Source: Burkholderiales bacterium
Lineage (GTDB): Bacteria; Pseudomonadota; Gammaproteobacteria; Burkholderiales; Burkholderiaceae_C
Assembly: GCA_003241965.1 (NCBI GenBank)
Contig: QBMB01000005.1
Coordinates: forward strand, 1 to 64,000
Reading direction: 5' to 3'
Length of the DNA stretch: 64,000 nucleotides
The position numbers and the translations under genes are program-made. The notes under the pieces are model-generated. The model saw nothing but the letters and a program-made list of their open reading frames with translations, was not told where the DNA came from and ran no database searches. Positions 1 through 64,000 of this stretch are shown here, in pieces. Position 1 is the stretch's first letter; each line of letters begins with the position of its first letter.

Positions 1-1
1 C

Positions 2-94
2 AAGGACCCCGAGGCCCCGATCTTCTCGGTGGCCGACTACGGCCTGGAGGCCGATTTGTTCGTGGCAGTGCCTGAACTTGCAGCTGCAGTCTGA
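2..94 (+). CDS. etfA: Electron transfer flavoprotein alpha subunit, C-terminal end (partial, runs off window start)
   Basis: Frame 2 reads [30 protein letters not shown], typical EtfA C-terminus. Confidence 0.8.
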
Positions 95-137
95 CCGGCT
101 TCCAAGAACCTTGGTCGCGGCGTCTGTTCGTGGCACA

Positions 138-150
138 ATGGTAGAACCAA
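138..150. promoter_or_regulatory. Palindromic operator site 1 (ATGGTAGAACCAA)
   Basis: TGGT-N3-ACCA palindrome upstream of CoA-transferase operon; shared with six other promoters. Confidence 0.6.
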
Positions 151-186
151 TAATTCATTTGGCACAGATGCCCGAAAGTCCTCCCC

Positions 187-1449
187 GTGTTTGATCAAGC
201 CAGAATCAATAGCCTGCCCGTGCAGGAGCCGAGAGCAGCCTCAGGACCGGGTGTGCTCGCCGGAACGCGGGTGATCGATTTCACGCACTTTGTTGCGGGT
301 CCCCTCGCCACGATGACCTTGGCAGACTTCGGCGCCGATGTAGTCAAGGTCGAGGCGCCAAAAAAGGGAGACGACTTCCGCTATTACCCGCCTTCAGATC
401 CCGAGCTGGAGGCGCAGGGCGCTCCCTACCTCTGGACCAACCGGAACAAGCGAAGTCTCGGCCTCGACATGAAGTCGCCCGCGGGGCTGTCGGTTGCCAA
501 GGCCTTGATCGAATCCGCCGATGTGCTGGTGGAAAACTTCTCCACCGGCGTGATGGAGCGCTTCGGCCTCGACTACGAGACCTGCCGAAAGATCAATCCA
601 CGCCTCATCTACTGTTCGGTCTCCGCCTACGGCAGAACCGGCCCCTACGCGGACCGTCTCGGCTTCGACCCCATCGCACAGGCGGAAAGCGGCTTCATTT
701 CCATGAATGGCTATCCCGATCGTCAGGGTGTGCGCACTGGGTCGGCCATCATGGACATCAGCACCGCCATGACAGCCACCAACGCGATCCTGATGGCCTT
801 GCTGGCCCGCGCCAAGGATGGCCTTGGGCAGTTCGTCGAGGTCGCACTGTTTGACACGGCGATCCTGATGACCGGCTTTGCGGCCATGCAGCACCTCACA
901 ACGGGCCACGAACCGAAGCGCAATGGCAACACGAGCCCTGATACCTGCCCGTCCGGCGTCTTCCAGTGCGAGGACCTACCGTTCTACATCAACTGCGGCA
1001 ACGACGGTATTTTCGTGCGACTTTTTGAGCAGGTACTTGAGCGGCCCGACATCGCCCACGACCCGGTGCTGTCAAAGCGGGCCAACCGGCTCTCTCAACG
1101 CGAACGCCTGTTCCAGCTGATGGAGGAAGAATTCGCCAAACATCCCTGGAGCCATTGGCAGCCGAAACTGCGCGCTGCCGGGGTGCCCAGTGGGCAAGTC
1201 CGCACATTGGCGCAGGCGTTGGCGTCCGACGAGTCACGTTCGCGCAACCTGGTCAACCGCATCCCCCATCCAGTCAAGGGCTGGATACCGAATGTGGCGA
1301 GCCCGCTGCGTTTGGCGCGCACCCCAGCGATGGACTCGAAGGCCGCCCCGGCGGTTGGAGCCGACACCAACGAGATCCTGGGTGACGTGCTGCATTTCAA
1401 CGAAGACCGGATTCGCGAACTGCGTGAAGCCGGGGCTTTCGGCAGCTGA
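187..1449 (+). CDS. CaiB/BaiF family CoA-transferase
   Basis: LAGTRVIDFTHFVAGPLATMTLADFGADVVKVE... typical CaiB/BaiF N-terminus. Confidence 0.9.
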   Translation: MFDQARINSLPVQEPRAASGPGVLAGTRVIDFTHFVAGPLATMTLADFGADVVKVEAPKKGDDFRYYPPSDPELEAQGAPYLWTNRNKRSLGLDMKSPAGLSVAKALIESADVLVENFSTGVMERFGLDYETCRKINPRLIYCSVSAYGRTGPYADRLGFDPIAQAESGFISMNGYPDRQGVRTGSAIMDISTAMTATNAILMALLARAKDGLGQFVEVALFDTAILMTGFAAMQHLTTGHEPKRNGNTSPDTCPSGVFQCEDLPFYINCGNDGIFVRLFEQVLERPDIAHDPVLSKRANRLSQRERLFQLMEEEFAKHPWSHWQPKLRAAGVPSGQVRTLAQALASDESRSRNLVNRIPHPVKGWIPNVASPLRLARTPAMDSKAAPAVGADTNEILGDVLHFNEDRIRELREAGAFGS

Positions 1450-1466
1450 TCTGAGGGTTTGTCCGA

Positions 1467-2660
1467 ATGACCCGCAATGTAGCGATCATTGGCACCAGCG
1501 CCATTCCGGTCGGCCGTCACCAGACGGCCGACGACGCCGAACTGCAGACGCTCGAGCACGAGATCATGACCCGTCTAGTGGTCGATGCGGTCCGCGATGC
1601 AGGGGTCGACAAGCAGGACATCCAGAGCCTGGTTTTCACGTTGCCGCGCCCCTACACGCGCCAGAAGTATTTCCACACCTTCCTGATGGGGCAACTTCGG
1701 CTGGCATGCCGTGGCAACGTGATGGAGGTGATGGGCAATGGGATGACGGCAGCCCTGGCGTTCGACCAAGCCTGCAACGACATCATGTTGGGCCGCGCCA
1801 ATGTCGCCCTCGCGCTGGGCATCAACATGGAAAGCGCGGTTTCGGCGGCCGAGCACATGATGAGTAGCATGCGAACCACGGGTGACGTGGACTTCCATAC
1901 GTCGGCCGGCTTTACGCCGATCGCCTGGTATGCGATGGATGCCATGCGGTACATGTACGAACATGGCGCGACGCGCGAACAGCTCGGGTCTGTCGCGGTC
2001 AAGAATCGTTTTCACGCATCGTTGAATCCACTGGCGCAGTACCGCAAGCGGGTAACGCTCGAAGAAGTCGTCGGTCAACGCCCCATCGTCGAACCGCTCG
2101 GGCTGTACGACGTTCCGCCCCGTGGCGATGGCGCAGCCTGCCTGGTGCTGGCCAGCGAGGACGTCGCCAAGTCGCTTGGCCGCCCTTACGTGTTGGTGCG
2201 AGGACGCGGATTCTGCCATGACGGCACCCACCAGATCAGCGACATCCCGAATGACATGATCGCTTTCGACTCCGCGCGGCAGGCCTCTGCCACGGCCTAC
2301 GAACAGGCCGGCATCACCCCGATGCAGATCGACGTCGCCGAACTCTATGCGCCATGCACCATCGTCGAGGTGCTGGTGAGCGAGGCCATAGGATTGGTGC
2401 CTGTGGGACAGGGTGCACGCGCCTCTTTCGAGGGCGAAACCACGCTCGGCGGCCGGATCCCGATTTCCACGTCGGGTGGCCTGATGTCGCGCGGTCATCC
2501 TGCCTACGTGACGTCCCTCTACAACTACGTGGAGCTCGCAGATCAACTGCGCGGTCGTGCGGGTGAGCGCCAGGTGCGCAACGCACGTTTCGGCGTGGCC
2601 ACCGGCGAGCTTGGCAACTACAACGCAGCCCTAGTCCACGTGCTGGAGGCCATGCAATGA
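1467..2660 (+). CDS. Thiolase-like / lipid-transfer (SCP-x type) protein
   Basis: Thiolase fold; usual nucleophilic Cys region reads EVMGNGMTAALAF; followed by DUF35 gene with ATGA overlap. Confidence 0.8.
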   Translation: MTRNVAIIGTSAIPVGRHQTADDAELQTLEHEIMTRLVVDAVRDAGVDKQDIQSLVFTLPRPYTRQKYFHTFLMGQLRLACRGNVMEVMGNGMTAALAFDQACNDIMLGRANVALALGINMESAVSAAEHMMSSMRTTGDVDFHTSAGFTPIAWYAMDAMRYMYEHGATREQLGSVAVKNRFHASLNPLAQYRKRVTLEEVVGQRPIVEPLGLYDVPPRGDGAACLVLASEDVAKSLGRPYVLVRGRGFCHDGTHQISDIPNDMIAFDSARQASATAYEQAGITPMQIDVAELYAPCTIVEVLVSEAIGLVPVGQGARASFEGETTLGGRIPISTSGGLMSRGHPAYVTSLYNYVELADQLRGRAGERQVRNARFGVATGELGNYNAALVHVLEAMQ

Positions 2661-3106
2661 CCTTGACGCAATTGTCTGTCGATGCGCAGCGCGCCTATCC
2701 GCCGCGAATGTCGACGTTCACGCAAACTTTCTGGTCGGCCCTTGCCGAGGGGCGCTGGACAACCACGCGATGCAAGGCTTGTGCGCGCCAAACCTTCCCG
2801 CCCAAACCCGTTTGTCCGCATTGCTGGTCCACGGAAATCGAGTGGAGCGAACTCGGCGCGACTGGCATCTTGTATTCGTGGACCCGGATCCATGCCGCCC
2901 CGGCGGTGTTCGCAGCCGAATCACCCTACGCCGTCGGCATCGTGGATCTCGAAGACGGCATCCGCTTGGCGTGTCGGCTGGTGGAGCGCGATGACTTGCC
3001 GCTCACCGTGGGCCAGCCGGTGGAAATGCTGGTCCTTCAATACGGGGACGGTCCCCTTTTCGCTGCGCGCCCGCGCGGCAACAACCAACTTAAGTCTGGA
3101 GAATGA
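2657..3106 (+). CDS. Zn-ribbon/OB-fold protein (DUF35 family)
   Basis: C-x2-C...C-x2-C rubredoxin-like ribbon (CKACARQTFPPKPVCPHC) followed by OB-fold. Confidence 0.85.
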   Translation: MTLTQLSVDAQRAYPPRMSTFTQTFWSALAEGRWTTTRCKACARQTFPPKPVCPHCWSTEIEWSELGATGILYSWTRIHAAPAVFAAESPYAVGIVDLEDGIRLACRLVERDDLPLTVGQPVEMLVLQYGDGPLFAARPRGNNQLKSGE

Positions 3107-3107
3107 A

Positions 3108-4265
3108 ATGTCCTTGATCAACACCGTTGGCCTGACCGACGACCAGCGCATGATGCGCGAAGGTGTGCTGGATCTGCTGAGCCGACACCTGCCGTGGGAA
3201 AACGTCCGAAAGATGGACGAGTCCCGCGAATTCCCGCACGAAGCCTACCAAGCACTTGCCGACGCTGGCTACATCAGCCTGTTCTATCCAGAAGAACTCG
3301 GTGGCATGGGCGGGTCCTACCGCGATATCGCTGTGTTCCTGGAGACCCTGGGCTACTACTACACCGGTATCGCGCAGGCCATCACCACGTCCGCCGTCTA
3401 TGCCGGCATGCATATCGCCAAGTTCGGCACGCCAGAACAGAAGAAGGAGTTGGTGCCGAAGATCATTGCAGGCACGGCGAAGCTGGCCCTTGCCATGTCC
3501 GAGCCGGGCACGGGCTCCGACGTGGCTGGCCTGAAGACCTTCGCCGAGCGAAGTGGCGACGAGTACATCTTGAACGGCAGCAAGGTGTGGATCACCTGCG
3601 CCCACGTTGCCGACTATCTGGTGGTGATCACCCGTACCGACCGCGACGGAGCCAACCGGCACCAGGGGATCAGCACGCTTCTGGTTCCCACCAACACGCC
3701 GGGTGTCACCATCCGCCCGTTGTCCATGCTGGGCCGTCGCACGTCTCACGCCAACGAGGTCTTCTTCGACAACGTGCGCGTGCCTGCGGCCAATCTGTTC
3801 GGCGGCGAAGGCAAGGCGTGGAAGAACATCATGAGCTGCCTGGGTCTGGAGCGCCTGGGTTTGGCGGCCATCTCGGCCGGTCACTGCTTCAAGATCACCG
3901 AGTACGCCCGCGCATATGCAAAGGAGCGTGTGCAGTTCGGCCAGCCGATCTCCGAGTTCCAGGTGATCCAGCACAAGCTGGCCGACATGCTGATCCTGTC
4001 GGAGACGGCGCGCCAGATGGTCTACCGCACAGCCGATGTGCTGGACGCGGGTCTTCCAGCGGTGACTGAGGCGTCGATCGCCAAGATCGTCGCCACAGAA
4101 AACAACTTCAAGTGTGCCGACATTGGCATGCAGGTCATGGGCGGTGCTGGCTATTCGATGGAGTACGACATGCAGATGTTCTTCCGCGATTCGCGTGTGG
4201 GCCCTATCGGTGGCGGTACCAACGAGATCCAACGAAATATCCTCGCCAAGCAGATGGACCTCTGA
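3108..4265 (+). CDS. Acyl-CoA dehydrogenase
   Basis: AMSEPGTGSDVAGLKT, C-terminal GGAGYSMEYDMQMFFRDSRVGPIGGGTNEIQRNILAKQ. Confidence 0.9.
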   Translation: MSLINTVGLTDDQRMMREGVLDLLSRHLPWENVRKMDESREFPHEAYQALADAGYISLFYPEELGGMGGSYRDIAVFLETLGYYYTGIAQAITTSAVYAGMHIAKFGTPEQKKELVPKIIAGTAKLALAMSEPGTGSDVAGLKTFAERSGDEYILNGSKVWITCAHVADYLVVITRTDRDGANRHQGISTLLVPTNTPGVTIRPLSMLGRRTSHANEVFFDNVRVPAANLFGGEGKAWKNIMSCLGLERLGLAAISAGHCFKITEYARAYAKERVQFGQPISEFQVIQHKLADMLILSETARQMVYRTADVLDAGLPAVTEASIAKIVATENNFKCADIGMQVMGGAGYSMEYDMQMFFRDSRVGPIGGGTNEIQRNILAKQMDL

Positions 4266-4286
4266 CGCCTGATCTGACACCGTATG

Positions 4287-4326
4287 AAAGAAGCCCGGGC
4301 GCACAAGCGGCCGGGCTTCTTTGTTT
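4287..4326. terminator. Rho-independent bidirectional terminator
   Basis: AAAGAAGCCCGG...CCGGGCTTCTTT stem between convergent genes. Confidence 0.75.
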
Positions 4327-4346
4327 GAGACGGACAGCGGGGAGGC

Positions 4347-4826
4347 TCAGTCTTCCTTCGGTCGACAGCGGTACATCAGCGTGGTGACCATCGAATGGAC
4401 AGTCTCGCCGCGCTGGTTCTTGATCTTTCGGTCGAACACGACGATGCCCTGGTTGGCCTTGCTGGTCAGCTTCTTTTCGGTGGGCGTGATCACCACATGC
4501 AACGTATCGCCGTGCTTGACCGGCAAGTGCATGCGCCACTGGTCATTGCCCAGCATCGCGACAATGGTGCCATCGTTGATGCCGCTCAGGCATTGCAGGC
4601 CTCCGGCGATGGCCAACACCAGCGGTCCGTGCGCGATCGGCTCGCCATAGGGCTGCGTCTTGCAGAACTCGTGGTCTATGTGGGGTGCATTGTGGTCACC
4701 CGACAGACAGGCGAAGTTGACGATGTCGGTCGAGGTGACAGTGCGGCGAGACGTGACGATCGTCTTTCCGATCTCGAAGTCTTCGTAGTACATGCCCCGG
4801 GGCTTGGACATTTCGGTTTCAGGCAT
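4347..4826 (-). CDS. MaoC family dehydratase
   Basis: MPETEMSKPRGMYYEDFEIGKTIVTSRRTVTSTDIVNFACLSGDHNAPHID, hot-dog hydratase motif. Confidence 0.85.
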   Translation of the reverse strand: MPETEMSKPRGMYYEDFEIGKTIVTSRRTVTSTDIVNFACLSGDHNAPHIDHEFCKTQPYGEPIAHGPLVLAIAGGLQCLSGINDGTIVAMLGNDQWRMHLPVKHGDTLHVVITPTEKKLTSKANQGIVVFDRKIKNQRGETVHSMVTTLMYRCRPKED

Positions 4827-4828
4827 GT

Positions 4829-5437
4829 TCACTCCTTGGCCGGCCCGTTGCCGGCGGTTGCGGTGGGTTGAAAAAACTGGGGCTGGTACTTCATCACCAC
4901 CGGCCCATCGAGCCGCCAGGAATGGCATTGGCCCAGGAAATGTGGGCGCTCGTCCGGCGCCGGCTCACCCAGACGATGTCGCTCCTGAAATTGCCAGGTG
5001 GGAATGGTCTGCAGGGCAGCCGTTGCCATGTTCACCAGCAGTTCTCGCAGGTGGGTGCAGCTCTCCACACCGCCCAGGCGCTCGTTGATGGCAAGGCGCC
5101 AGCCTTTGCCCATGTGAACGCCAACGATCGCTTGCAGACTGTCCTCCACGTCTTTGCAGAACTGGAACGGTGTGTCGGCCATTCGGCTGGTGATCTCACG
5201 CACCAGCAAGGCGTCGTCCACGGTGGCCGTGATGGCCATGCGGTGCACGAACTGACCAGCTGGCAGCAGGTCTTTCTCGTACACCTGCGTGTCGTAGTGC
5301 CGCAAGTCACGCAGCTCGCCTTCGATATCCCAGAGGCTGTCGGCGCGTCGGTACCCGTTGTATTCGACCGACCGGGTGTGGAGGCGTTGGCGTTCGACAG
5401 GCATGCGGAAAGGATGGGTGGCTTGGACTTGGAACAT
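4829..5437 (-). CDS. DUF2889 family protein
   Basis: LHTRSVEYNGYRRADSLWDIEGELRDLRHYD motif. Confidence 0.75.
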   Translation of the reverse strand: MFQVQATHPFRMPVERQRLHTRSVEYNGYRRADSLWDIEGELRDLRHYDTQVYEKDLLPAGQFVHRMAITATVDDALLVREITSRMADTPFQFCKDVEDSLQAIVGVHMGKGWRLAINERLGGVESCTHLRELLVNMATAALQTIPTWQFQERHRLGEPAPDERPHFLGQCHSWRLDGPVVMKYQPQFFQPTATAGNGPAKE

Positions 5438-5465
5438 GAAACCGGGTTTCGTGTTTAAAATTTGT

Positions 5466-5482
5466 CAATGGTTGGGCCATTG
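5466..5482. promoter_or_regulatory. Palindromic operator site 2 (CAATGGTTGGGCCATTG)
   Basis: Perfect 6-bp arms, in divergent promoter region between DUF2889 and AMACR-like genes. Confidence 0.7.
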
Positions 5483-5560
5483 TATAGTTGAGGTATGTAA
5501 AGGGCAACTGTCTCCGGCCCATGGACGGCCTTCAACAGCCGCATCGAAAGGACTTCTCTC

Positions 5561-6673
5561 ATGACAAATTCTTCCCATCCCGCTCGTGGCGGTCCTCTGG
5601 CAGGACTGCGCGTCGTCGAGTTCGCTGGTCTCGGCCCAGGACCGTTCGCCTGCATGCTGCTGTCGGACATGGGTGCGGAGGTGATCCGGGTGGATCGTCC
5701 GGGCGCCCGCCTGGGTAACCGCAATGACATCATCGGCCGCGGCCGGCAGACGGTGCTGCTGGACCTGAAGGACCCTGCGGCCACCACGCAGATTCTGGAA
5801 CTGTTGGCCGAAGCCGACGTCCTGGTCGAAGGATTTCGGCCCGGCGTCATGGAGCGACTCGGACTGGGTCCCGAAGCCGTGGCGAAGCGCAACCCACGGC
5901 TGGTCTACGGTCGCATGACAGGGTGGGGCCAGCAGGGACCGCTCGCGCACGCAGCAGGGCACGACATCAATTACATTGCCCTCGCAGGCGCTCTGGCTGC
6001 GATCGGCGAACCAGGTGGGGCGCCTGTGCCGCCGCTGAACCTTGTCGGTGACTATGGCGGTGGCAGCTTGTACTTGGTCGTTGGCATACTGGCTGCTGTG
6101 CTCGAGGCGCGCCGCAGCGGACAGGGGCAGGTGGTGGATGCCGCCATCTGCGATGGCGTGGTTTCCCTCATGAGCCTGTTTCAGTCCCAGGCCCTTCTTG
6201 GCAGGCACACCGAGGAGCGCGGCAGCAACCCATTGGATGGCGGTGCGCCCTACTACGGGGTGTACGAGACGGGGGATGGCGGTTACGTGTCCCTGGGGCC
6301 GATCGAACCCAAGTTCTTCGCCCTGTTGTGCGAGAAGATCGATCTGCCTGCGGATTTGCGGGATGCCCAGAACGACCGCGCCCGCTGGCCAGCCTTGCGC
6401 GAGGCCATCGCCAGCCGCATCAAGGTCCGCACGCGCGCCCAATGGTGCGACCTGCTGGAGGGCAGCGACGTCTGCTTCGCTCCGGTGTTGCCATTGAGCG
6501 AAGCGGCCGCACATCCGCACAACCAGGCGCGAGGAAACTTCGTGGAGCTCGACGGTGTCATGCATACAGCACCCGCGCCGCGCTTTTCCCGCACGCCCTC
6601 AGTCATACAAGGGTCGGCGCCCACAGCTCCCGTTGCGCCCGAGGAAGTTCTGCAGCGCTGGCGCGGCGTTTAA
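5561..6673 (+). CDS. Alpha-methylacyl-CoA racemase-like CaiB family protein
   Basis: LAGLRVVEFAGLGPGPFACMLLSDMGAEVIRVDRP, AMACR-like N-terminus. Confidence 0.8.
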   Translation: MTNSSHPARGGPLAGLRVVEFAGLGPGPFACMLLSDMGAEVIRVDRPGARLGNRNDIIGRGRQTVLLDLKDPAATTQILELLAEADVLVEGFRPGVMERLGLGPEAVAKRNPRLVYGRMTGWGQQGPLAHAAGHDINYIALAGALAAIGEPGGAPVPPLNLVGDYGGGSLYLVVGILAAVLEARRSGQGQVVDAAICDGVVSLMSLFQSQALLGRHTEERGSNPLDGGAPYYGVYETGDGGYVSLGPIEPKFFALLCEKIDLPADLRDAQNDRARWPALREAIASRIKVRTRAQWCDLLEGSDVCFAPVLPLSEAAAHPHNQARGNFVELDGVMHTAPAPRFSRTPSVIQGSAPTAPVAPEEVLQRWRGV

Positions 6674-6688
6674 TGCGACGAGCCGGGC

Positions 6689-7642
6689 CTACAGGTCGAG
6701 TGTCAGTACGGGTCCGAGCGACCCTGAGCAGCACGGCATGACGACGCGGTTGCTGGCACGCTCCTCATCGCTCAGGCATTCGTCGCGGTGGTCCGGCTGG
6801 CCATGCAGGACATTGACGCGGCAGCTGCCGCAGATGCCTTGTGTGCAGGAATAGGGTAAGGCGACCCCAGCGTCCAGCAGCGTGTCCAGCATCGATCGGC
6901 CAGGCACTACGCGCAGGCTGCGCCCGTCGCGCATGAGTCGCAGTTGGTAACCACCATCTGTAGCGGCCGCCTGCGTGGCACTGAACCGTTCGTAGTGAAC
7001 GTGGCTGAGCGGCAGCGCCTGCGTGGCGTCGAGAAAGCCGTCGATCATCGCCGCAGGGCCGCAGCAGTAGAAGTGGCTGCCGGCCGGGGCTGATGCGACG
7101 ATCGCGCGCAGGTCCATGCGGGTGTCTCCGTCAGCCGTGACATAGCGGTGCAGCTCGGCCCGCCCACGGGCCTGCAGTCGGCCCAACTCCGCGGTGAAGG
7201 CCATCTCCCGCAAATGACGTGCGGAGTAATGCAGGCTCCAGCCGCGACCGAGTTCGCTGAGCCGACCGACCATGGGCAAAAGGGGCGTGATGCCGATACC
7301 GCCTGCAACCAGAACGCTGTGCAGTGCCGTCTCGTCGAGTTCGAATTCGTTGCGCGGTCCGTGGATCTCCAGCCGCATGCCGACCCGCGCCTGCTCGTGG
7401 AACCAGGCGGAGCCACCACGGCTGGCCGGCTCGCGCCGGATGGCGATCCGGTAGCACCCGCGGTCGGCTGGGGAGCTGGAGATGGAGTAGCTGCGACGTG
7501 GCCCTCCCGGGACCTGCACGTCGACATGGGCTCCAGCTTTGAACGTCGGCAGCTTCCTTCCCTCAGGGTCGACCAGTTCGAAAGACGCGGTGCCATCGGA
7601 CTCGAGGCGAATCTGGCGCAGCAACAGGGAAAGGGCTTGCAT
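6689..7642 (-). CDS. PDR/VanB-type oxidoreductase (FMN/NAD domain plus C-terminal [2Fe-2S])
   Basis: GGIGITPLLPMV; C-terminal CTQGICGSCRVNVLHG ferredoxin motif. Confidence 0.85.
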   Translation of the reverse strand: MQALSLLLRQIRLESDGTASFELVDPEGRKLPTFKAGAHVDVQVPGGPRRSYSISSSPADRGCYRIAIRREPASRGGSAWFHEQARVGMRLEIHGPRNEFELDETALHSVLVAGGIGITPLLPMVGRLSELGRGWSLHYSARHLREMAFTAELGRLQARGRAELHRYVTADGDTRMDLRAIVASAPAGSHFYCCGPAAMIDGFLDATQALPLSHVHYERFSATQAAATDGGYQLRLMRDGRSLRVVPGRSMLDTLLDAGVALPYSCTQGICGSCRVNVLHGQPDHRDECLSDEERASNRVVMPCCSGSLGPVLTLDL

Positions 7643-7717
7643 GGTCGGGCTTGATCTTGGGCTTGCCGACCGGCGCCGGCGTTGACGAAATATCGGAAGT
7701 GGTGATACGATTGTTCA

Positions 7718-7730
7718 ATGGTACGACCAA
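7718..7730. promoter_or_regulatory. Palindromic operator site 3 (ATGGTACGACCAA)
   Basis: TGGT-N3-ACCA between divergent reductase and Rieske oxygenase genes. Confidence 0.65.
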
Positions 7731-7740
7731 ACAAGGATGA

Positions 7741-9063
7741 TTGCAAATGCTGACACGTGAAGATAATGAGCGGCTGGTCCGTGTGGGTCCAGGGACAGAG
7801 ATGGGTCGCCTGATGCGCCTGTACTGGATCCCGTTCCTGCTGGCTAAGAACGTTGAAGCCGACGGCCAGCCATATCGCGTCCGTCTCCTGGGCGAGGACC
7901 TCGTGGCATTTCGTGATAGCAGCGGCCAGGTCGGGCTGGTCGACCATGCCTGTCCGCACCGGGGCGCGCCGATGGTGCTGGCGCGCAACGAGGAAGGCGG
8001 TCTGCGCTGCATCTACCACGGTTGGAAATTCACCGTCGAGGGGCGCTGCCTGGAGATGCCGGCCGAACCGGCCACCACACGTATGCCATCCACCATGCGC
8101 ATTGGGTCCTACCCAGTGCGTGAGCGCAACGGCGTGCTGTGGACGTACATGGGGCCGGACCCCGAGCAGGCGCCGCAGCTGCCAAGCCTGGAATGGAACA
8201 TGGTGCCGGCGGAGCAAGTGGCCGTTTCCATGCGCGTGCAGGAATGCAACTGGCTGCAGGCGCTGGAAGGCGAGATTGACTCCGCCCATGCAGCCATCCT
8301 GCACGGACGCGTCGATGACAGCGGCGTGATCAACCAGTGGAAGCAGGGACAGGACCTAGCGCCGACCTTCGAATGCTCGGTGCACGAGTCAGGCGTCAGT
8401 ATCGCTTCGCGGCGAAAGACTGCGACCGAGGAAAACTACATCCGCGTCAACCAGTTCCTCATGCCGTTCTGGACGCTCGTGCCACCCCAAAGTCAGTACC
8501 CGGAGCTGAGCGGGCACGCTTGGGTGCCGATCGATGACGAACACACGCTGTGCCTGATGTTCTCCTACCACCCGTCGGAGCCCTTCTATGAGAAGACCCG
8601 CAAGGTGTTCAAGGAAGGCCACGCCGGACGCGAGACGGGTCACGCTTCAGAAGCCTCGTTTCAGGAGTGTCCGATCACGCGCCCGTACCACACGTACTGG
8701 AGCGGCTTCAATCGCGAGAACGCCTACCGTTTCGACGTCAAGCTGATCGGCAAGTACAACGCCGCTTTGCCTGGCTTGTGGGTGCAGGATGCAGCTTGCC
8801 AGTCCGGGGTAACGGCGATCTATGACCGCACGCGTGAGCACCTGGGGACCACCGACACCGGCATCGTCCGGGCGCGCAGGCTGTTGCTCGATACCGTGCG
8901 CAAATACGTGGCAGAAGACGTGCGCCCCGCGTCCGTTAGCAATGCTGACAAGTTCCTCTGGCGCGCCATCTCAATCACCATCCCGGCCGGTGGCGACTGG
9001 AAGGCAGCAGGAGGTGAGTTCATGAAGGCAAAGCTCGGACAGGGTTTTGGTTACCAACCCTGA
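7741..9063 (+). CDS. Rieske [2Fe-2S] aromatic ring-hydroxylating oxygenase, alpha subunit (phthalate dioxygenase-like)
   Basis: Rieske motif CPHRGAPMVLARNEEGGLRCIYHGWKF. Confidence 0.9.
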   Translation: MQMLTREDNERLVRVGPGTEMGRLMRLYWIPFLLAKNVEADGQPYRVRLLGEDLVAFRDSSGQVGLVDHACPHRGAPMVLARNEEGGLRCIYHGWKFTVEGRCLEMPAEPATTRMPSTMRIGSYPVRERNGVLWTYMGPDPEQAPQLPSLEWNMVPAEQVAVSMRVQECNWLQALEGEIDSAHAAILHGRVDDSGVINQWKQGQDLAPTFECSVHESGVSIASRRKTATEENYIRVNQFLMPFWTLVPPQSQYPELSGHAWVPIDDEHTLCLMFSYHPSEPFYEKTRKVFKEGHAGRETGHASEASFQECPITRPYHTYWSGFNRENAYRFDVKLIGKYNAALPGLWVQDAACQSGVTAIYDRTREHLGTTDTGIVRARRLLLDTVRKYVAEDVRPASVSNADKFLWRAISITIPAGGDWKAAGGEFMKAKLGQGFGYQP

Positions 9064-9095
9064 TCCGCACCCCAGTCACGACAGGAGACAAACAA

Positions 9096-10064
9096 ATGAC
9101 TATCACCGCGTTCAATCGTCGCCACTTCTTGGCCACTTCCTCGGCTCTGCTGGCGTTTCCTGTCTTGGCGCAGGCCTATCCTTCGCGGCCGATCCGGCTG
9201 GTCGTGCCGTACCCGGCGGGTGGATCGACCGACCAACTGGCCCGGGCCATCCAGCAGCCGTTGGCGGAGATTCTTGGTCAGCCGATCATTGTGGACAATC
9301 GTGCCGGCGCTGGAGGGACGATCGGAACCGATCTTGTCGCCAAATCTGCGCCCGATGGTTACACCCTCGTGTTCGGCAACACAGGGCCCAACGCAGTGGT
9401 GTCGTTGCTGCGCAAAGTGCCTTACGACCCGGTTGTGGACCTCACGCCCATTTCGTCGGTGGCCTTCACTCCAATGATCCTCGCCGTGCCAACGGACAGC
9501 CCTGCAAAGACGCTGAAGGAATTTCTGGCCTATGCCAAGCAACACAGCAGCGCAATGAACTACGGCTCCGTTGGAAACGGTTCCTTGTCTCACCTGACTG
9601 GCGAACATTTCAATGAACAGTCGGGCCTGAAGATGCTGCACGTTCCGTACAGCGGTGGCGCGCCGATGCTCATGGCCTTTGCCAGCGGCCAATTGGATGC
9701 AGCCTTCGTGACCGGTCTGGATGGCGCCACCATGCTGTCCTCCGGAAAGGTGCGCTACCTTGCAGTTGCCACGCCGCAGCGCACGGACGTCGTGCCTGGG
9801 CTGCCCCACATCGCGGAGGAGGTGCCCGGTTTCGCTAGCACCGCGTGGTTCGGCGTGCTGGCACCGCGTGGTGTTCCGCCCAACGTCCTGGCCAGACTGA
9901 ATGCAGCCGTCGTGGCGGCCGTGGCGCGGCCCGAAGTGCGCAAGTTGTTTGCTGAACGCATGATCGAGGCACGCAGCAGCACCCCACAGGAACTCGAGAA
10001 GGTGATCGCCGGTGAGCAGCAGCATTGGGGTCAGGTGATCCGCAAGGGCGGCATCGCCATATGA
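9096..10064 (+). CDS. Bug/TctC family periplasmic substrate-binding protein
   Basis: YPSRPIRLVVPYPAGGSTDQLARAIQQPLAEILGQPIIVDNRAGAGGTIGTD. Confidence 0.9.
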   Translation: MTITAFNRRHFLATSSALLAFPVLAQAYPSRPIRLVVPYPAGGSTDQLARAIQQPLAEILGQPIIVDNRAGAGGTIGTDLVAKSAPDGYTLVFGNTGPNAVVSLLRKVPYDPVVDLTPISSVAFTPMILAVPTDSPAKTLKEFLAYAKQHSSAMNYGSVGNGSLSHLTGEHFNEQSGLKMLHVPYSGGAPMLMAFASGQLDAAFVTGLDGATMLSSGKVRYLAVATPQRTDVVPGLPHIAEEVPGFASTAWFGVLAPRGVPPNVLARLNAAVVAAVARPEVRKLFAERMIEARSSTPQELEKVIAGEQQHWGQVIRKGGIAI

Positions 10065-11242
10065 GCACCCGTTCCCTCAAGGGCCGCGTGGCAGTCATCG
10101 GTGTGGGCGAGACACGCTACTACAAGCATGGGCAATCGCCGGATGCAGAGTTCAAGCTTGCGTTGCAGGCCATCCTCGCCGCGTGCAAGGACGCTGGGAT
10201 GGATCCGCGCAGGATCGACGGATTCGCCTCGTACAGCGACGACCGCAGCGACGCCACCCGGTTGGCGACTGCTCTCGGGCTACCGCGTCTGCGCTCCGCG
10301 ACCATGCAGTGGGGCGGCGGGGGAGGGGGCTGCTGTGCAGCCGTGGCCAATGCGGCCGCGGCGGTGGCCACAGGACAGGCGGACTGCGTGGTGGCCTTCC
10401 GGTCATTAGCCCAAGGACAGTTCGGCCGTTTTGGGCAGACCGGCGGCATTGCAACGGTGGCGGGCGAAAAGTCCTATCTGATGCCCTACGGGGTTCTGTC
10501 GCCTCCGCAGCGCTTTGCGATGCGGGTGCGCCGCTACATGCACGAGCATGGAATCAGGCAGGAGGCGCTGCGCGCGATTGCACTGGCTTCTTATCACCAC
10601 GCGCAGGCCAATCCGCGCGCCGTCATGCACGGGAAGCCGCTCGATGCCGAGCGCTACGACGCCTCGCGCTGGATTGCTGAGCCGTTCCACCTGTTCGACT
10701 GCTGCATGGAAAATGACGGCGCGGCGGCAGTGGTATTGGTGGACGCCGAACGTGCACGCGACTTTGCGCAGAAGCCGGTCTACCTGCTCGGTGCGGCTGC
10801 GGGGTCTGATTTTCGCTTCGGCGCAAGTGCCCACAACTCGCCAGCCTACGCGTCGGCAAACTTTGGAACCGTGGCGCCCGATCTGTACCGCATGGCCGGT
10901 ATCACTCCGAAGGATGTCGGTGTGGTGCAGAGCTATGAAAATTTCACGGGCGGTGTGCTGATGGCGCTGGTCGAGCATGGCCTTTTCAGTCCGGAGGAGG
11001 CCAACGAGTTCCTCACCCTGGAAAACCTCGTCGCACCGAGTGGTCGCCTGCCGCTGAACACCAGCGGCGGCAACCTGGCCGAGTGCTACATGCACGGCTT
11101 CGAACTGATTCTGGAAGCCGTTCGACAGGTGCGTGGGACCTCAACCAGTCAAGCTGCCCGCAGCGACGTCGCGCTGGTGGTCGGCGGGCCGATGGTGTCG
11201 CCAGTCAGCAACCTGCTGCTCGGATCGGAGGACGTTCTGTGA
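10061..11242 (+). CDS. Thiolase-like / lipid-transfer protein
   Basis: VAVIGVGETRYYKHG...MQWGGGGGGCCAAVANAAAAVATGQAD; paired with DUF35. Confidence 0.8.
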   Translation: MSTRSLKGRVAVIGVGETRYYKHGQSPDAEFKLALQAILAACKDAGMDPRRIDGFASYSDDRSDATRLATALGLPRLRSATMQWGGGGGGCCAAVANAAAAVATGQADCVVAFRSLAQGQFGRFGQTGGIATVAGEKSYLMPYGVLSPPQRFAMRVRRYMHEHGIRQEALRAIALASYHHAQANPRAVMHGKPLDAERYDASRWIAEPFHLFDCCMENDGAAAVVLVDAERARDFAQKPVYLLGAAAGSDFRFGASAHNSPAYASANFGTVAPDLYRMAGITPKDVGVVQSYENFTGGVLMALVEHGLFSPEEANEFLTLENLVAPSGRLPLNTSGGNLAECYMHGFELILEAVRQVRGTSTSQAARSDVALVVGGPMVSPVSNLLLGSEDVL

Positions 11243-11712
11243 CCCATTCCACCAACCCCTATTTGCCTGCTGGCCTGCCGATCCCGGTGTCCGAGCCGGA
11301 CGGCTTGTCCGAGCCCTATTGGGCAGGTCTGCGCGCCGGGCGCCTTCTGGTACAGCGCTGCGCCCATTGCGGCACCTGGCAGTTCGCGCCGGAGTGGATC
11401 TGCCACGGCTGCCACGCCTTTGATCCAGCCTGGGTCGAGGTGGCCCCGAAGGGGTTGATCTACAGCTGGGAGCGGATCTGGCACCCGGCGCATTCGGCGC
11501 TCAAAGACCACGGCCCATACCTGGCCGTGCTGGTTGAACTGCCGCACGCGGGTCATGTGCGGATGGTGGGCAATCTGCTCGGTGACCCCACGCAGGCGGT
11601 GACCATCGGCGCCGAACTGCAAGGCGTCTACGAGCACCATCCCGATGCCTCGCCCGCTTACTCGCTGCTGCAATGGCGACTCGCCGATGCTGCCGACGCC
11701 GCAAACAGGTGA
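11239..11712 (+). CDS. Zn-ribbon/OB-fold protein (DUF35 family)
   Basis: GTG start overlapping previous stop; CAHCGTWQFAPEWICHGC ribbon. Confidence 0.8.
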   Translation: MTHSTNPYLPAGLPIPVSEPDGLSEPYWAGLRAGRLLVQRCAHCGTWQFAPEWICHGCHAFDPAWVEVAPKGLIYSWERIWHPAHSALKDHGPYLAVLVELPHAGHVRMVGNLLGDPTQAVTIGAELQGVYEHHPDASPAYSLLQWRLADAADAANR

Positions 11713-13444
11713 GCCCCGCGCGGCTTCCGAGGCGTTCGACCTGGTCGTCGTGGGGGCGGGCGCTGGCGGCATGGTCGCGGCGTTGGTGGGTGCGCTGGAG
11801 GGCATGCACGTGCTGCTCTGCGAATCGAGCCAACAAGTCGGCGGTACCACCGCGACCTCGGCTGGAACGCTCTGGGTCCCCGGAAACCGTCAAGGCACGG
11901 ATGCCGGCCACGGCGACTCCGTGCACGAGGCGGCCCGCTACCTCGACGCACTCATCGGACCCGACGACGCGGGCGGTTTGAGGCAGGCGTTTTTCGAAAG
12001 TGCCGCACAAGCCATTGACTATCTGGAGGAACGAACCCAGGTCCGGTTTGTCAGCGCTGGCAAGCATCCTGACTACTTGCAGTTGCCCGGGGCGGCGTTG
12101 TCGGGTCGGGCGATTTCTCCTCTGCCATTCGATGGCCGCGTGCTGGGCGCGGAGTTCCATCGGATCCGGCCGCCGCTTCCCGACTTCATGGTGCTTGGCG
12201 GCATGATGGTCAACAAGTCTGACGTACGAGCGCTGGTGCGGCGCTACCGCTCCTGGCCCGACTTTGTGCACTCGGTCAAGCTGGTCGCTCGCCATGCAGC
12301 CGATCGCCTGCGGTATCCGCGCGGCACTCGTTTGGTGATGGGCAACGCGCTGGTCGCGCGCCTTTTTCACAGCCTGCGCAGCGCGGGCGTCGACGTCCGC
12401 TTTGGCTGGAAGCTGGCTGAACTGGACATGAGTGATGGCCGCGCGGTGGGGGCACGCTTCGATGTTGCTGGCGTGTCTCGCACAGTGAGCGGGCGTGCTG
12501 GCGTCGTCCTGGCAACGGGCGGGGTTGGCCACTGCGAGACCCTGCGGCGCGAGCTCGGGCCCGCAGGTCTCGCTTTCCGCTCACTGGCCGCCGACAGCGT
12601 GGCGGGTGAGGGTTTGCTGGCCGCACGCCGCGCGGGCGCAGCACTTGAGCAGCACCATGAGAACTTCTTCTGGCAACCGGTCTCCCAGGTCCCGCGCGCT
12701 GGGGGCAGTACAGGATTGTTTCCGCACCTGTTTCTCGATCGGGCCAAACCTGGTTTGATTGCCTTAAACGGGCGGGGCGAACGCTTCGTGAACGAAGCAG
12801 CTTCCTACCATCACTTCGTTGAGGGCATGTTGCGGAACGGGGGAGGGGAGCCCGGCGGCCCGAGCTGGCTGCTGTGCGACGCCGCGTTCGTGCGTCGCTA
12901 CGGCCTCGGTGTGATCCCGCCCGGCACGCGCCGGCTGGGAACCTGGGAAGAGCGTGGCTACCTCGTCACCGCACCCACTCTGGAGGTGCTGGCGCAACGG
13001 CTGGGAATCGATGGCGCCAGCCTGGCTGCGACAGTGGCCCGCAGCAATGCCTTTGCCCGCTCCGGGCTCGACCCCGAGTTCGCCAAGGGGAGTACTGAAT
13101 TCGACCGTTTCAATGGGGACCCAGCCACACCCGGCAATCCATGCCTGGGTTCGATCGAGGTGCCGCCTTTTTGCGCCTTGGCCATCTGGCCGGCCGACGC
13201 GGCTTCCAGCGGCGGCCTGGTCACCGATCGTGATGGCCGGGTGATGTCTGCGGCGGGCGCACCAATTCTGGGCTTGTACGCCTGTGGCAACGATGCCGCT
13301 TCCATCATGCGCGGCAGTTATCCCGGCCCGGGCACCACGCTCGGCCCCGCCTTCGCAGCCGGCTATCGCATCGGCATGCACGCGCGCCATGTACTGGACG
13401 GGCGCTCCGCGCCCGTCCCCGCTTTCATCCGCAAACGAGCTTGA
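11687..13444 (+). CDS. FAD-dependent 3-ketosteroid dehydrogenase-like flavoprotein
   Basis: FDLVVVGAGAGGMVAALVGALEG; C-terminal GNDAASIMRGSYPGPGTTLGPAFAAGYRIG. Confidence 0.8.
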   Translation: MLPTPQTGEPRAASEAFDLVVVGAGAGGMVAALVGALEGMHVLLCESSQQVGGTTATSAGTLWVPGNRQGTDAGHGDSVHEAARYLDALIGPDDAGGLRQAFFESAAQAIDYLEERTQVRFVSAGKHPDYLQLPGAALSGRAISPLPFDGRVLGAEFHRIRPPLPDFMVLGGMMVNKSDVRALVRRYRSWPDFVHSVKLVARHAADRLRYPRGTRLVMGNALVARLFHSLRSAGVDVRFGWKLAELDMSDGRAVGARFDVAGVSRTVSGRAGVVLATGGVGHCETLRRELGPAGLAFRSLAADSVAGEGLLAARRAGAALEQHHENFFWQPVSQVPRAGGSTGLFPHLFLDRAKPGLIALNGRGERFVNEAASYHHFVEGMLRNGGGEPGGPSWLLCDAAFVRRYGLGVIPPGTRRLGTWEERGYLVTAPTLEVLAQRLGIDGASLAATVARSNAFARSGLDPEFAKGSTEFDRFNGDPATPGNPCLGSIEVPPFCALAIWPADAASSGGLVTDRDGRVMSAAGAPILGLYACGNDAASIMRGSYPGPGTTLGPAFAAGYRIGMHARHVLDGRSAPVPAFIRKRA

Positions 13445-13446
13445 CC

Positions 13447-14133
13447 ATGACACCGACCTCATCGAACACCGACAGCCTGTCGCGTCTGCTGGAGGCGCGC
13501 TTTAGCTGCCGTGGCTTTCGCCCCGACCCCGTTCCAGCAGAAACCATCGCCCGGATCGTCTCGCTGGCGCAGCGCAGCGCGTCCTAGTGCAATGCCCAGC
13601 CCTGGCAGGTGGTGATCACGCGGGGCGCCGCCACCGAGCGCTTCCGCGAAGCCTTGCTCGCACCTGTGCTGCCCGGTGAGCCCGGGCCGGATTTCGATTG
13701 GCCAAAGGAATACCAAGGCGTGTACCTGGAACGGCGCCGTGAATGCGGCTTGGCGCTCTACGAGGCGGTCGGCTTGGAGCGAGGTGACCGCGAGGGCTCG
13801 GCGCGCCAGGCGCGTGAAAACCTTCGTCTGTTCGGCGCGCCGCACGCGGCGATCATCACCACCGACGCGAAGCTCGGAACGTACGGGGCAGTGGACTGTG
13901 GTGGGTACATCGCCGCCTTCATGCTGGCCGCCACCAGTCTTGGTGTGGCGAGCATCGCCCAAGCGTCGCTTGCTTCTCGTCCGCAGCGTGTGCGTGACGC
14001 GCTTGGGTTGGCGGCGGACCGCAAGGTGGTGTGCGGCATCTCGTTCGGCTATGCGGACCCGAAGCACCCTGCCAACGGGTTCCGGACCGACCGGGCCGAT
14101 CCGAAGGTGGCTGTGACGCTGTTGGACCGCTGA
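13447..14133 (+). pseudogene. Nitroreductase family protein interrupted by in-frame TAG
   Basis: MTPTSSNTDSLSRLLEARFSCRGFRPDPVPAETIARIVSLAQRSAS*CNAQPWQVVITRG...; TAG at 13585-13587, reading frame continues to 14133. Confidence 0.8.
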
Positions 14134-14134
14134 G

Positions 14135-15022
14135 TCAGCTGGCCGCCTTCTTCGCCGCCGGGACGCGCTTCCTGGCCGCAGGGGCGACCCGGGCAGCTGA
14201 CGTTGCAGCGGTCGAGACGCGCGACAGGTAGCCGCGCTGCAGGCGTCTGAGGCTGGTCTCCATCTCTGCCACGGCTGCTTCGGTGTTTCCCTCTTCCAAG
14301 TGCTTGAGGAAGCGCTTGCGTGAGGGAAGTACGAAGGTGTTCTCGTAGGCTCCAATGGTCTGGATGAACTGTGCGAGGACCGTCAGCAGACCGTCCATCA
14401 CGATGACCATGATCGGATTACCCGTCATCCGCGCAAGGATGCGATGGAAGTTGAGATGCACCTGCGCACGGCGCTGGAAATCACCTTCTTCGGTGGCCCG
14501 TGCCGCCTCATCCATGTTTTCGCGCAGGGCTTGCAAGTCTTCAGGTGTAGCCCTGGCGCAGGCCTCGCGCACCACCACCGCCTCCAGCCAGATGCGGGCC
14601 TCCGTGAGCTGGTCCGGGTTGAGGGATCCCATGTGGTAAAGATCCAGCATGCTGTTGACGATGACGTTGGCGGAGCCTTCGCTGATGAAGGCACCGCCGG
14701 TGGCGCCTTTTTGCAGACGGATCAGCCCTGCATGCTCGAGCGAGCGCAGCGCTTCGCGCAGGGTGTTGCGTGAAACGCCAAACTGCACCGCCAGTGCCCT
14801 CTCTGCTGGCAGCCTGCTGCCGACTTTAAGTCGACCCGTGGTCAGTTCGGTGCGGATCTGGGTGGCAATTTCCTCGAAAGCCCGCGCTGAGCGGACCGCC
14901 TCGAAGCGTGGGGTGGGTGCCTGGGATGCGACCGCGGCCACCGGCTGAATTTTGCTGGGCATTTGTTGTTCCGTTTGAGGGGAGAGCGTCTGCGGCGGAT
15001 ATCGCGCAGACATGGCTCTCAT
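14135..15022 (-). CDS. GntR family regulator, FadR/FCD subfamily
   Basis: wHTH GSRLPAERALAVQFGVSRNTLREALRSLEHAGLIRLQKGATGGAFI plus FCD effector domain. Confidence 0.9.
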   Translation of the reverse strand: MRAMSARYPPQTLSPQTEQQMPSKIQPVAAVASQAPTPRFEAVRSARAFEEIATQIRTELTTGRLKVGSRLPAERALAVQFGVSRNTLREALRSLEHAGLIRLQKGATGGAFISEGSANVIVNSMLDLYHMGSLNPDQLTEARIWLEAVVVREACARATPEDLQALRENMDEAARATEEGDFQRRAQVHLNFHRILARMTGNPIMVIVMDGLLTVLAQFIQTIGAYENTFVLPSRKRFLKHLEEGNTEAAVAEMETSLRRLQRGYLSRVSTAATSAARVAPAARKRVPAAKKAAS

Positions 15023-15837
15023 GCGGCCATCTTGCGCTTGCGCTCCGTTTTCCTGTTCTCGCTTTCCAGGTAGTCGCTCACATGGCGCAGATGCAATTCC
15101 ATCGCATCAGCGGCGCCTTGCGCATCGCGCTCGCGCATCAAGGCCAACACCTTGCGGCGCACCTGCATGATGTCTTTTCGAGGTTGCGGGTCGACGCGCG
15201 CAAGCAGTGCTCGGATCAGTTCCGACAGTGCGTCGACCATCATCACAATCACGTCGTTGTGGGTCGCGCGAGCGATCAGCCGGTAGAACTCGATCACCGA
15301 TTTTGTGTTCCGCGAGCCGTGACCTTCGCGGAACAGCTCGGTGTGGTGTTCGATGTCGACTTCGATGGCGTCGAGGTCTTGCTGGGTGGCTCGGGCGCAC
15401 GCCAGGCGGATGGCGACTTTCATGAGCTCCACCCGGGCTTCGGTCACGTTGGCGATCGAAACCTGCCCCAGCGAAACCAGGTCCTGCACGGTCTGCGTCA
15501 AGCCGGAGGAATTGCCGCTGTGGATGTAGAAACCGCCATGGATGCCCGTGCGGGCCTCCACCAGGCCTGCAGCTTCCAAGCTGCGCAGGGCCTCACGCAC
15601 GCCGCTTCGGCTGATGTCGAACTGCTCGGCCAGGTCTTTCTCGGCAGGCAGGCGATCACCAGGGCGCAGCTCGCCTCGTGCGAGCTGCTGACGGATCTGG
15701 TCACAGACTGCCTCGAAGCCGCGGCGGGTTCGCACCGGCTGGAACACGGGAGGTGGCGCGGCAGGCTGCGCGGGCGTGGGCTTGCTCGAAGCCTGCTTGT
15801 TTGGAGGGGGTGTCCTTCGGACGGCTTTTACTGGCAT
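15019..15837 (-). CDS. GntR family regulator, FadR/FCD subfamily (second, tandem)
   Basis: GDRLPAEKDLAEQFDISRSGVREALRSLEAAGLVEARTGIHGGFYI; start likely MPVKAVRR at 15837. Confidence 0.88.
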   Translation of the reverse strand: MPVKAVRRTPPPNKQASSKPTPAQPAAPPPVFQPVRTRRGFEAVCDQIRQQLARGELRPGDRLPAEKDLAEQFDISRSGVREALRSLEAAGLVEARTGIHGGFYIHSGNSSGLTQTVQDLVSLGQVSIANVTEARVELMKVAIRLACARATQQDLDAIEVDIEHHTELFREGHGSRNTKSVIEFYRLIARATHNDVIVMMVDALSELIRALLARVDPQPRKDIMQVRRKVLALMRERDAQGAADAMELHLRHVSDYLESENRKTERKRKMAA

Positions 15838-15911
15838 TGGATGAACCTCTCTCAATGATGGTAATGCATGTGGCGCGGCCGAATTCCCGACAGAAGTACT
15901 TGTAAAAATCA

Positions 15912-15924
15912 TTGGTTGAACCAT
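15912..15924. promoter_or_regulatory. Palindromic operator site 4 (TTGGTTGAACCAT)
   Basis: Between divergent GntR genes and acyl-CoA dehydrogenase operon. Confidence 0.7.
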
Positions 15925-15978
15925 AATAGATGAAAACCACTGATTTTGATGAAAAGGGCGCCTGCCCCCGGAGACTCC

Positions 15979-17139
15979 ATGGACCTAGACGTAACACCCG
16001 CACAGCAGGCCTTTCGCGAGGAAGTAAGAGCCTTTGTTCGCGACCGCCTGCCTTCGGACATCCGCGAACGCTTGCGTGCCGGGCATCCGCCCCGCAAGCA
16101 GGACACCGTGACCTGGCAGCGCATCCTCAACGAGCGCGGCTGGGCTGCTCCTCACTGGCCGCGCCAGTTCGGCGGCGCCGAGCTGGGGCAGATGGAACGC
16201 TTGATCCTGCTTGACGAGATGTATCGCGCCCCGGCTCCGCTGCCGCAAGTCTTCAACGTCACCATGCTCGGTCCCGTGCTGATGAAATTCGGCACCCCTG
16301 CGCAGTGTGAATACTTCCTGCCGAAGCTGGCGAATCTCGACCTGTGGTTCTGCCAGGGCTTCTCTGAACCAGGCTCCGGCTCCGATTTGGCTTCGCTGCG
16401 GACGGCCGCACGGCGCGACGGGGATCAGTATGTCGTCAATGGCCAGAAGATCTGGACTACCACGGCACACCTGGCTGACTGGGTGTTTGCCCTGGTACGT
16501 ACCAACGTCGAAGCACGGAAGCAGGAGGGCATCTCCTTCCTGCTGATCGACCTGAAATCACCCGGCATCACCATACGGCCGATTTATTCCATCGACGGTG
16601 AACACCACCTCAATGAGGTGTTCTTCGACGAAGTGAGGGTGCCCGTGGACAACCTGGTGGGCCAGGAGAATCGTGGCTGGGACTGCGCCAAGTACCTGCT
16701 GGGCAACGAGCGTACCGGTATCGCCAACGTCGGCTTGTGCCGCGAACGCCTGGACCTCGCTCGCGAAATGGCCAGTCGCACCCGCGAAGGCGGTGTCTGC
16801 CTGCTCGACGATTCGAAGTTGCGCGGCGAGTTCGCGGTGCTCGACGCCGAAATTCGGGCACTCGAAGTGACCAACTACCGCTTCCTGCTGACGCCAAGCG
16901 CGCAGCAGGCGCTGCCTGCCTTCGCTTCGGTGCTGAAGCTCAAGGGAGTGGAGCTGCAACAGGACATCAACACGCTGCTCGCCAGACTGGCTGGGCCTGC
17001 TGGCCTGGAGCGCCGCGGCTCCGACGACATCGTGCATGGACCTCTGACGCCCCGCTACTTCTACTCCCGCGCAGCCAGCATCTACGGCGGTACCAGCGAA
17101 GTGCAAAAGGACATCCTGGCCAAGGCTGTTGTCGGCTGA
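15979..17139 (+). CDS. Acyl-CoA dehydrogenase
   Basis: FCQGFSEPGSGSDLASLRTAA...; C-terminal IYGGTSEVQKDILAKAVVG. Confidence 0.9.
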   Translation: MDLDVTPAQQAFREEVRAFVRDRLPSDIRERLRAGHPPRKQDTVTWQRILNERGWAAPHWPRQFGGAELGQMERLILLDEMYRAPAPLPQVFNVTMLGPVLMKFGTPAQCEYFLPKLANLDLWFCQGFSEPGSGSDLASLRTAARRDGDQYVVNGQKIWTTTAHLADWVFALVRTNVEARKQEGISFLLIDLKSPGITIRPIYSIDGEHHLNEVFFDEVRVPVDNLVGQENRGWDCAKYLLGNERTGIANVGLCRERLDLAREMASRTREGGVCLLDDSKLRGEFAVLDAEIRALEVTNYRFLLTPSAQQALPAFASVLKLKGVELQQDINTLLARLAGPAGLERRGSDDIVHGPLTPRYFYSRAASIYGGTSEVQKDILAKAVVG

Positions 17140-17148
17140 GGATAAAAA

Positions 17149-18282
17149 ATGAACTTTGAACTGAACGATGAGCAGCGCGCGCTGCAGGACAGCCTTTCCC
17201 GTTTGCTGGCCGACCGGTATGGCTTTGAAAAGCGGCGTGGCTTTGCCGCCAGCCCAGCGGGCCATGACGAGGGCACCTGGCGCAAGCTCGGCGAGCTGGG
17301 TGTCACCGCGCTGCTGGTGCCTGAAGTGCATGGTGGCTTTGGCGGAAGTGGGTGTGATCTGCTGCCCGTGATGCAGGAACTGGGCGCTGCACTTTCGCTG
17401 GAACCCTTCCTCGCCTCAAGCGTTCTGGGCGCTACCGCCATCCGGCTGGCGGCCGATGACGTGTTGCAGGATCGCATGCTTCCAGGTGTGGCGGCTGGTA
17501 CGACCTGTGTCGCCTGGGCGCATGACGAGGTGGCTGGCAGGCACACTCCGCGCTGGGTTGAAACTCGCGCGCTGCGCCAGGGTGATCGGTGGGTGCTGGA
17601 TGGCGGGAAGGCCAACGTGCTGGCTGCGGGCCTGGCGCAGCACTTTGTGGTGACCGCGCGGGTTTCGGGTGCGGCTGATGCGCCGGACGGTTGCGCACTT
17701 TTCCTGGTGGACGCGGGAGCCGCCGGTCTCGAAAACCGGGTGTTCCGTATGGTGGACGACTCGCTTGGGGGTGAGCTGAATTTGCGCGGTGTGGCCGCGA
17801 TTCCCCTGGGTGACCCAACCGATGGCAGACGCGCCCGTGCAGCCATCGACACCACGCTGGCAGTCGGTACCGCAGCAGCTTGCGCCGACATGGTCGGAGC
17901 CATGCAGGCGGCATTCCGGCTCGCAATGGACTACCTCAAGACGCGAAAACAGTTCGGTCGCCTGATCGGCGAGAACCAGGCACTGCGCCATCGCGCTGCC
18001 GAGATGCTGGTCAGTCTGGAACTCGCACGCAGCATGGCGATCGCCGCAGCGGTTGCAGTCGATAGGCCCGAGGGAGCGGACGCCGCCCTTGACGTGCACC
18101 GGGCAAAGCTTTCCGTGGGGCGCCATGCACGTACCTTGGCCCACGGAGCCATCCAGTTGCATGGCGGCATCGGCATGACGGAAGAGTACGCCGTGGGCCA
18201 CTACCTGCGACGCATTCACGTACTGGACCAATTGTTCGGGGACGGTGACGCCCACGCCATGCGGCTTGCGGCACTCGCCTGA
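17149..18282 (+). CDS. Acyl-CoA dehydrogenase (second subunit of tandem pair)
   Basis: MNFELNDEQRALQDSLSRLLADRYGF...; QLHGGIGMTEEYAVGHYLRRI. Confidence 0.88.
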   Translation: MNFELNDEQRALQDSLSRLLADRYGFEKRRGFAASPAGHDEGTWRKLGELGVTALLVPEVHGGFGGSGCDLLPVMQELGAALSLEPFLASSVLGATAIRLAADDVLQDRMLPGVAAGTTCVAWAHDEVAGRHTPRWVETRALRQGDRWVLDGGKANVLAAGLAQHFVVTARVSGAADAPDGCALFLVDAGAAGLENRVFRMVDDSLGGELNLRGVAAIPLGDPTDGRRARAAIDTTLAVGTAAACADMVGAMQAAFRLAMDYLKTRKQFGRLIGENQALRHRAAEMLVSLELARSMAIAAAVAVDRPEGADAALDVHRAKLSVGRHARTLAHGAIQLHGGIGMTEEYAVGHYLRRIHVLDQLFGDGDAHAMRLAALA

Positions 18283-18320
18283 CGCGCCGCCCATTCCATC
18301 CACAGAGACAAGTTAACAGC

Positions 18321-19850
18321 ATGAGCCAGACCCTGATTTACCTCGACGACCGTGCAGTCACACGCGATGACTTGCTGATGCGAGGACGGCGTGCCGCCAC
18401 CGGTTTTGACCACCTCGGCGTGCGTGAAGGTGACAGCGTTGCACTGTTGCTTCGCAATGACTTTGCGTTCTTCGAAGTGCAGCAAGCTGCCGCCGCTATC
18501 GGCGCGTATGCGGTCCCACTGAACTGGCACGGGAAGGCGGACGAGGCCACCTACATCCTGAACGACGCCAGGCCCAAGGTGCTTGTGGCGCATGCAGACC
18601 TGCTGGAGCCGCTGCGTCAGCACATCCCCGCAGGCATGAAGATCCTGGTCGTGCCAACGCCGCCCGAGGTGCAATCACGCCACAGCATCGCGCCCGAGCG
18701 CGCCAGTCCGACGGAGGGCGACATCGTCTGGCAGGCGTGGTGCGACAGCTTCGAGCCGTGGGAGGCGCCCGCCAAACGCAGCCGCGCCACCATGATTTAC
18801 ACCTCGGGCACCACGGGTCATCCCAAAGGAGTCAGACGCGACCCTGCCAGTCCCGAACAGGCGAGCGCCTATGTGGATCTGATCCAGCGCGTCTACGGCC
18901 TGACCCCGGGGGTGCGTGCACTGGTCACGGGGCCGCTCTATCACGCATCGCCCAATGCCTATGGTCGCCAGGCGCTGATGGCGGCCGAGGTGCTTGTGCT
19001 TCAGTCCAAGTTCGATCCAGAGGAAACGCTGGCGGCGATTGAGAAGCACCGGATCACCAACGCGGTGATGGTTCCGACCATGTTTGTTCGCATCCTGCGG
19101 CTGCCCAAGGAAGTTCGCGAGCGCTACGACGTCAGCTCCCTGCGCTGGGTCACGCACACCGGCGCTCCGTGCCCGAAGGAGGTGAAGCAAGCGCTGATGG
19201 AAGAGTGGGGTCCGATCATCTATGAAACCTATGGGGGATCGGAGGTTGGAACCGCCACCCTGGCGACCCCAACGGACTGGTTGGAGCACCCAGGCTCGGT
19301 CGGTGTGCCGACGCCGGGCACCCGCCTCGCCTTCTACGGCGAAGACGGTGACCAAGTGCCGGAGGGCGAAGTCGGAGAGATCTACATGCGAGTGCCGGCC
19401 TATGCTGACTTCACGTACCTCAATCACGAGGAAAAGAGAAAGGGCGTTGAGCGCGATGGCCTGATCAGCTGCGGTGACGTCGGTTATCTCAAGAGCGGGC
19501 GGCTGTACCTGTGCGACCGCCGCTCCGACATGGTGATCTCAGGTGGTACGAATATCTACCCCGCCGAGATCGAGATGGTCCTCCTGCAGTGCCCCGGCGT
19601 GCAGGATTGCGCGGTCTTCGGCATACCCGACGATGACTTCGGCGAGTCGCTCGCAGCCGCGGTGGAGTTGATCCCCGGCGCAAAGATGAGCGTGCGCGAG
19701 ATTCAGGATTACCTGGAGACCCACCTCGCCAGATACAAGGTGCCCAAGCGCATCGACTTCCACGCGTCATTGCCGCGCGAAGACAGCGGCAAGATCTTCA
19801 AACGCCGCCTGCGCGATCCGTTCTGGCAGAACGCTGGTCGAAAAATCTGA
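18321..19850 (+). CDS. AMP-dependent acyl-CoA synthetase/ligase
   Basis: TMIYTSGTTGHPKGVRRD, YETYGGSE, DRRSDMVISGGTNIYPAEIE. Confidence 0.92.
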   Translation: MSQTLIYLDDRAVTRDDLLMRGRRAATGFDHLGVREGDSVALLLRNDFAFFEVQQAAAAIGAYAVPLNWHGKADEATYILNDARPKVLVAHADLLEPLRQHIPAGMKILVVPTPPEVQSRHSIAPERASPTEGDIVWQAWCDSFEPWEAPAKRSRATMIYTSGTTGHPKGVRRDPASPEQASAYVDLIQRVYGLTPGVRALVTGPLYHASPNAYGRQALMAAEVLVLQSKFDPEETLAAIEKHRITNAVMVPTMFVRILRLPKEVRERYDVSSLRWVTHTGAPCPKEVKQALMEEWGPIIYETYGGSEVGTATLATPTDWLEHPGSVGVPTPGTRLAFYGEDGDQVPEGEVGEIYMRVPAYADFTYLNHEEKRKGVERDGLISCGDVGYLKSGRLYLCDRRSDMVISGGTNIYPAEIEMVLLQCPGVQDCAVFGIPDDDFGESLAAAVELIPGAKMSVREIQDYLETHLARYKVPKRIDFHASLPREDSGKIFKRRLRDPFWQNAGRKI

Positions 19851-20878
19851 TGCATGCACCAAAAAACCTGGGTGCGGGCACCTTGGCAGCTTCGGTGCAG
19901 CGCGCGATGGTGCGCCACGGGTCGGGCGAGGGCGAGGTCATCAACCTGCGGCGACTGACCGGCGGAGCCACCAAGCAGACCTGGGCATTCGATTGGGTCA
20001 GGGCGTCTGCACAGCAGCCGCTGATCTTTCAGCAGTTTCCCGCGCCGGTGTCGCCTGCGAAGGGCGTACCCAAACTGACGGCGTCGCAAGATGCCGCCGT
20101 CATGGTGGTGGCCAGCGCCGGCGGTGCGCCGGCACCAGTGGTACGACTTGTGCTGGAGCCTGCGGACGGTATGGGCGAAGGCTATGTGACCGAGTTCGTG
20201 GCCGGCGAAACGCTGGGCCGGCGCGTGGTGCGTGACGAAGCGTTCGCACCTGCCCGCCAGGCGATGGCAAGCCAATGCGGGGCGATCCTCGCCGCCATCC
20301 ATCGCCTGCCGACGGACTCGCTTCCCTTCCTGCAACAGCTGTCTCCGGCCGACGAGCTGAAAGTCTACGGAGACTCGTTGGCTGGCTGCGGAGTTCGGCA
20401 TCCTGCGCTGGCCTATGCGCTGCGCTGGATCGAAGAGAACCTCCCCCAGCGCTGGACTCCGGCGCTGGTGCATGCGGATTTCCGCACCGGTAATCTCATC
20501 GTGGGCCCCGATGGCGTGCGCTGCGTACTCGATTGGGAAATCGCTCGCATCGGCGACGCGATGCAAGACCTGGGTGTGTTGTGCATGCGCTCCTGGCGTT
20601 TCGGCGGATCAGGCGAGGTCGGTGGGTTTGGCGAACGCGAAGATCTCTATGCCGCTTATGAGGCGGCCTCTGGCCAGCCGGTGGATCCGCAGCGCGTGCG
20701 CTTCTGGGAAGCCTTCTCCAATCTGAAGTGGGCCATTGCCTGTGCCCGGCGTGGCGCGTCCCTGCGTGCCGACGGCCGGCAGGCCAGCGTGGAACTGAGC
20801 GCAGTCGGCCGCCGTATGGAGGAGCCCTTGTGGGACTTCCTCTCTTTGACTGGCGCCGCCCCTGGGAGCATCCGATGA
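19850..20878 (+). CDS. APH-family phosphotransferase (ACAD10/11-kinase/LvaA-like)
   Basis: LVHADFRTGNLIVGPDGVRCVLDWEIARIGDAMQDLG kinase motif. Confidence 0.85.
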   Translation: MHAPKNLGAGTLAASVQRAMVRHGSGEGEVINLRRLTGGATKQTWAFDWVRASAQQPLIFQQFPAPVSPAKGVPKLTASQDAAVMVVASAGGAPAPVVRLVLEPADGMGEGYVTEFVAGETLGRRVVRDEAFAPARQAMASQCGAILAAIHRLPTDSLPFLQQLSPADELKVYGDSLAGCGVRHPALAYALRWIEENLPQRWTPALVHADFRTGNLIVGPDGVRCVLDWEIARIGDAMQDLGVLCMRSWRFGGSGEVGGFGEREDLYAAYEAASGQPVDPQRVRFWEAFSNLKWAIACARRGASLRADGRQASVELSAVGRRMEEPLWDFLSLTGAAPGSIR

Positions 20879-21234
20879 CGACCTTCGTACCCAATGCCGA
20901 ACGGCTGTTGCAAGCGGCCGTGGATTATCTCGACGCGGAACTGCTGTCAACGCTGGAGGGTTACCACCATTTCCAGCTGCGGATCTGCGTGAACACGCTG
21001 CGCATCGTCGCACGCGAAATGGTTCAGGCGCCCGCCCTGGAGCAGCAGGAACAAGAACGCCTCCAACATTTGCTTGGCCATGCAGGCAGCGTGGCCGAGC
21101 TCAACGGAGAAATCAACGATCGCATCGCCAACGGCCAACTGCCGCTGGATGCGCTCGGATTGGCCGAGCACCTGCGGGACACCCTGCGCGGTGCGCTGGC
21201 CATCAACAACCCCACCTGGATCACCAGGCCTTGA
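20875..21234 (+). CDS. DUF6285-like small protein, translationally coupled to kinase
   Basis: RLLQAAVDYLDAELLSTLEGYHHFQLRICVNTLRIVAREM; ATGA overlap with upstream kinase. Confidence 0.7.
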   Translation: MTTFVPNAERLLQAAVDYLDAELLSTLEGYHHFQLRICVNTLRIVAREMVQAPALEQQEQERLQHLLGHAGSVAELNGEINDRIANGQLPLDALGLAEHLRDTLRGALAINNPTWITRP

Positions 21235-21263
21235 GCCACTATTTCAACAAAGGAGACATTCCC

Positions 21264-22229
21264 ATGACCATCAACCGTCGCCAGGCCCTCACAGCCAGCA
21301 TTGCATCTTTCGTCGGCATAGCGGCCACGCCCGCCCGCGCTCAGGGCTATCCCACCGGGGTCATCAAGTTCGTGATTCCGACCGCGCCGGGCGGCGGACA
21401 CGATACGATGATGCGGGTCATCGGCCAGAAACTCACCGAGAGCCTGGGCCAGCCCTGCATCATCGAATCGAAACCCGGTGCAAGCGGTGCAATCGCGGCG
21501 CAGGCGGTTGCACAGGCCGCCCCCGACGGCCTCACCTTCCTCCTCGGGTACAGCGCTCTGTTGAGCAACACGGTGCTGATGGCCAAGGCTCCCTACCGCA
21601 TGGATGAATTCGCCCCTGTGAACATGCTGGCACTCACCCCCATCGCCCTCGGGATCAGCGAGACGCTCGCTGCCTCCACGCTCAAGCACTACGTCGCCAT
21701 CGCCAAGACCCAGCCTGGCAAGCTGTCGTACGGTTCATACGGCCAAGGTTCGGGTGGCCACTTTGTCGGTGAATTGTTCAATATGGCCGCTGGCCTGGAT
21801 ATCGTTCACATACCCTACAAGGGCGAGGCGCCTGCCTTGGTGGATCTGATGTCCGGTCAGGTCCACGCAGCCTTTACTTCGATTGGTGGCGTCAAGCGGT
21901 ATCCAGGCAGGATCCGTCCCCTTGCGGTTGCCACGGCCGAACGTTCGCCCAGTTACCCCGATGTTCCGACATTCGCGGAATTGGGGTATCCGCAAGTCAA
22001 CATGCCGGGTTGGGGTGGTTTGTTCGCGCCAGCGAAAACCCCACAAAACATCATCGACAAGGTTTCTGCCGAGATGAACCGGATCGTCTTGTTGCCCGAC
22101 GTCAAAGCCAAGATGGCCGAACTCGGTTTCGACTCAGTGGGCTGGGCGCCGCCAAAGATGAACCAGTTCCTCAAGGAGCAGCTGGCCCAGACTCGCACGT
22201 TGGTCGAGTCCGGCCGAGTGAAGCTCTGA
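21264..22229 (+). CDS. Bug/TctC family periplasmic substrate-binding protein
   Basis: YPTGVIKFVIPTAPGGGHDTMMRVIGQKLTESLGQPCIIESKPGASGAIAAQAV. Confidence 0.9.
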   Translation: MTINRRQALTASIASFVGIAATPARAQGYPTGVIKFVIPTAPGGGHDTMMRVIGQKLTESLGQPCIIESKPGASGAIAAQAVAQAAPDGLTFLLGYSALLSNTVLMAKAPYRMDEFAPVNMLALTPIALGISETLAASTLKHYVAIAKTQPGKLSYGSYGQGSGGHFVGELFNMAAGLDIVHIPYKGEAPALVDLMSGQVHAAFTSIGGVKRYPGRIRPLAVATAERSPSYPDVPTFAELGYPQVNMPGWGGLFAPAKTPQNIIDKVSAEMNRIVLLPDVKAKMAELGFDSVGWAPPKMNQFLKEQLAQTRTLVESGRVKL

Positions 22230-22238
22230 GATTTGCGA

Positions 22239-22266
22239 TGCGGCAAGGCCGGCTGGCCTTGCCGCA
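22239..22266. terminator. Strong hairpin (12-bp perfect stem, 4-nt loop) between convergent operons
   Basis: TGCGGCAAGGCC-GGCT-GGCCTTGCCGCA. Confidence 0.6.
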
Positions 22267-22325
22267 TTCCTGCAAGAACCGTCATGGACCGCTTCAACGG
22301 CTGCAAGCGTGACCCCGCAGGTTGG

Positions 22326-23138
22326 CTATTTCGATCGGGGTGGCAGGCCGCGATAGGGCGGCGCCTTTTTTGCCAGCATCGCCTCGATCGCCACCCGTGG
22401 TTCCGGGGCGGAAAACGCGGCTGACTGGCTGTTTGCCTCCATGCTGAACATGGTTTGCTGATCGGAGTCGAGCGAGGCGTTGAGCGCTGTCTTGGTCAGC
22501 GCAAGTGCTGTGGGAGACGCGTGGGTAAGGCTTTCTGCGATCTGCCGCGCGCGTTCTTCCAACGCTTCGCTCTCGTGAACTTCCATCACGATGCCAAGCC
22601 GCATTGCTTCCTCGGCATCGATCTCACGGGCGGAGAACATCAATTCCTTGGCGCGCTGCAAGCCGACTGCCCTGGGCAGCAAGTACAACGCTCCGAGGTC
22701 GGGCACCAGCCCCAGCTTCAGGTGGGACATGGCAAAGCGGGCCCGTGGCGTCGCCAGCACCATGTCGGCGGTGAGGGCCATCGCGAAGCCGGCCCCCATG
22801 GCTGGCCCGTCGATTGCGGCGATCACCGGGCGGCCCAGGTTCAGCATGTCGTTGACGAGGCGAAGCCCGTTCTTCAGACGCTGCTGCCAGTAGGCGGGAC
22901 CTGCGTCCACGTTCTCGAGCAGCATGGGCAGGTTGCCGCCGGCGCAGAAAGCGCCGGGGCTGCCGGTTAGCACCAGCACGCGGATGTCGGGATCGTTGCG
23001 AACCTGTTCCAACACCGCCATCAGGTCGCCCCGGAGGTCGGCGTCGAATGGATTGTGCTTGGCGGGCCGCGACAGGCGGACCCAGCCCAACTGGTTGATC
23101 ACTTCGAAGTTGAGTGTATTCATGGAGACGGCGCTCAT
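22326..23138 (-). CDS. Enoyl-CoA hydratase/isomerase family protein
   Basis: LVLTGSPGAFCAGGNL...AIDGPAMGAGFAMALTADMVLA. Confidence 0.9.
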   Translation of the reverse strand: MSAVSMNTLNFEVINQLGWVRLSRPAKHNPFDADLRGDLMAVLEQVRNDPDIRVLVLTGSPGAFCAGGNLPMLLENVDAGPAYWQQRLKNGLRLVNDMLNLGRPVIAAIDGPAMGAGFAMALTADMVLATPRARFAMSHLKLGLVPDLGALYLLPRAVGLQRAKELMFSAREIDAEEAMRLGIVMEVHESEALEERARQIAESLTHASPTALALTKTALNASLDSDQQTMFSMEANSQSAAFSAPEPRVAIEAMLAKKAPPYRGLPPRSK

Positions 23139-23539
23139 ACCGGCGTGAACATCGGGATCATGCCTCCGCCTTCAGCTGGTTTGAAGCAGACCTTGACGCG
23201 CTGACCAATGCGCAGCGTATCCAAGTCGCAATCGACCATATTGGTCAGCATCGTGACTCCCTCATCGAGGGTGACATAGGCGATGGCGTATGGAATCGGG
23301 CCGGCCTTGCGGGTCACGCTCACGCTGTAGATGAAGCCCAGTCCCGAGAGGCTGCGCCATTCGGTTTCACCCATGCAGAAAGGGCAAAGCGGGCGGGGGT
23401 ACCAATGCGGTTTGCCGCAGGTCTTGCAGAGCCGGGTGCACAGCATGCCCTCCCGTGTCGCATTCCAGAAGTACTCGGTAGCAGCGTCCACCAGAGGAGC
23501 GGCCAAAGGCCGATCGGTAAAAGGAGTGCTCATCGTCAT
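23135..23539 (-). CDS. Zn-ribbon/OB-fold protein (DUF35 family)
   Basis: CKTCGKPHWYPRPLCPFC ribbon; start overlaps upstream thiolase stop. Confidence 0.85.
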   Translation of the reverse strand: MTMSTPFTDRPLAAPLVDAATEYFWNATREGMLCTRLCKTCGKPHWYPRPLCPFCMGETEWRSLSGLGFIYSVSVTRKAGPIPYAIAYVTLDEGVTMLTNMVDCDLDTLRIGQRVKVCFKPAEGGGMIPMFTPV

Positions 23540-24711
23540 TGCCTTTCCATGATCAGGGTGGCACTGCCGTGCCGGGAACCCAGCAATCCGCCCATGCCCT
23601 GGGCAAGCGCCAGGCTGCAGTTGGGGACCTGGACCTTCGGGTGCGCCTCGCCGCGCAGCTGGCGCACCGCTTCGATCACCTTGGTGATGCCGCCACGATT
23701 GGCCGGATGGTTGTTGCACAGGCCACCGCCGTCGGTGTTGAACGGCAGCTTGCCCACGCCCGAGATCAAGTTGCCGTCGGCGACGAACTTGCCGCCCTCG
23801 CCCTTGGCGCAGAAGCCCAGGTCTTCCAGCTGCATCAGCACGGTGATGGTGAAGCTGTCGTAGATGGACGCGTAGTCGATGTCGGCCGGCTTGACGCCGG
23901 CTTCTCCGAACGCAGCCGGACCGGTAATGGCCGCGCCCGACCAAGTCAGATCGACCGCGCCGCCGAGCTGGCCCTTGATGGTCTCGCCCGCGCCAAGGAT
24001 GGTCACAACCGGGCGATTCAGTTTGCGGGCGATCTCGGGCCGCACCATCAGCAGCGCGCCGCCGCCGTCGCTGACCACGCAGCAGTCCAGCTTGTGCAGC
24101 GGATCTGAAATGAGGGGGGAGGCCAGTACGTCTTGCACCGTGACGACTTCCCGCAGCATCGCGTTCGGGTTGTATTGCGCGTGTGTGGAGGCGGCCACCT
24201 TGATCCAGGCGAGCTGCTCGGACGTCGTGCCGAATTCGTACATGTGGCGGGCGGCGGCCAGTGCGTACATGTTCACCGTTACTGGCGCATAAGGCATCTC
24301 CCAGGGCACGTCCGGCGTGCTGCTGGTCACCAGGCGGGCGCCGACGCCGACGCCACTGGCACCCTCGGTGCGCGGTCGCCCGGCCAACGTGATCAGCGCC
24401 ACATTGCACTTGCCGGTGGCGATGGCCTGAGCCGCGTGCGCCACGTGGATCAAGTAGGCGGAGCCGCCTGTATCGGTGGTGTCCAGGTGGCGCAGTCGGG
24501 TGAGCCCGAGGTAGTCCGCCATGCTGTTGGCGCCCAGTCCCGGCGCGTCGCCGGCGCAGAAGTAGCCGTCCACATCCTGAAGGGAGAGCCCTGCATCCTC
24601 AAGTGCCCCCTTCGCGCATTCGGCGTGCAGTTGGGCCACGGTTTTGTCAGGGGCCTTGCGGGTCGGGTGTTCGAAAGCGCCTGCTATGCAGGCCTTGCCT
24701 TTGATGGTCAT
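23536..24711 (-). CDS. Thiolase-like / lipid-transfer protein
   Basis: HLDTTDTGGSAYLIHVAHAAQAIATGKCNVALI; NTDGGGLCNNHPANRGG. Confidence 0.82.
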   Translation of the reverse strand: MTIKGKACIAGAFEHPTRKAPDKTVAQLHAECAKGALEDAGLSLQDVDGYFCAGDAPGLGANSMADYLGLTRLRHLDTTDTGGSAYLIHVAHAAQAIATGKCNVALITLAGRPRTEGASGVGVGARLVTSSTPDVPWEMPYAPVTVNMYALAAARHMYEFGTTSEQLAWIKVAASTHAQYNPNAMLREVVTVQDVLASPLISDPLHKLDCCVVSDGGGALLMVRPEIARKLNRPVVTILGAGETIKGQLGGAVDLTWSGAAITGPAAFGEAGVKPADIDYASIYDSFTITVLMQLEDLGFCAKGEGGKFVADGNLISGVGKLPFNTDGGGLCNNHPANRGGITKVIEAVRQLRGEAHPKVQVPNCSLALAQGMGGLLGSRHGSATLIMERQ

Positions 24712-24753
24712 TGTTTCTGCTCCGGTTGACGGCGATGAGGCTGCAGTATATCA

Positions 24754-24766
24754 TTGGTTCAACCAT
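24754..24766. promoter_or_regulatory. Palindromic operator site 5 (TTGGTTCAACCAT)
   Basis: Between divergent thiolase-like (-) and SDR (+) operons. Confidence 0.7.
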
Positions 24767-24782
24767 ACAAAGGAAATGTGCA

Positions 24783-25556
24783 ATGGATCCCATCGTCAAT
24801 CTTCAAGGCCGAACCATCGTTGTCACCGGTGCCGGCCAAGGTATCGGCAAGGCCCTGGTCGAACTGTCGCTTGGCCTCGGCGCCAATGTGGTCGCGGTCG
24901 ATCTCAACGGAGAAACACTGGGCGCGACCCTGGCACCCCTGCCTGCCGACCGCGTGCTAGCGGTGCAGGGCAACGTGGCCGACCCCGCCGTGGCGGACCG
25001 CGCAGTCGCCGATGCAGTGACCAGGTTTGGCGCGGTCCATGGGCTTGTGAACAATGCTGGCATCGTGCGTCCAGCCATGATCGACAAGATGACAGACCAG
25101 CAGTGGAGTGACGTGATCGACGTTCACCTGAGTGGCTCGTTCTACTGGACCCGCGCCGTCGGCCGGCACATGATCGAACGCGCAAAGGGTGGCGATCGCA
25201 CGGGTGGAGCAGTCGTCAACATCTCATCCGACGCCGGCCGAAAGGGCTCCATCGGCCAGATCAACTACGCCGCTGCAAAGGCCGGCATGCTGGGCATGAC
25301 GATGACGGCGGCGCGCGAATGGGGCCGCTACAACATCCGCACGAATTCGGTGTGCTTTGGCGTCGTTGAGACGCCCATGACGGAAGTCGTGCGCGGGGAA
25401 AAATTCCGCGACAACATGCTGGCCCAGATCCCGATGGGTCGCTGGTCAACGCCCGACGAGGTGGTGAAGACGATCTGCTTCCTGCTGTCCGACGGCGCCA
25501 GTTACATCACGGGCCAGCACCTCGGTGTGAATGGCGGTTTCCACATCAGCCTCTGA
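24783..25556 (+). CDS. Short-chain dehydrogenase/reductase
   Basis: TIVVTGAGQGIGKALVELSLGLGANVVAVDL, NNAGIV, YAAAKAG. Confidence 0.92.
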   Translation: MDPIVNLQGRTIVVTGAGQGIGKALVELSLGLGANVVAVDLNGETLGATLAPLPADRVLAVQGNVADPAVADRAVADAVTRFGAVHGLVNNAGIVRPAMIDKMTDQQWSDVIDVHLSGSFYWTRAVGRHMIERAKGGDRTGGAVVNISSDAGRKGSIGQINYAAAKAGMLGMTMTAAREWGRYNIRTNSVCFGVVETPMTEVVRGEKFRDNMLAQIPMGRWSTPDEVVKTICFLLSDGASYITGQHLGVNGGFHISL

Positions 25557-25568
25557 GCGGCACCGACC

Positions 25569-26603
25569 GTGCAGCAAACCGCAGAGCTTGATCGCGCTCG
25601 TCTCGGGGACTTCATCCGCAGCCAGGTCGAGCCGTTCGAAGGTGACGTGGCGGTGCGCCACATCGAGGGGGGCCAGTCCAACCCCACCTATATCGTCGAT
25701 GCAGGCGCGCGGCGCTATGTTCTTCGGCGCAAACCCTCGGGCCAGTTGCTGCCCTCTGCCCATGCCGTGGAACGCGAGTTCCGGGTGATGCACGCGCTGG
25801 CTGGATCCGCCGTTCCTGTGCCCAGTACCTGTGCGCTGTGCGAAGACCCCGGGGTGTTGGGAACCAGCTTCTACCTGATGGATTTTGTCGAGGGAAGAAT
25901 CCTGGGTGACCAGACCCTGCCGGGGATGGTGCCCCTGGAGCGGCATGCGATGTATGTCGAGATGAACCGTGTACTTGCATGTCTGCATGGAGTCGACTAC
26001 CTCGAGCGTGGCCTGCAGGATTTCGGTCGCGAAGGCCAGTACGTGGAACGACAGGTCGAGCGATGGTCGCGCCAGTACCGCGCCTCGGAAACACATCTGA
26101 TTCCAGAGATGGATAACCTGATCGGCTGGTTGGGGGATCGGATTCCCCGTCAGCTTGGCACGAGCATCGTTCACGGCGACTACCGGCTGGACAACGTGAT
26201 CTTCCACGCCACCGAACCGCGCATCGTCGCGGTGCTGGATTGGGAGCTCGCGACGCTGGGCGATCCACTCGTGGACTTCGCTTACCACTGCATGACCTGG
26301 CACCTGGCGCTGGGGACGCACCGCACGCTGGCCGGTGCCAACCTCGCCGCTCTGGGAATTCCCGGTGAGACCGAGTACGTCGCGCTGTATTGCCAGCACA
26401 CCGGCCGGGAGGTTGACGCCGTACTCGAACACTGGCAGTTCTATCTGGCGTTCAACATGTTCCGGTTCGCCGCTATCCAGCAAGGCGTGGCGCGCCGCGC
26501 ACTGGACGGCAATGCCGCGAACAGCAAGGCGCGTGAAGTGGGCAGCCGCGTTGCGGTAACTGCCGCGGCGGGCTGGGCGATGGCATGCAGAGCCACTCAC
26601 TGA
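25569..26603 (+). CDS. APH-family phosphotransferase (ACAD10/11-kinase-like)
   Basis: IVHGDYRLDNVIFHATEPRIVAVLDWELATLGDPLVDFAYHC. Confidence 0.88.
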   Translation: MQQTAELDRARLGDFIRSQVEPFEGDVAVRHIEGGQSNPTYIVDAGARRYVLRRKPSGQLLPSAHAVEREFRVMHALAGSAVPVPSTCALCEDPGVLGTSFYLMDFVEGRILGDQTLPGMVPLERHAMYVEMNRVLACLHGVDYLERGLQDFGREGQYVERQVERWSRQYRASETHLIPEMDNLIGWLGDRIPRQLGTSIVHGDYRLDNVIFHATEPRIVAVLDWELATLGDPLVDFAYHCMTWHLALGTHRTLAGANLAALGIPGETEYVALYCQHTGREVDAVLEHWQFYLAFNMFRFAAIQQGVARRALDGNAANSKAREVGSRVAVTAAAGWAMACRATH

Positions 26604-26613
26604 GGGCTTCAAT

Positions 26614-26766
26614 TTGAACTTGGAACCCACACTCCGCGCACAGGTCTTGCAGTCGCAACAGGCAGCGTTCAGGGACGCACACATCTACCTTGCCGAACCG
26701 TGGTTCCCTGACGAAGTCCATCACAACCAGATCGCCAGGCTGGAACTGGCGCGCTGGGCCACCTGA
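26614..26766 (+). CDS. Candidate small ORF (50 aa, TTG start)
   Basis: MNLEPTLRAQVLQSQQAAFRDAHIYLAEPWFPDEVHHNQIARLELARWAT*; GAGGG ribosome-binding-like sequence upstream; below ORF-track length cut-off. Confidence 0.4.
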   Translation: MNLEPTLRAQVLQSQQAAFRDAHIYLAEPWFPDEVHHNQIARLELARWAT

Positions 26767-26777
26767 AAGGAATTTCC

Positions 26778-27821
26778 ATGTACATGCCTCCCAATACCCA
26801 GCTGCGGCTCGACCCGCGCGACGACTACACGCATCCGCCTGAACCGGTGAGCAACTACAACGAGAGCATGTACTTCAATGCTTTTGACACGCGCACCGGT
26901 ATCGGTGCCTGGATGCGCATTGGTAATCGCCCCAATGAAGGCCATGCGGAGATGACCTGCTGCGTCTATCTCCCGGACGGCCGGGTTGGCTTCATCTTCA
27001 GCCGCCCGACGATGACGGGCAACGAGGAGATGAACGCTGCGGGGATGCGCTTCGAAGTGCTGGAGCCCTTCAAGCGCCTGCGGGTCACCTTCGAAGGCGA
27101 CCTGCTGCTGATGGACGATCCGCATGCGATGGTCGACCCGAGTGCGGCGTTCAAGCGCTATCCCAAGCGGCCGGCGTCGATCGTCCTGGAGTTCGAGGGT
27201 GTCTCGCCCATGCACGGCGGCGAGATCGTCGGCATGGACGGACAGCCGATCGAACTCGACCCCGAGCACTCGGTGTACCGCGGTCACACCGAACAGAACA
27301 TGGCGGTCAACGGCCATATCACGGTGGATGGGCAGCGGCACGAACTGGACGGCGGAACCGGCTACCGCGACAAGTCCTGGGGACCGCGACACTGGCACAG
27401 CTTCTACTGGTACAAGTGGCTGCCGGTGACCTTCGACCGTGATTTCGGCATTCTGCTGTCCATCAAGGGTCGGCCCGAGGGCGGCCCGGACCGCATCAGC
27501 GGCAACGTGCTGCGCGACGGCGTCTACGAGCCCGTGATCGATGGTCGCATCGAGACCGACTACGACGCAGCGTGGTACCCCCGCGGCGTCACGGCCTGGG
27601 TTACCACAGCACGCCAGACCTATGTGCTGCGAGGTCGCATCCTGACGACAGTGCCGCTGCGCCACAAGCGCGCTGGCGTTACCGACTGGAGCACCTACAC
27701 GCGCATCACTGAAAGCATGAGTGAATACACCTGTGAAGGCCGTACCGCGCTCGGCATGACCGAATACTGCGATGTCATGAACGACGGTGTACCGATTTCG
27801 GCCGCGAAGGAGTCCGCATGA
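26778..27821 (+). CDS. DUF7064/DUF7065-like protein of unknown function
   Basis: Complete ORF, conserved-looking; MHGGEIVGMDGQPIELDPEHSVYRGHTEQNMAVNGHITVDGQ. Confidence 0.6.
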   Translation: MYMPPNTQLRLDPRDDYTHPPEPVSNYNESMYFNAFDTRTGIGAWMRIGNRPNEGHAEMTCCVYLPDGRVGFIFSRPTMTGNEEMNAAGMRFEVLEPFKRLRVTFEGDLLLMDDPHAMVDPSAAFKRYPKRPASIVLEFEGVSPMHGGEIVGMDGQPIELDPEHSVYRGHTEQNMAVNGHITVDGQRHELDGGTGYRDKSWGPRHWHSFYWYKWLPVTFDRDFGILLSIKGRPEGGPDRISGNVLRDGVYEPVIDGRIETDYDAAWYPRGVTAWVTTARQTYVLRGRILTTVPLRHKRAGVTDWSTYTRITESMSEYTCEGRTALGMTEYCDVMNDGVPISAAKESA

Positions 27822-28636
27822 CCGAGTGCGTGCTGCATGAAAGGGTTGGCGGCGTCGCGGTCGTCACACTGAACCGTCCACAGTCGAAGAACGCGCTCGA
27901 CGCGGCCACGGTCGACGCTTTGACCGGTTTGTTTCGGGGTTTCCGAGAGGACGACATCGTGCGGGCGGTGGTTCTCACAGGCGCGGGGAACGACTTCTGC
28001 GCCGGCGGCGACGTCAAGCAGATGGGGCAGGGTGGTCCGCGCACGCCGGAGCAGCGCCGCGCTGGCATGGGCCGTTACGGCGACCTGGCCAAGGCCATTG
28101 CATCGCTCGACAAGCCGGTCATCGCGGCCGTCGACGGCGTTGCCTACGGCGGCGGCCTGAGCCTTGCCTTGCTCTCGGACATCGTGCTCGTGAGCGAGCG
28201 CGCCCGCATGGCGATGGTGTTCCATCGCATTGGCCTGGTGCCCGACATCGGTTCCTGGTACACGCTTCCGCGTGTGGTGGGGCTGCAGCGGGCCAAGGAA
28301 CTGGTGTACTCGGCCCGCGAGTTCGGCGCCGTCGAGGCGCTGCAGATGGGGCTGGCCCTGGAGGTTCTGCCCAGTGCGGAGTTGCTGCCGCGTGCTATGG
28401 AAATGGCGCGCAGTTTCGAGGGCGCGCCGCCCACGGCCATGAGCCTGTCGAAGCAGGCCCTGCAGGCTTCACTTCAAAGCGACCTGAACACCATGCTGGA
28501 CATGGAAGCCACCGCGCAGGCCATTGCCGGGGGAAGCGACTATGCGCGCGAATCGGTGCGCCGATTCGCAGCCCGTGAGCCGGCCCAGTTCCGTTGGCCC
28601 GGCAGAAACACGACGACAACGGGAAACAAACAATGA
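27818..28636 (+). CDS. Enoyl-CoA hydratase/isomerase family protein
   Basis: VVLTGAGNDFCAGGDVKQM, AAVDGVAYGGGLSLALLSDIVL. Confidence 0.9.
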   Translation: MTECVLHERVGGVAVVTLNRPQSKNALDAATVDALTGLFRGFREDDIVRAVVLTGAGNDFCAGGDVKQMGQGGPRTPEQRRAGMGRYGDLAKAIASLDKPVIAAVDGVAYGGGLSLALLSDIVLVSERARMAMVFHRIGLVPDIGSWYTLPRVVGLQRAKELVYSAREFGAVEALQMGLALEVLPSAELLPRAMEMARSFEGAPPTAMSLSKQALQASLQSDLNTMLDMEATAQAIAGGSDYARESVRRFAAREPAQFRWPGRNTTTTGNKQ

Positions 28637-29505
28637 TCGATTACGGAAAAACCAAGGCTTGGCGTTCAGACCCGGTGCGCCACAGCTACGCCACGAAGGA
28701 CACCATCCTCTATGCGCTGGGCCTGGGACTGGGCACCGACCCTCTGGACGCGCAGCAACTGCGCTACGTGTATGAAAAAGACCTGGTGGCACTGCCCACC
28801 ATGGCCGCGGTGTTGGCCTCGCCCGGCGCCTGGATGCGCGATCGCAAGGAACTGGGCATCGATTTTCTCAAGCTGGTTCATGGCGAGCAGGGCGTCACCA
28901 TCCATTCTCCGCTGCCTGTTGCAGGCACCGTGGTCGGTGAAAGCCGTGTGGTGCGCCTGGTCGACAAGGGCGAGGGCAAGGGCGCCATCCTGCATGTGGA
29001 GAAGTCACTCAAGGACGAGGCAAGCGGGCAGTTGCTCGCAACGGCGGAGCAGGTCCTGTTCCTGCGCGGGGACGGTGGCTTTGCGGCTGACCAGGGAGGT
29101 GACGAGCCGGCTCCCGCGCTGCCTGCCCCTCCGGATACGGCGGCCGATGTCGCGCTGGAATTGCCCACGCGCCCGGAAGCGGCGCTGCTGTACCGGCTCT
29201 CGGGCGACCTCAACCCGCTGCATGCCGATCCCGTGGTCGCTGCGAAGGCGGGCTTCCCCAAGCCGATCCTGCACGGGCTGGCCTCGTGGGGCAACGCCGG
29301 CCGTGGCATCGTGCAGCTGTTCTGTGGCCACGACCCGGCGCGCCTGCGCTCGATTAGGGCCCGCCTGACCTCGCCGGTTTACCCCGGCGAGACACTGGTG
29401 CTCGAATGCTGGCGGGTGGCGGCCGATGAGGTGGCATTCCGCGCCCGGGTGAAGGAGCGCGATGTGGTCGTTCTCAACAACGGTCGCGCGGGGATTGCTG
29501 CATGA
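28633..29505 (+). CDS. MaoC family (double hot-dog) enoyl-CoA hydratase
   Basis: ALLYRLSGDLNPLHADPVVAAKAGFPKPILHG hydratase 2 motif. Confidence 0.9.
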   Translation: MIDYGKTKAWRSDPVRHSYATKDTILYALGLGLGTDPLDAQQLRYVYEKDLVALPTMAAVLASPGAWMRDRKELGIDFLKLVHGEQGVTIHSPLPVAGTVVGESRVVRLVDKGEGKGAILHVEKSLKDEASGQLLATAEQVLFLRGDGGFAADQGGDEPAPALPAPPDTAADVALELPTRPEAALLYRLSGDLNPLHADPVVAAKAGFPKPILHGLASWGNAGRGIVQLFCGHDPARLRSIRARLTSPVYPGETLVLECWRVAADEVAFRARVKERDVVVLNNGRAGIAA

Positions 29506-30491
29506 ACGTGCCGACCACCATGCGCGCTTGGCAGGTCGAGGAGATCACCGAAGCGGGCACACTGGTGCAGCGCGAGATAGCGGTGCCCCAACCCACCGCG
29601 GACCAGTACCTGGTGCGGGTCGAAGCCGCCGGGATCGCGTTCGGTGACACCCTGATCGTGCGCGGCAAGTACCAGGTCAAGCCGCCCCTTCCCTTCACCC
29701 CGGGTTCGGAGGTGGTCGGCACCATCGTGGCGGGCGAGGGTGGGCCGCTGGCCGTCGGGACGCGCATCGCGAGCTCGTCGCGGCAGGGCGGCTTCGCCGG
29801 TTATGCCGTCGTGCCGCGCACCGAGGCCGTGGCCTTGCCTGCTGACCTGGCCGGGGGCGCTGGGCTGGCCCTGCGCAGCAACTATCCTACGTCGCTCTAC
29901 GCGTTGCGTGAAGTGGCTCGCCTCAAACCCGGAGAGACGGTGTTGGTGCATGCGGCTGCTGGCGGCGTCGGAAGTGCGGCTGTTGCGCTGGCAAAGTGGA
30001 TGGGTGCGCGCGTCCTGGCTACCGCTGGCGGGCCCACGAAGCTGGCGGCCGCCAAGGCTATCGGCGCCGACGAAGTCCTTGATTACCGCGATCCCTCCTG
30101 GGTCGACGCGGTCAAGAAACTGGCGCCTCAAGGTGTGGACGCGGTGTACGACCCGGTGGGTGGCGAAGTGGGAGTGCAGAGCATGCGCTGCCTCGGCTTC
30201 GGGGCGCGCTACTTGGTGATCGGCTTTGCCAGTGGCGCCTTGACGCAGTTGCCTGCCAACCGCCTGCTGTTGCACAACGCCACTGCGCACGGTGTGCTGT
30301 GGGGCGAGGTGCGCAAGCGCAACATGGCCCTGGCGACTCAGCTCACGCGCGACGCCTACGACGCACATGCCGCCGGCCGACTCGCGCTGCTGCCGGGACA
30401 GGGCTACCTGTTCGCTGACGCGCCTCGCGCGTTGGCGGCGCTGGAAGGCCGCGACAGCATCGGCAAGTTGTGGATTGATCTCTCGACGTGA
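29502..30491 (+). CDS. Quinone oxidoreductase-like MDR/zinc-independent alcohol dehydrogenase family protein
   Basis: VLVHAAAGGVGSAAVALAKWMGARVLATAGG. Confidence 0.88.
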   Translation: MNVPTTMRAWQVEEITEAGTLVQREIAVPQPTADQYLVRVEAAGIAFGDTLIVRGKYQVKPPLPFTPGSEVVGTIVAGEGGPLAVGTRIASSSRQGGFAGYAVVPRTEAVALPADLAGGAGLALRSNYPTSLYALREVARLKPGETVLVHAAAGGVGSAAVALAKWMGARVLATAGGPTKLAAAKAIGADEVLDYRDPSWVDAVKKLAPQGVDAVYDPVGGEVGVQSMRCLGFGARYLVIGFASGALTQLPANRLLLHNATAHGVLWGEVRKRNMALATQLTRDAYDAHAAGRLALLPGQGYLFADAPRALAALEGRDSIGKLWIDLST

Positions 30492-30516
30492 GCCTCGCCG
30501 CAAACGTATCGACCCC

Positions 30517-31779
30517 GTGACAACGCTCGCCAACGCATGGTTTCCGGCCCTGGCCGAACCTCAGGTGCGCCGGTATCTGATGGGGCAGGGTGCCTCCATC
30601 CTCGGGACGTGGATGCTGGATATCACGCTGAATCTGCTGGTGTGGCAACTGACGCGTGCACCGGCCATGCTCGGCGTGCTGAACTTCCTGCTCTACGGTC
30701 CGGGCCTGCTTGTCACTCCGTTGGTGTCGCCACGCTTGCACGCGGGCAATGCCCGGCGGGTCACTCTCTGGGTGTTGATGGCCGCGCTGGCGGTAGCGGT
30801 CGCCTTGACAGCTGCTGCCCTGCTTGATTGGCTCACTCTGCCGGTGCTTTTCGTTGCCGCAGCCGCGCGCGGGGTCCTCGGCGGGATGGAGGTGCCCTCG
30901 CGACAGATGCTGCTGGTGAACATCAGCCCAGACGACTCTCGTCTGGGTAGCGTGATCGCGATGAACACCGTTGTTTTCCTGCTCGCGCGCACCAGCGGCC
31001 CGGGCCTGGCGGCATTGATGTTCGAACCGCTCGGGCCGGGGTGTGCATTCGCATTGGCGGCGGGCGGATTGTTGTTCATGCTTCATTGCGTGGTTCGCTT
31101 GCGTGTGCGATCACAGGAGCATCCTTCGGCGCGTGGACAGCCCGCTCCCACAGGCTTGCGCGGGGCGTGGGAGTTCGTGCGACAGGACCGCTTCGGCAGC
31201 CTCTTCCTGCCGGTTGCCGCCGCCGTCGGACTCTGCGTGGGCGCGTACCAGACGCTGGTTCCGGTGCTGGCCGATCGCACCTTCGGTGACGCCAACCGGT
31301 GGACGGGGTGGTTTTTCGCGGCCGCAGGAGGCGGCGCCCTGGTGGCCGCGCTGCTGCTGTCATCGCGCTACCTCGACACCTTGCTGCGCCGATTCCTGCT
31401 GCTGGTGCCGTGGTCCGGGGTGGTCGCCCTGGCAGTTCTGGCCGTCAGCTCCCACGTGGCTGCCACGCTGGCGGCGTTCGCTGTGCTCGGGTTCTGCACT
31501 TCATTTGTTGGCACCGGTACCAACGCCACCTTGCATCGGCGGGCGCCGCCCGAGGCCAGAGGCGGGCTCATCGCGCTGTTCCTGCTGGCGTTCGTCGGCG
31601 TGATGCCTTTCGCCCAGCTGCTCGCGGGTCTGCTCGCGCAATGGCTTCCGCTGGGTGCGACCTTCGCCGTGCTGGCGGTGCTGCTCTGTACCGCTCTGAC
31701 TGCGCTTTACGGCGCGCGTTGGCGGCGGCAGGGAAGCCTGGAGCTGGACCTGGCCACGTCTGAAGGGAGGCACTCATGA
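30517..31779 (+). CDS. MFS transporter
   Basis: Multiple hydrophobic segments; GTG start; MFS-type PALAEPQVRRYLMGQGASILGTWML N-terminus. Confidence 0.8.
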   Translation: MTTLANAWFPALAEPQVRRYLMGQGASILGTWMLDITLNLLVWQLTRAPAMLGVLNFLLYGPGLLVTPLVSPRLHAGNARRVTLWVLMAALAVAVALTAAALLDWLTLPVLFVAAAARGVLGGMEVPSRQMLLVNISPDDSRLGSVIAMNTVVFLLARTSGPGLAALMFEPLGPGCAFALAAGGLLFMLHCVVRLRVRSQEHPSARGQPAPTGLRGAWEFVRQDRFGSLFLPVAAAVGLCVGAYQTLVPVLADRTFGDANRWTGWFFAAAGGGALVAALLLSSRYLDTLLRRFLLLVPWSGVVALAVLAVSSHVAATLAAFAVLGFCTSFVGTGTNATLHRRAPPEARGGLIALFLLAFVGVMPFAQLLAGLLAQWLPLGATFAVLAVLLCTALTALYGARWRRQGSLELDLATSEGRHS

Positions 31780-32981
31780 AACTGTTTGAAGGACTCAGGG
31801 TACTGGACGTGGCGGGTTACATCGCCGGGCCTGGCGCGGCGACCATCCTGGCCGATTTCGGCGCAGATGTGGTCAAGATCGAGATGCCTGGCGAGGGTGA
31901 CAGCTTCCGCGCAGTCTTCCGCAACGCCAATCTCGCCTATTCGGAACACAACTACCTGTGGATGCAGGTCGACCGCAGCCGGCGCGGACTGGCGCTGGAC
32001 CTCAAGCAGCCCGACGCCCAGACGGTGCTGCACCGACTGGTCGAGCAGGCGGACGTGCTGATCACGAACCACCCCCTGCCGCTGCGACCGCGCCTCGGGC
32101 TGGCGTGGGACCAGCTGCGAGACATCAATCCGCGCCTGATCTACGCCTCGCTTACCGGCTATGGCGAGTGCGGCGCGGAAAAGGACAAGGCCGGCTTCGA
32201 CGCCACCACCTACTGGGCCCGCAGTGGGCTGGCCGACCTCACGCGGCCCGACCCGGACGGACCGCCAGCAAATCCTGCCAACGGCCTGGGCGACCAGCCC
32301 ACCGCCGTCAGCCTGTATGCGGCCATCGTCACCGCGCTCTATCGCCGGGAACGCACGGGGCAAGGTGGGTACGTCGCCACTTCCCTGCTGGCAAATGGTG
32401 CCTGGGCCAACGCCATGGCAATCCAGGGGGCGTTGGCAGGAGGTGAGATCGTCTATCGCCAGCCGCGCGATGCGCCGCGCAACGCGTTGACCAATTTCTA
32501 CCGCTGTCGTGACGGTCGCTGGTTCATCCTGAGCTTGCTCTCGGAGGCGCGCAGCTGGGAGCCCCTCACGCGTGTACTGGGCACGCCGCATCTGCTGGAC
32601 GATGAGCGCTTCGCGACCCCAGAGGCGCGCCGCGCCAACGCGGTGCAGCTCGTGGCTCAGATGGACCTTGCGTTTCGCGCGCGCGACAGCGCGCAGTGGT
32701 CCTCGTTGTTTGAAGCCGCAGGCCTGACCGTGGGGGTCGTGGCTCGCAGTGGCGACGCTGTCGAAGACGCACAGATGCACGCCATCGGAGTGCTGGTGCC
32801 GGGTGACGGCATACCTGGTACGGGCTTGACGGTCAGCAGTCCGATCGAATTGGAAGGCGAGCACAAGGTGCACCCTCGAGCGGCGCCGTCCGTTGGGCAG
32901 CACAGTGACGAGGTGCTGCGTGAAGCGGGCTATGGCCCGAGCGAAATTGCACACATGCGCGCTGCCGGTTGGGTGGCGTAG
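31776..32981 (+). CDS. CaiB/BaiF family CoA-transferase
   Basis: FEGLRVLDVAGYIAGPGAATILADFGADVVKIEMPGEGD. Confidence 0.9.
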   Translation: MKLFEGLRVLDVAGYIAGPGAATILADFGADVVKIEMPGEGDSFRAVFRNANLAYSEHNYLWMQVDRSRRGLALDLKQPDAQTVLHRLVEQADVLITNHPLPLRPRLGLAWDQLRDINPRLIYASLTGYGECGAEKDKAGFDATTYWARSGLADLTRPDPDGPPANPANGLGDQPTAVSLYAAIVTALYRRERTGQGGYVATSLLANGAWANAMAIQGALAGGEIVYRQPRDAPRNALTNFYRCRDGRWFILSLLSEARSWEPLTRVLGTPHLLDDERFATPEARRANAVQLVAQMDLAFRARDSAQWSSLFEAAGLTVGVVARSGDAVEDAQMHAIGVLVPGDGIPGTGLTVSSPIELEGEHKVHPRAAPSVGQHSDEVLREAGYGPSEIAHMRAAGWVA

Positions 32982-32988
32982 GAACCCA

Positions 32989-33792
32989 ATGAACGAACAC
33001 AATTGCACTGAATCCGCTGCAGCCGTGCTTCTGACACGTCCGGCACCCCACGTCGCCCTGGTGACGATCAATCGCCCGCAGTTCCGAAATGCGGTCAACC
33101 GTGCGGTGGCGGTGCAACTCGCACACCATATGCGGGCGATCGAAGGCGACGCAGACGTCCACGTGGCCATTCTCACCGGCGCCGGTGACCTTGCCTTTTG
33201 TGCCGGTGTCGACCTCAAGGAAGTGGCAGATGGCTCCCCCTTGGGCGAGCGAAGCACCGGCAGCGGTGGATTTGCCGGTTTCGTTTTCGCTCCCCGCGAG
33301 AAGGTGTGGATTGCTGCGATCAACGGCGCCGCAGTGGCCGGCGGTCTCGAGCTGATGCTCGCCTGTGACTTTGCCATCGCTTCCGATCGCGCGGTCTTCG
33401 GCCTGCCCGAGGTGAAGCGTGGCCTCTGCGCGACCAGTGGCGGCGTGTTCCGCCTGCCGCGCGCCATTCCTCGCGGCGTGGCTCTCGAAATGATCGCCAC
33501 TGGCGACATTCTCGCCGCGCAGCGAGCGCTGGATCTGGGACTGGTGAATCGCTTGGTCCCGCCCGACGAACTGCTGTCCGCGGCGATCGAGGTGGCAAAG
33601 CGCATTGCGCGCAATGCACCACTCTCTGTGCGCTTGAGCCTTCAGCTGGCGCGCGTTGCACTTGACGAAGAAGAATCCACCTTGCGCCAGCGGGCGCAAT
33701 CGATCAGCCAGCAAATCATGGCATCGGAGGATGCGAAGGAAGGTCCCCGCGCGTTTGCCGAGCATCGCGAGCCGCGTTGGATCGGACGCTGA
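32989..33792 (+). CDS. Enoyl-CoA hydratase (crotonase family)
   Basis: AILTGAGDLAFCAGVDLKEVADG, AINGAAVAGGLELMLACDFAIA. Confidence 0.9.
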   Translation: MNEHNCTESAAAVLLTRPAPHVALVTINRPQFRNAVNRAVAVQLAHHMRAIEGDADVHVAILTGAGDLAFCAGVDLKEVADGSPLGERSTGSGGFAGFVFAPREKVWIAAINGAAVAGGLELMLACDFAIASDRAVFGLPEVKRGLCATSGGVFRLPRAIPRGVALEMIATGDILAAQRALDLGLVNRLVPPDELLSAAIEVAKRIARNAPLSVRLSLQLARVALDEEESTLRQRAQSISQQIMASEDAKEGPRAFAEHREPRWIGR

Positions 33793-34050
33793 CCTGCACA
33801 GCGATCTCAGTCATTGCGCACTCGCAAAGCCGAGAGTGCTGTGCGGAACATAGTGCGCGATCACCGGTCGATCAGTTACAGCGAACTCCAGGTCTGCCCC
33901 AGCCGGGGCGCGCGTGAGCATCACGTCAGACCCATCTATGGACCCCATATTTCGAGGCGGGCGCCCATGTGGAAATGTCGACTGGTCGCTGGCAAAGCGT
34001 GTTAATGATGGCGGTCTACCCCTGCGCGGCCCAGCCTCTGAACGCCAGGA

Positions 34051-35034
34051 TCATTCGGGCGTGATGTTCGCAGCCTTGATGGCCGCGCCCCAACGGGTTA
34101 GTTCCTCGTGGAGGAACCTCCGAGCCGCTTCGGGCGTGCCTCCCTCGGGCTGGAAGCCGAAGCTGTTGATGCGTGCGCTGACCTCTGGTAGCTGCACGAT
34201 GCGTGTGATCTCTGCCGACAGTCGATCGACGATTGGTTTGGGAGTCGCTGCGGGAACCGCTGCCATCGACCAACCCGGCAGGTTGACGGCAGGAAAACCG
34301 GCCTCGCTGAAAGTCGGTACATCTGGATAGTCCTTCAACCGGTTCGGCAAGGCGACGGCTAGTACCTTCAGATTGCCTGCGCGGGCCTGTGTCACCAGAC
34401 TGCCAGTAGAGCCGAAAACCGCTGCAATCTGACCGCCCATGACGGCCTGGATGGCGGGAGCTTCTCCTTTGAATGCGATGTGAACGAGGTCGATCCCCGA
34501 TGCCTGCGCCAGTGTGCCACCCATGATGTTGCCTGAACTCCCGGGACCGCTGGTGCCATAGTCAACGCCTCTTTTCTGAGACTTGGCCCACTCGATGAAC
34601 TGCTGCACAGTGTTCGCTGGCACATGCTTGCCGACGGCAAATGCATTGGGCAGCATGGCCACCACGGCCAGAGGGGTAAATTCTTGGATGGAGTAAGTGG
34701 GCGTCTTAGACAGTAGCGCGGTCTGCACCAGGCTGCTGATTGACAGCAGTACCGTGTATCCATCGGCCTGGCCTTTCGAGACCATGGAATAGGCGATCGC
34801 GCCGTTTCCGCCGGGCCTGTTGTCCACCAGCACCGGCTGCTTCCAGGACGCCGATAGGTGCTCGGCTATCAACCGCGCCATGGCGTCCATCGTGCCGCCC
34901 GGCGAAGTCGGGATGACAAGCCGAATCGGGCGTTCGGGATACCGAGCCGCATCCTGGGACCTGGCTGGAAAGGCCGTGACCAGTGCGCTTGCACCGAGGA
35001 AGGTGAGCGCCTGACGGCGTGAGCTGAGTTTCAT
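34051..35034 (-). CDS. Bug/TctC family periplasmic substrate-binding protein
   Basis: MKLSSRRQALTFLGASALVTAFPARSQDAARYPERPIRLVIPTSPGGTMDAMARLIAEHL. Confidence 0.9.
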   Translation of the reverse strand: MKLSSRRQALTFLGASALVTAFPARSQDAARYPERPIRLVIPTSPGGTMDAMARLIAEHLSASWKQPVLVDNRPGGNGAIAYSMVSKGQADGYTVLLSISSLVQTALLSKTPTYSIQEFTPLAVVAMLPNAFAVGKHVPANTVQQFIEWAKSQKRGVDYGTSGPGSSGNIMGGTLAQASGIDLVHIAFKGEAPAIQAVMGGQIAAVFGSTGSLVTQARAGNLKVLAVALPNRLKDYPDVPTFSEAGFPAVNLPGWSMAAVPAATPKPIVDRLSAEITRIVQLPEVSARINSFGFQPEGGTPEAARRFLHEELTRWGAAIKAANITPE

Positions 35035-35063
35035 GTTTGTCTCCTGTTGTGAGGTTTGGGTAG

Positions 35064-36032
35064 CTATAGGGAAGCGGCCGCCGCAGTCAGTCGTTCGCGA
35101 CACTGGGCCACCATGCGGGTGATCAGTTCCTGGCAACTGGGGATGTCGTGGATCAGTCCAACCACCTGACCCGCCCAGATCACGCCGTCGTCCAGGCTGC
35201 CGCTGGCTAGCGCTGCCCGCCCCCTGGGCCCAGCCACCAGCGGTCGCAGGTCTGCAAACTCGCATCCACCAGGGCGGCGCTCCAGTTCCAGCACTTGCTC
35301 CGACACTGTGTTGGACAGCACGCGCGCGGTATTTTTCAAGGTCCGGAACATGAGGCGGGTGTCGATCTCTCGGGCGTCAACCAGCGCCTGCTTGATCCGC
35401 TCATGCACCGGTGCCTCGCGCGTGGCGACGAAGCGGGTTCCCATGTTCACGCCGTGTGCGCCCAAGGCCAGCGCGGCCGCCATGCCGCGACCGTCGGCAA
35501 TGCCGCCGGAAGCGATCACCGGGATGTCCAGCGCTGCAACGGCGGCCGGGATCAGCACCAGGCCTGGCACGTCGTCTTCGCCCGGGTGGCCAGCGCATTC
35601 AAAGCCGTCGATGCTGACCACGTGTACGCCGCGAGCCTGCGCGGTGATCGCGTGGCGCACGGAAGTGCATTTGTGCAGAACGGTGATACCGGCGCGGCGC
35701 AGCCGCTCGAAGACCTCAGGCGGCACGTTGCCCGCAGTCTCGACTACTCGCACGCCATGATTGATGATCGTGTCGAAAATCTGCTCGTAAGGGGGTGGCG
35801 ACGTGGTGCGCAGCATGGTGACGTTGACGCCGAAGGGCTGATCCGTCAGCAAGCGGCAGCGCTCGATTTCTCGGCCGAGGTCTTCTGGGGTCGCTTGTGT
35901 CAGCGCGCTGAGGGTGCCGAGGCCTCCGGCGTTGGAAACGGCAGCCGCCATGTCGGCGGTGCCTACCCACTGCATGCCCCCCTGGACAATGGGATAACGG
36001 ATGCCTAGGAGTGAGGTGACTGGATTGCTCAT
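35064..36032 (-). CDS. Nitronate monooxygenase (2-nitropropane dioxygenase) family
   Basis: YPIVQGGMQWVGTADMAAAVSNAGGLGTLSALT; PVIASGGIADGRGMAAALALGAHGVNMGTRF. Confidence 0.9.
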   Translation of the reverse strand: MSNPVTSLLGIRYPIVQGGMQWVGTADMAAAVSNAGGLGTLSALTQATPEDLGREIERCRLLTDQPFGVNVTMLRTTSPPPYEQIFDTIINHGVRVVETAGNVPPEVFERLRRAGITVLHKCTSVRHAITAQARGVHVVSIDGFECAGHPGEDDVPGLVLIPAAVAALDIPVIASGGIADGRGMAAALALGAHGVNMGTRFVATREAPVHERIKQALVDAREIDTRLMFRTLKNTARVLSNTVSEQVLELERRPGGCEFADLRPLVAGPRGRAALASGSLDDGVIWAGQVVGLIHDIPSCQELITRMVAQCRERLTAAAASL

Positions 36033-36036
36033 GGAG

Positions 36037-36915
36037 TTACCAGCTCGGCTTGACCTCACCCGCGCCGAACGGTGCGTCGCGACGTTTGGCTGCGGCCTTG
36101 AACCCGAGAGACGCGACGTCAGCGTCGAATTCTTTCTTGGCCCGGGTCAGGTGGGCTCGGCTGTCCATTTCAGCTGCGAGGCGGGCCACAGTGCCCGCGC
36201 CGGCAAGCTCGAGCGCGATGTTGACGATGCGTTTGTTGGTGGCGAGCAGATCTGGATCAACGGTGGCCAGTCGCCTTGCCAGCGTCATCACCTCCTGCTC
36301 AAGTTCGGAAGCCGGCGCCGAAGCGACCACCAGTCCGATCTTGGCGGCGTCTCGGCCGCTCACCACGTCTCCGCTCAGCAGCAGCCGCTTGGCCCACTGC
36401 GGACCCACGTTGTAGATCCACATGTGGTTGGGCGGCGATCCCATGGCACGGGTGGCCGGAAATCCGATGCGCGCATCGTCGGCCGCAATCACCATGTCGC
36501 AATACAGGGCGAGGTCGGTACCACCGGCAACGCAATTCCCGTGAACCTTGGCGATCACCGGCTTGTGGATCACGAATGGCGTGCGCAGCAGCTCCTGGAA
36601 GCGCTCCAGCTTCCAGGCGTCATCGTCGAATGTTGCGCTACCGGTGCGGTAGGCGCCGACGTCGGGGCTTTCTGCTGCATAGCGGGCGTAGGCCGACTGC
36701 ATGTCGTAGCCGGCGCAGAAGTCAGGGCCGGCACCGTCGACCACGATCACACTGACGGCGCGCAGGTCGTCCGCTTCGAGGAGGGCGCCACGGAACTCGA
36801 CCAGCATGTCCCAGGACAGCGCATTGCGGCGGGAGGGGTTGTTCAGGGTGACGCGCGCTATCCGCTCGCTGATCTCCAGGGACACGAACTCGTTGGACTT
36901 CATCCACTTGTGCAT
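36037..36915 (-). CDS. Enoyl-CoA hydratase/isomerase family protein
   Basis: IVVDGAGPDFCAGYDMQSA, KVHGNCVAGGTDLALYCDMVIA; start likely MHKWMKSNEF at 36915. Confidence 0.88.
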   Translation of the reverse strand: MHKWMKSNEFVSLEISERIARVTLNNPSRRNALSWDMLVEFRGALLEADDLRAVSVIVVDGAGPDFCAGYDMQSAYARYAAESPDVGAYRTGSATFDDDAWKLERFQELLRTPFVIHKPVIAKVHGNCVAGGTDLALYCDMVIAADDARIGFPATRAMGSPPNHMWIYNVGPQWAKRLLLSGDVVSGRDAAKIGLVVASAPASELEQEVMTLARRLATVDPDLLATNKRIVNIALELAGAGTVARLAAEMDSRAHLTRAKKEFDADVASLGFKAAAKRRDAPFGAGEVKPSW

Positions 36916-36947
36916 GGGGTTTCCGGGTTGACTGATGATGTATGTGT

Positions 36948-36960
36948 ATGGTTGAACCAT
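36948..36960. promoter_or_regulatory. Palindromic operator site 6 (ATGGTTGAACCAT)
   Basis: Perfect 5-bp arms ATGGT/ACCAT, upstream of ECH-NMO-Bug operon. Confidence 0.7.
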
Positions 36961-37049
36961 TTTTATACAGATACAAAACGCATGTCAACCGTGTTTCCCC
37001 AATGAAAACGCCCGGCGAATGGCCAGGCGTTCGATCAACACAACCTCGA

Positions 37050-37397
37050 TTAGTCGATGGAGACTGCCAGATCAACGGACCGAACTAGCCTTGTCTCCTG
37101 AGCAGTGATGAGATGAGCGGAGGCGGAGAGGTAGGCCGGGAATGCCGGATGACTGTCGCGCGCGGTGCAGCGGCGCTCGTAGTCGGCCAGATCGTCGTAG
37201 CCCCACAAATGCACGAACTGGTTCTGCGGTCCCACCAGGCTGGTGTAAAAGCCCAGCGGATATCCCAGTGTCTGCAGCAGCACGGGCATGGCCAGTTCCC
37301 TGAACACCTCCAGGAATTCGGGCATCTTGCGCAGCGCGATGGTGTACACACGATGGTCGATCAGCGCCTTCGTCGGCACCTGCATGGTCGTGTTCAT
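37050..37397 (-). CDS. NIPSNAP family protein
   Basis: DHRVYTIALRKMPEFLEVFRELAMPVLLQTLGYPLGFYTSLVGPQNQFVHLWGYDDLADYERR. Confidence 0.85.
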   Translation of the reverse strand: MNTTMQVPTKALIDHRVYTIALRKMPEFLEVFRELAMPVLLQTLGYPLGFYTSLVGPQNQFVHLWGYDDLADYERRCTARDSHPAFPAYLSASAHLITAQETRLVRSVDLAVSID

Positions 37398-39157
37398 GCC
37401 GGCACCGGAACAGGCGGCGCACTGCTTGCCGCTGACCGAAGCACGCCTGAAGCAATATGGTCGGCTATGTGGTTTGCGGTAACGTAGGCGAAGGTCATGT
37501 TCGGGCCGTGTGTGATGCCCGCGCCGGGGTAGTTTCCGCCCATGATGCTGGCCCGGTCATTGCCCACCGCGTACAGGCCGTCTATGGGCGATCCATCGCG
37601 CTTGAGGACCTCGCCAACGACACTGGTTTGCAGCCCGTCGAAGGTCCCCAAATCGCCCATCAAGACCTTGATCGCATAGAACGGACCGTGCTGCACTGGC
37701 GCCACGCAGGGATTCGGCTTGTGCTCGGCATCCGCCAGGTAACGGTTGAACGATGTGCTGCCGCGCGCAAAGGCTGGGTCGTTGCCTTCCACTGCGCCGA
37801 GGTTGTACTCGCGCACCGTCTGCTCGAGGCCGGCTGAATCGATGCCCGCAGCGCCAGCCAGGGCGGCCAGGGTATTGCCTTCGACCAGGTAGCCGTTGCG
37901 GATCAACGGCCCGATTGGCATCGGTGAGGGCTTGGCGTAACCCAGGCCGTACTTTCCGAGGGTCGGTTTGTCACAGACCAGCCACATGGCTGTTTCGGGC
38001 AGGTCCTTGCACGCCTTGATCATGGCCGCGCCAACGTCGTGGTACGAGTTCGATTCGTTGGTGAAGCGTTGTCCGTTGCTCAGCACGCCGATCACCCCAG
38101 GCTTGTAGCGATCCAGAAGATGAGGGAAGACACCCATTTCGCCCTTGCCGAAATCCACGCGCGTTACCGGCATCCATGCCGCGGGTTCCTTGAACCGGAT
38201 GTCCACAACTCCGCCTACGGCCTCGGCCATGTTTGCACCGTCGCCGGTGTTGGATTCTGGCGTGGGAGACACATGGGCGTGACCGCGTTTGAGATGCGGA
38301 TAAGCCTGGGCGATGCGCTTGAGGTCGTGCGGAAAACCGCCACAGGCCAACACCACGCCATGGCGGGCATTGAGCTCGCGCGGCTGTCCGTCTTTGCCGT
38401 CTACAAGCACGCCTCGCGCTCGCCCACCCTCCATCAGGATGCTGCGGGCCGGTGTGCTGGTGAGGATGGGGATGCCGAGGTCCAGCGCCGACTTGGCCAG
38501 CCGTGCCGCGAGCGCATTGCCACTGGTGACGTGGATGGCACGTCGGTACAGGAAGAGCTCCTTGACATGGCTGGCGAGGCGGCGCGCTACGTAGAGAAAG
38601 GACCTCAGGGATCTCGTCACGCGGAAAAAGTGTTTCAAGTCCGCGTTCGACGAGTTGAACATCATGCCAATGAACGTGATCGACTTCAGAGGTGGCTTCA
38701 GGCGCTCCATGTCCTTTCCGAGTCCGCGGATGTCGTAGGCGGCAGCCAGGATGGACCGCCCGACGTCAACCCCCCCAGGCACGTCGGGGTGGTAGTCCGG
38801 GTAAAGCGTGGGAACGAACTGCATCTGCGTCTCACGTTCCATGAAGTCCACCATCTCCGGGCCGTTTTTGATGAAGGTGCGTACCGCTTCCTCGTCGTAG
38901 AAGGCACCCGTTTCGTGCTTCATGAATGCCTGGACAGCCTCGACGCTGTCGCCCGGATTCTGCTTGCGCCCATGGTGGGTGAGGGGAATCCAGAGCACAC
39001 CGCCGGACAGCGCAGTGGTGCCACCGAAGACGGGTTCCTTTTCGAGCACCACGACGTCGAGGCCGCGCTTCTTCGCCGTGATCGCGAAGGTCAGACCGGC
39101 GGCGCCGGAGCCGACGACGATCAGATCATGTTCGGTTGTTGACGTCATGGAAGTCAC
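37394..39157 (-). CDS. FAD-dependent 3-ketosteroid dehydrogenase-like flavoprotein
   Basis: HDLIVVGSGAAGLTFAITAKKRGLDVVVLEKEPVFGGTTALSGGVLWIP; GNDRASIMGGNYPGAGITHGPNMTFAYVTA. Confidence 0.88.
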   Translation of the reverse strand: MTSMTSTTEHDLIVVGSGAAGLTFAITAKKRGLDVVVLEKEPVFGGTTALSGGVLWIPLTHHGRKQNPGDSVEAVQAFMKHETGAFYDEEAVRTFIKNGPEMVDFMERETQMQFVPTLYPDYHPDVPGGVDVGRSILAAAYDIRGLGKDMERLKPPLKSITFIGMMFNSSNADLKHFFRVTRSLRSFLYVARRLASHVKELFLYRRAIHVTSGNALAARLAKSALDLGIPILTSTPARSILMEGGRARGVLVDGKDGQPRELNARHGVVLACGGFPHDLKRIAQAYPHLKRGHAHVSPTPESNTGDGANMAEAVGGVVDIRFKEPAAWMPVTRVDFGKGEMGVFPHLLDRYKPGVIGVLSNGQRFTNESNSYHDVGAAMIKACKDLPETAMWLVCDKPTLGKYGLGYAKPSPMPIGPLIRNGYLVEGNTLAALAGAAGIDSAGLEQTVREYNLGAVEGNDPAFARGSTSFNRYLADAEHKPNPCVAPVQHGPFYAIKVLMGDLGTFDGLQTSVVGEVLKRDGSPIDGLYAVGNDRASIMGGNYPGAGITHGPNMTFAYVTANHIADHIASGVLRSAASSAPPVPVPA

Positions 39158-39158
39158 T

Positions 39159-40118
39159 TCAGTCCGCCTTGATTTTGTACTTGGTGATGATGTCGCGCCA
39201 TTGCGCTTGTTCTCGGCTCATCAGGGTGGCGAACTCGGTCGGTGTCGATGTGTATGGCAGAGCCCCGGTGGGCAGGAGTTTGGCCCTGACGGCCTCGTCG
39301 GCCATCACCTTCTTCACGGCGGCATTGAGCTTCATGATCACATCGTCGGGTGTGCCGGCGGGTGCGAGCAGGCCGAACCAGACCTCTGATGTGAAACCAG
39401 GCACCACTTTGTTGATGGTCGGCACATCCGGCACCACGGCAGAGGGTGTTTCGGTGGCGACACCGAGCATGGTGAGGTTGCCCTCCTTGACTTGGCCCAG
39501 CATGGCGGAGGAGGGTGTCGTCAGCAACATCTGCACATCTCCGCCACGTACCGCCATCGTGGTTCCTGCCTCGCCCTTGTAAGGTATGTGCTCAACCTTG
39601 ATGCCAGCCATCTGCGCGAAGCGTGCACTGGCGAGGTGTCCGTATGAAGCGGTACCCGCTGATGCGTACATGATTCCTTTCTGCTGTTTCTTCACGTACT
39701 TCAGGAATTCCGCCAGATCGGTGGCGGGCACGGACTTGTTGGTGACCAACACCATGGGCACGGCGGTGACGGTGGAGATCGGCTTGAAGTCCTTGATCGC
39801 GTCGTAGCCCAACTTGTCGTTGAGCAAGGTGGCGATCAGCACACCGTTGTTTGGGTAGAGGAGGGTGTAGCCGTCTGGCTTCGCCCGCGCCACTGCCTGC
39901 GCTGCGATGGCGCCCGAGGCGCCAGGCTTGTTGTCGATGATGACGGGCTGCCCCAACAGCTTCGACAGGGGCTCCTGAATCATCCGCATTTGGGAGTCGC
40001 TGGTGCCGCCGGCAGGATAGGGAATGACGATGGTCAGTGGTCGCGAGGGGAAAGCGTCTTGGGCGGTTGCAAAGCAGGCCGTCAGTCCGCCCAGTACGAG
40101 CAGCAGTGGGATTCTCAT
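39159..40118 (-). CDS. Bug/TctC family periplasmic substrate-binding protein
   Basis: FPSRPLTIVIPYPAGGTSDSQMRMIQEPLSKLLGQPVIIDNKPGASGAIAAQAV; start MRIPLLLVLGG at 40118. Confidence 0.9.
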   Translation of the reverse strand: MRIPLLLVLGGLTACFATAQDAFPSRPLTIVIPYPAGGTSDSQMRMIQEPLSKLLGQPVIIDNKPGASGAIAAQAVARAKPDGYTLLYPNNGVLIATLLNDKLGYDAIKDFKPISTVTAVPMVLVTNKSVPATDLAEFLKYVKKQQKGIMYASAGTASYGHLASARFAQMAGIKVEHIPYKGEAGTTMAVRGGDVQMLLTTPSSAMLGQVKEGNLTMLGVATETPSAVVPDVPTINKVVPGFTSEVWFGLLAPAGTPDDVIMKLNAAVKKVMADEAVRAKLLPTGALPYTSTPTEFATLMSREQAQWRDIITKYKIKAD

Positions 40119-40148
40119 GTGCTTCAAGGCTTGTCTCCTTAAATAGTT

Positions 40149-40165
40149 CAATGGTTGGGCCATTG
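40149..40165. promoter_or_regulatory. Palindromic operator site 7 (CAATGGTTGGGCCATTG)
   Basis: Identical 17-mer to site 2; upstream of Bug-FAD-NIPSNAP operon. Confidence 0.7.
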
Positions 40166-40229
40166 ATTGTACAGAGCCAGCTGAAATTGGAAAGCCCCCC
40201 TGGGAGTTTTGGCTCGCGAGGCTTTCCTG

Positions 40230-40962
40230 GTCGACGATGCCAGTCCAGTAACCACCTACGCCGCCCATTTCATGGGCGGTCAGCCTGGGGGGCAAGGCGT
40301 AGCGCCCAGCGCCTGGAACGAGCGCGTGTGCGCGTCAAAGAGCATCTCGTGCCCTTGGCTGGGATACGCCACCAGCCAGAACGCTCGGCTGGCGCACAGC
40401 TTCAAATGCGCGACCTGCACGTTGTAGAACATGCCGCCCACCACATCGCCTCGTCGCTCCAGTCAAACTGGAACGCCTCGCCCAACTCGAAGCTCAAGGG
40501 CACGAACGCCTTGGCCGGATTGCTGTCAGAGCGCGTGCGCCACGCCCGGATGAAGTCCGTGACCGCGCTGTAGCCACCTCTGTAGCCATCCGCCTGGATC
40601 TGGGAGAACAGCGCCCGTGCGGAACGCCTGCTTTGCTTGGGCCGGTGCGCATCGGCCGCCAGCGCCTGGTGCAGCGTGCCCTCGAACGCCGTGAGCTTGC
40701 GCTCGACGGCGCGGCGCTCGTACTTCGGGGCTCATCGCCGGGGGCCTTGAGCCATTTCTTGACCGTGTTGCGTGCCAAGCCGGTTCGCTTGGAAATCTCG
40801 CTCAGGGAGAGTTGGTCGCGCAGCTTCATGCGTCTGACCTTGCCAATCATGTCTATGGTGATCACCTAATTTCCCTGCTGAAAGTTTCAGTAGGTCAGTG
40901 GAACACCCTGGTCAATTTTCAGTCGGCACCCCCAGATGGTCAGTTTTCGGTCGGCGTCAACA
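40230..40962 (-). pseudogene. istA: Degenerate IS21-family IstA transposase remnant with left terminal end
   Basis: MKLRDQLSLSEISKRTGLARNTVKKWLKAPGDEP then frameshift to KYERRAVERKLTAFEG; FELGEAFQFDWSDE then frameshift to DVVGGMFYNVQVAHLKLCASRAFWLVAYPSQGHEMLFDAHTR; truncated at 3' side. Confidence 0.85.
40909..40962. repeat. IS21-type terminal repeats (TGGTCAATTTTCAGTCGGC / TGGTCAGTTTTCGGTCGGC) and tip TGTTGACGCC
   Basis: Two 19-mers differing at two positions at 40909-40927 and 40938-40956; reverse strand begins TGTTGACGCCGACCGAAAACTGACCA at 40962. Confidence 0.75.
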
Positions 40963-41077
40963 GTGGCACTACAACCGGCGGGTGCGGCGCCCGATCTTGA
41001 ATCTGCAAGATTCCGCGCTTCGGTGATCTGGCGTCGAACGAAACAGCGTTGCTAAGCCAATGCCGCAGCACGATTGC

Positions 41078-42346
41078 TCAAACAGAGTCTGACGCTGGTG
41101 ACACGCTATCGGCATTGCGCAGTTGGTCCAGGTAGTTGGCCCATTCCGTCATCATGGCCCGCCGCTGATCGATGAACTCCGCACGGTCGTAAGCGGCCCC
41201 CAGGGGACCAGATTTGCCGTGTGCGAGTTGAGCTTCGATAGCCTCGGCGTGCATGTTCAACTTTTCGACCATGATGGTTCGGGCCATCGCTCGAAACCCA
41301 TGCGGTGTCATGTCGTCGTTGCTGTACCCCATGCGCCTCAAGGCGACGCGGAGGGTGTTTTCGCTCATGGGGCGCTGCGAACTGATCAGGCTGGGGAACA
41401 CAAAACGTGAATGTCCTGAGATGGGCTGTAGCTCTCGGAGCAATTCGATGGCTTGGAGCGCCAGCGGAACCAGGTGGGGTCGACCATTGACCTTGCCGTA
41501 GACGGTGCGCTTCATCTTGGCGGCGGGGATCGTCCACAGACAAACATCGAAGTCCACCTCAGCCCATTCCATGCAACGTATGTTGCCGGGACGCTGGAAG
41601 AGCAGGGCCGACAGGAGCAGCGCTGTGCGCGTGACGGGCTGGCCAGAGTACTCGTACATGGACCGCACCAACTCGCCGGCCTTTGTTGGTTCAAGGATGG
41701 CCGCCATGTGTTTGATGTTCAGCGGTTGCAGCGCACCGTGAAGGTCGGGGGCGGGGTTTCGCTCGCAGCGCCCCGTGGCAATTCCGTAGCGAAACACCTG
41801 TCCGGCTGTCTGGCGCAAGGTGTGTGCAGTTTCCCGGGCTCCGCGCTTCTCGATACGGCGCAGCGTGTTGAGCAGCATGGGGGCGGTGATCTCCGGTAGG
41901 GGAACAGGACCGATCCAGGGGAACAAATCTTTTTCCATTCGTTCCAGCCACCTCTGCGCATACTGTTCGCTCCATCCGCTGGCTTTGGTGCTGTGCAGCT
42001 CCCGCGCCACTTCCGCAAACGTGTTCTTCTCGAGGAGCTTGGCCTCCAGGCGCTCTATCTGCCGGCGTATTGCGGGGTCGGAGCCCGTTTGCAGCAAGCG
42101 CCGGGCAACTTCCCGGTCGCTGCGTGCCTGCTTGAGTGACACTGCAGGGTAGGCACCCAGCGCCAGGCGCTTTTCTTTGCCGGAGTGGTAGTACTTCCAG
42201 AACCAGCGTTTGGAGCCATTCGGCGACGTCTCAAGGTAGAGTCCGCCAGAATCGGTGAGCCGCGCACGTGCTTTGCCCTCGGGGCACGCAGCTGTTTTGC
42301 AGGCGAGGTCGGTGAGCATAGGGGAACAAAATCGGCGAATGGTCAA
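41078..42346 (-). CDS. P4-type tyrosine recombinase/integrase
   Basis: DUF4102-like N-terminus (GGLYLETSPNGSKRWFWKYYHSGKEKRLALGAYPAVSLKQAR); catalytic HGFRAMAR and C-terminal Tyr (GAAYDRAEF); ATG start possibly 42319. Confidence 0.92.
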   Translation of the reverse strand: MTIRRFCSPMLTDLACKTAACPEGKARARLTDSGGLYLETSPNGSKRWFWKYYHSGKEKRLALGAYPAVSLKQARSDREVARRLLQTGSDPAIRRQIERLEAKLLEKNTFAEVARELHSTKASGWSEQYAQRWLERMEKDLFPWIGPVPLPEITAPMLLNTLRRIEKRGARETAHTLRQTAGQVFRYGIATGRCERNPAPDLHGALQPLNIKHMAAILEPTKAGELVRSMYEYSGQPVTRTALLLSALLFQRPGNIRCMEWAEVDFDVCLWTIPAAKMKRTVYGKVNGRPHLVPLALQAIELLRELQPISGHSRFVFPSLISSQRPMSENTLRVALRRMGYSNDDMTPHGFRAMARTIMVEKLNMHAEAIEAQLAHGKSGPLGAAYDRAEFIDQRRAMMTEWANYLDQLRNADSVSPASDSV

Positions 42347-42501
42347 AAATCGCGGTTTGTTCCCCTGATTGTTCCCCTGAAATCATCAGGATGCAACAGG
42401 CCAGTTTGAAACCTCTTGAGATTGATAAACGAAAAAATCGTTACAAATCAAGGGAATTTCAGGCGGCGTGGGATGTCTCGGGATTTCTTGGAATGTATCC
42501 A

Positions 42502-42578
42502 TGGCCTGCCCGGAGGGACTCGAACCCCCGACCTGCTGCTTAGAAGGCAGCTGCTCTATCCGGTTGAGCTACGGGCAG
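42502..42578 (-). tRNA. tRNA-Arg (anticodon TCT), CCA encoded
   Basis: CTGCCCGTAGCTCAACCGGATAGAGCAGCTGCCTTCTAAGCAGCAGGTCGGGGGTTCGAGTCCCTCCGGGCAGGCCA folds as cloverleaf. Confidence 0.95.
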
Positions 42579-42603
42579 ACAGATAACCGGCAGCACATAG
42601 AAG

Positions 42604-42637
42604 AAAGGCCCACTGAGTGGGCCTTTTTCTTTTTCTT
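42604..42637. terminator. Terminator hairpin between tRNA genes
   Basis: AAAGGCCCACTGAGTGGGCCTTTTTCTTTTTC. Confidence 0.7.
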
Positions 42638-42643
42638 GATGAA

Positions 42644-42720
42644 TGGTCGGAGCGGCGGGATTCGAACTCGCGACCCTCTGCTCCCAAAGCAGATGCGCTA
42701 CCAGGCTGCGCTACGCTCCG
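42644..42720 (-). tRNA. tRNA-Pro (anticodon TGG), CCA encoded
   Basis: CGGAGCGTAGCGCAGCCTGGTAGCGCATCTGCTTTGGGAGCAGAGGGTCGCGAGTTCGAATCCCGCCGCTCCGACCA. Confidence 0.95.
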
Positions 42721-42777
42721 ACTAAGCTGCGAATTGTACCTGCTGAAAGGGTCGGTTCTGGACCGCAGGCTGCACTT

Positions 42778-43482
42778 TCAACGCTTTTCGTATTGTGTTT
42801 TGCCAAAAAGGATGTCGCGCGACTTGTCGTCAGTGAGGGGTTTTCGGGAATCGGCGAGCACTGCCACGCCGCGTTGCACCGCGGGGCGAGCGGCAATCCG
42901 GTCGAACCAATCCTTGAGATCTGGGTAGTCGGCCCAGTCGATGCCCTGGTTCTGCCAGCTGCGCAGCCAGGGGAAGATCGCAATGTCTGCAATGGTGTAC
43001 TGGTTGCCTGCGATGTACTTCTGGCTCTCCAGTTCCTTGTTCATCACGCCGTACAGGCGTTTGGCCTCGTTGGTGTAGCGGTTGACAGCGTACTCGATCT
43101 TTTCAGGAGCGTAGATGCGGAAGTGGTGCGCCTGGCCCAACATCGGGCCCACGCCCCCCATCTGAAACATGAGCCATTCGAGGACCTTGAACTTCGCCCG
43201 GTCGGACTTGGGCAGGAACTTGCCGGTCTTGGCCGCCAGGTACAGCAGGATGGCGCCCGACTCGAACAGGCTGATGGGCTTGCCGTCCGGGCCGTCGGAA
43301 TCGACCAGTGCCGGAATCTTGTTGTTGGGGCTGATCTTCAGGAACTCGGGTTGAAACTGGTCCCCCTGCCCAATGTTGACGGCGTGGACTTGCCAGTCGC
43401 GGCCCAGGCGAAATCCACACTCTTCGAGCATGACGTGGACCTTGTGGCCGTTGGGCGTGGGCCAGGAGTGGACATTGATCAT
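42778..43482 (-). CDS. Glutathione S-transferase family protein (YfcG/YghU-like)
   Basis: MINVHSWPTPNGHKVHVMLEECGF...NNKIPALVDSDGPDGKPISLFESGAILLYLA. Confidence 0.9.
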   Translation of the reverse strand: MINVHSWPTPNGHKVHVMLEECGFRLGRDWQVHAVNIGQGDQFQPEFLKISPNNKIPALVDSDGPDGKPISLFESGAILLYLAAKTGKFLPKSDRAKFKVLEWLMFQMGGVGPMLGQAHHFRIYAPEKIEYAVNRYTNEAKRLYGVMNKELESQKYIAGNQYTIADIAIFPWLRSWQNQGIDWADYPDLKDWFDRIAARPAVQRGVAVLADSRKPLTDDKSRDILFGKTQYEKR

Positions 43483-43549
43483 CAAATGGGCCTTTCTGTG
43501 CGTGCTTGCCATGCGCAAGTGGCCGCACTCTAAGGTAAAACTCAAAACC

Positions 43550-44215
43550 ATGTTTGCAAGTTTCAAGAACGTCCTGTCGGCCTCAGCATGGCGGCGCAAC
43601 CGCACGGCGCCGCTGGCCGAGTGGGCGCAAGACCATGCGTTGAGTTTCGACCCGATGGTGGGCGGCGCTTTTTCCCTGGCTGGTAAATGGCAGGACCGCC
43701 CGGTGCGCATCCAGTGTCTGAAAACCTCGCGCCCGTTCATTCAGGGCATGGAGCTGATGGCACGCGCCGACCTGGGACTCAAGCAAGAGGGCAACGTCGT
43801 GGTGATGAACCGGCGGCTGAAGAACGTGCTCGAAGAGCAGTCACGTGCCCTCTTTTCAGAGTACACCGACGATCTTCAGACGATGGCGGGCGTGGTGCCT
43901 GAGGAAGTCAGGTGGCTGGCTACGTATCGCGATGCCGGCTGGGTGGGTCCCGATCAGCGTTTCTGGAGTCGCTACGCAGTACTCACCGACACGCCCGACA
44001 TGGCCAGGCGCTGGATCGACAGCGAGACCGAACAGCAGTTGATGGACTGGCCCGAGGGGGTCTCAGACGAGACGCCGGTGATGCTCATGCTGCAACGTGG
44101 CAAGACCTACATGCGCATGCAGGTGGACCGCGACGCGGACACGGCCACCGCGCTGCATGCCTTTGGGCTGTTTGACCGGGCGAGCCAGCGCGCCATGGAA
44201 ATCGCTGCCCGCTGA
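43550..44215 (+). CDS. Conserved hypothetical protein
   Basis: Full-length ORF MFASFKNVLSASAWRRNRTAPLAEWAQDHALSFDPMVGGAFSLAGKW. Confidence 0.7.
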   Translation: MFASFKNVLSASAWRRNRTAPLAEWAQDHALSFDPMVGGAFSLAGKWQDRPVRIQCLKTSRPFIQGMELMARADLGLKQEGNVVVMNRRLKNVLEEQSRALFSEYTDDLQTMAGVVPEEVRWLATYRDAGWVGPDQRFWSRYAVLTDTPDMARRWIDSETEQQLMDWPEGVSDETPVMLMLQRGKTYMRMQVDRDADTATALHAFGLFDRASQRAMEIAAR

Positions 44216-44237
44216 CCCCTCAGCAGGCAGGGTGGCT

Positions 44238-45497
44238 TCAAGAGCCGCGCGTGATCGGCATTTCCACCTCGGTTTTCACGAGCATGTGCCGGGCCAGTTC
44301 GAGTTTGGCGATCGACATGCGGTGCACTTCGTCCGGACCATCGGCCAGGCGCAGGGTGCGCTGGTTGGCATAGGCATAGGCGAGCGGGAAATCGTCGCTC
44401 ACGCCACCGCCACCGTGTGCCTGGATGGCCATGTCGATGATGTCGCAGGCCATGTTGGGTGCCACGACCTTGATCATCGCAATCTCGGCTTTGGCCACCT
44501 TGTTGCCCACGGTGTCCATCATGTAAGCGGCTTTGAGCGTGAGCAGGCGCGCCATCTCGATGCGGCAGCGCGCATCGGCCAGGCGTTCGTGCCACACCGA
44601 CTGACTCGACACCGGCTTGCCGAACGCCACGCGGCTGTTCAGGCGCTTGCACATGAGTTCCATGGCGCGTTCTGCCACGCCGATGGAGCGCATGCAATGG
44701 TGAATGCGGCCAGGGCCAAGGCGCCCTTGGGCGATCTCGAAACCACGGCCCTCGCCCAGCAGCAGGTTGCCCACCGGCACGCGCACATTCTTGAGCACCA
44801 CTTCCATGTGGCCGTGGGGTGCGTCGTCGTAGCCGAACACCGAGAGGGGCCGCACGATGGTGACGCCCTGGCTGTTGGCCGGCACGATGATCATCGATTG
44901 CTGCGAGTGTCGCGGTGCGTCCGGGTTGGACTTGCCCATGACGATATAGACCGCGCAGCGTGGGTCGCCCGCGCCCGATGACCACCACTTGCGGCCGTTG
45001 ATCACGTACTCGTTGCCATCGCGCTCGATGCTGCACTCGATGTTGGTCGCGTCCGACGAGGCCACATCGGGTTCTGTCATCAGAAAGGCAGAGCGGATCT
45101 CGCCGCGCAGCAGGGGTTCGAGCCACTGGTCCTTGAGTTCTTCGCTGGCGTAGCGCTCGAAGGTTTCCATGTTGCCGGTGTCGGGCGCCGAGCAGTTGAA
45201 GACCTCGGCGGCGAACGGCACCCGGCCCATGATCTCGCACATGGGTGCGTATTCGAGGTTGGACAGGCCCTGCGGCGCGCGCGGGCTGCGCGGCAGGAAC
45301 AGGTTCCACAGGCCGGCGGCCTGGGCTTTGGGCTTGAGCTCTTCAATGATCTCGGTGGGGATCCACGCGTTGCCCTTGGCGCGGTTGGCCGCAATCTCCG
45401 CGAAGAAGCGCGCCTCGTTCGGGTAGATGTGCTCGTCCATGAACGCCAGCAAGCGCTCGCGCATTTCCTTGACTTTGTCGGTGTAGTCGAAATTCAT
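44238..45497 (-). CDS. Acyl-CoA dehydrogenase (ACAD11-like)
   Basis: [25 protein letters not shown]...[25 protein letters not shown]. Confidence 0.9.
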
Positions 45498-45533
45498 GGT
45501 GTCTCCTGTGGGTGATCGGGTGTTTGAAACGGT

Positions 45534-46619
45534 TCAGGCGCCACGGGCGAAGCGCCAGGCCATTTCGGCCATGGGGCGCGCGCCAGCGGCCGACTTCACG
45601 GCCTGGTCGCTCGATGCGGTGCCGGCCTCGACCCGCTTGGCGATGCCTTGCAGGATGGCCGCCAGTCGGAACATGTTGTAGGCGAGGTAGAAGGCCCAGT
45701 CGGCCTTGAGCTGCGCGGGTGTGGCGATGCCGGTGCGCTCGCAGTAGAGCGCGATGTATTCGTCTTCCGTGGGGATGCCCAGGGCCTTCGCGTCGACCCC
45801 GCCGATGCCACGGAACATGCCGGGCGGGATGTGCCAGGACATGCAGTGGTAACTGAAGTCGGCCAGCGGGTGGCCCAGCGTGGAGAGTTCCCAGTCGAGC
45901 ACGGCGAGCACACGCGGCTCGGAGCTGTGAAACATCAGGTTGTCGAGGCGGAAGTCACCGTGCACCACCGACAACATCGACTCTTCGCGCGCCATGGCCG
46001 GGATGTTGTTGGGCAGCCATTCCATGAGCCGGTCCATCTCGGGGATGGGCTGGGTGACGGACGCCACGTACTGCTTGCTCCAGCGGCCGATCTGGCGCTC
46101 GAAGTAGTTGCCGGGCTTGCCATAACCATCCAGGCCGATGGCCAGCGGCTTCACGGTGTGCAGTGCGGCGATCACGCGGTTCATCTCGTTGTAGATCGCG
46201 CCACGCTGCGCGTTCGTCATGTCGGGCAGGGCCTGGTCCCACAGCACCCGGCCGTCGACGCATTCCATGATGTAGAAGGCGCGACCGATCACCGACTCGT
46301 CTTCGCACAACACATGCATCTGCGCCACCGGCACGTCGGTGCCCTGCAGCGCACTCATCACACGAAACTCGCGCTCGATGGCGTGGGCTGAGGGCAGCAG
46401 CCTGGCCACCGGGCCGGGCTTGGCGCGCATCACGTACGCGCGCTGGGGTGTGATGAGTTTGTAGGTGGGGTTGGACTGGCCGCCCTTGAACATCTCCACC
46501 GTCAACGGGCCATCAAAGCCCGGCAGGCGGCTCTGAAGCCAGGTGGCCAGGGCGGCCTCGTCGAACAGGTGCTGTCCCGCCACTGGGCGGGTGCCGGTGA
46601 AATTCTGCGTGTCGCTCAT
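45534..46619 (-). CDS. APH-family phosphotransferase (ACAD10/11-kinase-like)
   Basis: VVHGDFRLDNLMFHSSEPRVLAVLDWELSTLGHPLADFSYHCMSWH. Confidence 0.9.
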   Translation of the reverse strand: MSDTQNFTGTRPVAGQHLFDEAALATWLQSRLPGFDGPLTVEMFKGGQSNPTYKLITPQRAYVMRAKPGPVARLLPSAHAIEREFRVMSALQGTDVPVAQMHVLCEDESVIGRAFYIMECVDGRVLWDQALPDMTNAQRGAIYNEMNRVIAALHTVKPLAIGLDGYGKPGNYFERQIGRWSKQYVASVTQPIPEMDRLMEWLPNNIPAMAREESMLSVVHGDFRLDNLMFHSSEPRVLAVLDWELSTLGHPLADFSYHCMSWHIPPGMFRGIGGVDAKALGIPTEDEYIALYCERTGIATPAQLKADWAFYLAYNMFRLAAILQGIAKRVEAGTASSDQAVKSAAGARPMAEMAWRFARGA

Positions 46620-46668
46620 GCGTGAAGGCCTTGTTGGGGAATGGGAGAGGAGGCCATCACGCGCAGCC

Positions 46669-47388
46669 TCAGGATTCGGCTTCCGCGATGCGCATCAGCA
46701 TGTCCCGGTTGCGCACCACCAGCCCTCCCTGTTCGATGCGGATCGCATCGTCGCGCTCCATCGACTTGAGTTCCTGGTTCACCCGCTGGCGCGAAGCGCC
46801 GAGCAACTGGGCCAGTTCTTCCTGCGCCAGTTGCAGGCCGATGCGCATTTCGTTGCCGTCGGACAGGCAGGGCACGCCATAGCTGCGCACCAGGTGCAGC
46901 AACTGCTTGGCCAGCCGCGCGCGCAAGGGCAGGGTGTTGAGGTCTTCCACGAGACCAAACAGCGTTCGGATGCGCCGCGCCTGCAGGCGCATCAGCGCCT
47001 CGTACAACTCCACATGCGAGCTGAGGATCTTCTGAAAATCGGTGCGGGCCACACACAGCAGCGTGGTGGGTCCATGGGCATAAGCATCGTGTGTGCGCTG
47101 ATCGCCGTCGAACATCGCCACGTCGCCGAACCACACGCCCGGCTCCACATAGGTCAGCGTGATCTGTTTGCCCGAGAGCGAGGTGGAACTCACGCGCACC
47201 GCGCCCTTGGCCACCGCCGTCCATTCGGACGGTGGATCGCCTCGGGCGACGATGAGGTCGCTGTCCTTGAATCGCTTGACGTAGGCGCATCGGAGTATGT
47301 CGTGCCGCAGGGAGGGAGAAAGGCTGGAGAACCAGCGACCACTGTTGATCGCCTCGCGTTCTTCCATTGTCAGAATCGGTTCGTCCAT
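46669..47388 (-). CDS. Crp/Fnr family transcriptional regulator
   Basis: cNMP-binding-like domain plus HTH LAQEELAQLLGASRQRVNQELKSMERDDAIRIEQGGLVVRN. Confidence 0.9.
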   Translation of the reverse strand: MDEPILTMEEREAINSGRWFSSLSPSLRHDILRCAYVKRFKDSDLIVARGDPPSEWTAVAKGAVRVSSTSLSGKQITLTYVEPGVWFGDVAMFDGDQRTHDAYAHGPTTLLCVARTDFQKILSSHVELYEALMRLQARRIRTLFGLVEDLNTLPLRARLAKQLLHLVRSYGVPCLSDGNEMRIGLQLAQEELAQLLGASRQRVNQELKSMERDDAIRIEQGGLVVRNRDMLMRIAEAES

Positions 47389-47497
47389 GGGCTGTCTTTT
47401 GAGTGACTGGAAAGTCGATGATTGTCGCCACTGGGACGTGGCAACGGGCTCAGGGTATGCGCGCAGAGCGTCTGCGCCGCTGCGCTTGCGCGCAACG

Positions 47498-48283
47498 TCA
47501 ACGGTATTGCGCGGGGCGCTTGTTGATGAAGGCGTCGATGCCCTCGCCAGCATTGGCGTGGTGCAGGTTGCGCACGAAGTGGTCGCGCTCGGCGCCCAGC
47601 TGCGCATGGAGCAGCACCGTGGGTGCGTCGTTGGCCAGTTCCTTGATGCTGGCCAGCGCATTCGGCGCGCGGGCATTGAGCCGTTCGCACAATGCGAGCG
47701 CGTCGGTGAGTGCCTCTCCGGTAGCGCTCACGGTGTTGATGACGCCGAGCTGTTGCAAGCGTTCTGCGCCGATGCGGTCGCCGCACATGAGCAACTGCAG
47801 GGCGGTGGCGCGGGGCAGGGCACGCATGAGGCTCCAGCTGGCGCCGCCGTCGGGTGACAGTCCCACGTTGCTGTAGGCCATCACGAACACGCTGCTCTGC
47901 GCGGCCACCACCATGTCACATGCCAGGGCGAGCGAGAAGCCGGCGCCGGCGCAGGACCCTTCCACGGCGGCCACCACCGGTTTGGGAAACGCACGGATGG
48001 TCTCGATCCAGTTGTGCAGGCCTTCGATGCTTTGCACCTGCACCTCGGGTGGCAGCTGTCGGTTGGCCAGCAGGCGCTGCAGGTTGCCACCGGCGCAGAA
48101 GTGCTTGCCCTCGCCCGTGATCACCACGCTGCGCACGTCCGGGCTGCTCTCGGCCACGTTGAGCGCTTCCACCCCGGCAGCGTACATGTCGGGGCCCAGT
48201 GCGTTGCGGTGCTCGGGGTTGCTGATGGTCAGCACCATGGTCTGGCCATGGCTGTGGCTCTTGAGGCTGGCGGTCATCTTCAA
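47498..48283 (-). CDS. Enoyl-CoA hydratase family protein
   Basis: VVITGEGKHFCAGGNLQRLL, AAVEGSCAGAGFSLALACDMVVA. Confidence 0.9.
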   Translation of the reverse strand: MKMTASLKSHSHGQTMVLTISNPEHRNALGPDMYAAGVEALNVAESSPDVRSVVITGEGKHFCAGGNLQRLLANRQLPPEVQVQSIEGLHNWIETIRAFPKPVVAAVEGSCAGAGFSLALACDMVVAAQSSVFVMAYSNVGLSPDGGASWSLMRALPRATALQLLMCGDRIGAERLQQLGVINTVSATGEALTDALALCERLNARAPNALASIKELANDAPTVLLHAQLGAERDHFVRNLHHANAGEGIDAFINKRPAQYR

Positions 48284-49800
48284 GCTTCCTCGTGCGTGAG
48301 GCTCAGGCCCAGCGCGCCGCGCCGGCGCAGCCAGGGCGAAGGGCGGTAACGCGGGTCGCCGTAAACCGTCTGCAAGTTGAAGAGGATTTCCAGCATGTTG
48401 GTCGGGCCGATACGGTCACCCATGGCCAGCGGTCCCATGGGGTAACCCAGACCGAGGGTGACGGCCACGTCCAGATCGGCCGGCGAGCAGATGCCTTGTT
48501 GGCACATGTCGGCGGCAATGTTGACGATGGTGGCCACCACGCGCTGCGTGACAAAGCCGCCGCTGTCGCGGATCACGCTGACCGCCTTGCCGTCGCGCGC
48601 GAACAGGGCGTGCGCGGCCTGTGCCATGTCGGGCCTCGTGGCCGGGTTGGTGGCCAGCACCCGGCGCTTCACCGCAGCGTCGTCCAGCATCATGTCGATG
48701 CCCACCGTGCGCGTGGCATCCAGCCGCTCCACGGCGGCCAGGGTGGTCACGTCCAGACCGAGAGGCGCCACCAGGATCAGGGCGGCAGAAGAGGGCGCAG
48801 CCGCGGTCTCGATGTTCGCCCCGAGATCTTTCAGCAACTGGTAGAGCTCGACGCGACGCGCTGCCTTGGGCGACACCCACACCGGCGGCATCTCGGCCAC
48901 CACCGGCACAGCGGGCTCGGTCGGCACCTGGGCCACACCCTTGTCGTAAGCGTAGAAGCCTTCTCCCACCTTCTTGCCCACCACACCACCCGCCAGCCGC
49001 TGCGCGGTGATCACGCTGGGGCGGTAACGCGGTTCTTCAAAGTACTGGTGGTAGATCGACTCCATCACCGGGTGCGACACGTCCAGCGCGGTCAAGTCCA
49101 TCAGCTCGAATGGGCCCAGGCGAAAACCCATCTGGTCTTTCAGGATGCGGTCGATGGTGGCGAAATCGGCCACGCGCTCGCCCACCACCCGCAGCGCCTC
49201 GGTGCCGTAGCCGCGCCCGGCGTGGTTGACGATGAAGCCCGGCGTGTCTTGCGCCGCCACCGGTGTGTGGCCGAACTGGCGGGTGAAGTCGGTGAGCTTC
49301 TGGCAGACGGAGGCGCTGGTCTTCAGGCCTGCGATCACCTCCACCACCCGCATCAGCGGCACCGGATTGAAGAAGTGAAAGCCCGCCAACTGGGCCGGGC
49401 GTTTCAGGGCGGCGGCAATCGCCGTGACCGACAGGGAAGACGTGTTGGTGGCCAACACCGCCTCGGGTCCGACGATGCCTTCGAGTTCGCTGAACAGGCG
49501 CTGCTTGACGTCCAGCTGTTCAACCACCGCCTCGATGACCAGATCGCAGGGCGCCAGGTCGGTCAGCGCCTGGGCCAGATGCAGGCGCTCCAGGCAGGCC
49601 TGCATTTGCGCTGCATCCATCTTGTTCTTGGTCACCAGGGTTTGCCAGGTGGTGTGCAAGGCGTCACGCGCCGCTTGCGCCGCGCCGGGTTGCACGTCGA
49701 ACAGCCAGACTTTGCTGCCTGCTTGGGCGGCCATCTGTGCGATGCCGCGGCCCATGGCGCCCGTTCCCACTAGTCCGGTGTTCTGAAAGATGGGTTGCAT
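48280..49800 (-). CDS. 3-hydroxyacyl-CoA dehydrogenase (two C-terminal domains)
   Basis: GLVGTGAMGRGIAQMAAQAGSKVWLFDVQPGAAQAA; HFFNPVPLMRVVEVI; start MQPIFQNTG at 49800. Confidence 0.92.
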   Translation of the reverse strand: MQPIFQNTGLVGTGAMGRGIAQMAAQAGSKVWLFDVQPGAAQAARDALHTTWQTLVTKNKMDAAQMQACLERLHLAQALTDLAPCDLVIEAVVEQLDVKQRLFSELEGIVGPEAVLATNTSSLSVTAIAAALKRPAQLAGFHFFNPVPLMRVVEVIAGLKTSASVCQKLTDFTRQFGHTPVAAQDTPGFIVNHAGRGYGTEALRVVGERVADFATIDRILKDQMGFRLGPFELMDLTALDVSHPVMESIYHQYFEEPRYRPSVITAQRLAGGVVGKKVGEGFYAYDKGVAQVPTEPAVPVVAEMPPVWVSPKAARRVELYQLLKDLGANIETAAAPSSAALILVAPLGLDVTTLAAVERLDATRTVGIDMMLDDAAVKRRVLATNPATRPDMAQAAHALFARDGKAVSVIRDSGGFVTQRVVATIVNIAADMCQQGICSPADLDVAVTLGLGYPMGPLAMGDRIGPTNMLEILFNLQTVYGDPRYRPSPWLRRRGALGLSLTHEEA

Positions 49801-49876
49801 AAGTGTGTTGTATTTGGAATGAGAGCCTCTGCAGCTATGACAGAATCGCGCAAAGAACGAAACAAGGAAGTCTGGC

Positions 49877-52006
49877 GTGCGCAAGTACTGGACAGGTTGT
49901 ATTTTGCTATCAACTGCCTTGAGCAGTTCTGCCGTGACCTTGGGCCGTCACAGTGGCGCCGCCATGATTGGCCGCCCGCTGGACGTTCGCGTGCAGGTCT
50001 TGCTCGCGCCTGGCGAAGACTTGACCAATCTGTGCATCCAGACCGATGTGTTCTACGGAGACACCCAGGTTTCGCCCAACCTGGTGCGCACCTCACCCCA
50101 AAAAACCACGCCCGATGCCGAATCGTCGGTGCGGGTGCAGGCCACCCTGCCCGTCAACGAGCCCTTTGTCACGCTGTATGTGAAGGCCGGTTGCGGCACC
50201 CAGTTCACTCGCCGCTTCGTGCTGCTGGCCGACCTGATCAACGAACCCCTCACGGCAGCCACGCAGCCAGGCACCGGCGCCGCAGCCCCGGTGGCGGCTG
50301 CACCCTCGGTCTTGCCTCGCGTGGCCGACTCGGGCAATGCTGCAGGGGCCTTGGCTTCGGGGACGTCAGGTGCGCCGGTGGTTGGCCAGACTCGACCCAG
50401 GCCTGCCAATCCCGTGCGCGCAGAAGCGCCTGCCCAGCGCCCGCCATCGGTGGTGCGCCGGGCGCCGCCCAAACCACCCGTGGCTGCCGCCCCACGGTTG
50501 CAGCTCGATCCGATCGACCTGACCACGGGCATCGAGCGCGATCCGACCCTCAAGCTCTCGCCCATGCTGCTCACCGAGCCCAGCACCTCGGACGAAGCGC
50601 GTGCAGCGGCTGCGCAGCTGTGGAAGAGCATCAATGCCTCACCCGAGGATGTTCTGCGCGACGCGCAAAAGCTGGCCTCGCTGGAATCCGAAGTGGCACG
50701 CCTTCGTCAAGAGCAGACCCAATCCCAGGCAACGCTGGGGGATCTCAATGCGCGGCTTGAAGAATCACAGGCGCAGCGTTACCAGAACTGGCTGGTGTAT
50801 CTGTTGGGTGGCTCGCTGTTGCTGGCGCTGCTGGCCGTGCTGCTGGTGTGGCGCCGCCGCCCGGAGCCGGTCGTGCAAGCGTCCGAGGCTTCCCGTGCCT
50901 GGTGGGCGCCCGAGGACGAAGAAAAGACCGTGCTCGTTCCGCTGGATGCCGATGAGGGCGCGCGCAAGGCGACCTCCGGCCTCGCGCCATTGGGTGAGGC
51001 GGTCGACCTCGACCTGGACTTCGATCTGGATCAGGATTCCGGCTTTGACGGGTTGAACAGCCCGAACCGTCAGGCCGCACAGGACAAGACCTCTGCGTCG
51101 AATGTCGAATCGGTCGCCGACGTTTCTGCGCGCGATCGGCGCGAGTTCTCGACCAGTGCCATCGGAGTGTCGCGCTCGGTGGCTACCGAAGAGTTGTTTG
51201 ACGTACAGCAGCAAGCCGATTTTTTCGTGTCCCTGGGCGAAGACGAGCAGGCGATTCAGGTCCTCAAGGACCACCTGACCGAAAGCCACGAACCCAGCGC
51301 GCTGACATACCTCGATCTCTTCCACATCTACCACCGGCTGGGACGCCAGGTCGATTACGAAAATCTTCGTGAGGAGTTCAACCACGTCTTCAACGCGGGA
51401 GCACCGCCCTTTGAGGGCTACTCCCGGCGTGGTCAGGGCCTGGAGTCGTACGAAACGGCTTTCAGCCGGATCCAGGCCCTGTGGCCACAGCCGCGCGTGC
51501 TCGACCTCATCGAACAATCGATCTTTCGCGATGCAAACGACAGCGCCTCCGAGGTGTTCGATCTGGAGGCTTACCGCGAGTTGCTGATGCTGCACGCCAT
51601 CGCCAAGGACCTCATCCAGCGCGACAACGCGGCTCCCCGGGCCAACTCGGATTTTCAGCACACCGCGATGCAACCGCTGAAAGCGGCCGGCAAAAATACT
51701 CAGGCCGTGAGCACCTCACTGCGCGACCGTACCGAACGGTTGACGCAGCCCATGCATCTGGACGACAGGCCACACGCATCTCCGCGTCTGGGCCTGGACA
51801 TCAATCTCGATGAGTTGTCTGAGATGGCCACATTCGAGGCGTCACTTCCCGATGTGGATGTGGTGGTGGAGCCATCGGCAAAGGCCACGCAGCCTGCAGA
51901 CTTTGAAGCTGGCGAAAAAGGTGACAACCTGATCGACTTTGAAGTCCTCGACTTTGACCTGCCACCAGACACTGGCAAGGACAAAGACAAGAACAAGAAG
52001 CCCTGA
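49877..52006 (+). CDS. FimV-like/TPR-containing membrane protein
   Basis: Signal-like N-terminus, GRPLDVRVQVLLAPGEDL, TM segment, acidic C-terminal domain with EQAIQVLKDHLTESHEPSALTYLDLFHIYHRLG. Confidence 0.7.
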   Translation: MRKYWTGCILLSTALSSSAVTLGRHSGAAMIGRPLDVRVQVLLAPGEDLTNLCIQTDVFYGDTQVSPNLVRTSPQKTTPDAESSVRVQATLPVNEPFVTLYVKAGCGTQFTRRFVLLADLINEPLTAATQPGTGAAAPVAAAPSVLPRVADSGNAAGALASGTSGAPVVGQTRPRPANPVRAEAPAQRPPSVVRRAPPKPPVAAAPRLQLDPIDLTTGIERDPTLKLSPMLLTEPSTSDEARAAAAQLWKSINASPEDVLRDAQKLASLESEVARLRQEQTQSQATLGDLNARLEESQAQRYQNWLVYLLGGSLLLALLAVLLVWRRRPEPVVQASEASRAWWAPEDEEKTVLVPLDADEGARKATSGLAPLGEAVDLDLDFDLDQDSGFDGLNSPNRQAAQDKTSASNVESVADVSARDRREFSTSAIGVSRSVATEELFDVQQQADFFVSLGEDEQAIQVLKDHLTESHEPSALTYLDLFHIYHRLGRQVDYENLREEFNHVFNAGAPPFEGYSRRGQGLESYETAFSRIQALWPQPRVLDLIEQSIFRDANDSASEVFDLEAYRELLMLHAIAKDLIQRDNAAPRANSDFQHTAMQPLKAAGKNTQAVSTSLRDRTERLTQPMHLDDRPHASPRLGLDINLDELSEMATFEASLPDVDVVVEPSAKATQPADFEAGEKGDNLIDFEVLDFDLPPDTGKDKDKNKKP

Positions 52007-52020
52007 GCTTGGGCGAACGA

Positions 52021-52052
52021 AAAAAAACGCCGCGTCTTGCGGCGTTTTTTTT
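52021..52052. terminator. Bidirectional rho-independent terminator
   Basis: AAAAAAACGCCGC-GTCTT-GCGGCGTTTTTTTT between convergent genes. Confidence 0.9.
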
Positions 52053-52064
52053 GAACCAACCTGA

Positions 52065-53072
52065 CTACCGGCGAACTTGCAATGCGCCAGGGTTCACGAT
52101 GTTGGTCGGTGTGCCCTTGATGAAATTGACCACGTTGTCAAAAGCTGATGAGAAGTACTGCTCGTAGCTGTCCTGTTCCACATAACCGATGTGAGGTGTG
52201 CAGATGCAGTTTTCCAGTCGCAGCAGCGCATGGCCTTGCAAGATCGGCTCGGACTCGAACACGTCGACCGCTGCCATGCCAGGGCGCCCCCGGTTGAGTG
52301 ATGCGAGCAAGGCTTCGGGCTCGATCAGCTCGGCGCGCGAGGTGTTGACCAACAGGGACGTGGGCTTCATGCGGCCCAGGTCTTCCAGCGTCACACAGCC
52401 AGCGCTGGTGTCGCTCAGTCGCAAATGCAGCGAAAGCACGTCCGCCGATTCAAAAAAGACTTCTCGACTCTGCGCCGCCTCGAACCCATCGGCCACCGCG
52501 CGGGCTCGCGACGCCTCGCTGCCCCAGACCAGCACGCGCATGCCGAAAGCGCGACCGTACTCGGCCACCAGCTGACCAATGCGTCCATAGCTCCAGACGC
52601 CCAGGGTCTTTCCGCGCAGCACCATGCCTACACCGAAGTTGGTCGGCATGGCCGAGGACTTCAGCCCGGCCTGTTGCCAGGCACCGTGCTTCAGGTTGGA
52701 GACATATTGGGGAATGCGCCGCATGGACGCCATGATCAAGGCCCAGGTCAGTTCGGCGGTCGAGAACGGAGAACCAACGCCTTCAGCCACGGCAATGCCA
52801 CGCTCCGTGCAGGCTGCCACATCCAGGTGGCTGCCCACGCGCCCCGTCTGGACAATCAGCTTGAGGCGTGGCAGTTTTTCGATGAGCTGGCGCGAGATCT
52901 GGGTGCGCTCACGGATCAGCACCAGCACATCGGTATCGCGCAAACGGATCGACAGTTGGCCGACGCCCTTGACGGTGTTGGTGAAGACCTTGGCCGGAAA
53001 GGGTTCCAGCTTCTGGGCGCACTTGAGTTTGCGCACCGCGTCCTGATAGTCGTCAAGAATCACAATATTCAT
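52065..53072 (-). CDS. D-2-hydroxyacid dehydrogenase family protein
   Basis: GKTLGVWSYGRIGQLVAEYGRAFGMRVLVWG; LLVNTSRAELIE; CTPHIGYVEQDSYEQYF. Confidence 0.9.
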   Translation of the reverse strand: MNIVILDDYQDAVRKLKCAQKLEPFPAKVFTNTVKGVGQLSIRLRDTDVLVLIRERTQISRQLIEKLPRLKLIVQTGRVGSHLDVAACTERGIAVAEGVGSPFSTAELTWALIMASMRRIPQYVSNLKHGAWQQAGLKSSAMPTNFGVGMVLRGKTLGVWSYGRIGQLVAEYGRAFGMRVLVWGSEASRARAVADGFEAAQSREVFFESADVLSLHLRLSDTSAGCVTLEDLGRMKPTSLLVNTSRAELIEPEALLASLNRGRPGMAAVDVFESEPILQGHALLRLENCICTPHIGYVEQDSYEQYFSSAFDNVVNFIKGTPTNIVNPGALQVRR

Positions 53073-53117
53073 GCGCCTATTGTGCCCTCGCTGTTCGGGC
53101 AGACCTGCCCGCTGAAC

Positions 53118-53489
53118 TCAGGCGGCGCGAGCCATGTGGGCCTGTTCCAGCGCAGCAAGTCGATCGAGTTCTGCACAAACGTCGCTGATGGGCCCCGAGA
53201 TGACCAGCCGCACGTCAGGACGCTTGACCGCCTTGGTGTTCGCCTGGCGCATCACGTTCACCCTGCACGCCGATGAGGTGCGCGGGTCGGTGGGGTCAGT
53301 CTGTCGCTGGGGTGTGGGGCTGTTGGCCGCCTCCCTGTTCAGCCACCCGGCGCGTGCAAAGCGCTGCACGGCTTTGGCCGCCACGGCTGAGGCAGCTGGA
53401 CGTGGATGGCGTTGCGACGGAAGGGGCAACCAGCAGTCGATCAACTGCAGAGGTGCGCGCCACGTGTTGGTATTGAAAATTTTTCCCAT
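53118..53489 (-). CDS. Hypothetical protein
   Basis: ORF MGKIFNTNTWRAPLQLIDCWLPLPSQRHPRPAASAVAAKAVQRFARAGWL... downstream of lexA, same strand. Confidence 0.45.
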   Translation of the reverse strand: MGKIFNTNTWRAPLQLIDCWLPLPSQRHPRPAASAVAAKAVQRFARAGWLNREAANSPTPQRQTDPTDPRTSSACRVNVMRQANTKAVKRPDVRLVISGPISDVCAELDRLAALEQAHMARAA

Positions 53490-53625
53490 GCGAAACTCCA
53501 GATGAGGGGTTGAACACAGGCAGGATTGCAAGGAAGTCGCCAACGCAGGGATGTGTCCATGGGCGGGCTGCTCGCTCGCCGGACCAAACGCCCGCCACCT
53601 GCTGAGGCAACAGAGACCCGACGGG

Positions 53626-54312
53626 TCAGAGTTGAAAACTGTTGCGGATGAGGCCCACCGCGAGACCTTCGATTTCGAACGGCTCACCGGGCTCGATCAC
53701 GATGGTCTTGTAGTCTGGGTTCTCGGCGTGAAGCTCTATGACGTTTTGCCGGCGCATGAAGCGCTTCACGGTCACGTCCTCACCGAGCCTGGCCACCACG
53801 ATCTGACCGTTCTTGGCTTCCTTGGCGGACTTCACCGCCAGCAGATCGCCGTCGATGATGCCGACATCGCGCATGGACATGCCGCGCACCTTGAGCAGGT
53901 AGTCGGGTTCGCGCGAAAACAGGCTGCGCTCCACGTGGTAGCTCTGCTCCACGTGTTCCTGCGCCAGGATGGGGGAGCCGGCTGCGACCCGACCGATCAG
54001 GGGGAGCAGGAGCTGCGCCAGGCTGGGGAGCGGGAGAGTAAGCTGGCGCCCGCGCGAGTCGTTGATGGAGCGCAGGTCTTCGCTGCGAAGGCGGATGCCG
54101 CGCGATGTGCCGCTGACCAGTTCAATGACGCCCTTGCGCGCCAGTGCCTGCAGGTGCTCCTCGGCCGCGTTGGCCGACTTGAAGCCGAGCTCGCTGGCAA
54201 TCTCGGCGCGCGTAGGCGGGGAACCGGTGCGGGCAATGGCGGTCTGGATGAGTTCCAGAATCTGCTGTTGCCGGGCGGTGAGCTTGGGCGTGGTGGCGGG
54301 CATTTCTAGCAT
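53626..54312 (-). CDS. lexA: LexA repressor
   Basis: [76 protein letters not shown]. Confidence 0.97.
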
Positions 54313-54367
54313 GTGGACCTCTTCGGGGTGGATGCTTCACCGGGCGGGGTATCCGATCGGTGTGTCA

Positions 54368-54402
54368 CTGTTTTCTTATCCAGTGGCTGTATTTTTAACC
54401 AG
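54368..54402. promoter_or_regulatory. Two tandem LexA (SOS) boxes
   Basis: CTG-TTTTCTTATC-CAG (54368-54383) and CTG-TATTTTTAAC-CAG (54387-54402) upstream of lexA. Confidence 0.75.
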
Positions 54403-54419
54403 TTCAAAGGACTTGGCAA

Positions 54420-55397
54420 GTGGTCAATGAAAACCAGGCGCGGCGCCTCGTGGTTCTGGGCACCGGCGGCACGATTGCCGGGCGCGCAACCCAGCCCAAC
54501 GACAACGTGGGGTATGTGGCCGGCCAGGTGGCGGTGAGCGATCTGGTGGCGATGGTTCCGGCCTTGGCCACCTGTGCGCTGGACATCGAGCAGGTGGCGC
54601 AGATCAACAGCAAGGACATGGTGCTGGGCGTGTGGCAAGCGCTGGTGCGGCGGGTCGCTTCGCATCTGGATCGACGCGAGGTGGCTGGCATCGTGATCAC
54701 CCACGGCACCGACACCATCGAGGAGACAGCCTTCTTGCTGCAGACCTTGCTGAAGCCCTCCAAGCCGGTGGTGCTGACCTGTGCGATGCGCCCCGCCACT
54801 GCGCTGGTGCCGGACGGACCTCAGAACCTGAGCGACGCGGTGGCCGTGGCTCTGCATCCCCAAGCCTGTGGCGTGGTCGTGGTGTGCGCCGGGCGCATTC
54901 ACGGTGCGCTGGACGTGTCCAAGGTTCACCCCTACCGGACGGACCCTTTTGACTCTGGCGACACCGGCGCATTGGGCTGCGTGGAAGAGGGGCAGTTGCG
55001 CATGTTCAGACCTTGGCCGCCTGGTGTGAGCCAGGGCACGCACGATGACGCCGGGTTGCAACGGCTGCTGGGCGCGTCCTCATTGCCGCGCGTGGAGCTG
55101 GTGTTCAGCCACGCCGGCGTCGATGGCGAGTTGGTGCGTGCGCTGCTTGAGCAATCGTCGTCAAAAGCAGGCCCGCTGCGCGGCATCGTGGTGGCGGGCA
55201 CCGGCAACGGCACGGTGCACGAAGATCTGCTGGTGGCGCTGAAAGAGGCACAGGTCCGTGGAGTGGATGTGGTCGTTGCCAGCCGTTGTGCTCAAGGCCG
55301 CGTGGTGCCGCATGCGGGCCAACCCTTGCCCGACTCGGCCGGCTTGTCGCCGGTGAAGGCACGCCTGGCGCTGGCCTTGCAACTGCTGGAGGCCTGA
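54420..55397 (+). CDS. Asparaginase
   Basis: VVLGTGGTIAGRATQPNDNVGY; ITHGTDTIEETAFLL. Confidence 0.93.
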   Translation: MVNENQARRLVVLGTGGTIAGRATQPNDNVGYVAGQVAVSDLVAMVPALATCALDIEQVAQINSKDMVLGVWQALVRRVASHLDRREVAGIVITHGTDTIEETAFLLQTLLKPSKPVVLTCAMRPATALVPDGPQNLSDAVAVALHPQACGVVVVCAGRIHGALDVSKVHPYRTDPFDSGDTGALGCVEEGQLRMFRPWPPGVSQGTHDDAGLQRLLGASSLPRVELVFSHAGVDGELVRALLEQSSSKAGPLRGIVVAGTGNGTVHEDLLVALKEAQVRGVDVVVASRCAQGRVVPHAGQPLPDSAGLSPVKARLALALQLLEA

Positions 55398-55398
55398 C

Positions 55399-55818
55399 AT
55401 GCTGGTGGCTCTGGGTGCACATCCTTGGGCATATCCCATGCTGGAGGTGGTGCACATCATCGGTGTGGCCCTGATCCTGGGCAATCTGGTCCTGCTGGAA
55501 CTGCGCGTGTTCGGTTGGGCTGCCGAATTGCCGATCGAGCCGCTGGCCCGGCTGAGTCTCGGGCTGGCCGGATTGGGTTTTGGTCTGGCCGCGGTGACGG
55601 GTTTGTTGATGTTCGGCACCCAGCCCGGGGAACTGCTGGCCAATCGGGTGTTCACAGTGAAGATGGCGCTGATCATGCTGGCTGGCTGCAATGCGGGCTG
55701 GTTTCATGCGCGCCGTTCGCTGCAGCTCCAGGACACCACGGCCCGAGTGAGCCTGCTCTTGTCCTCGGTGATCTGGATTCTGGTCATCACCTGTGGGCGC
55801 TGGATAGCCTATTTCTGA
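55399..55818 (+). CDS. Small integral membrane protein
   Basis: Four hydrophobic segments; VVHIIGVALILGNLVLLELRVFG. Confidence 0.65.
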   Translation: MLVALGAHPWAYPMLEVVHIIGVALILGNLVLLELRVFGWAAELPIEPLARLSLGLAGLGFGLAAVTGLLMFGTQPGELLANRVFTVKMALIMLAGCNAGWFHARRSLQLQDTTARVSLLLSSVIWILVITCGRWIAYF

Positions 55819-55829
55819 AGGAGAACCCC

Positions 55830-56309
55830 ATGCAACGGCGTGAATTCGTACAAGTGGCGGCCCTGTTGGGCTGGGGTGGCGCTGCCACGGGCGCACTTGC
55901 CCACCATGGCTGGAGCAGCTTTGACCAAGCCCGGCCGATCTACCTGGAGGGCAAGGCTGCCGATGTGAAATGGCGCAATCCGCACGTTGAACTGGTGCTG
56001 GAACTGCCAGAGACACTGCGCCTGCCCGCCGACCTCGCCCAGCGTGCACTGCCGGCGCAAACCGCCGGTATCGACGGCCCCGCCTTGTTGGCCAAGGCGG
56101 TGTTGCCGACGCGGCGCGATCGGCGCTGGGAGATCGAGTTGGCGCCGCTGTTTCGCCTGGGGCAGTGGCAGATGCCCGAGATCAAGAACGGCGAAGACCT
56201 GTCCTTGGTGGGTTTCACGTTCAAGGACGAGGCGGGTGCCGCCATCGTGCGGGCCGAGTATGTGTTCCTAGGCGGCAAGGTGTACGGCTTGCGGTCCAGC
56301 CCAGCCTGA
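55830..56309 (+). CDS. DUF6152-like exported protein
   Basis: MQRREFVQVAALLGWGGAATGALAHHGWSSFDQARPIYLEGKAADVKWRNPHVEL. Confidence 0.65.
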   Translation: MQRREFVQVAALLGWGGAATGALAHHGWSSFDQARPIYLEGKAADVKWRNPHVELVLELPETLRLPADLAQRALPAQTAGIDGPALLAKAVLPTRRDRRWEIELAPLFRLGQWQMPEIKNGEDLSLVGFTFKDEAGAAIVRAEYVFLGGKVYGLRSSPA

Positions 56310-56317
56310 GCGCCCGG

Positions 56318-57088
<771 letters not shown>

Positions 57089-57132
57089 TTACACCGGACG
57101 GCCCGAAAAAGGCCTGCCCCGCAGGGTATCTG

Positions 57133-57915
57133 TCAGCCCTGAGACAGCAGTCGGCGCACCCTGTCGAGGTCCTGCGGCGTGTCCACGCCAGCCCCGGGTG
57201 CAACCGCGCTCATGTGCACGGCGATACGCTCGCCATGCCACAGCACCCGCAGTTGTTCCAGCGATTCCGTGGTTTCCAGCGGTGCGGGCTCGAGCGCGGG
57301 GAAACGCTTGAGGAAGCCCACGCGGTAGGCGTAGATGCCCACGTGCCGCAGCGGGGCGGGCGAGGGCAGCGCAGCACGGCCATCGGCCGCCATGCCGTCG
57401 CGCCACCAGGGGATGGGCGCGCGGCTGAAGTAGAGCGCTGTCTGCTGGTGGTCCAGCACCACCTTGACGACGTTGGGATTGAGGAAATCGGCCATGCCAT
57501 CGATGGCATGTGCCGCCGTGCTCATGACGCAATCGGTTCGGGACAGCAACTGCGCTGCCACCGAGTTGATGAGCTCGGGGTCCATCAGGGGCTCGTCGCC
57601 TTGCACATTGACCACCACGTCGTCGTCGGGCAAGCCGAGCACGGCGCAGGCCTCGGCCAACCGGTCGCTGCCGCTCACATGGTCCTTGCGGGTCAGGATG
57701 GCCTTCACGCCATGAGCTTCGCAGGCTTCAACGATGCGCATGTCGTCGGCCGCCACCACGCACAAGTGGGCATCGCTGAGTTGCGCTTGCCGGGCCACAC
57801 GAACGACCATGGGCAAGCCCGCGATGTCGGCCAGGGGTTTGTCGGGCAGGCGGGTGGAGGCCAGACGCGCGGGGATCAGGACCACGAAGCCTTTTGGCTC
57901 CGGTTGAGCGCTCAT
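57133..57915 (-). CDS. kdsB: 3-deoxy-manno-octulosonate cytidylyltransferase
   Basis: [45 protein letters not shown]. Confidence 0.97.
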
Positions 57916-58139
57916 GGCAGAGGCGTGGGCGCATTGGGCCGGGTGGCTTCTTCGGCGGTCAACGGGCGGGCTTCGTGCTCCAGCAAGACGGGGATCCCGT
58001 CTCGCACCGGGTAGGCCAGGCGAGCACTGCGCGAGATCAGTTCCTGGCTCTCACGGTTGAAAATCAGGGGCCCTTTGGTGACGGGGCAGACCAGCAGTTC
58101 GAGCAGTTTGGTGTCCATGCCGAGATGATAGTCGCGCAT
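57912..58139 (-). CDS. Trm112 family protein
   Basis: [53 protein letters not shown]. Confidence 0.93.
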
Positions 58140-58145
58140 GCCTGT

Positions 58146-59216
58146 TCAGGGCTTGCGTTCGAGCGCCTGGAGGCGCTGGTCGAGCGCGTTGAAGAAGGCT
58201 GGCTCGGGCGTCATTTCCAGGGGCACGGCCCAGACGTTGGCGCGCTGGGCCGACGGAACCTGCGCCAGCAGGGGGAACAGCTTGACGGCGTCTTTTTCAG
58301 TGCAGAGCAGGGTGCGTGCAGGGTCCCGGACCCAGGTGGTGTAATCGGCTGCATCGGCGTGGTCGGACAGCCCCACTTCCTGCTCGGGCCTGAGACCTGC
58401 GGCATGCAGCATGTCGAAGAACACGGAGGGTCGGGCGATGCCAGCCACCGCGGTCAGGCGGTGAGTTCGCAGCGCTTGCAACGGCATGCGCTCGCCGGCT
58501 GGACCGACGGCGTGGTCGGCCAGCCGCCTTGTCGCGCTGAACTGCGTTGTATTGAGCTGCCTGACGTTGGGTGGCGCGGGCGCGTCTTCGCGGCGCTGGT
58601 GCAGCACCAGATCGGTCTGCACGTTGCCACTGGAGCGGCGGGGCCATGTTTCGCGCAGCAGCCCGGCCGGCAGCAGCCAGCCGTTGCCGGTGCCGCGGTC
58701 GTCGAACACCACGATTTCCAGATCGCGCTGCAAGGCCCAATGCTGCAGGCCGTCGTCGCACACGAGAATGTTCACTTCAGGGTGCGCGGCCACCAGCGCC
58801 TTCGCTGCAGCCACGCGGCTGGCCGCCACAAAAACCGGCACACCGGTGTGGCTTTGAATGAGGGCGGGTTCGTCACCAGTGTCCTCAGCCAGCGTGTCGG
58901 GTCTGACCTCGACAATGTCCGTGCTGTGACGGCCATGGCCGCGCGAGACGACGCCGGGTCGCCAGCCCCGGGCGAGCAGATGGTTGACGACAGCGATCGC
59001 GGTGGGCGTTTTGCCCGCTCCACCCACCACCACGTTGCCGATCACGATCACCGGAAGGTCGATGCGGTGGGTCTTGAAGATGCCCAGGGCATACAGTCCC
59101 CGGCGCAGTGCCATCAGGCTCCCATACACCAGAGACACCGGCCACAGAAAGCAGGCCAGCCAACCCCGCTGCCTTGAGTGAACCAACCACAGCGCCTGCC
59201 AGCGGGACTGACTCAT
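58146..59216 (-). CDS. lpxK: Tetraacyldisaccharide 4'-kinase
   Basis: DLPVIVIGNVVVGGAGKTPTAIAVVNHLLARGWRPGVVSRGHGR. Confidence 0.96.
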   Translation of the reverse strand: MSQSRWQALWLVHSRQRGWLACFLWPVSLVYGSLMALRRGLYALGIFKTHRIDLPVIVIGNVVVGGAGKTPTAIAVVNHLLARGWRPGVVSRGHGRHSTDIVEVRPDTLAEDTGDEPALIQSHTGVPVFVAASRVAAAKALVAAHPEVNILVCDDGLQHWALQRDLEIVVFDDRGTGNGWLLPAGLLRETWPRRSSGNVQTDLVLHQRREDAPAPPNVRQLNTTQFSATRRLADHAVGPAGERMPLQALRTHRLTAVAGIARPSVFFDMLHAAGLRPEQEVGLSDHADAADYTTWVRDPARTLLCTEKDAVKLFPLLAQVPSAQRANVWAVPLEMTPEPAFFNALDQRLQALERKP

Positions 59217-59241
59217 CGGCGCGCGGTCGGTCGTGTTTGCG

Positions 59242-59679
59242 TCAGGGCTTGCCACGGGCCGCCGCAGCGCCCGTCTGCTGGGTGGCAAACGTGATCTGGA
59301 CCAAGCCTGCGCGCCGCGCTGCGTCCATTACATTGATGACCGACTGGTGGGTGGCCTGTGCATCGGCGCTGATGATGATCACTGTCTCGGCATTGCCTTT
59401 TGATGCCTGGCTCAGGGCACTGGTGAGCATCTCGACGCTGCCGCCTTCCAGCACCTGCTTGTTGATGGAATAGCGCCCATCGCTGCCCACCGCCACCACC
59501 ACTTCCTGCGTGTTGGTCTTGGGCGCCTGGGCATCGGCCACCGGCAGGTTCACCTTGAGTTCAGTGAACTTGCTGTAGGTGGTGGTAAGCATCAGAAAGA
59601 TGAGCACCACCAGCAGAATGTCGATGAACGGGATCAGGTTGATCTCGGGTTCATCGCGCGAGCCGGGACGGAAGTTCAT
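59242..59679 (-). CDS. exbD: ExbD/TolR family biopolymer transport protein
   Basis: EINLIPFIDILLVVLIFLMLTTTYSKFTELKVNLP. Confidence 0.93.
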   Translation of the reverse strand: MNFRPGSRDEPEINLIPFIDILLVVLIFLMLTTTYSKFTELKVNLPVADAQAPKTNTQEVVVAVGSDGRYSINKQVLEGGSVEMLTSALSQASKGNAETVIIISADAQATHQSVINVMDAARRAGLVQITFATQQTGAAAARGKP

Positions 59680-59683
59680 GGCT

Positions 59684-60325
59684 TCAGTGTTTGCGCAGAC
59701 TCAGCAGATGGCGGGCAAAACGTTCTGCCGCCAGTTCCAGTGCCAGCAAATAGTCGTCCACCCGGGCGCGGAAGTAGCGCCAGAAGATCAGGGCAGGAAT
59801 GGCCACGATCAGGCCGAAAGCCGTGTTGTAGAGGGCAATCGAGATACCCTGCGCCAGCTGGGCCGGGTCGCCCACGCCGGGCACTGCGCCCGCACCTTGA
59901 GCGCCCTGCGAGCCAAAAATCTCGATCATGCCGATCACGGTTCCCAGCAAACCCAGCAGAGGCGCGGCCGACGCGATGGTGGCCAGTGCCCCGAGGTAGC
60001 GCTGCAGCTGTGCAGCCGCCTGGCGACCGGCGCCCTCGAGACTGGCGCGCAGGTCGTCTTCGCTGGCGCGTGGGTTGCTGTTGAAGGTGCGAAAGCCGCT
60101 GGCGAGCACGGCGCCGAGCACGGAATTCTGTTCGAGCTGGGTCACCACGTCCGGACCGGGTACCCCGTTGCGCGACACCATGATGGCTTCATCCAGCAGT
60201 TTGGGCGGAATGATCTTGGCGGTCTTGAGGCTGACGAAGCGTTCAATAACGAGCGCCAATCCGACGACGGAACAGAGGATCAGTGGCCAGATGGGCCAAC
60301 CGGCGGCTTGTATGATGGAAAGCAA
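59684..60325 (-). CDS. exbB: MotA/TolQ/ExbB proton channel family protein
   Basis: LLGLLGTVIGMIEIFGS, GISIALYNTAFGLIVAIPALIFWRYF. Confidence 0.93.
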   Translation of the reverse strand: MLSIIQAAGWPIWPLILCSVVGLALVIERFVSLKTAKIIPPKLLDEAIMVSRNGVPGPDVVTQLEQNSVLGAVLASGFRTFNSNPRASEDDLRASLEGAGRQAAAQLQRYLGALATIASAAPLLGLLGTVIGMIEIFGSQGAQGAGAVPGVGDPAQLAQGISIALYNTAFGLIVAIPALIFWRYFRARVDDYLLALELAAERFARHLLSLRKH

Positions 60326-60635
60326 GTCTGGACTCCAGGCGGGCGCCGCTGGATCGTGCGGCGCTGGACGGTTCGGCGATTATGTCTCAGGGGTGTGGCC
60401 GCTCCTTGCAACGTCCTCCAACCCGTACCCTATCCACCACGCACGACGCTGGGTTCATGCACAGATTCTGTGGATAACTTTGTGAAGAACCCTGCGCGCA
60501 AGTGGCGCCAACCCGCACAGGGCTTCGGTTTCGTCAAAACGATGAGCAAACAGGCAGTGCAAAACGCTTCTGAATCAATGGGCTATCCACCCGACCCGGC
60601 TCCTGCTGGTTTGCTGCCAGTGAACACCAGCATCC

Positions 60636-61979
60636 ATGCGGGTTGTGGACACATTTGTGCCGGAGTCGACCGTGGCTGAGCCGTTTTTTGGATCGGAGGC
60701 TGCATCGGCGGGGCGCGTATGGGCGGTTGGCCCGCTGATGCGAGCCGTGGCGGACACCTTGGCTGCGCGGTTCAACCCGGTTGCGGTGCGGGGCGAGATT
60801 TCGGGCTTTTCCCGCGCGGCCAGCGGCCATTGTTATTTTTCCTTGAAAGACGAAACGGGGCAGGTTCGCTGTGCGTTGTTTCGACGCTCGGCCGAGCAGC
60901 TCACGTTTGCCCCGCTCGATGGACAACTCGTGCAAGCCCGCGGCAAGCTCGATGTTTATGGCGCACGTGGCGAACTGCAACTGATCGTGGACAGCCTGGA
61001 GCCCGCCGGGCAGGGTGCGCTGTTCGAGCAGTTCCTGCGGCTCAAGGCGCAGCTGGAGGCCGAGGGGCTGTTCGAAGCCGCACGCAAGAGGCCTCTGCCG
61101 GCACAGCCGCGCAGCATCGGCGTGGTCACTTCGTTGGGTGCCGCCGCCCTGCGCGACGTGGTCACCGCCCTCAAGCGGCGGGTGCCGCACCTGCCGGTGG
61201 TGATTTATCCGGCTTCGGTGCAGGGTGCTCAGGCGCCTGCCGAGTTGTGCGCGGCCCTGCTGACGGCCTACCGGCGCCATGCCGCCACGGGCGAGAGCGA
61301 GGTGTTGCTGCTGGTGCGCGGTGGTGGTTCGCTGGAAGACCTGTGGTCGTTCAACGACCCGGAGCTGGTGCGCATGGTTTCGCGCGCGCCCATGCCGGTG
61401 GTCTGCGGCGTGGGGCACGAGACCGACTTCACCCTGGCCGATTTTGTGGCCGACCTGCGGGCACCCACGCCCACCGCAGCCGCAGAGCTCTGTGCCCCGG
61501 CGCGCGAGCAGCGCCTGGGCGAACTCGACTACCTGCAGGAACGGTTGGGCACAGCCGCCTTCGGCATCCTGGACCAACGCGGTCAGCGGCTGGACCGGCT
61601 GGCGCAGCGCCTGGGACGGCCTTCCGGGCGCCTGCACGACAGCCTGCAGCAGCTCAGCCGCCTGCAGCATCGGCTGCAGAGCGGCGCCATGCTGGCCACC
61701 GAACAGCGGCGCAGCCGGCTGCAAACCCTGCAGGCCCACATGCCGAGCGCCTTGCAGCGTTCATTCAGCCAACAGCAACAGCGATTGCAGCGGTGCGAAC
61801 TGTCACTGGGCCTGTTGGATCCCCAGCTTGTGCTGGAGCGCGGCTATGCTTTTCTCACCGACGACCAAGGCTTGGCGGTGACGCGGGCCGCCCAGGCGCA
61901 ACCCGGGCAGGCGCTGAGGGCCACGCTGGCCGATGGCAGCCTTGATGTACAGGTGCAGGCGCCTGGCCAGAAACCCTGA
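60636..61979 (+). CDS. xseA: Exodeoxyribonuclease VII large subunit
   Basis: [86 protein letters not shown]. Confidence 0.96.
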
Positions 61980-62079
61980 CACCGTCGCTGCACACACCCG
62001 TGCCTACAATGGCCGCCTGTTCGTGGGCGTACCAAGCCCGGCGGCAAGTTTTTCAACAACACCACTCACGAGGACCCCC

Positions 62080-62661
62080 ATGGAACACACCCTGCCCGCA
62101 TTGCCCTACGCACTGGACGCACTGGCCCCCCACTACAGCCGTGAAACGCTGGAGTTCCACCACGGCAAGCACCACAACGCGTATGTGGTCAACCTCAACA
62201 ACCTGCAAAAAGGCACCGAGTTCGAGGCGCTGGACCTGGAGTCCATCGTCAAGAAATCCAGCGGCGGCATCTACAACAACTCCGCGCAGATCTGGAACCA
62301 CACTTTTTTCTGGAACTGCATGAAGCCCAACGGCGGCGGTGAGCCTTCGGGCCCGCTGGCTGCGGCCATCACGGCCAAGTGGGGCAGCTACGCCGCCTTC
62401 AAGGAAGCCTTCGTGAAGTCCGCCGTCGGCAACTTCGGCTCGGGCTGGACCTGGCTGGTGAAGAAGGCCGACGGTTCGGTCGACATCGTCAACATGGGCG
62501 CCGCCGGCACCCCGCTGACCACGGGTGACAAAGCTCTGCTGACCGTGGACGTGTGGGAGCATGCCTACTACATCGACTACCGCAACGCCCGCCCCAAGTT
62601 CGTGGAAACCTTCCTCGACAAGCTGGTGAACTGGTCGTTTGCCGAAACCAATTTCGCTTGA
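62080..62661 (+). CDS. sodB: Superoxide dismutase [Fe]
   Basis: [61 protein letters not shown]. Confidence 0.96.
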
Positions 62662-62683
62662 GGCAACGGCCCCCGGCGACAGG

Positions 62684-62716
62684 GCTCGAAGGGCAACCTT
62701 CGGGCCCTTTTTGTTG
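62684..62716 (+). terminator. Rho-independent terminator downstream of sodB
   Basis: AGGGCTCGAAGGGCAACCTTCGGGCCCTTTTTGTT. Confidence 0.65.
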
Positions 62717-62861
62717 CTCCCCACGCGGAAAAGAAAGCAGATATTTCGGGGTGTTTTTTGTATGGTGAGATAGTGGTTCAAAATTCGGGGGGTCGACCGG
62801 GCAGTGGAAAGCAAAATCACCTACGGTCGAAGCCCTTACCCAACAATCTTGGAGACATGCG

Positions 62862-64000
62862 ATGAGCAGCCAGCAACCCACCATCATCTACACCCTGACG
62901 GACGAAGCACCCTTGCTGGCGACCAGTGCGTTTCTGCCCATCGTCCGCACCTTCGCGGCACCGGCCGGCATCAACGTCACCACCAGCGACATCTCGGTGG
63001 CAGCGCGTGTGCTGGCCTCTTTCCCGGAATGCCTGACCGAAGGTCAGCGCGTGCCCGACCAACTGGCCGAGCTCGGCAAGCTGACCTTCAAGCCCGAAGC
63101 CAACATCATCAAGCTGCCCAACATCAGCGCGTCGGTGTCGCAGCTGGTGGCCTGCATCAAGGAACTGCAGGCCAAGGGTTACGCACTTCCGGACTACCCG
63201 GAGAATCCAAAGACCGACGAAGAAAAGGCCTTGCGCACCCGCTACGCCAAGTGCACCGGCAGCGCGGTCAATCCAGTCCTGCGCGAGGGCAACTCGGACC
63301 GCCGTGCGCCCCGAGCCGTCAAAGCCTATGCGCGCAAGAACCCGCATTCCATGGGTGAGTGGAGCCAGGCCTCGCGCTCGCATGTGTCACACATGCACGC
63401 GGGCGATTTTTATCATGGTGAAAAGTCCATCACGCTGGACAAGGCGCGCGACGTCAAGATGGAGCTGGTTACCCGGGGCGGCAAGACCATCGTCCTCAAG
63501 GACAAGGTGTCGCTGCTGGACCGCGAGGTGATCGACTCCATGTACATGAGCAAGAAGGCGCTGCTCGATTTCTACGAGAAAGAGATCGAGGATGCGCACA
63601 AGACCGGCGTGATGTTCTCGCTGCACGTCAAGGCCACCATGATGAAGGTCTCGCACCCCATCGTGTTCGGCCACTGCGTGAAGATCTTCTACAAAGATGC
63701 GTTCGAGAAACACGGCAAGCTGTTCGACGAGCTGGGGGTGAACGTCAACAACGGCATGGTCGATCTGTACAACAAGATCGCCACGCTGCCGCAGAGCAAA
63801 CAGGACGAAATCAAGCGCGACCTGCACGCCTGCCACGAAGGCCGGCCCGAACTGGCCATGGTCGACTCGGCCAAGGGCATCACCAACTTCCATTCGCCCA
63901 ACGACGTGATCGTCGACGCCTCCATGCCCGCCATGATCCGCAACAGCGGCAAGATGTGGGGCGCTGACGGCCGTCTGAAGGACGTGAAGGCTGTGATGCC
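62862..64000 (+). CDS. icd: NADP-dependent isocitrate dehydrogenase, monomeric type (partial, runs off window end)
   Basis: MSSQQPTIIYTLTDEAPLLATSAFLPIVRTFAAPAGINVTTSDISVAARVLA...; NPVLREGNSDRRAPRAVKAYARKNPHSMG; open to end of window, absent from ORF track. Confidence 0.95.
   Translation, partial: MSSQQPTIIYTLTDEAPLLATSAFLPIVRTFAAPAGINVTTSDISVAARVLASFPECLTEGQRVPDQLAELGKLTFKPEANIIKLPNISASVSQLVACIKELQAKGYALPDYPENPKTDEEKALRTRYAKCTGSAVNPVLREGNSDRRAPRAVKAYARKNPHSMGEWSQASRSHVSHMHAGDFYHGEKSITLDKARDVKMELVTRGGKTIVLKDKVSLLDREVIDSMYMSKKALLDFYEKEIEDAHKTGVMFSLHVKATMMKVSHPIVFGHCVKIFYKDAFEKHGKLFDELGVNVNNGMVDLYNKIATLPQSKQDEIKRDLHACHEGRPELAMVDSAKGITNFHSPNDVIVDASMPAMIRNSGKMWGADGRLKDVKAVM

Follow-up and report, generated by a model that had tools for sequence, protein, structure and literature searches.

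What is the function of an APH-fold kinase encoded between an acyl-CoA ligase and a small protein in a Burkholderiales bacterium? The question arises in a 64,000-nucleotide stretch of DNA (hereafter the window; contig QBMB01000005.1, assembly GCA_003241965.1), where an earlier note had recognised a ligase, an APH-fold kinase and a small protein after two ACADs and had likened them to the LvaAB system of Pseudomonas putida. The positions and families proposed there are borne out by our analysis:

15946–17139, forward strand: ACAD large subunit, PimC/FadE26-like (NCBIfam pimC_large, 6.8e-131, below its cut-off); the true start is probably the ATG at 15979
17149–18282, forward strand: ACAD small subunit, PimD/FadE27-like (NCBIfam pimD_small, 1.8e-81, below its cut-off)
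18321–19850, forward strand: acyl-CoA ligase, 509 aa (Pfam AMP-binding, 3e-59, and AMP-binding_C; subfamily NF009071/PRK12406, whose cut-off of 701 bits it passes with 775)
19850–20878, forward strand: APH-fold kinase K1, 342 aa (Pfam APH PF01636, 5.8e-30), placed by alignments and tree in a non-LvaA clade of the DUF6285-partnered family; it has a catalytic D210, metal ligands N215 and D228, a glycine-loop K42 and, at beta-3, Q61
20875–21234, forward strand: DUF6285 protein (LvaB family, PF19802), 119 aa, putative small partner of K1
21264–22229, forward strand: TctC-type solute-binding protein (Pfam TctC, 7.1e-62), downstream of the DUF6285 gene

The TGA stop of the ligase and the ATG start of K1 have one base in common (TGATG), the K1 stop and the DUF6285 start overlap as ATGA, and the three reading frames are translationally coupled. 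The TctC-type gene starts at an ATG at 21264 with AAAGGAG in front and may belong to one transcript with the kinase and DUF6285 genes. The earlier note had assigned the small protein to DUF6285 and proposed an HMM search as a check; when run, the search matched the 20875–21234 product to DUF6285 at 4.6e-25, scoring 88.6 bits against a curated Pfam cut-off of 28.1.

Does DUF6285 belong with the kinase? DUF6285 turned up in 10 of 250 genomes searched within the order and in 40 of 399 searched within the phylum. When 40 DUF6285 loci were taken together with as much as some 17 kb of neighbouring sequence, a related kinase lay directly upstream in 38 of the 40, and kinase and DUF6285 formed one open frame in nine loci (L045, L061, L072, L075, L076, L077, L079, L080 and L081; Pfam confirms both domains in L045 and L076). 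Conversely, scanning named genomes with an LvaA-type kinase (from locus L070) yielded 80 loci, mostly from Pseudomonas and including several P. putida strains, and DUF6285 followed the kinase in all 79 that were uncut by a contig end. Thus, because DUF6285 is rare and yet has a kinase directly upstream in nearly all loci, fused to it in nine, the association is more than chance. The natural fusions also lend weight to the idea, put forward in the earlier note, of a stoichiometric complex.

The published lva operon has the order lvaR-lvaABCDE (PMC6692424), and L070 (Pseudomonas sp. ML96) matches it, with a divergent sigma-54/PrpR_N regulator followed by kinase, DUF6285, ACAD, SDR and ligase. 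In P. putida KH-21-134 (L091) we found a PrpR_N regulator, a kinase of 352 aa, a DUF6285 protein of 118 aa, an ACAD, an SDR of 255 aa, a ligase and DUF485. In these two loci and in others, the protein in the lvaB position, between the kinase and an Asp-type ACAD, is DUF6285; since DUF6285 occupies this position, LvaB is a DUF6285 protein, as read from P. putida-type operons (KH-21-134 and ML96) rather than from the KT2440 record. The link between the two, made in the earlier note, was therefore correct for these operons. According to PMC6692424, which reports the work of Rand 2017, the 12-kDa LvaB is pulled down together with LvaA, and growth on levulinate and the formation of 4-phosphovaleryl-CoA each depend on both proteins.

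Is K1 then an LvaA? A tree set the DUF6285-partnered kinases apart from the ACAD10/11-type kinases (by phmmer, K1 is distant from ACAD11, 1e-4) and gathered an LvaA clade of 49 rows (SH-aLRT 100) that does not include K1. K1 instead falls into its own clade of seven (SH-aLRT 100, stem branch 0.94) with G606, G676, G793, C. metallidurans CH34 and two Variovorax; deep branch order outside the LvaA clade is poorly resolved. The tree rules out K1 as an LvaA orthologue. The likeness to LvaAB thus stands for the two families and their pairing and fails for orthology. In the relatives of K1 the kinase-DUF6285 pair stays together with a ligase, and the ACAD pair is retained as well in four: G606, C. 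metallidurans CH34, G793 and V. paradoxus VAI-C.

As with LvaA-LvaB of P. putida, a DUF6285 gene overlaps the end of an APH-fold kinase gene in a cluster with a ligase, and the catalytic-loop and metal-binding residues are identical. The window differs in that its ligase is directly upstream of the kinase, in a FadE26/27-like pair where an LvaC-type ACAD with Asp and HCMR would stand, and in GntR regulators where the lva operon has a PrpR_N sigma-54 regulator. We consider that 19850–21234 encodes a two-subunit ATP-dependent alcohol kinase of LvaAB-like architecture on a separate branch, working in the route of ligation, elimination and oxidation proposed below, and give this reading a probability of about one half; K1-DUF6285 is probably a variant acting on another substrate than that of LvaAB.

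In the main rival model, K1 works in the manner of the 25-hydroxysteroid kinase (25-HSK) of Sterolibacterium denitrificans: K1 would phosphorylate a free substrate resembling a steroid or terpenoid at a tertiary or secondary alcohol, ahead of CoA activation, for ATP-dependent dehydration by a separate lyase. The chemistry of 25-HSK has been published (PMC8449060). An AlphaFold model of K1 (pLDDT 92.9) retrieved 25-HSK with steroid first (9ft5 and 9fsg, TM 0.69–0.73); next came Rv3168 and 3dxp, whose TM scores were similar. That an enzyme with a non-CoA alcohol substrate came first in the fold search is counted against our preferred reading. The gene neighbourhood of K1 is also of a steroid side-chain or ring type: besides the FadE26/27-like pair, the island holds a flavoprotein of KstD-like type (closest in the PDB to 3-oxosteroid 1-dehydrogenase 7p18, 3e-86), a Rieske oxygenase (PDB match 7fhr) and thiolase-like proteins with a DUF35 protein. 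MaoC, crotonases and CoA-transferases are also encoded in the island. However, the ACAD11-type structure 3dxp fits the K1 model equally (TM 0.73–0.75), and by sequence profile 25-HSK is the more distant, at 9e-23 against 1e-30 to 3e-35 for ACAD11-type kinases. K1 and 25-HSK share about 19% identity (19–20%), too little for a close relationship; a DUF6285 partner is not reported for 25-HSK, and the K1 gene is coupled to that of a CoA ligase. A literature search for a precedent in steroid clusters found nothing direct. On balance, a 25-HSK-like role is unlikely, though it deserves to be taken seriously.

Is K1 an active kinase at all? K1 combines the APH fold with the HxD, N and DxE residues of LvaA-type kinases (H208, D210, N215, D228 and E230), and in the alignment these residues and R212 are invariant in all seven members of the K1 clade. 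Because all six are intact throughout the clade, the loss of catalytic residues that the earlier note named as a reason to abandon its proposal is not seen in the C-lobe. Two other sites have changed: (i) the beta-3 Arg, present in 71 of 71 other DUF6285-partnered kinases and in 8 of 8 ACAD11-type kinases, is Gln in 7 of 7 K1-clade members (Q61 in K1), the end of the strand reading ILQQxP where it is ILRRxP elsewhere; and (ii) the glycine loop, GGASQET elsewhere, reads GGATKxT, with a Lys (K42 in K1) in all seven at a site that is Gln in 63 of the 71 other DUF6285-partnered kinases. The changes at beta-3 and in the loop involve no alignment gaps and amount to one event on the tree. The helix C Glu is replaced by Asp in six of the seven.

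In the AlphaFold model, K42 immediately precedes beta-2 (43–51), and Q61 is among the last residues of beta-3 (54–62). In WNK kinases, which are active, the lysine of beta-3 is replaced by one in beta-2 (PMC4718504); as in these enzymes, the K1 clade has lost the basic residue of beta-3 and gained a lysine near the start of beta-2, and K42 plausibly takes over the role of the beta-3 Arg. WNKs are protein kinases, however, and the swap in the K1 clade would be convergent at most, with the placement of K42 read from sequence and secondary structure. The loss of the beta-3 Arg is also counted against our preferred reading. It would suit a catalytically altered enzyme or pseudokinase with a different mode of nucleotide binding and a part in regulation or in another transfer, as would the double change from Arg-Arg to Gln-Gln where beta-3 ends, the helix C substitution and the long stem branch of the clade. 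Such a role is improbable in our view: the HxD, N and DxE residues and R212 are kept in every member, K42 is present in exactly the members that lack the Arg, as in the active WNK kinases, and the operon is conserved.

Do the adjacent dehydrogenases complete an LvaEABC-like unit, in which ligase, kinase and small protein are served by ACADs that eliminate phosphate? Gene order and families resemble lva, and lva-type loci do have an ACAD beside the kinase and DUF6285. ACAD10/11 and LvaC handle the 4-phosphate by means of an HCMR helix together with an Asp that acts as base (PMC12440821, PMC11342911). We compared these residues in 129 ACAD rows, taken from the window and the retrieved loci, and found HCMR in 89 of 90 Asp-type ACADs. 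Among kinases with a typed ACAD neighbour, that neighbour was Asp-type for 42 of 43 in the LvaA clade and for 1 of 16 outside it (Fisher p 6e-12, a value that overstates independence because there are only three changes on the tree).

The window ACADs lack both features. At the position of Glu376 (MCAD), the large subunit has Gly and the small one Phe, and the HCMR columns read TGIA and A-C-A-D, respectively. The large subunit carries a Glu at the FadE26/IVD position (LGNERTG) and the small subunit an acid at neither base position; the nearest solved structures are FadE26 (PDB 4x28) and Tcur3483 (6wy9) for the large and Tcur3481 (PDB 6wy8_A) for the small subunit. The pair thus has the make-up of FadE26-FadE27, Tcur3483-Tcur3481 and PimC-PimD, two adjacent subunits of which one has the Glu and one is baseless, although both fall below the PimC/PimD equivalog cut-offs, and on these residues 15946–18282 should oxidise an acyl-CoA rather than eliminate phosphate. 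The active-site residues exclude an LvaC-type assignment, and the view of these ACADs as LvaC- or ACAD10/11-like has to be given up; a complete LvaEABC-like unit appears largely refuted by this comparison and very improbable. That K1 is an aminoglycoside or macrolide resistance kinase, as the Pfam APH family name alone might suggest, can be rejected as next to impossible, with NCBIfam resistance models scoring far below cut-off, a catabolic operon setting and a DUF6285 partner.

Which enzyme, then, could eliminate the phosphate? Neither the K1 operon nor the kinase neighbours in those sister clusters that we examined include an ACAD with Asp and HCMR. No enzyme close by is thus an obvious candidate for the elimination step, which is a further point against our preferred reading. 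Three further genes lie at higher coordinates of the window:

25569–26603, forward strand: K2, a second APH kinase, ACAD11-type (phmmer to ACAD11 8v3v, 1e-71; tree)
44238–45497, reverse strand: ACAD10/11/LvaC-type dehydrogenase with Asp and HCMR (PDB 8v3u/2wbi, 1e-142), adjoining K3
45534–46619, reverse strand: K3, an ACAD10/11-type kinase (tree), 52% identical to K2

K2 lies in the island of K1, has no DUF6285 partner and is accompanied by a DUF7064/7065 protein; with an SDR, DUF7064, a crotonase and MaoC, it travels with K1-DUF6285 in CH34 and G606. K3 is probably outside the island. With an ACAD11-type kinase and an Asp/HCMR ACAD, 44238–46619 is a true ACAD10/11-type pair, and an LvaA/LvaC-type pair of B. 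pseudomallei makes and uses 4-phospho-acyl-CoA (PMC11342911). Among the genome ACADs found with an ACAD11 query, 44238–45497 is the only close ACAD11 relative, and it has Asp and HCMR. Three distant ACADs of the genome also have Asp at the catalytic position.

What is the mechanism of the proposed two-subunit alcohol kinase? The island ligase would make a CoA thioester, and K1-DUF6285 would then phosphorylate a hydroxyl intractable to beta-oxidation and so make a leaving group of it. The phosphate would be eliminated by an enzyme other than the adjacent ACAD pair (that at 44238 or another), and the heteromeric FadE26/27-like dehydrogenase would take over the enoyl-CoA, followed by crotonase, MaoC and thiolase. 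Polycyclic or terpenoid acids are plausible substrates, and the hydroxyl may be a gamma- or other non-beta one on a larger acyl-CoA, as the earlier note suggested. The scheme parallels ACAD10, ACAD11 and their bacterial orthologues, where an APH kinase phosphorylates a 4-hydroxyacyl-CoA and an ACAD-type elimination follows; those kinases differ in having R86 and a loop Asn and in working without a DUF6285 partner. The families, the pairing, the fusions, the preserved catalytic residues and the lack of Asp and HCMR in the adjacent ACADs can be read directly from sequence, and from them we infer the kinase activity, a CoA-ester substrate, the elimination, the sequence of the steps and what DUF6285 does.

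The DUF6285 subunit probably supplies part of the CoA/substrate site. The ACAD11 kinase contacts CoA through R86, which is next to the helix-C Glu (PMC12440821). An Arg at this position is found in 8 of 8 ACAD11-type kinases, in 2 of 71 other DUF6285-partnered kinases and in none of the seven of the K1 clade, and Arg47 of DUF6285 is conserved in 94% of 126 sequences. This pattern is consistent with a binding role having moved to the small subunit, and we hypothesise that DUF6285 took over part of CoA binding. An AlphaFold model of the natural fusion L045 reached pTM 0.91 over both domains, with a helical DUF6285 part (rows from plasmid records were left out of structure-prediction input); such a value, hard to reach with freely floating domains, indirectly supports a defined domain arrangement. 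A fold search with the fused model gave kinases only as top matches and so tells nothing on the DUF6285 fold, DUF6285 matched no PDB sequence up to E 10, and a literature search for the word DUF6285 found no paper.

The LvaAB architecture was already known; new here are the separate clade, the altered ATP site and the different dehydrogenase partners. The previously unannotated family DUF6285 is now tied to a genetically essential subunit, LvaB, and kinase and DUF6285 emerge as a unit that recurs far outside levulinate operons, at times as one fused protein. Tentatively, DUF6285-partnered kinases might be general two-subunit alcohol kinases, of which the K1 branch would have moved its ATP-anchoring residue from beta-3 to the glycine loop as in WNKs, would have no adjacent ACAD10/11-type lyase and would, as part of a mobile catabolic island, prepare acyl-CoA derived from rings or terpenoids for dehydroxylation. 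The lysine relocation, if true, would be a rare example of a small-molecule kinase with a swapped active-site residue. Loci in which the kinase has an Asp/HCMR ACAD as neighbour, and so the elimination enzyme at hand, can be separated from loci without one, a split that matters for predicting the catabolism of hydroxylated lipids, terpenoids and steroids.

Because its acyl-CoA ligase has no close match among the 23 same-genus genomes searched, the catabolic cluster appears to be an integrated island. The features considered here are, by window position:

7741-9063, Rieske oxygenase
11645-13444, KstD-like flavoprotein
24711-29505, SDR, K2 (the second, ACAD11-type APH kinase), DUF7064/7065 protein, crotonase and MaoC
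41078-42578, tyrosine integrase gene and the neighbouring tRNA-Arg gene
42502-42578, minus strand, tRNA-Arg
44238-46619, pair made up of an ACAD10/11-type kinase and an Asp/HCMR ACAD

A second copy of 42440-42517 was found at G000:C177:68803-68877 with 85% identity, and this repeat is a candidate att site.

The Rieske oxygenase matched 7fhr, a putative phthalate 4,5-dioxygenase alpha subunit, over its full length (4e-228), and the KstD-like flavoprotein matched 7p18 (3e-86). The K2 gene set, from SDR to MaoC, is co-conserved with K1 (the APH-fold kinase) and its DUF6285 partner in C. metallidurans CH34 and in G606, a genome of the K1 clade; as a guess, its DUF7064/7065 protein could take as substrate an intermediate that is either phosphorylated or hydrated. 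A Variovorax paradoxus VAI-C plasmid bears a related cluster, but there an additional crotonase separates the ACAD pair from the ligase and two further Glu-type ACADs lie 3' of DUF6285. Within the window, the real candidate for a 4-hydroxyacyl-CoA dehydroxylation pair is 44238-46619.

The two DUF6285 loci that lack a directly upstream kinase are L046 and L047; in L047, kinases lie ~1.5 kb downstream instead. In P. putida W15Oct28 (locus L133, 6001-10097), the gene order is kinase, DUF6285, His-phosphatase, Asp-ACAD and SDR, which resembles that of P. citronellolis, an arrangement from which lvaB was reported absent (PMC6692424). Since the kinase and phosphatase genes of L133 flank a DUF6285 gene, lvaB may have been overlooked in the P. 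citronellolis-like order.
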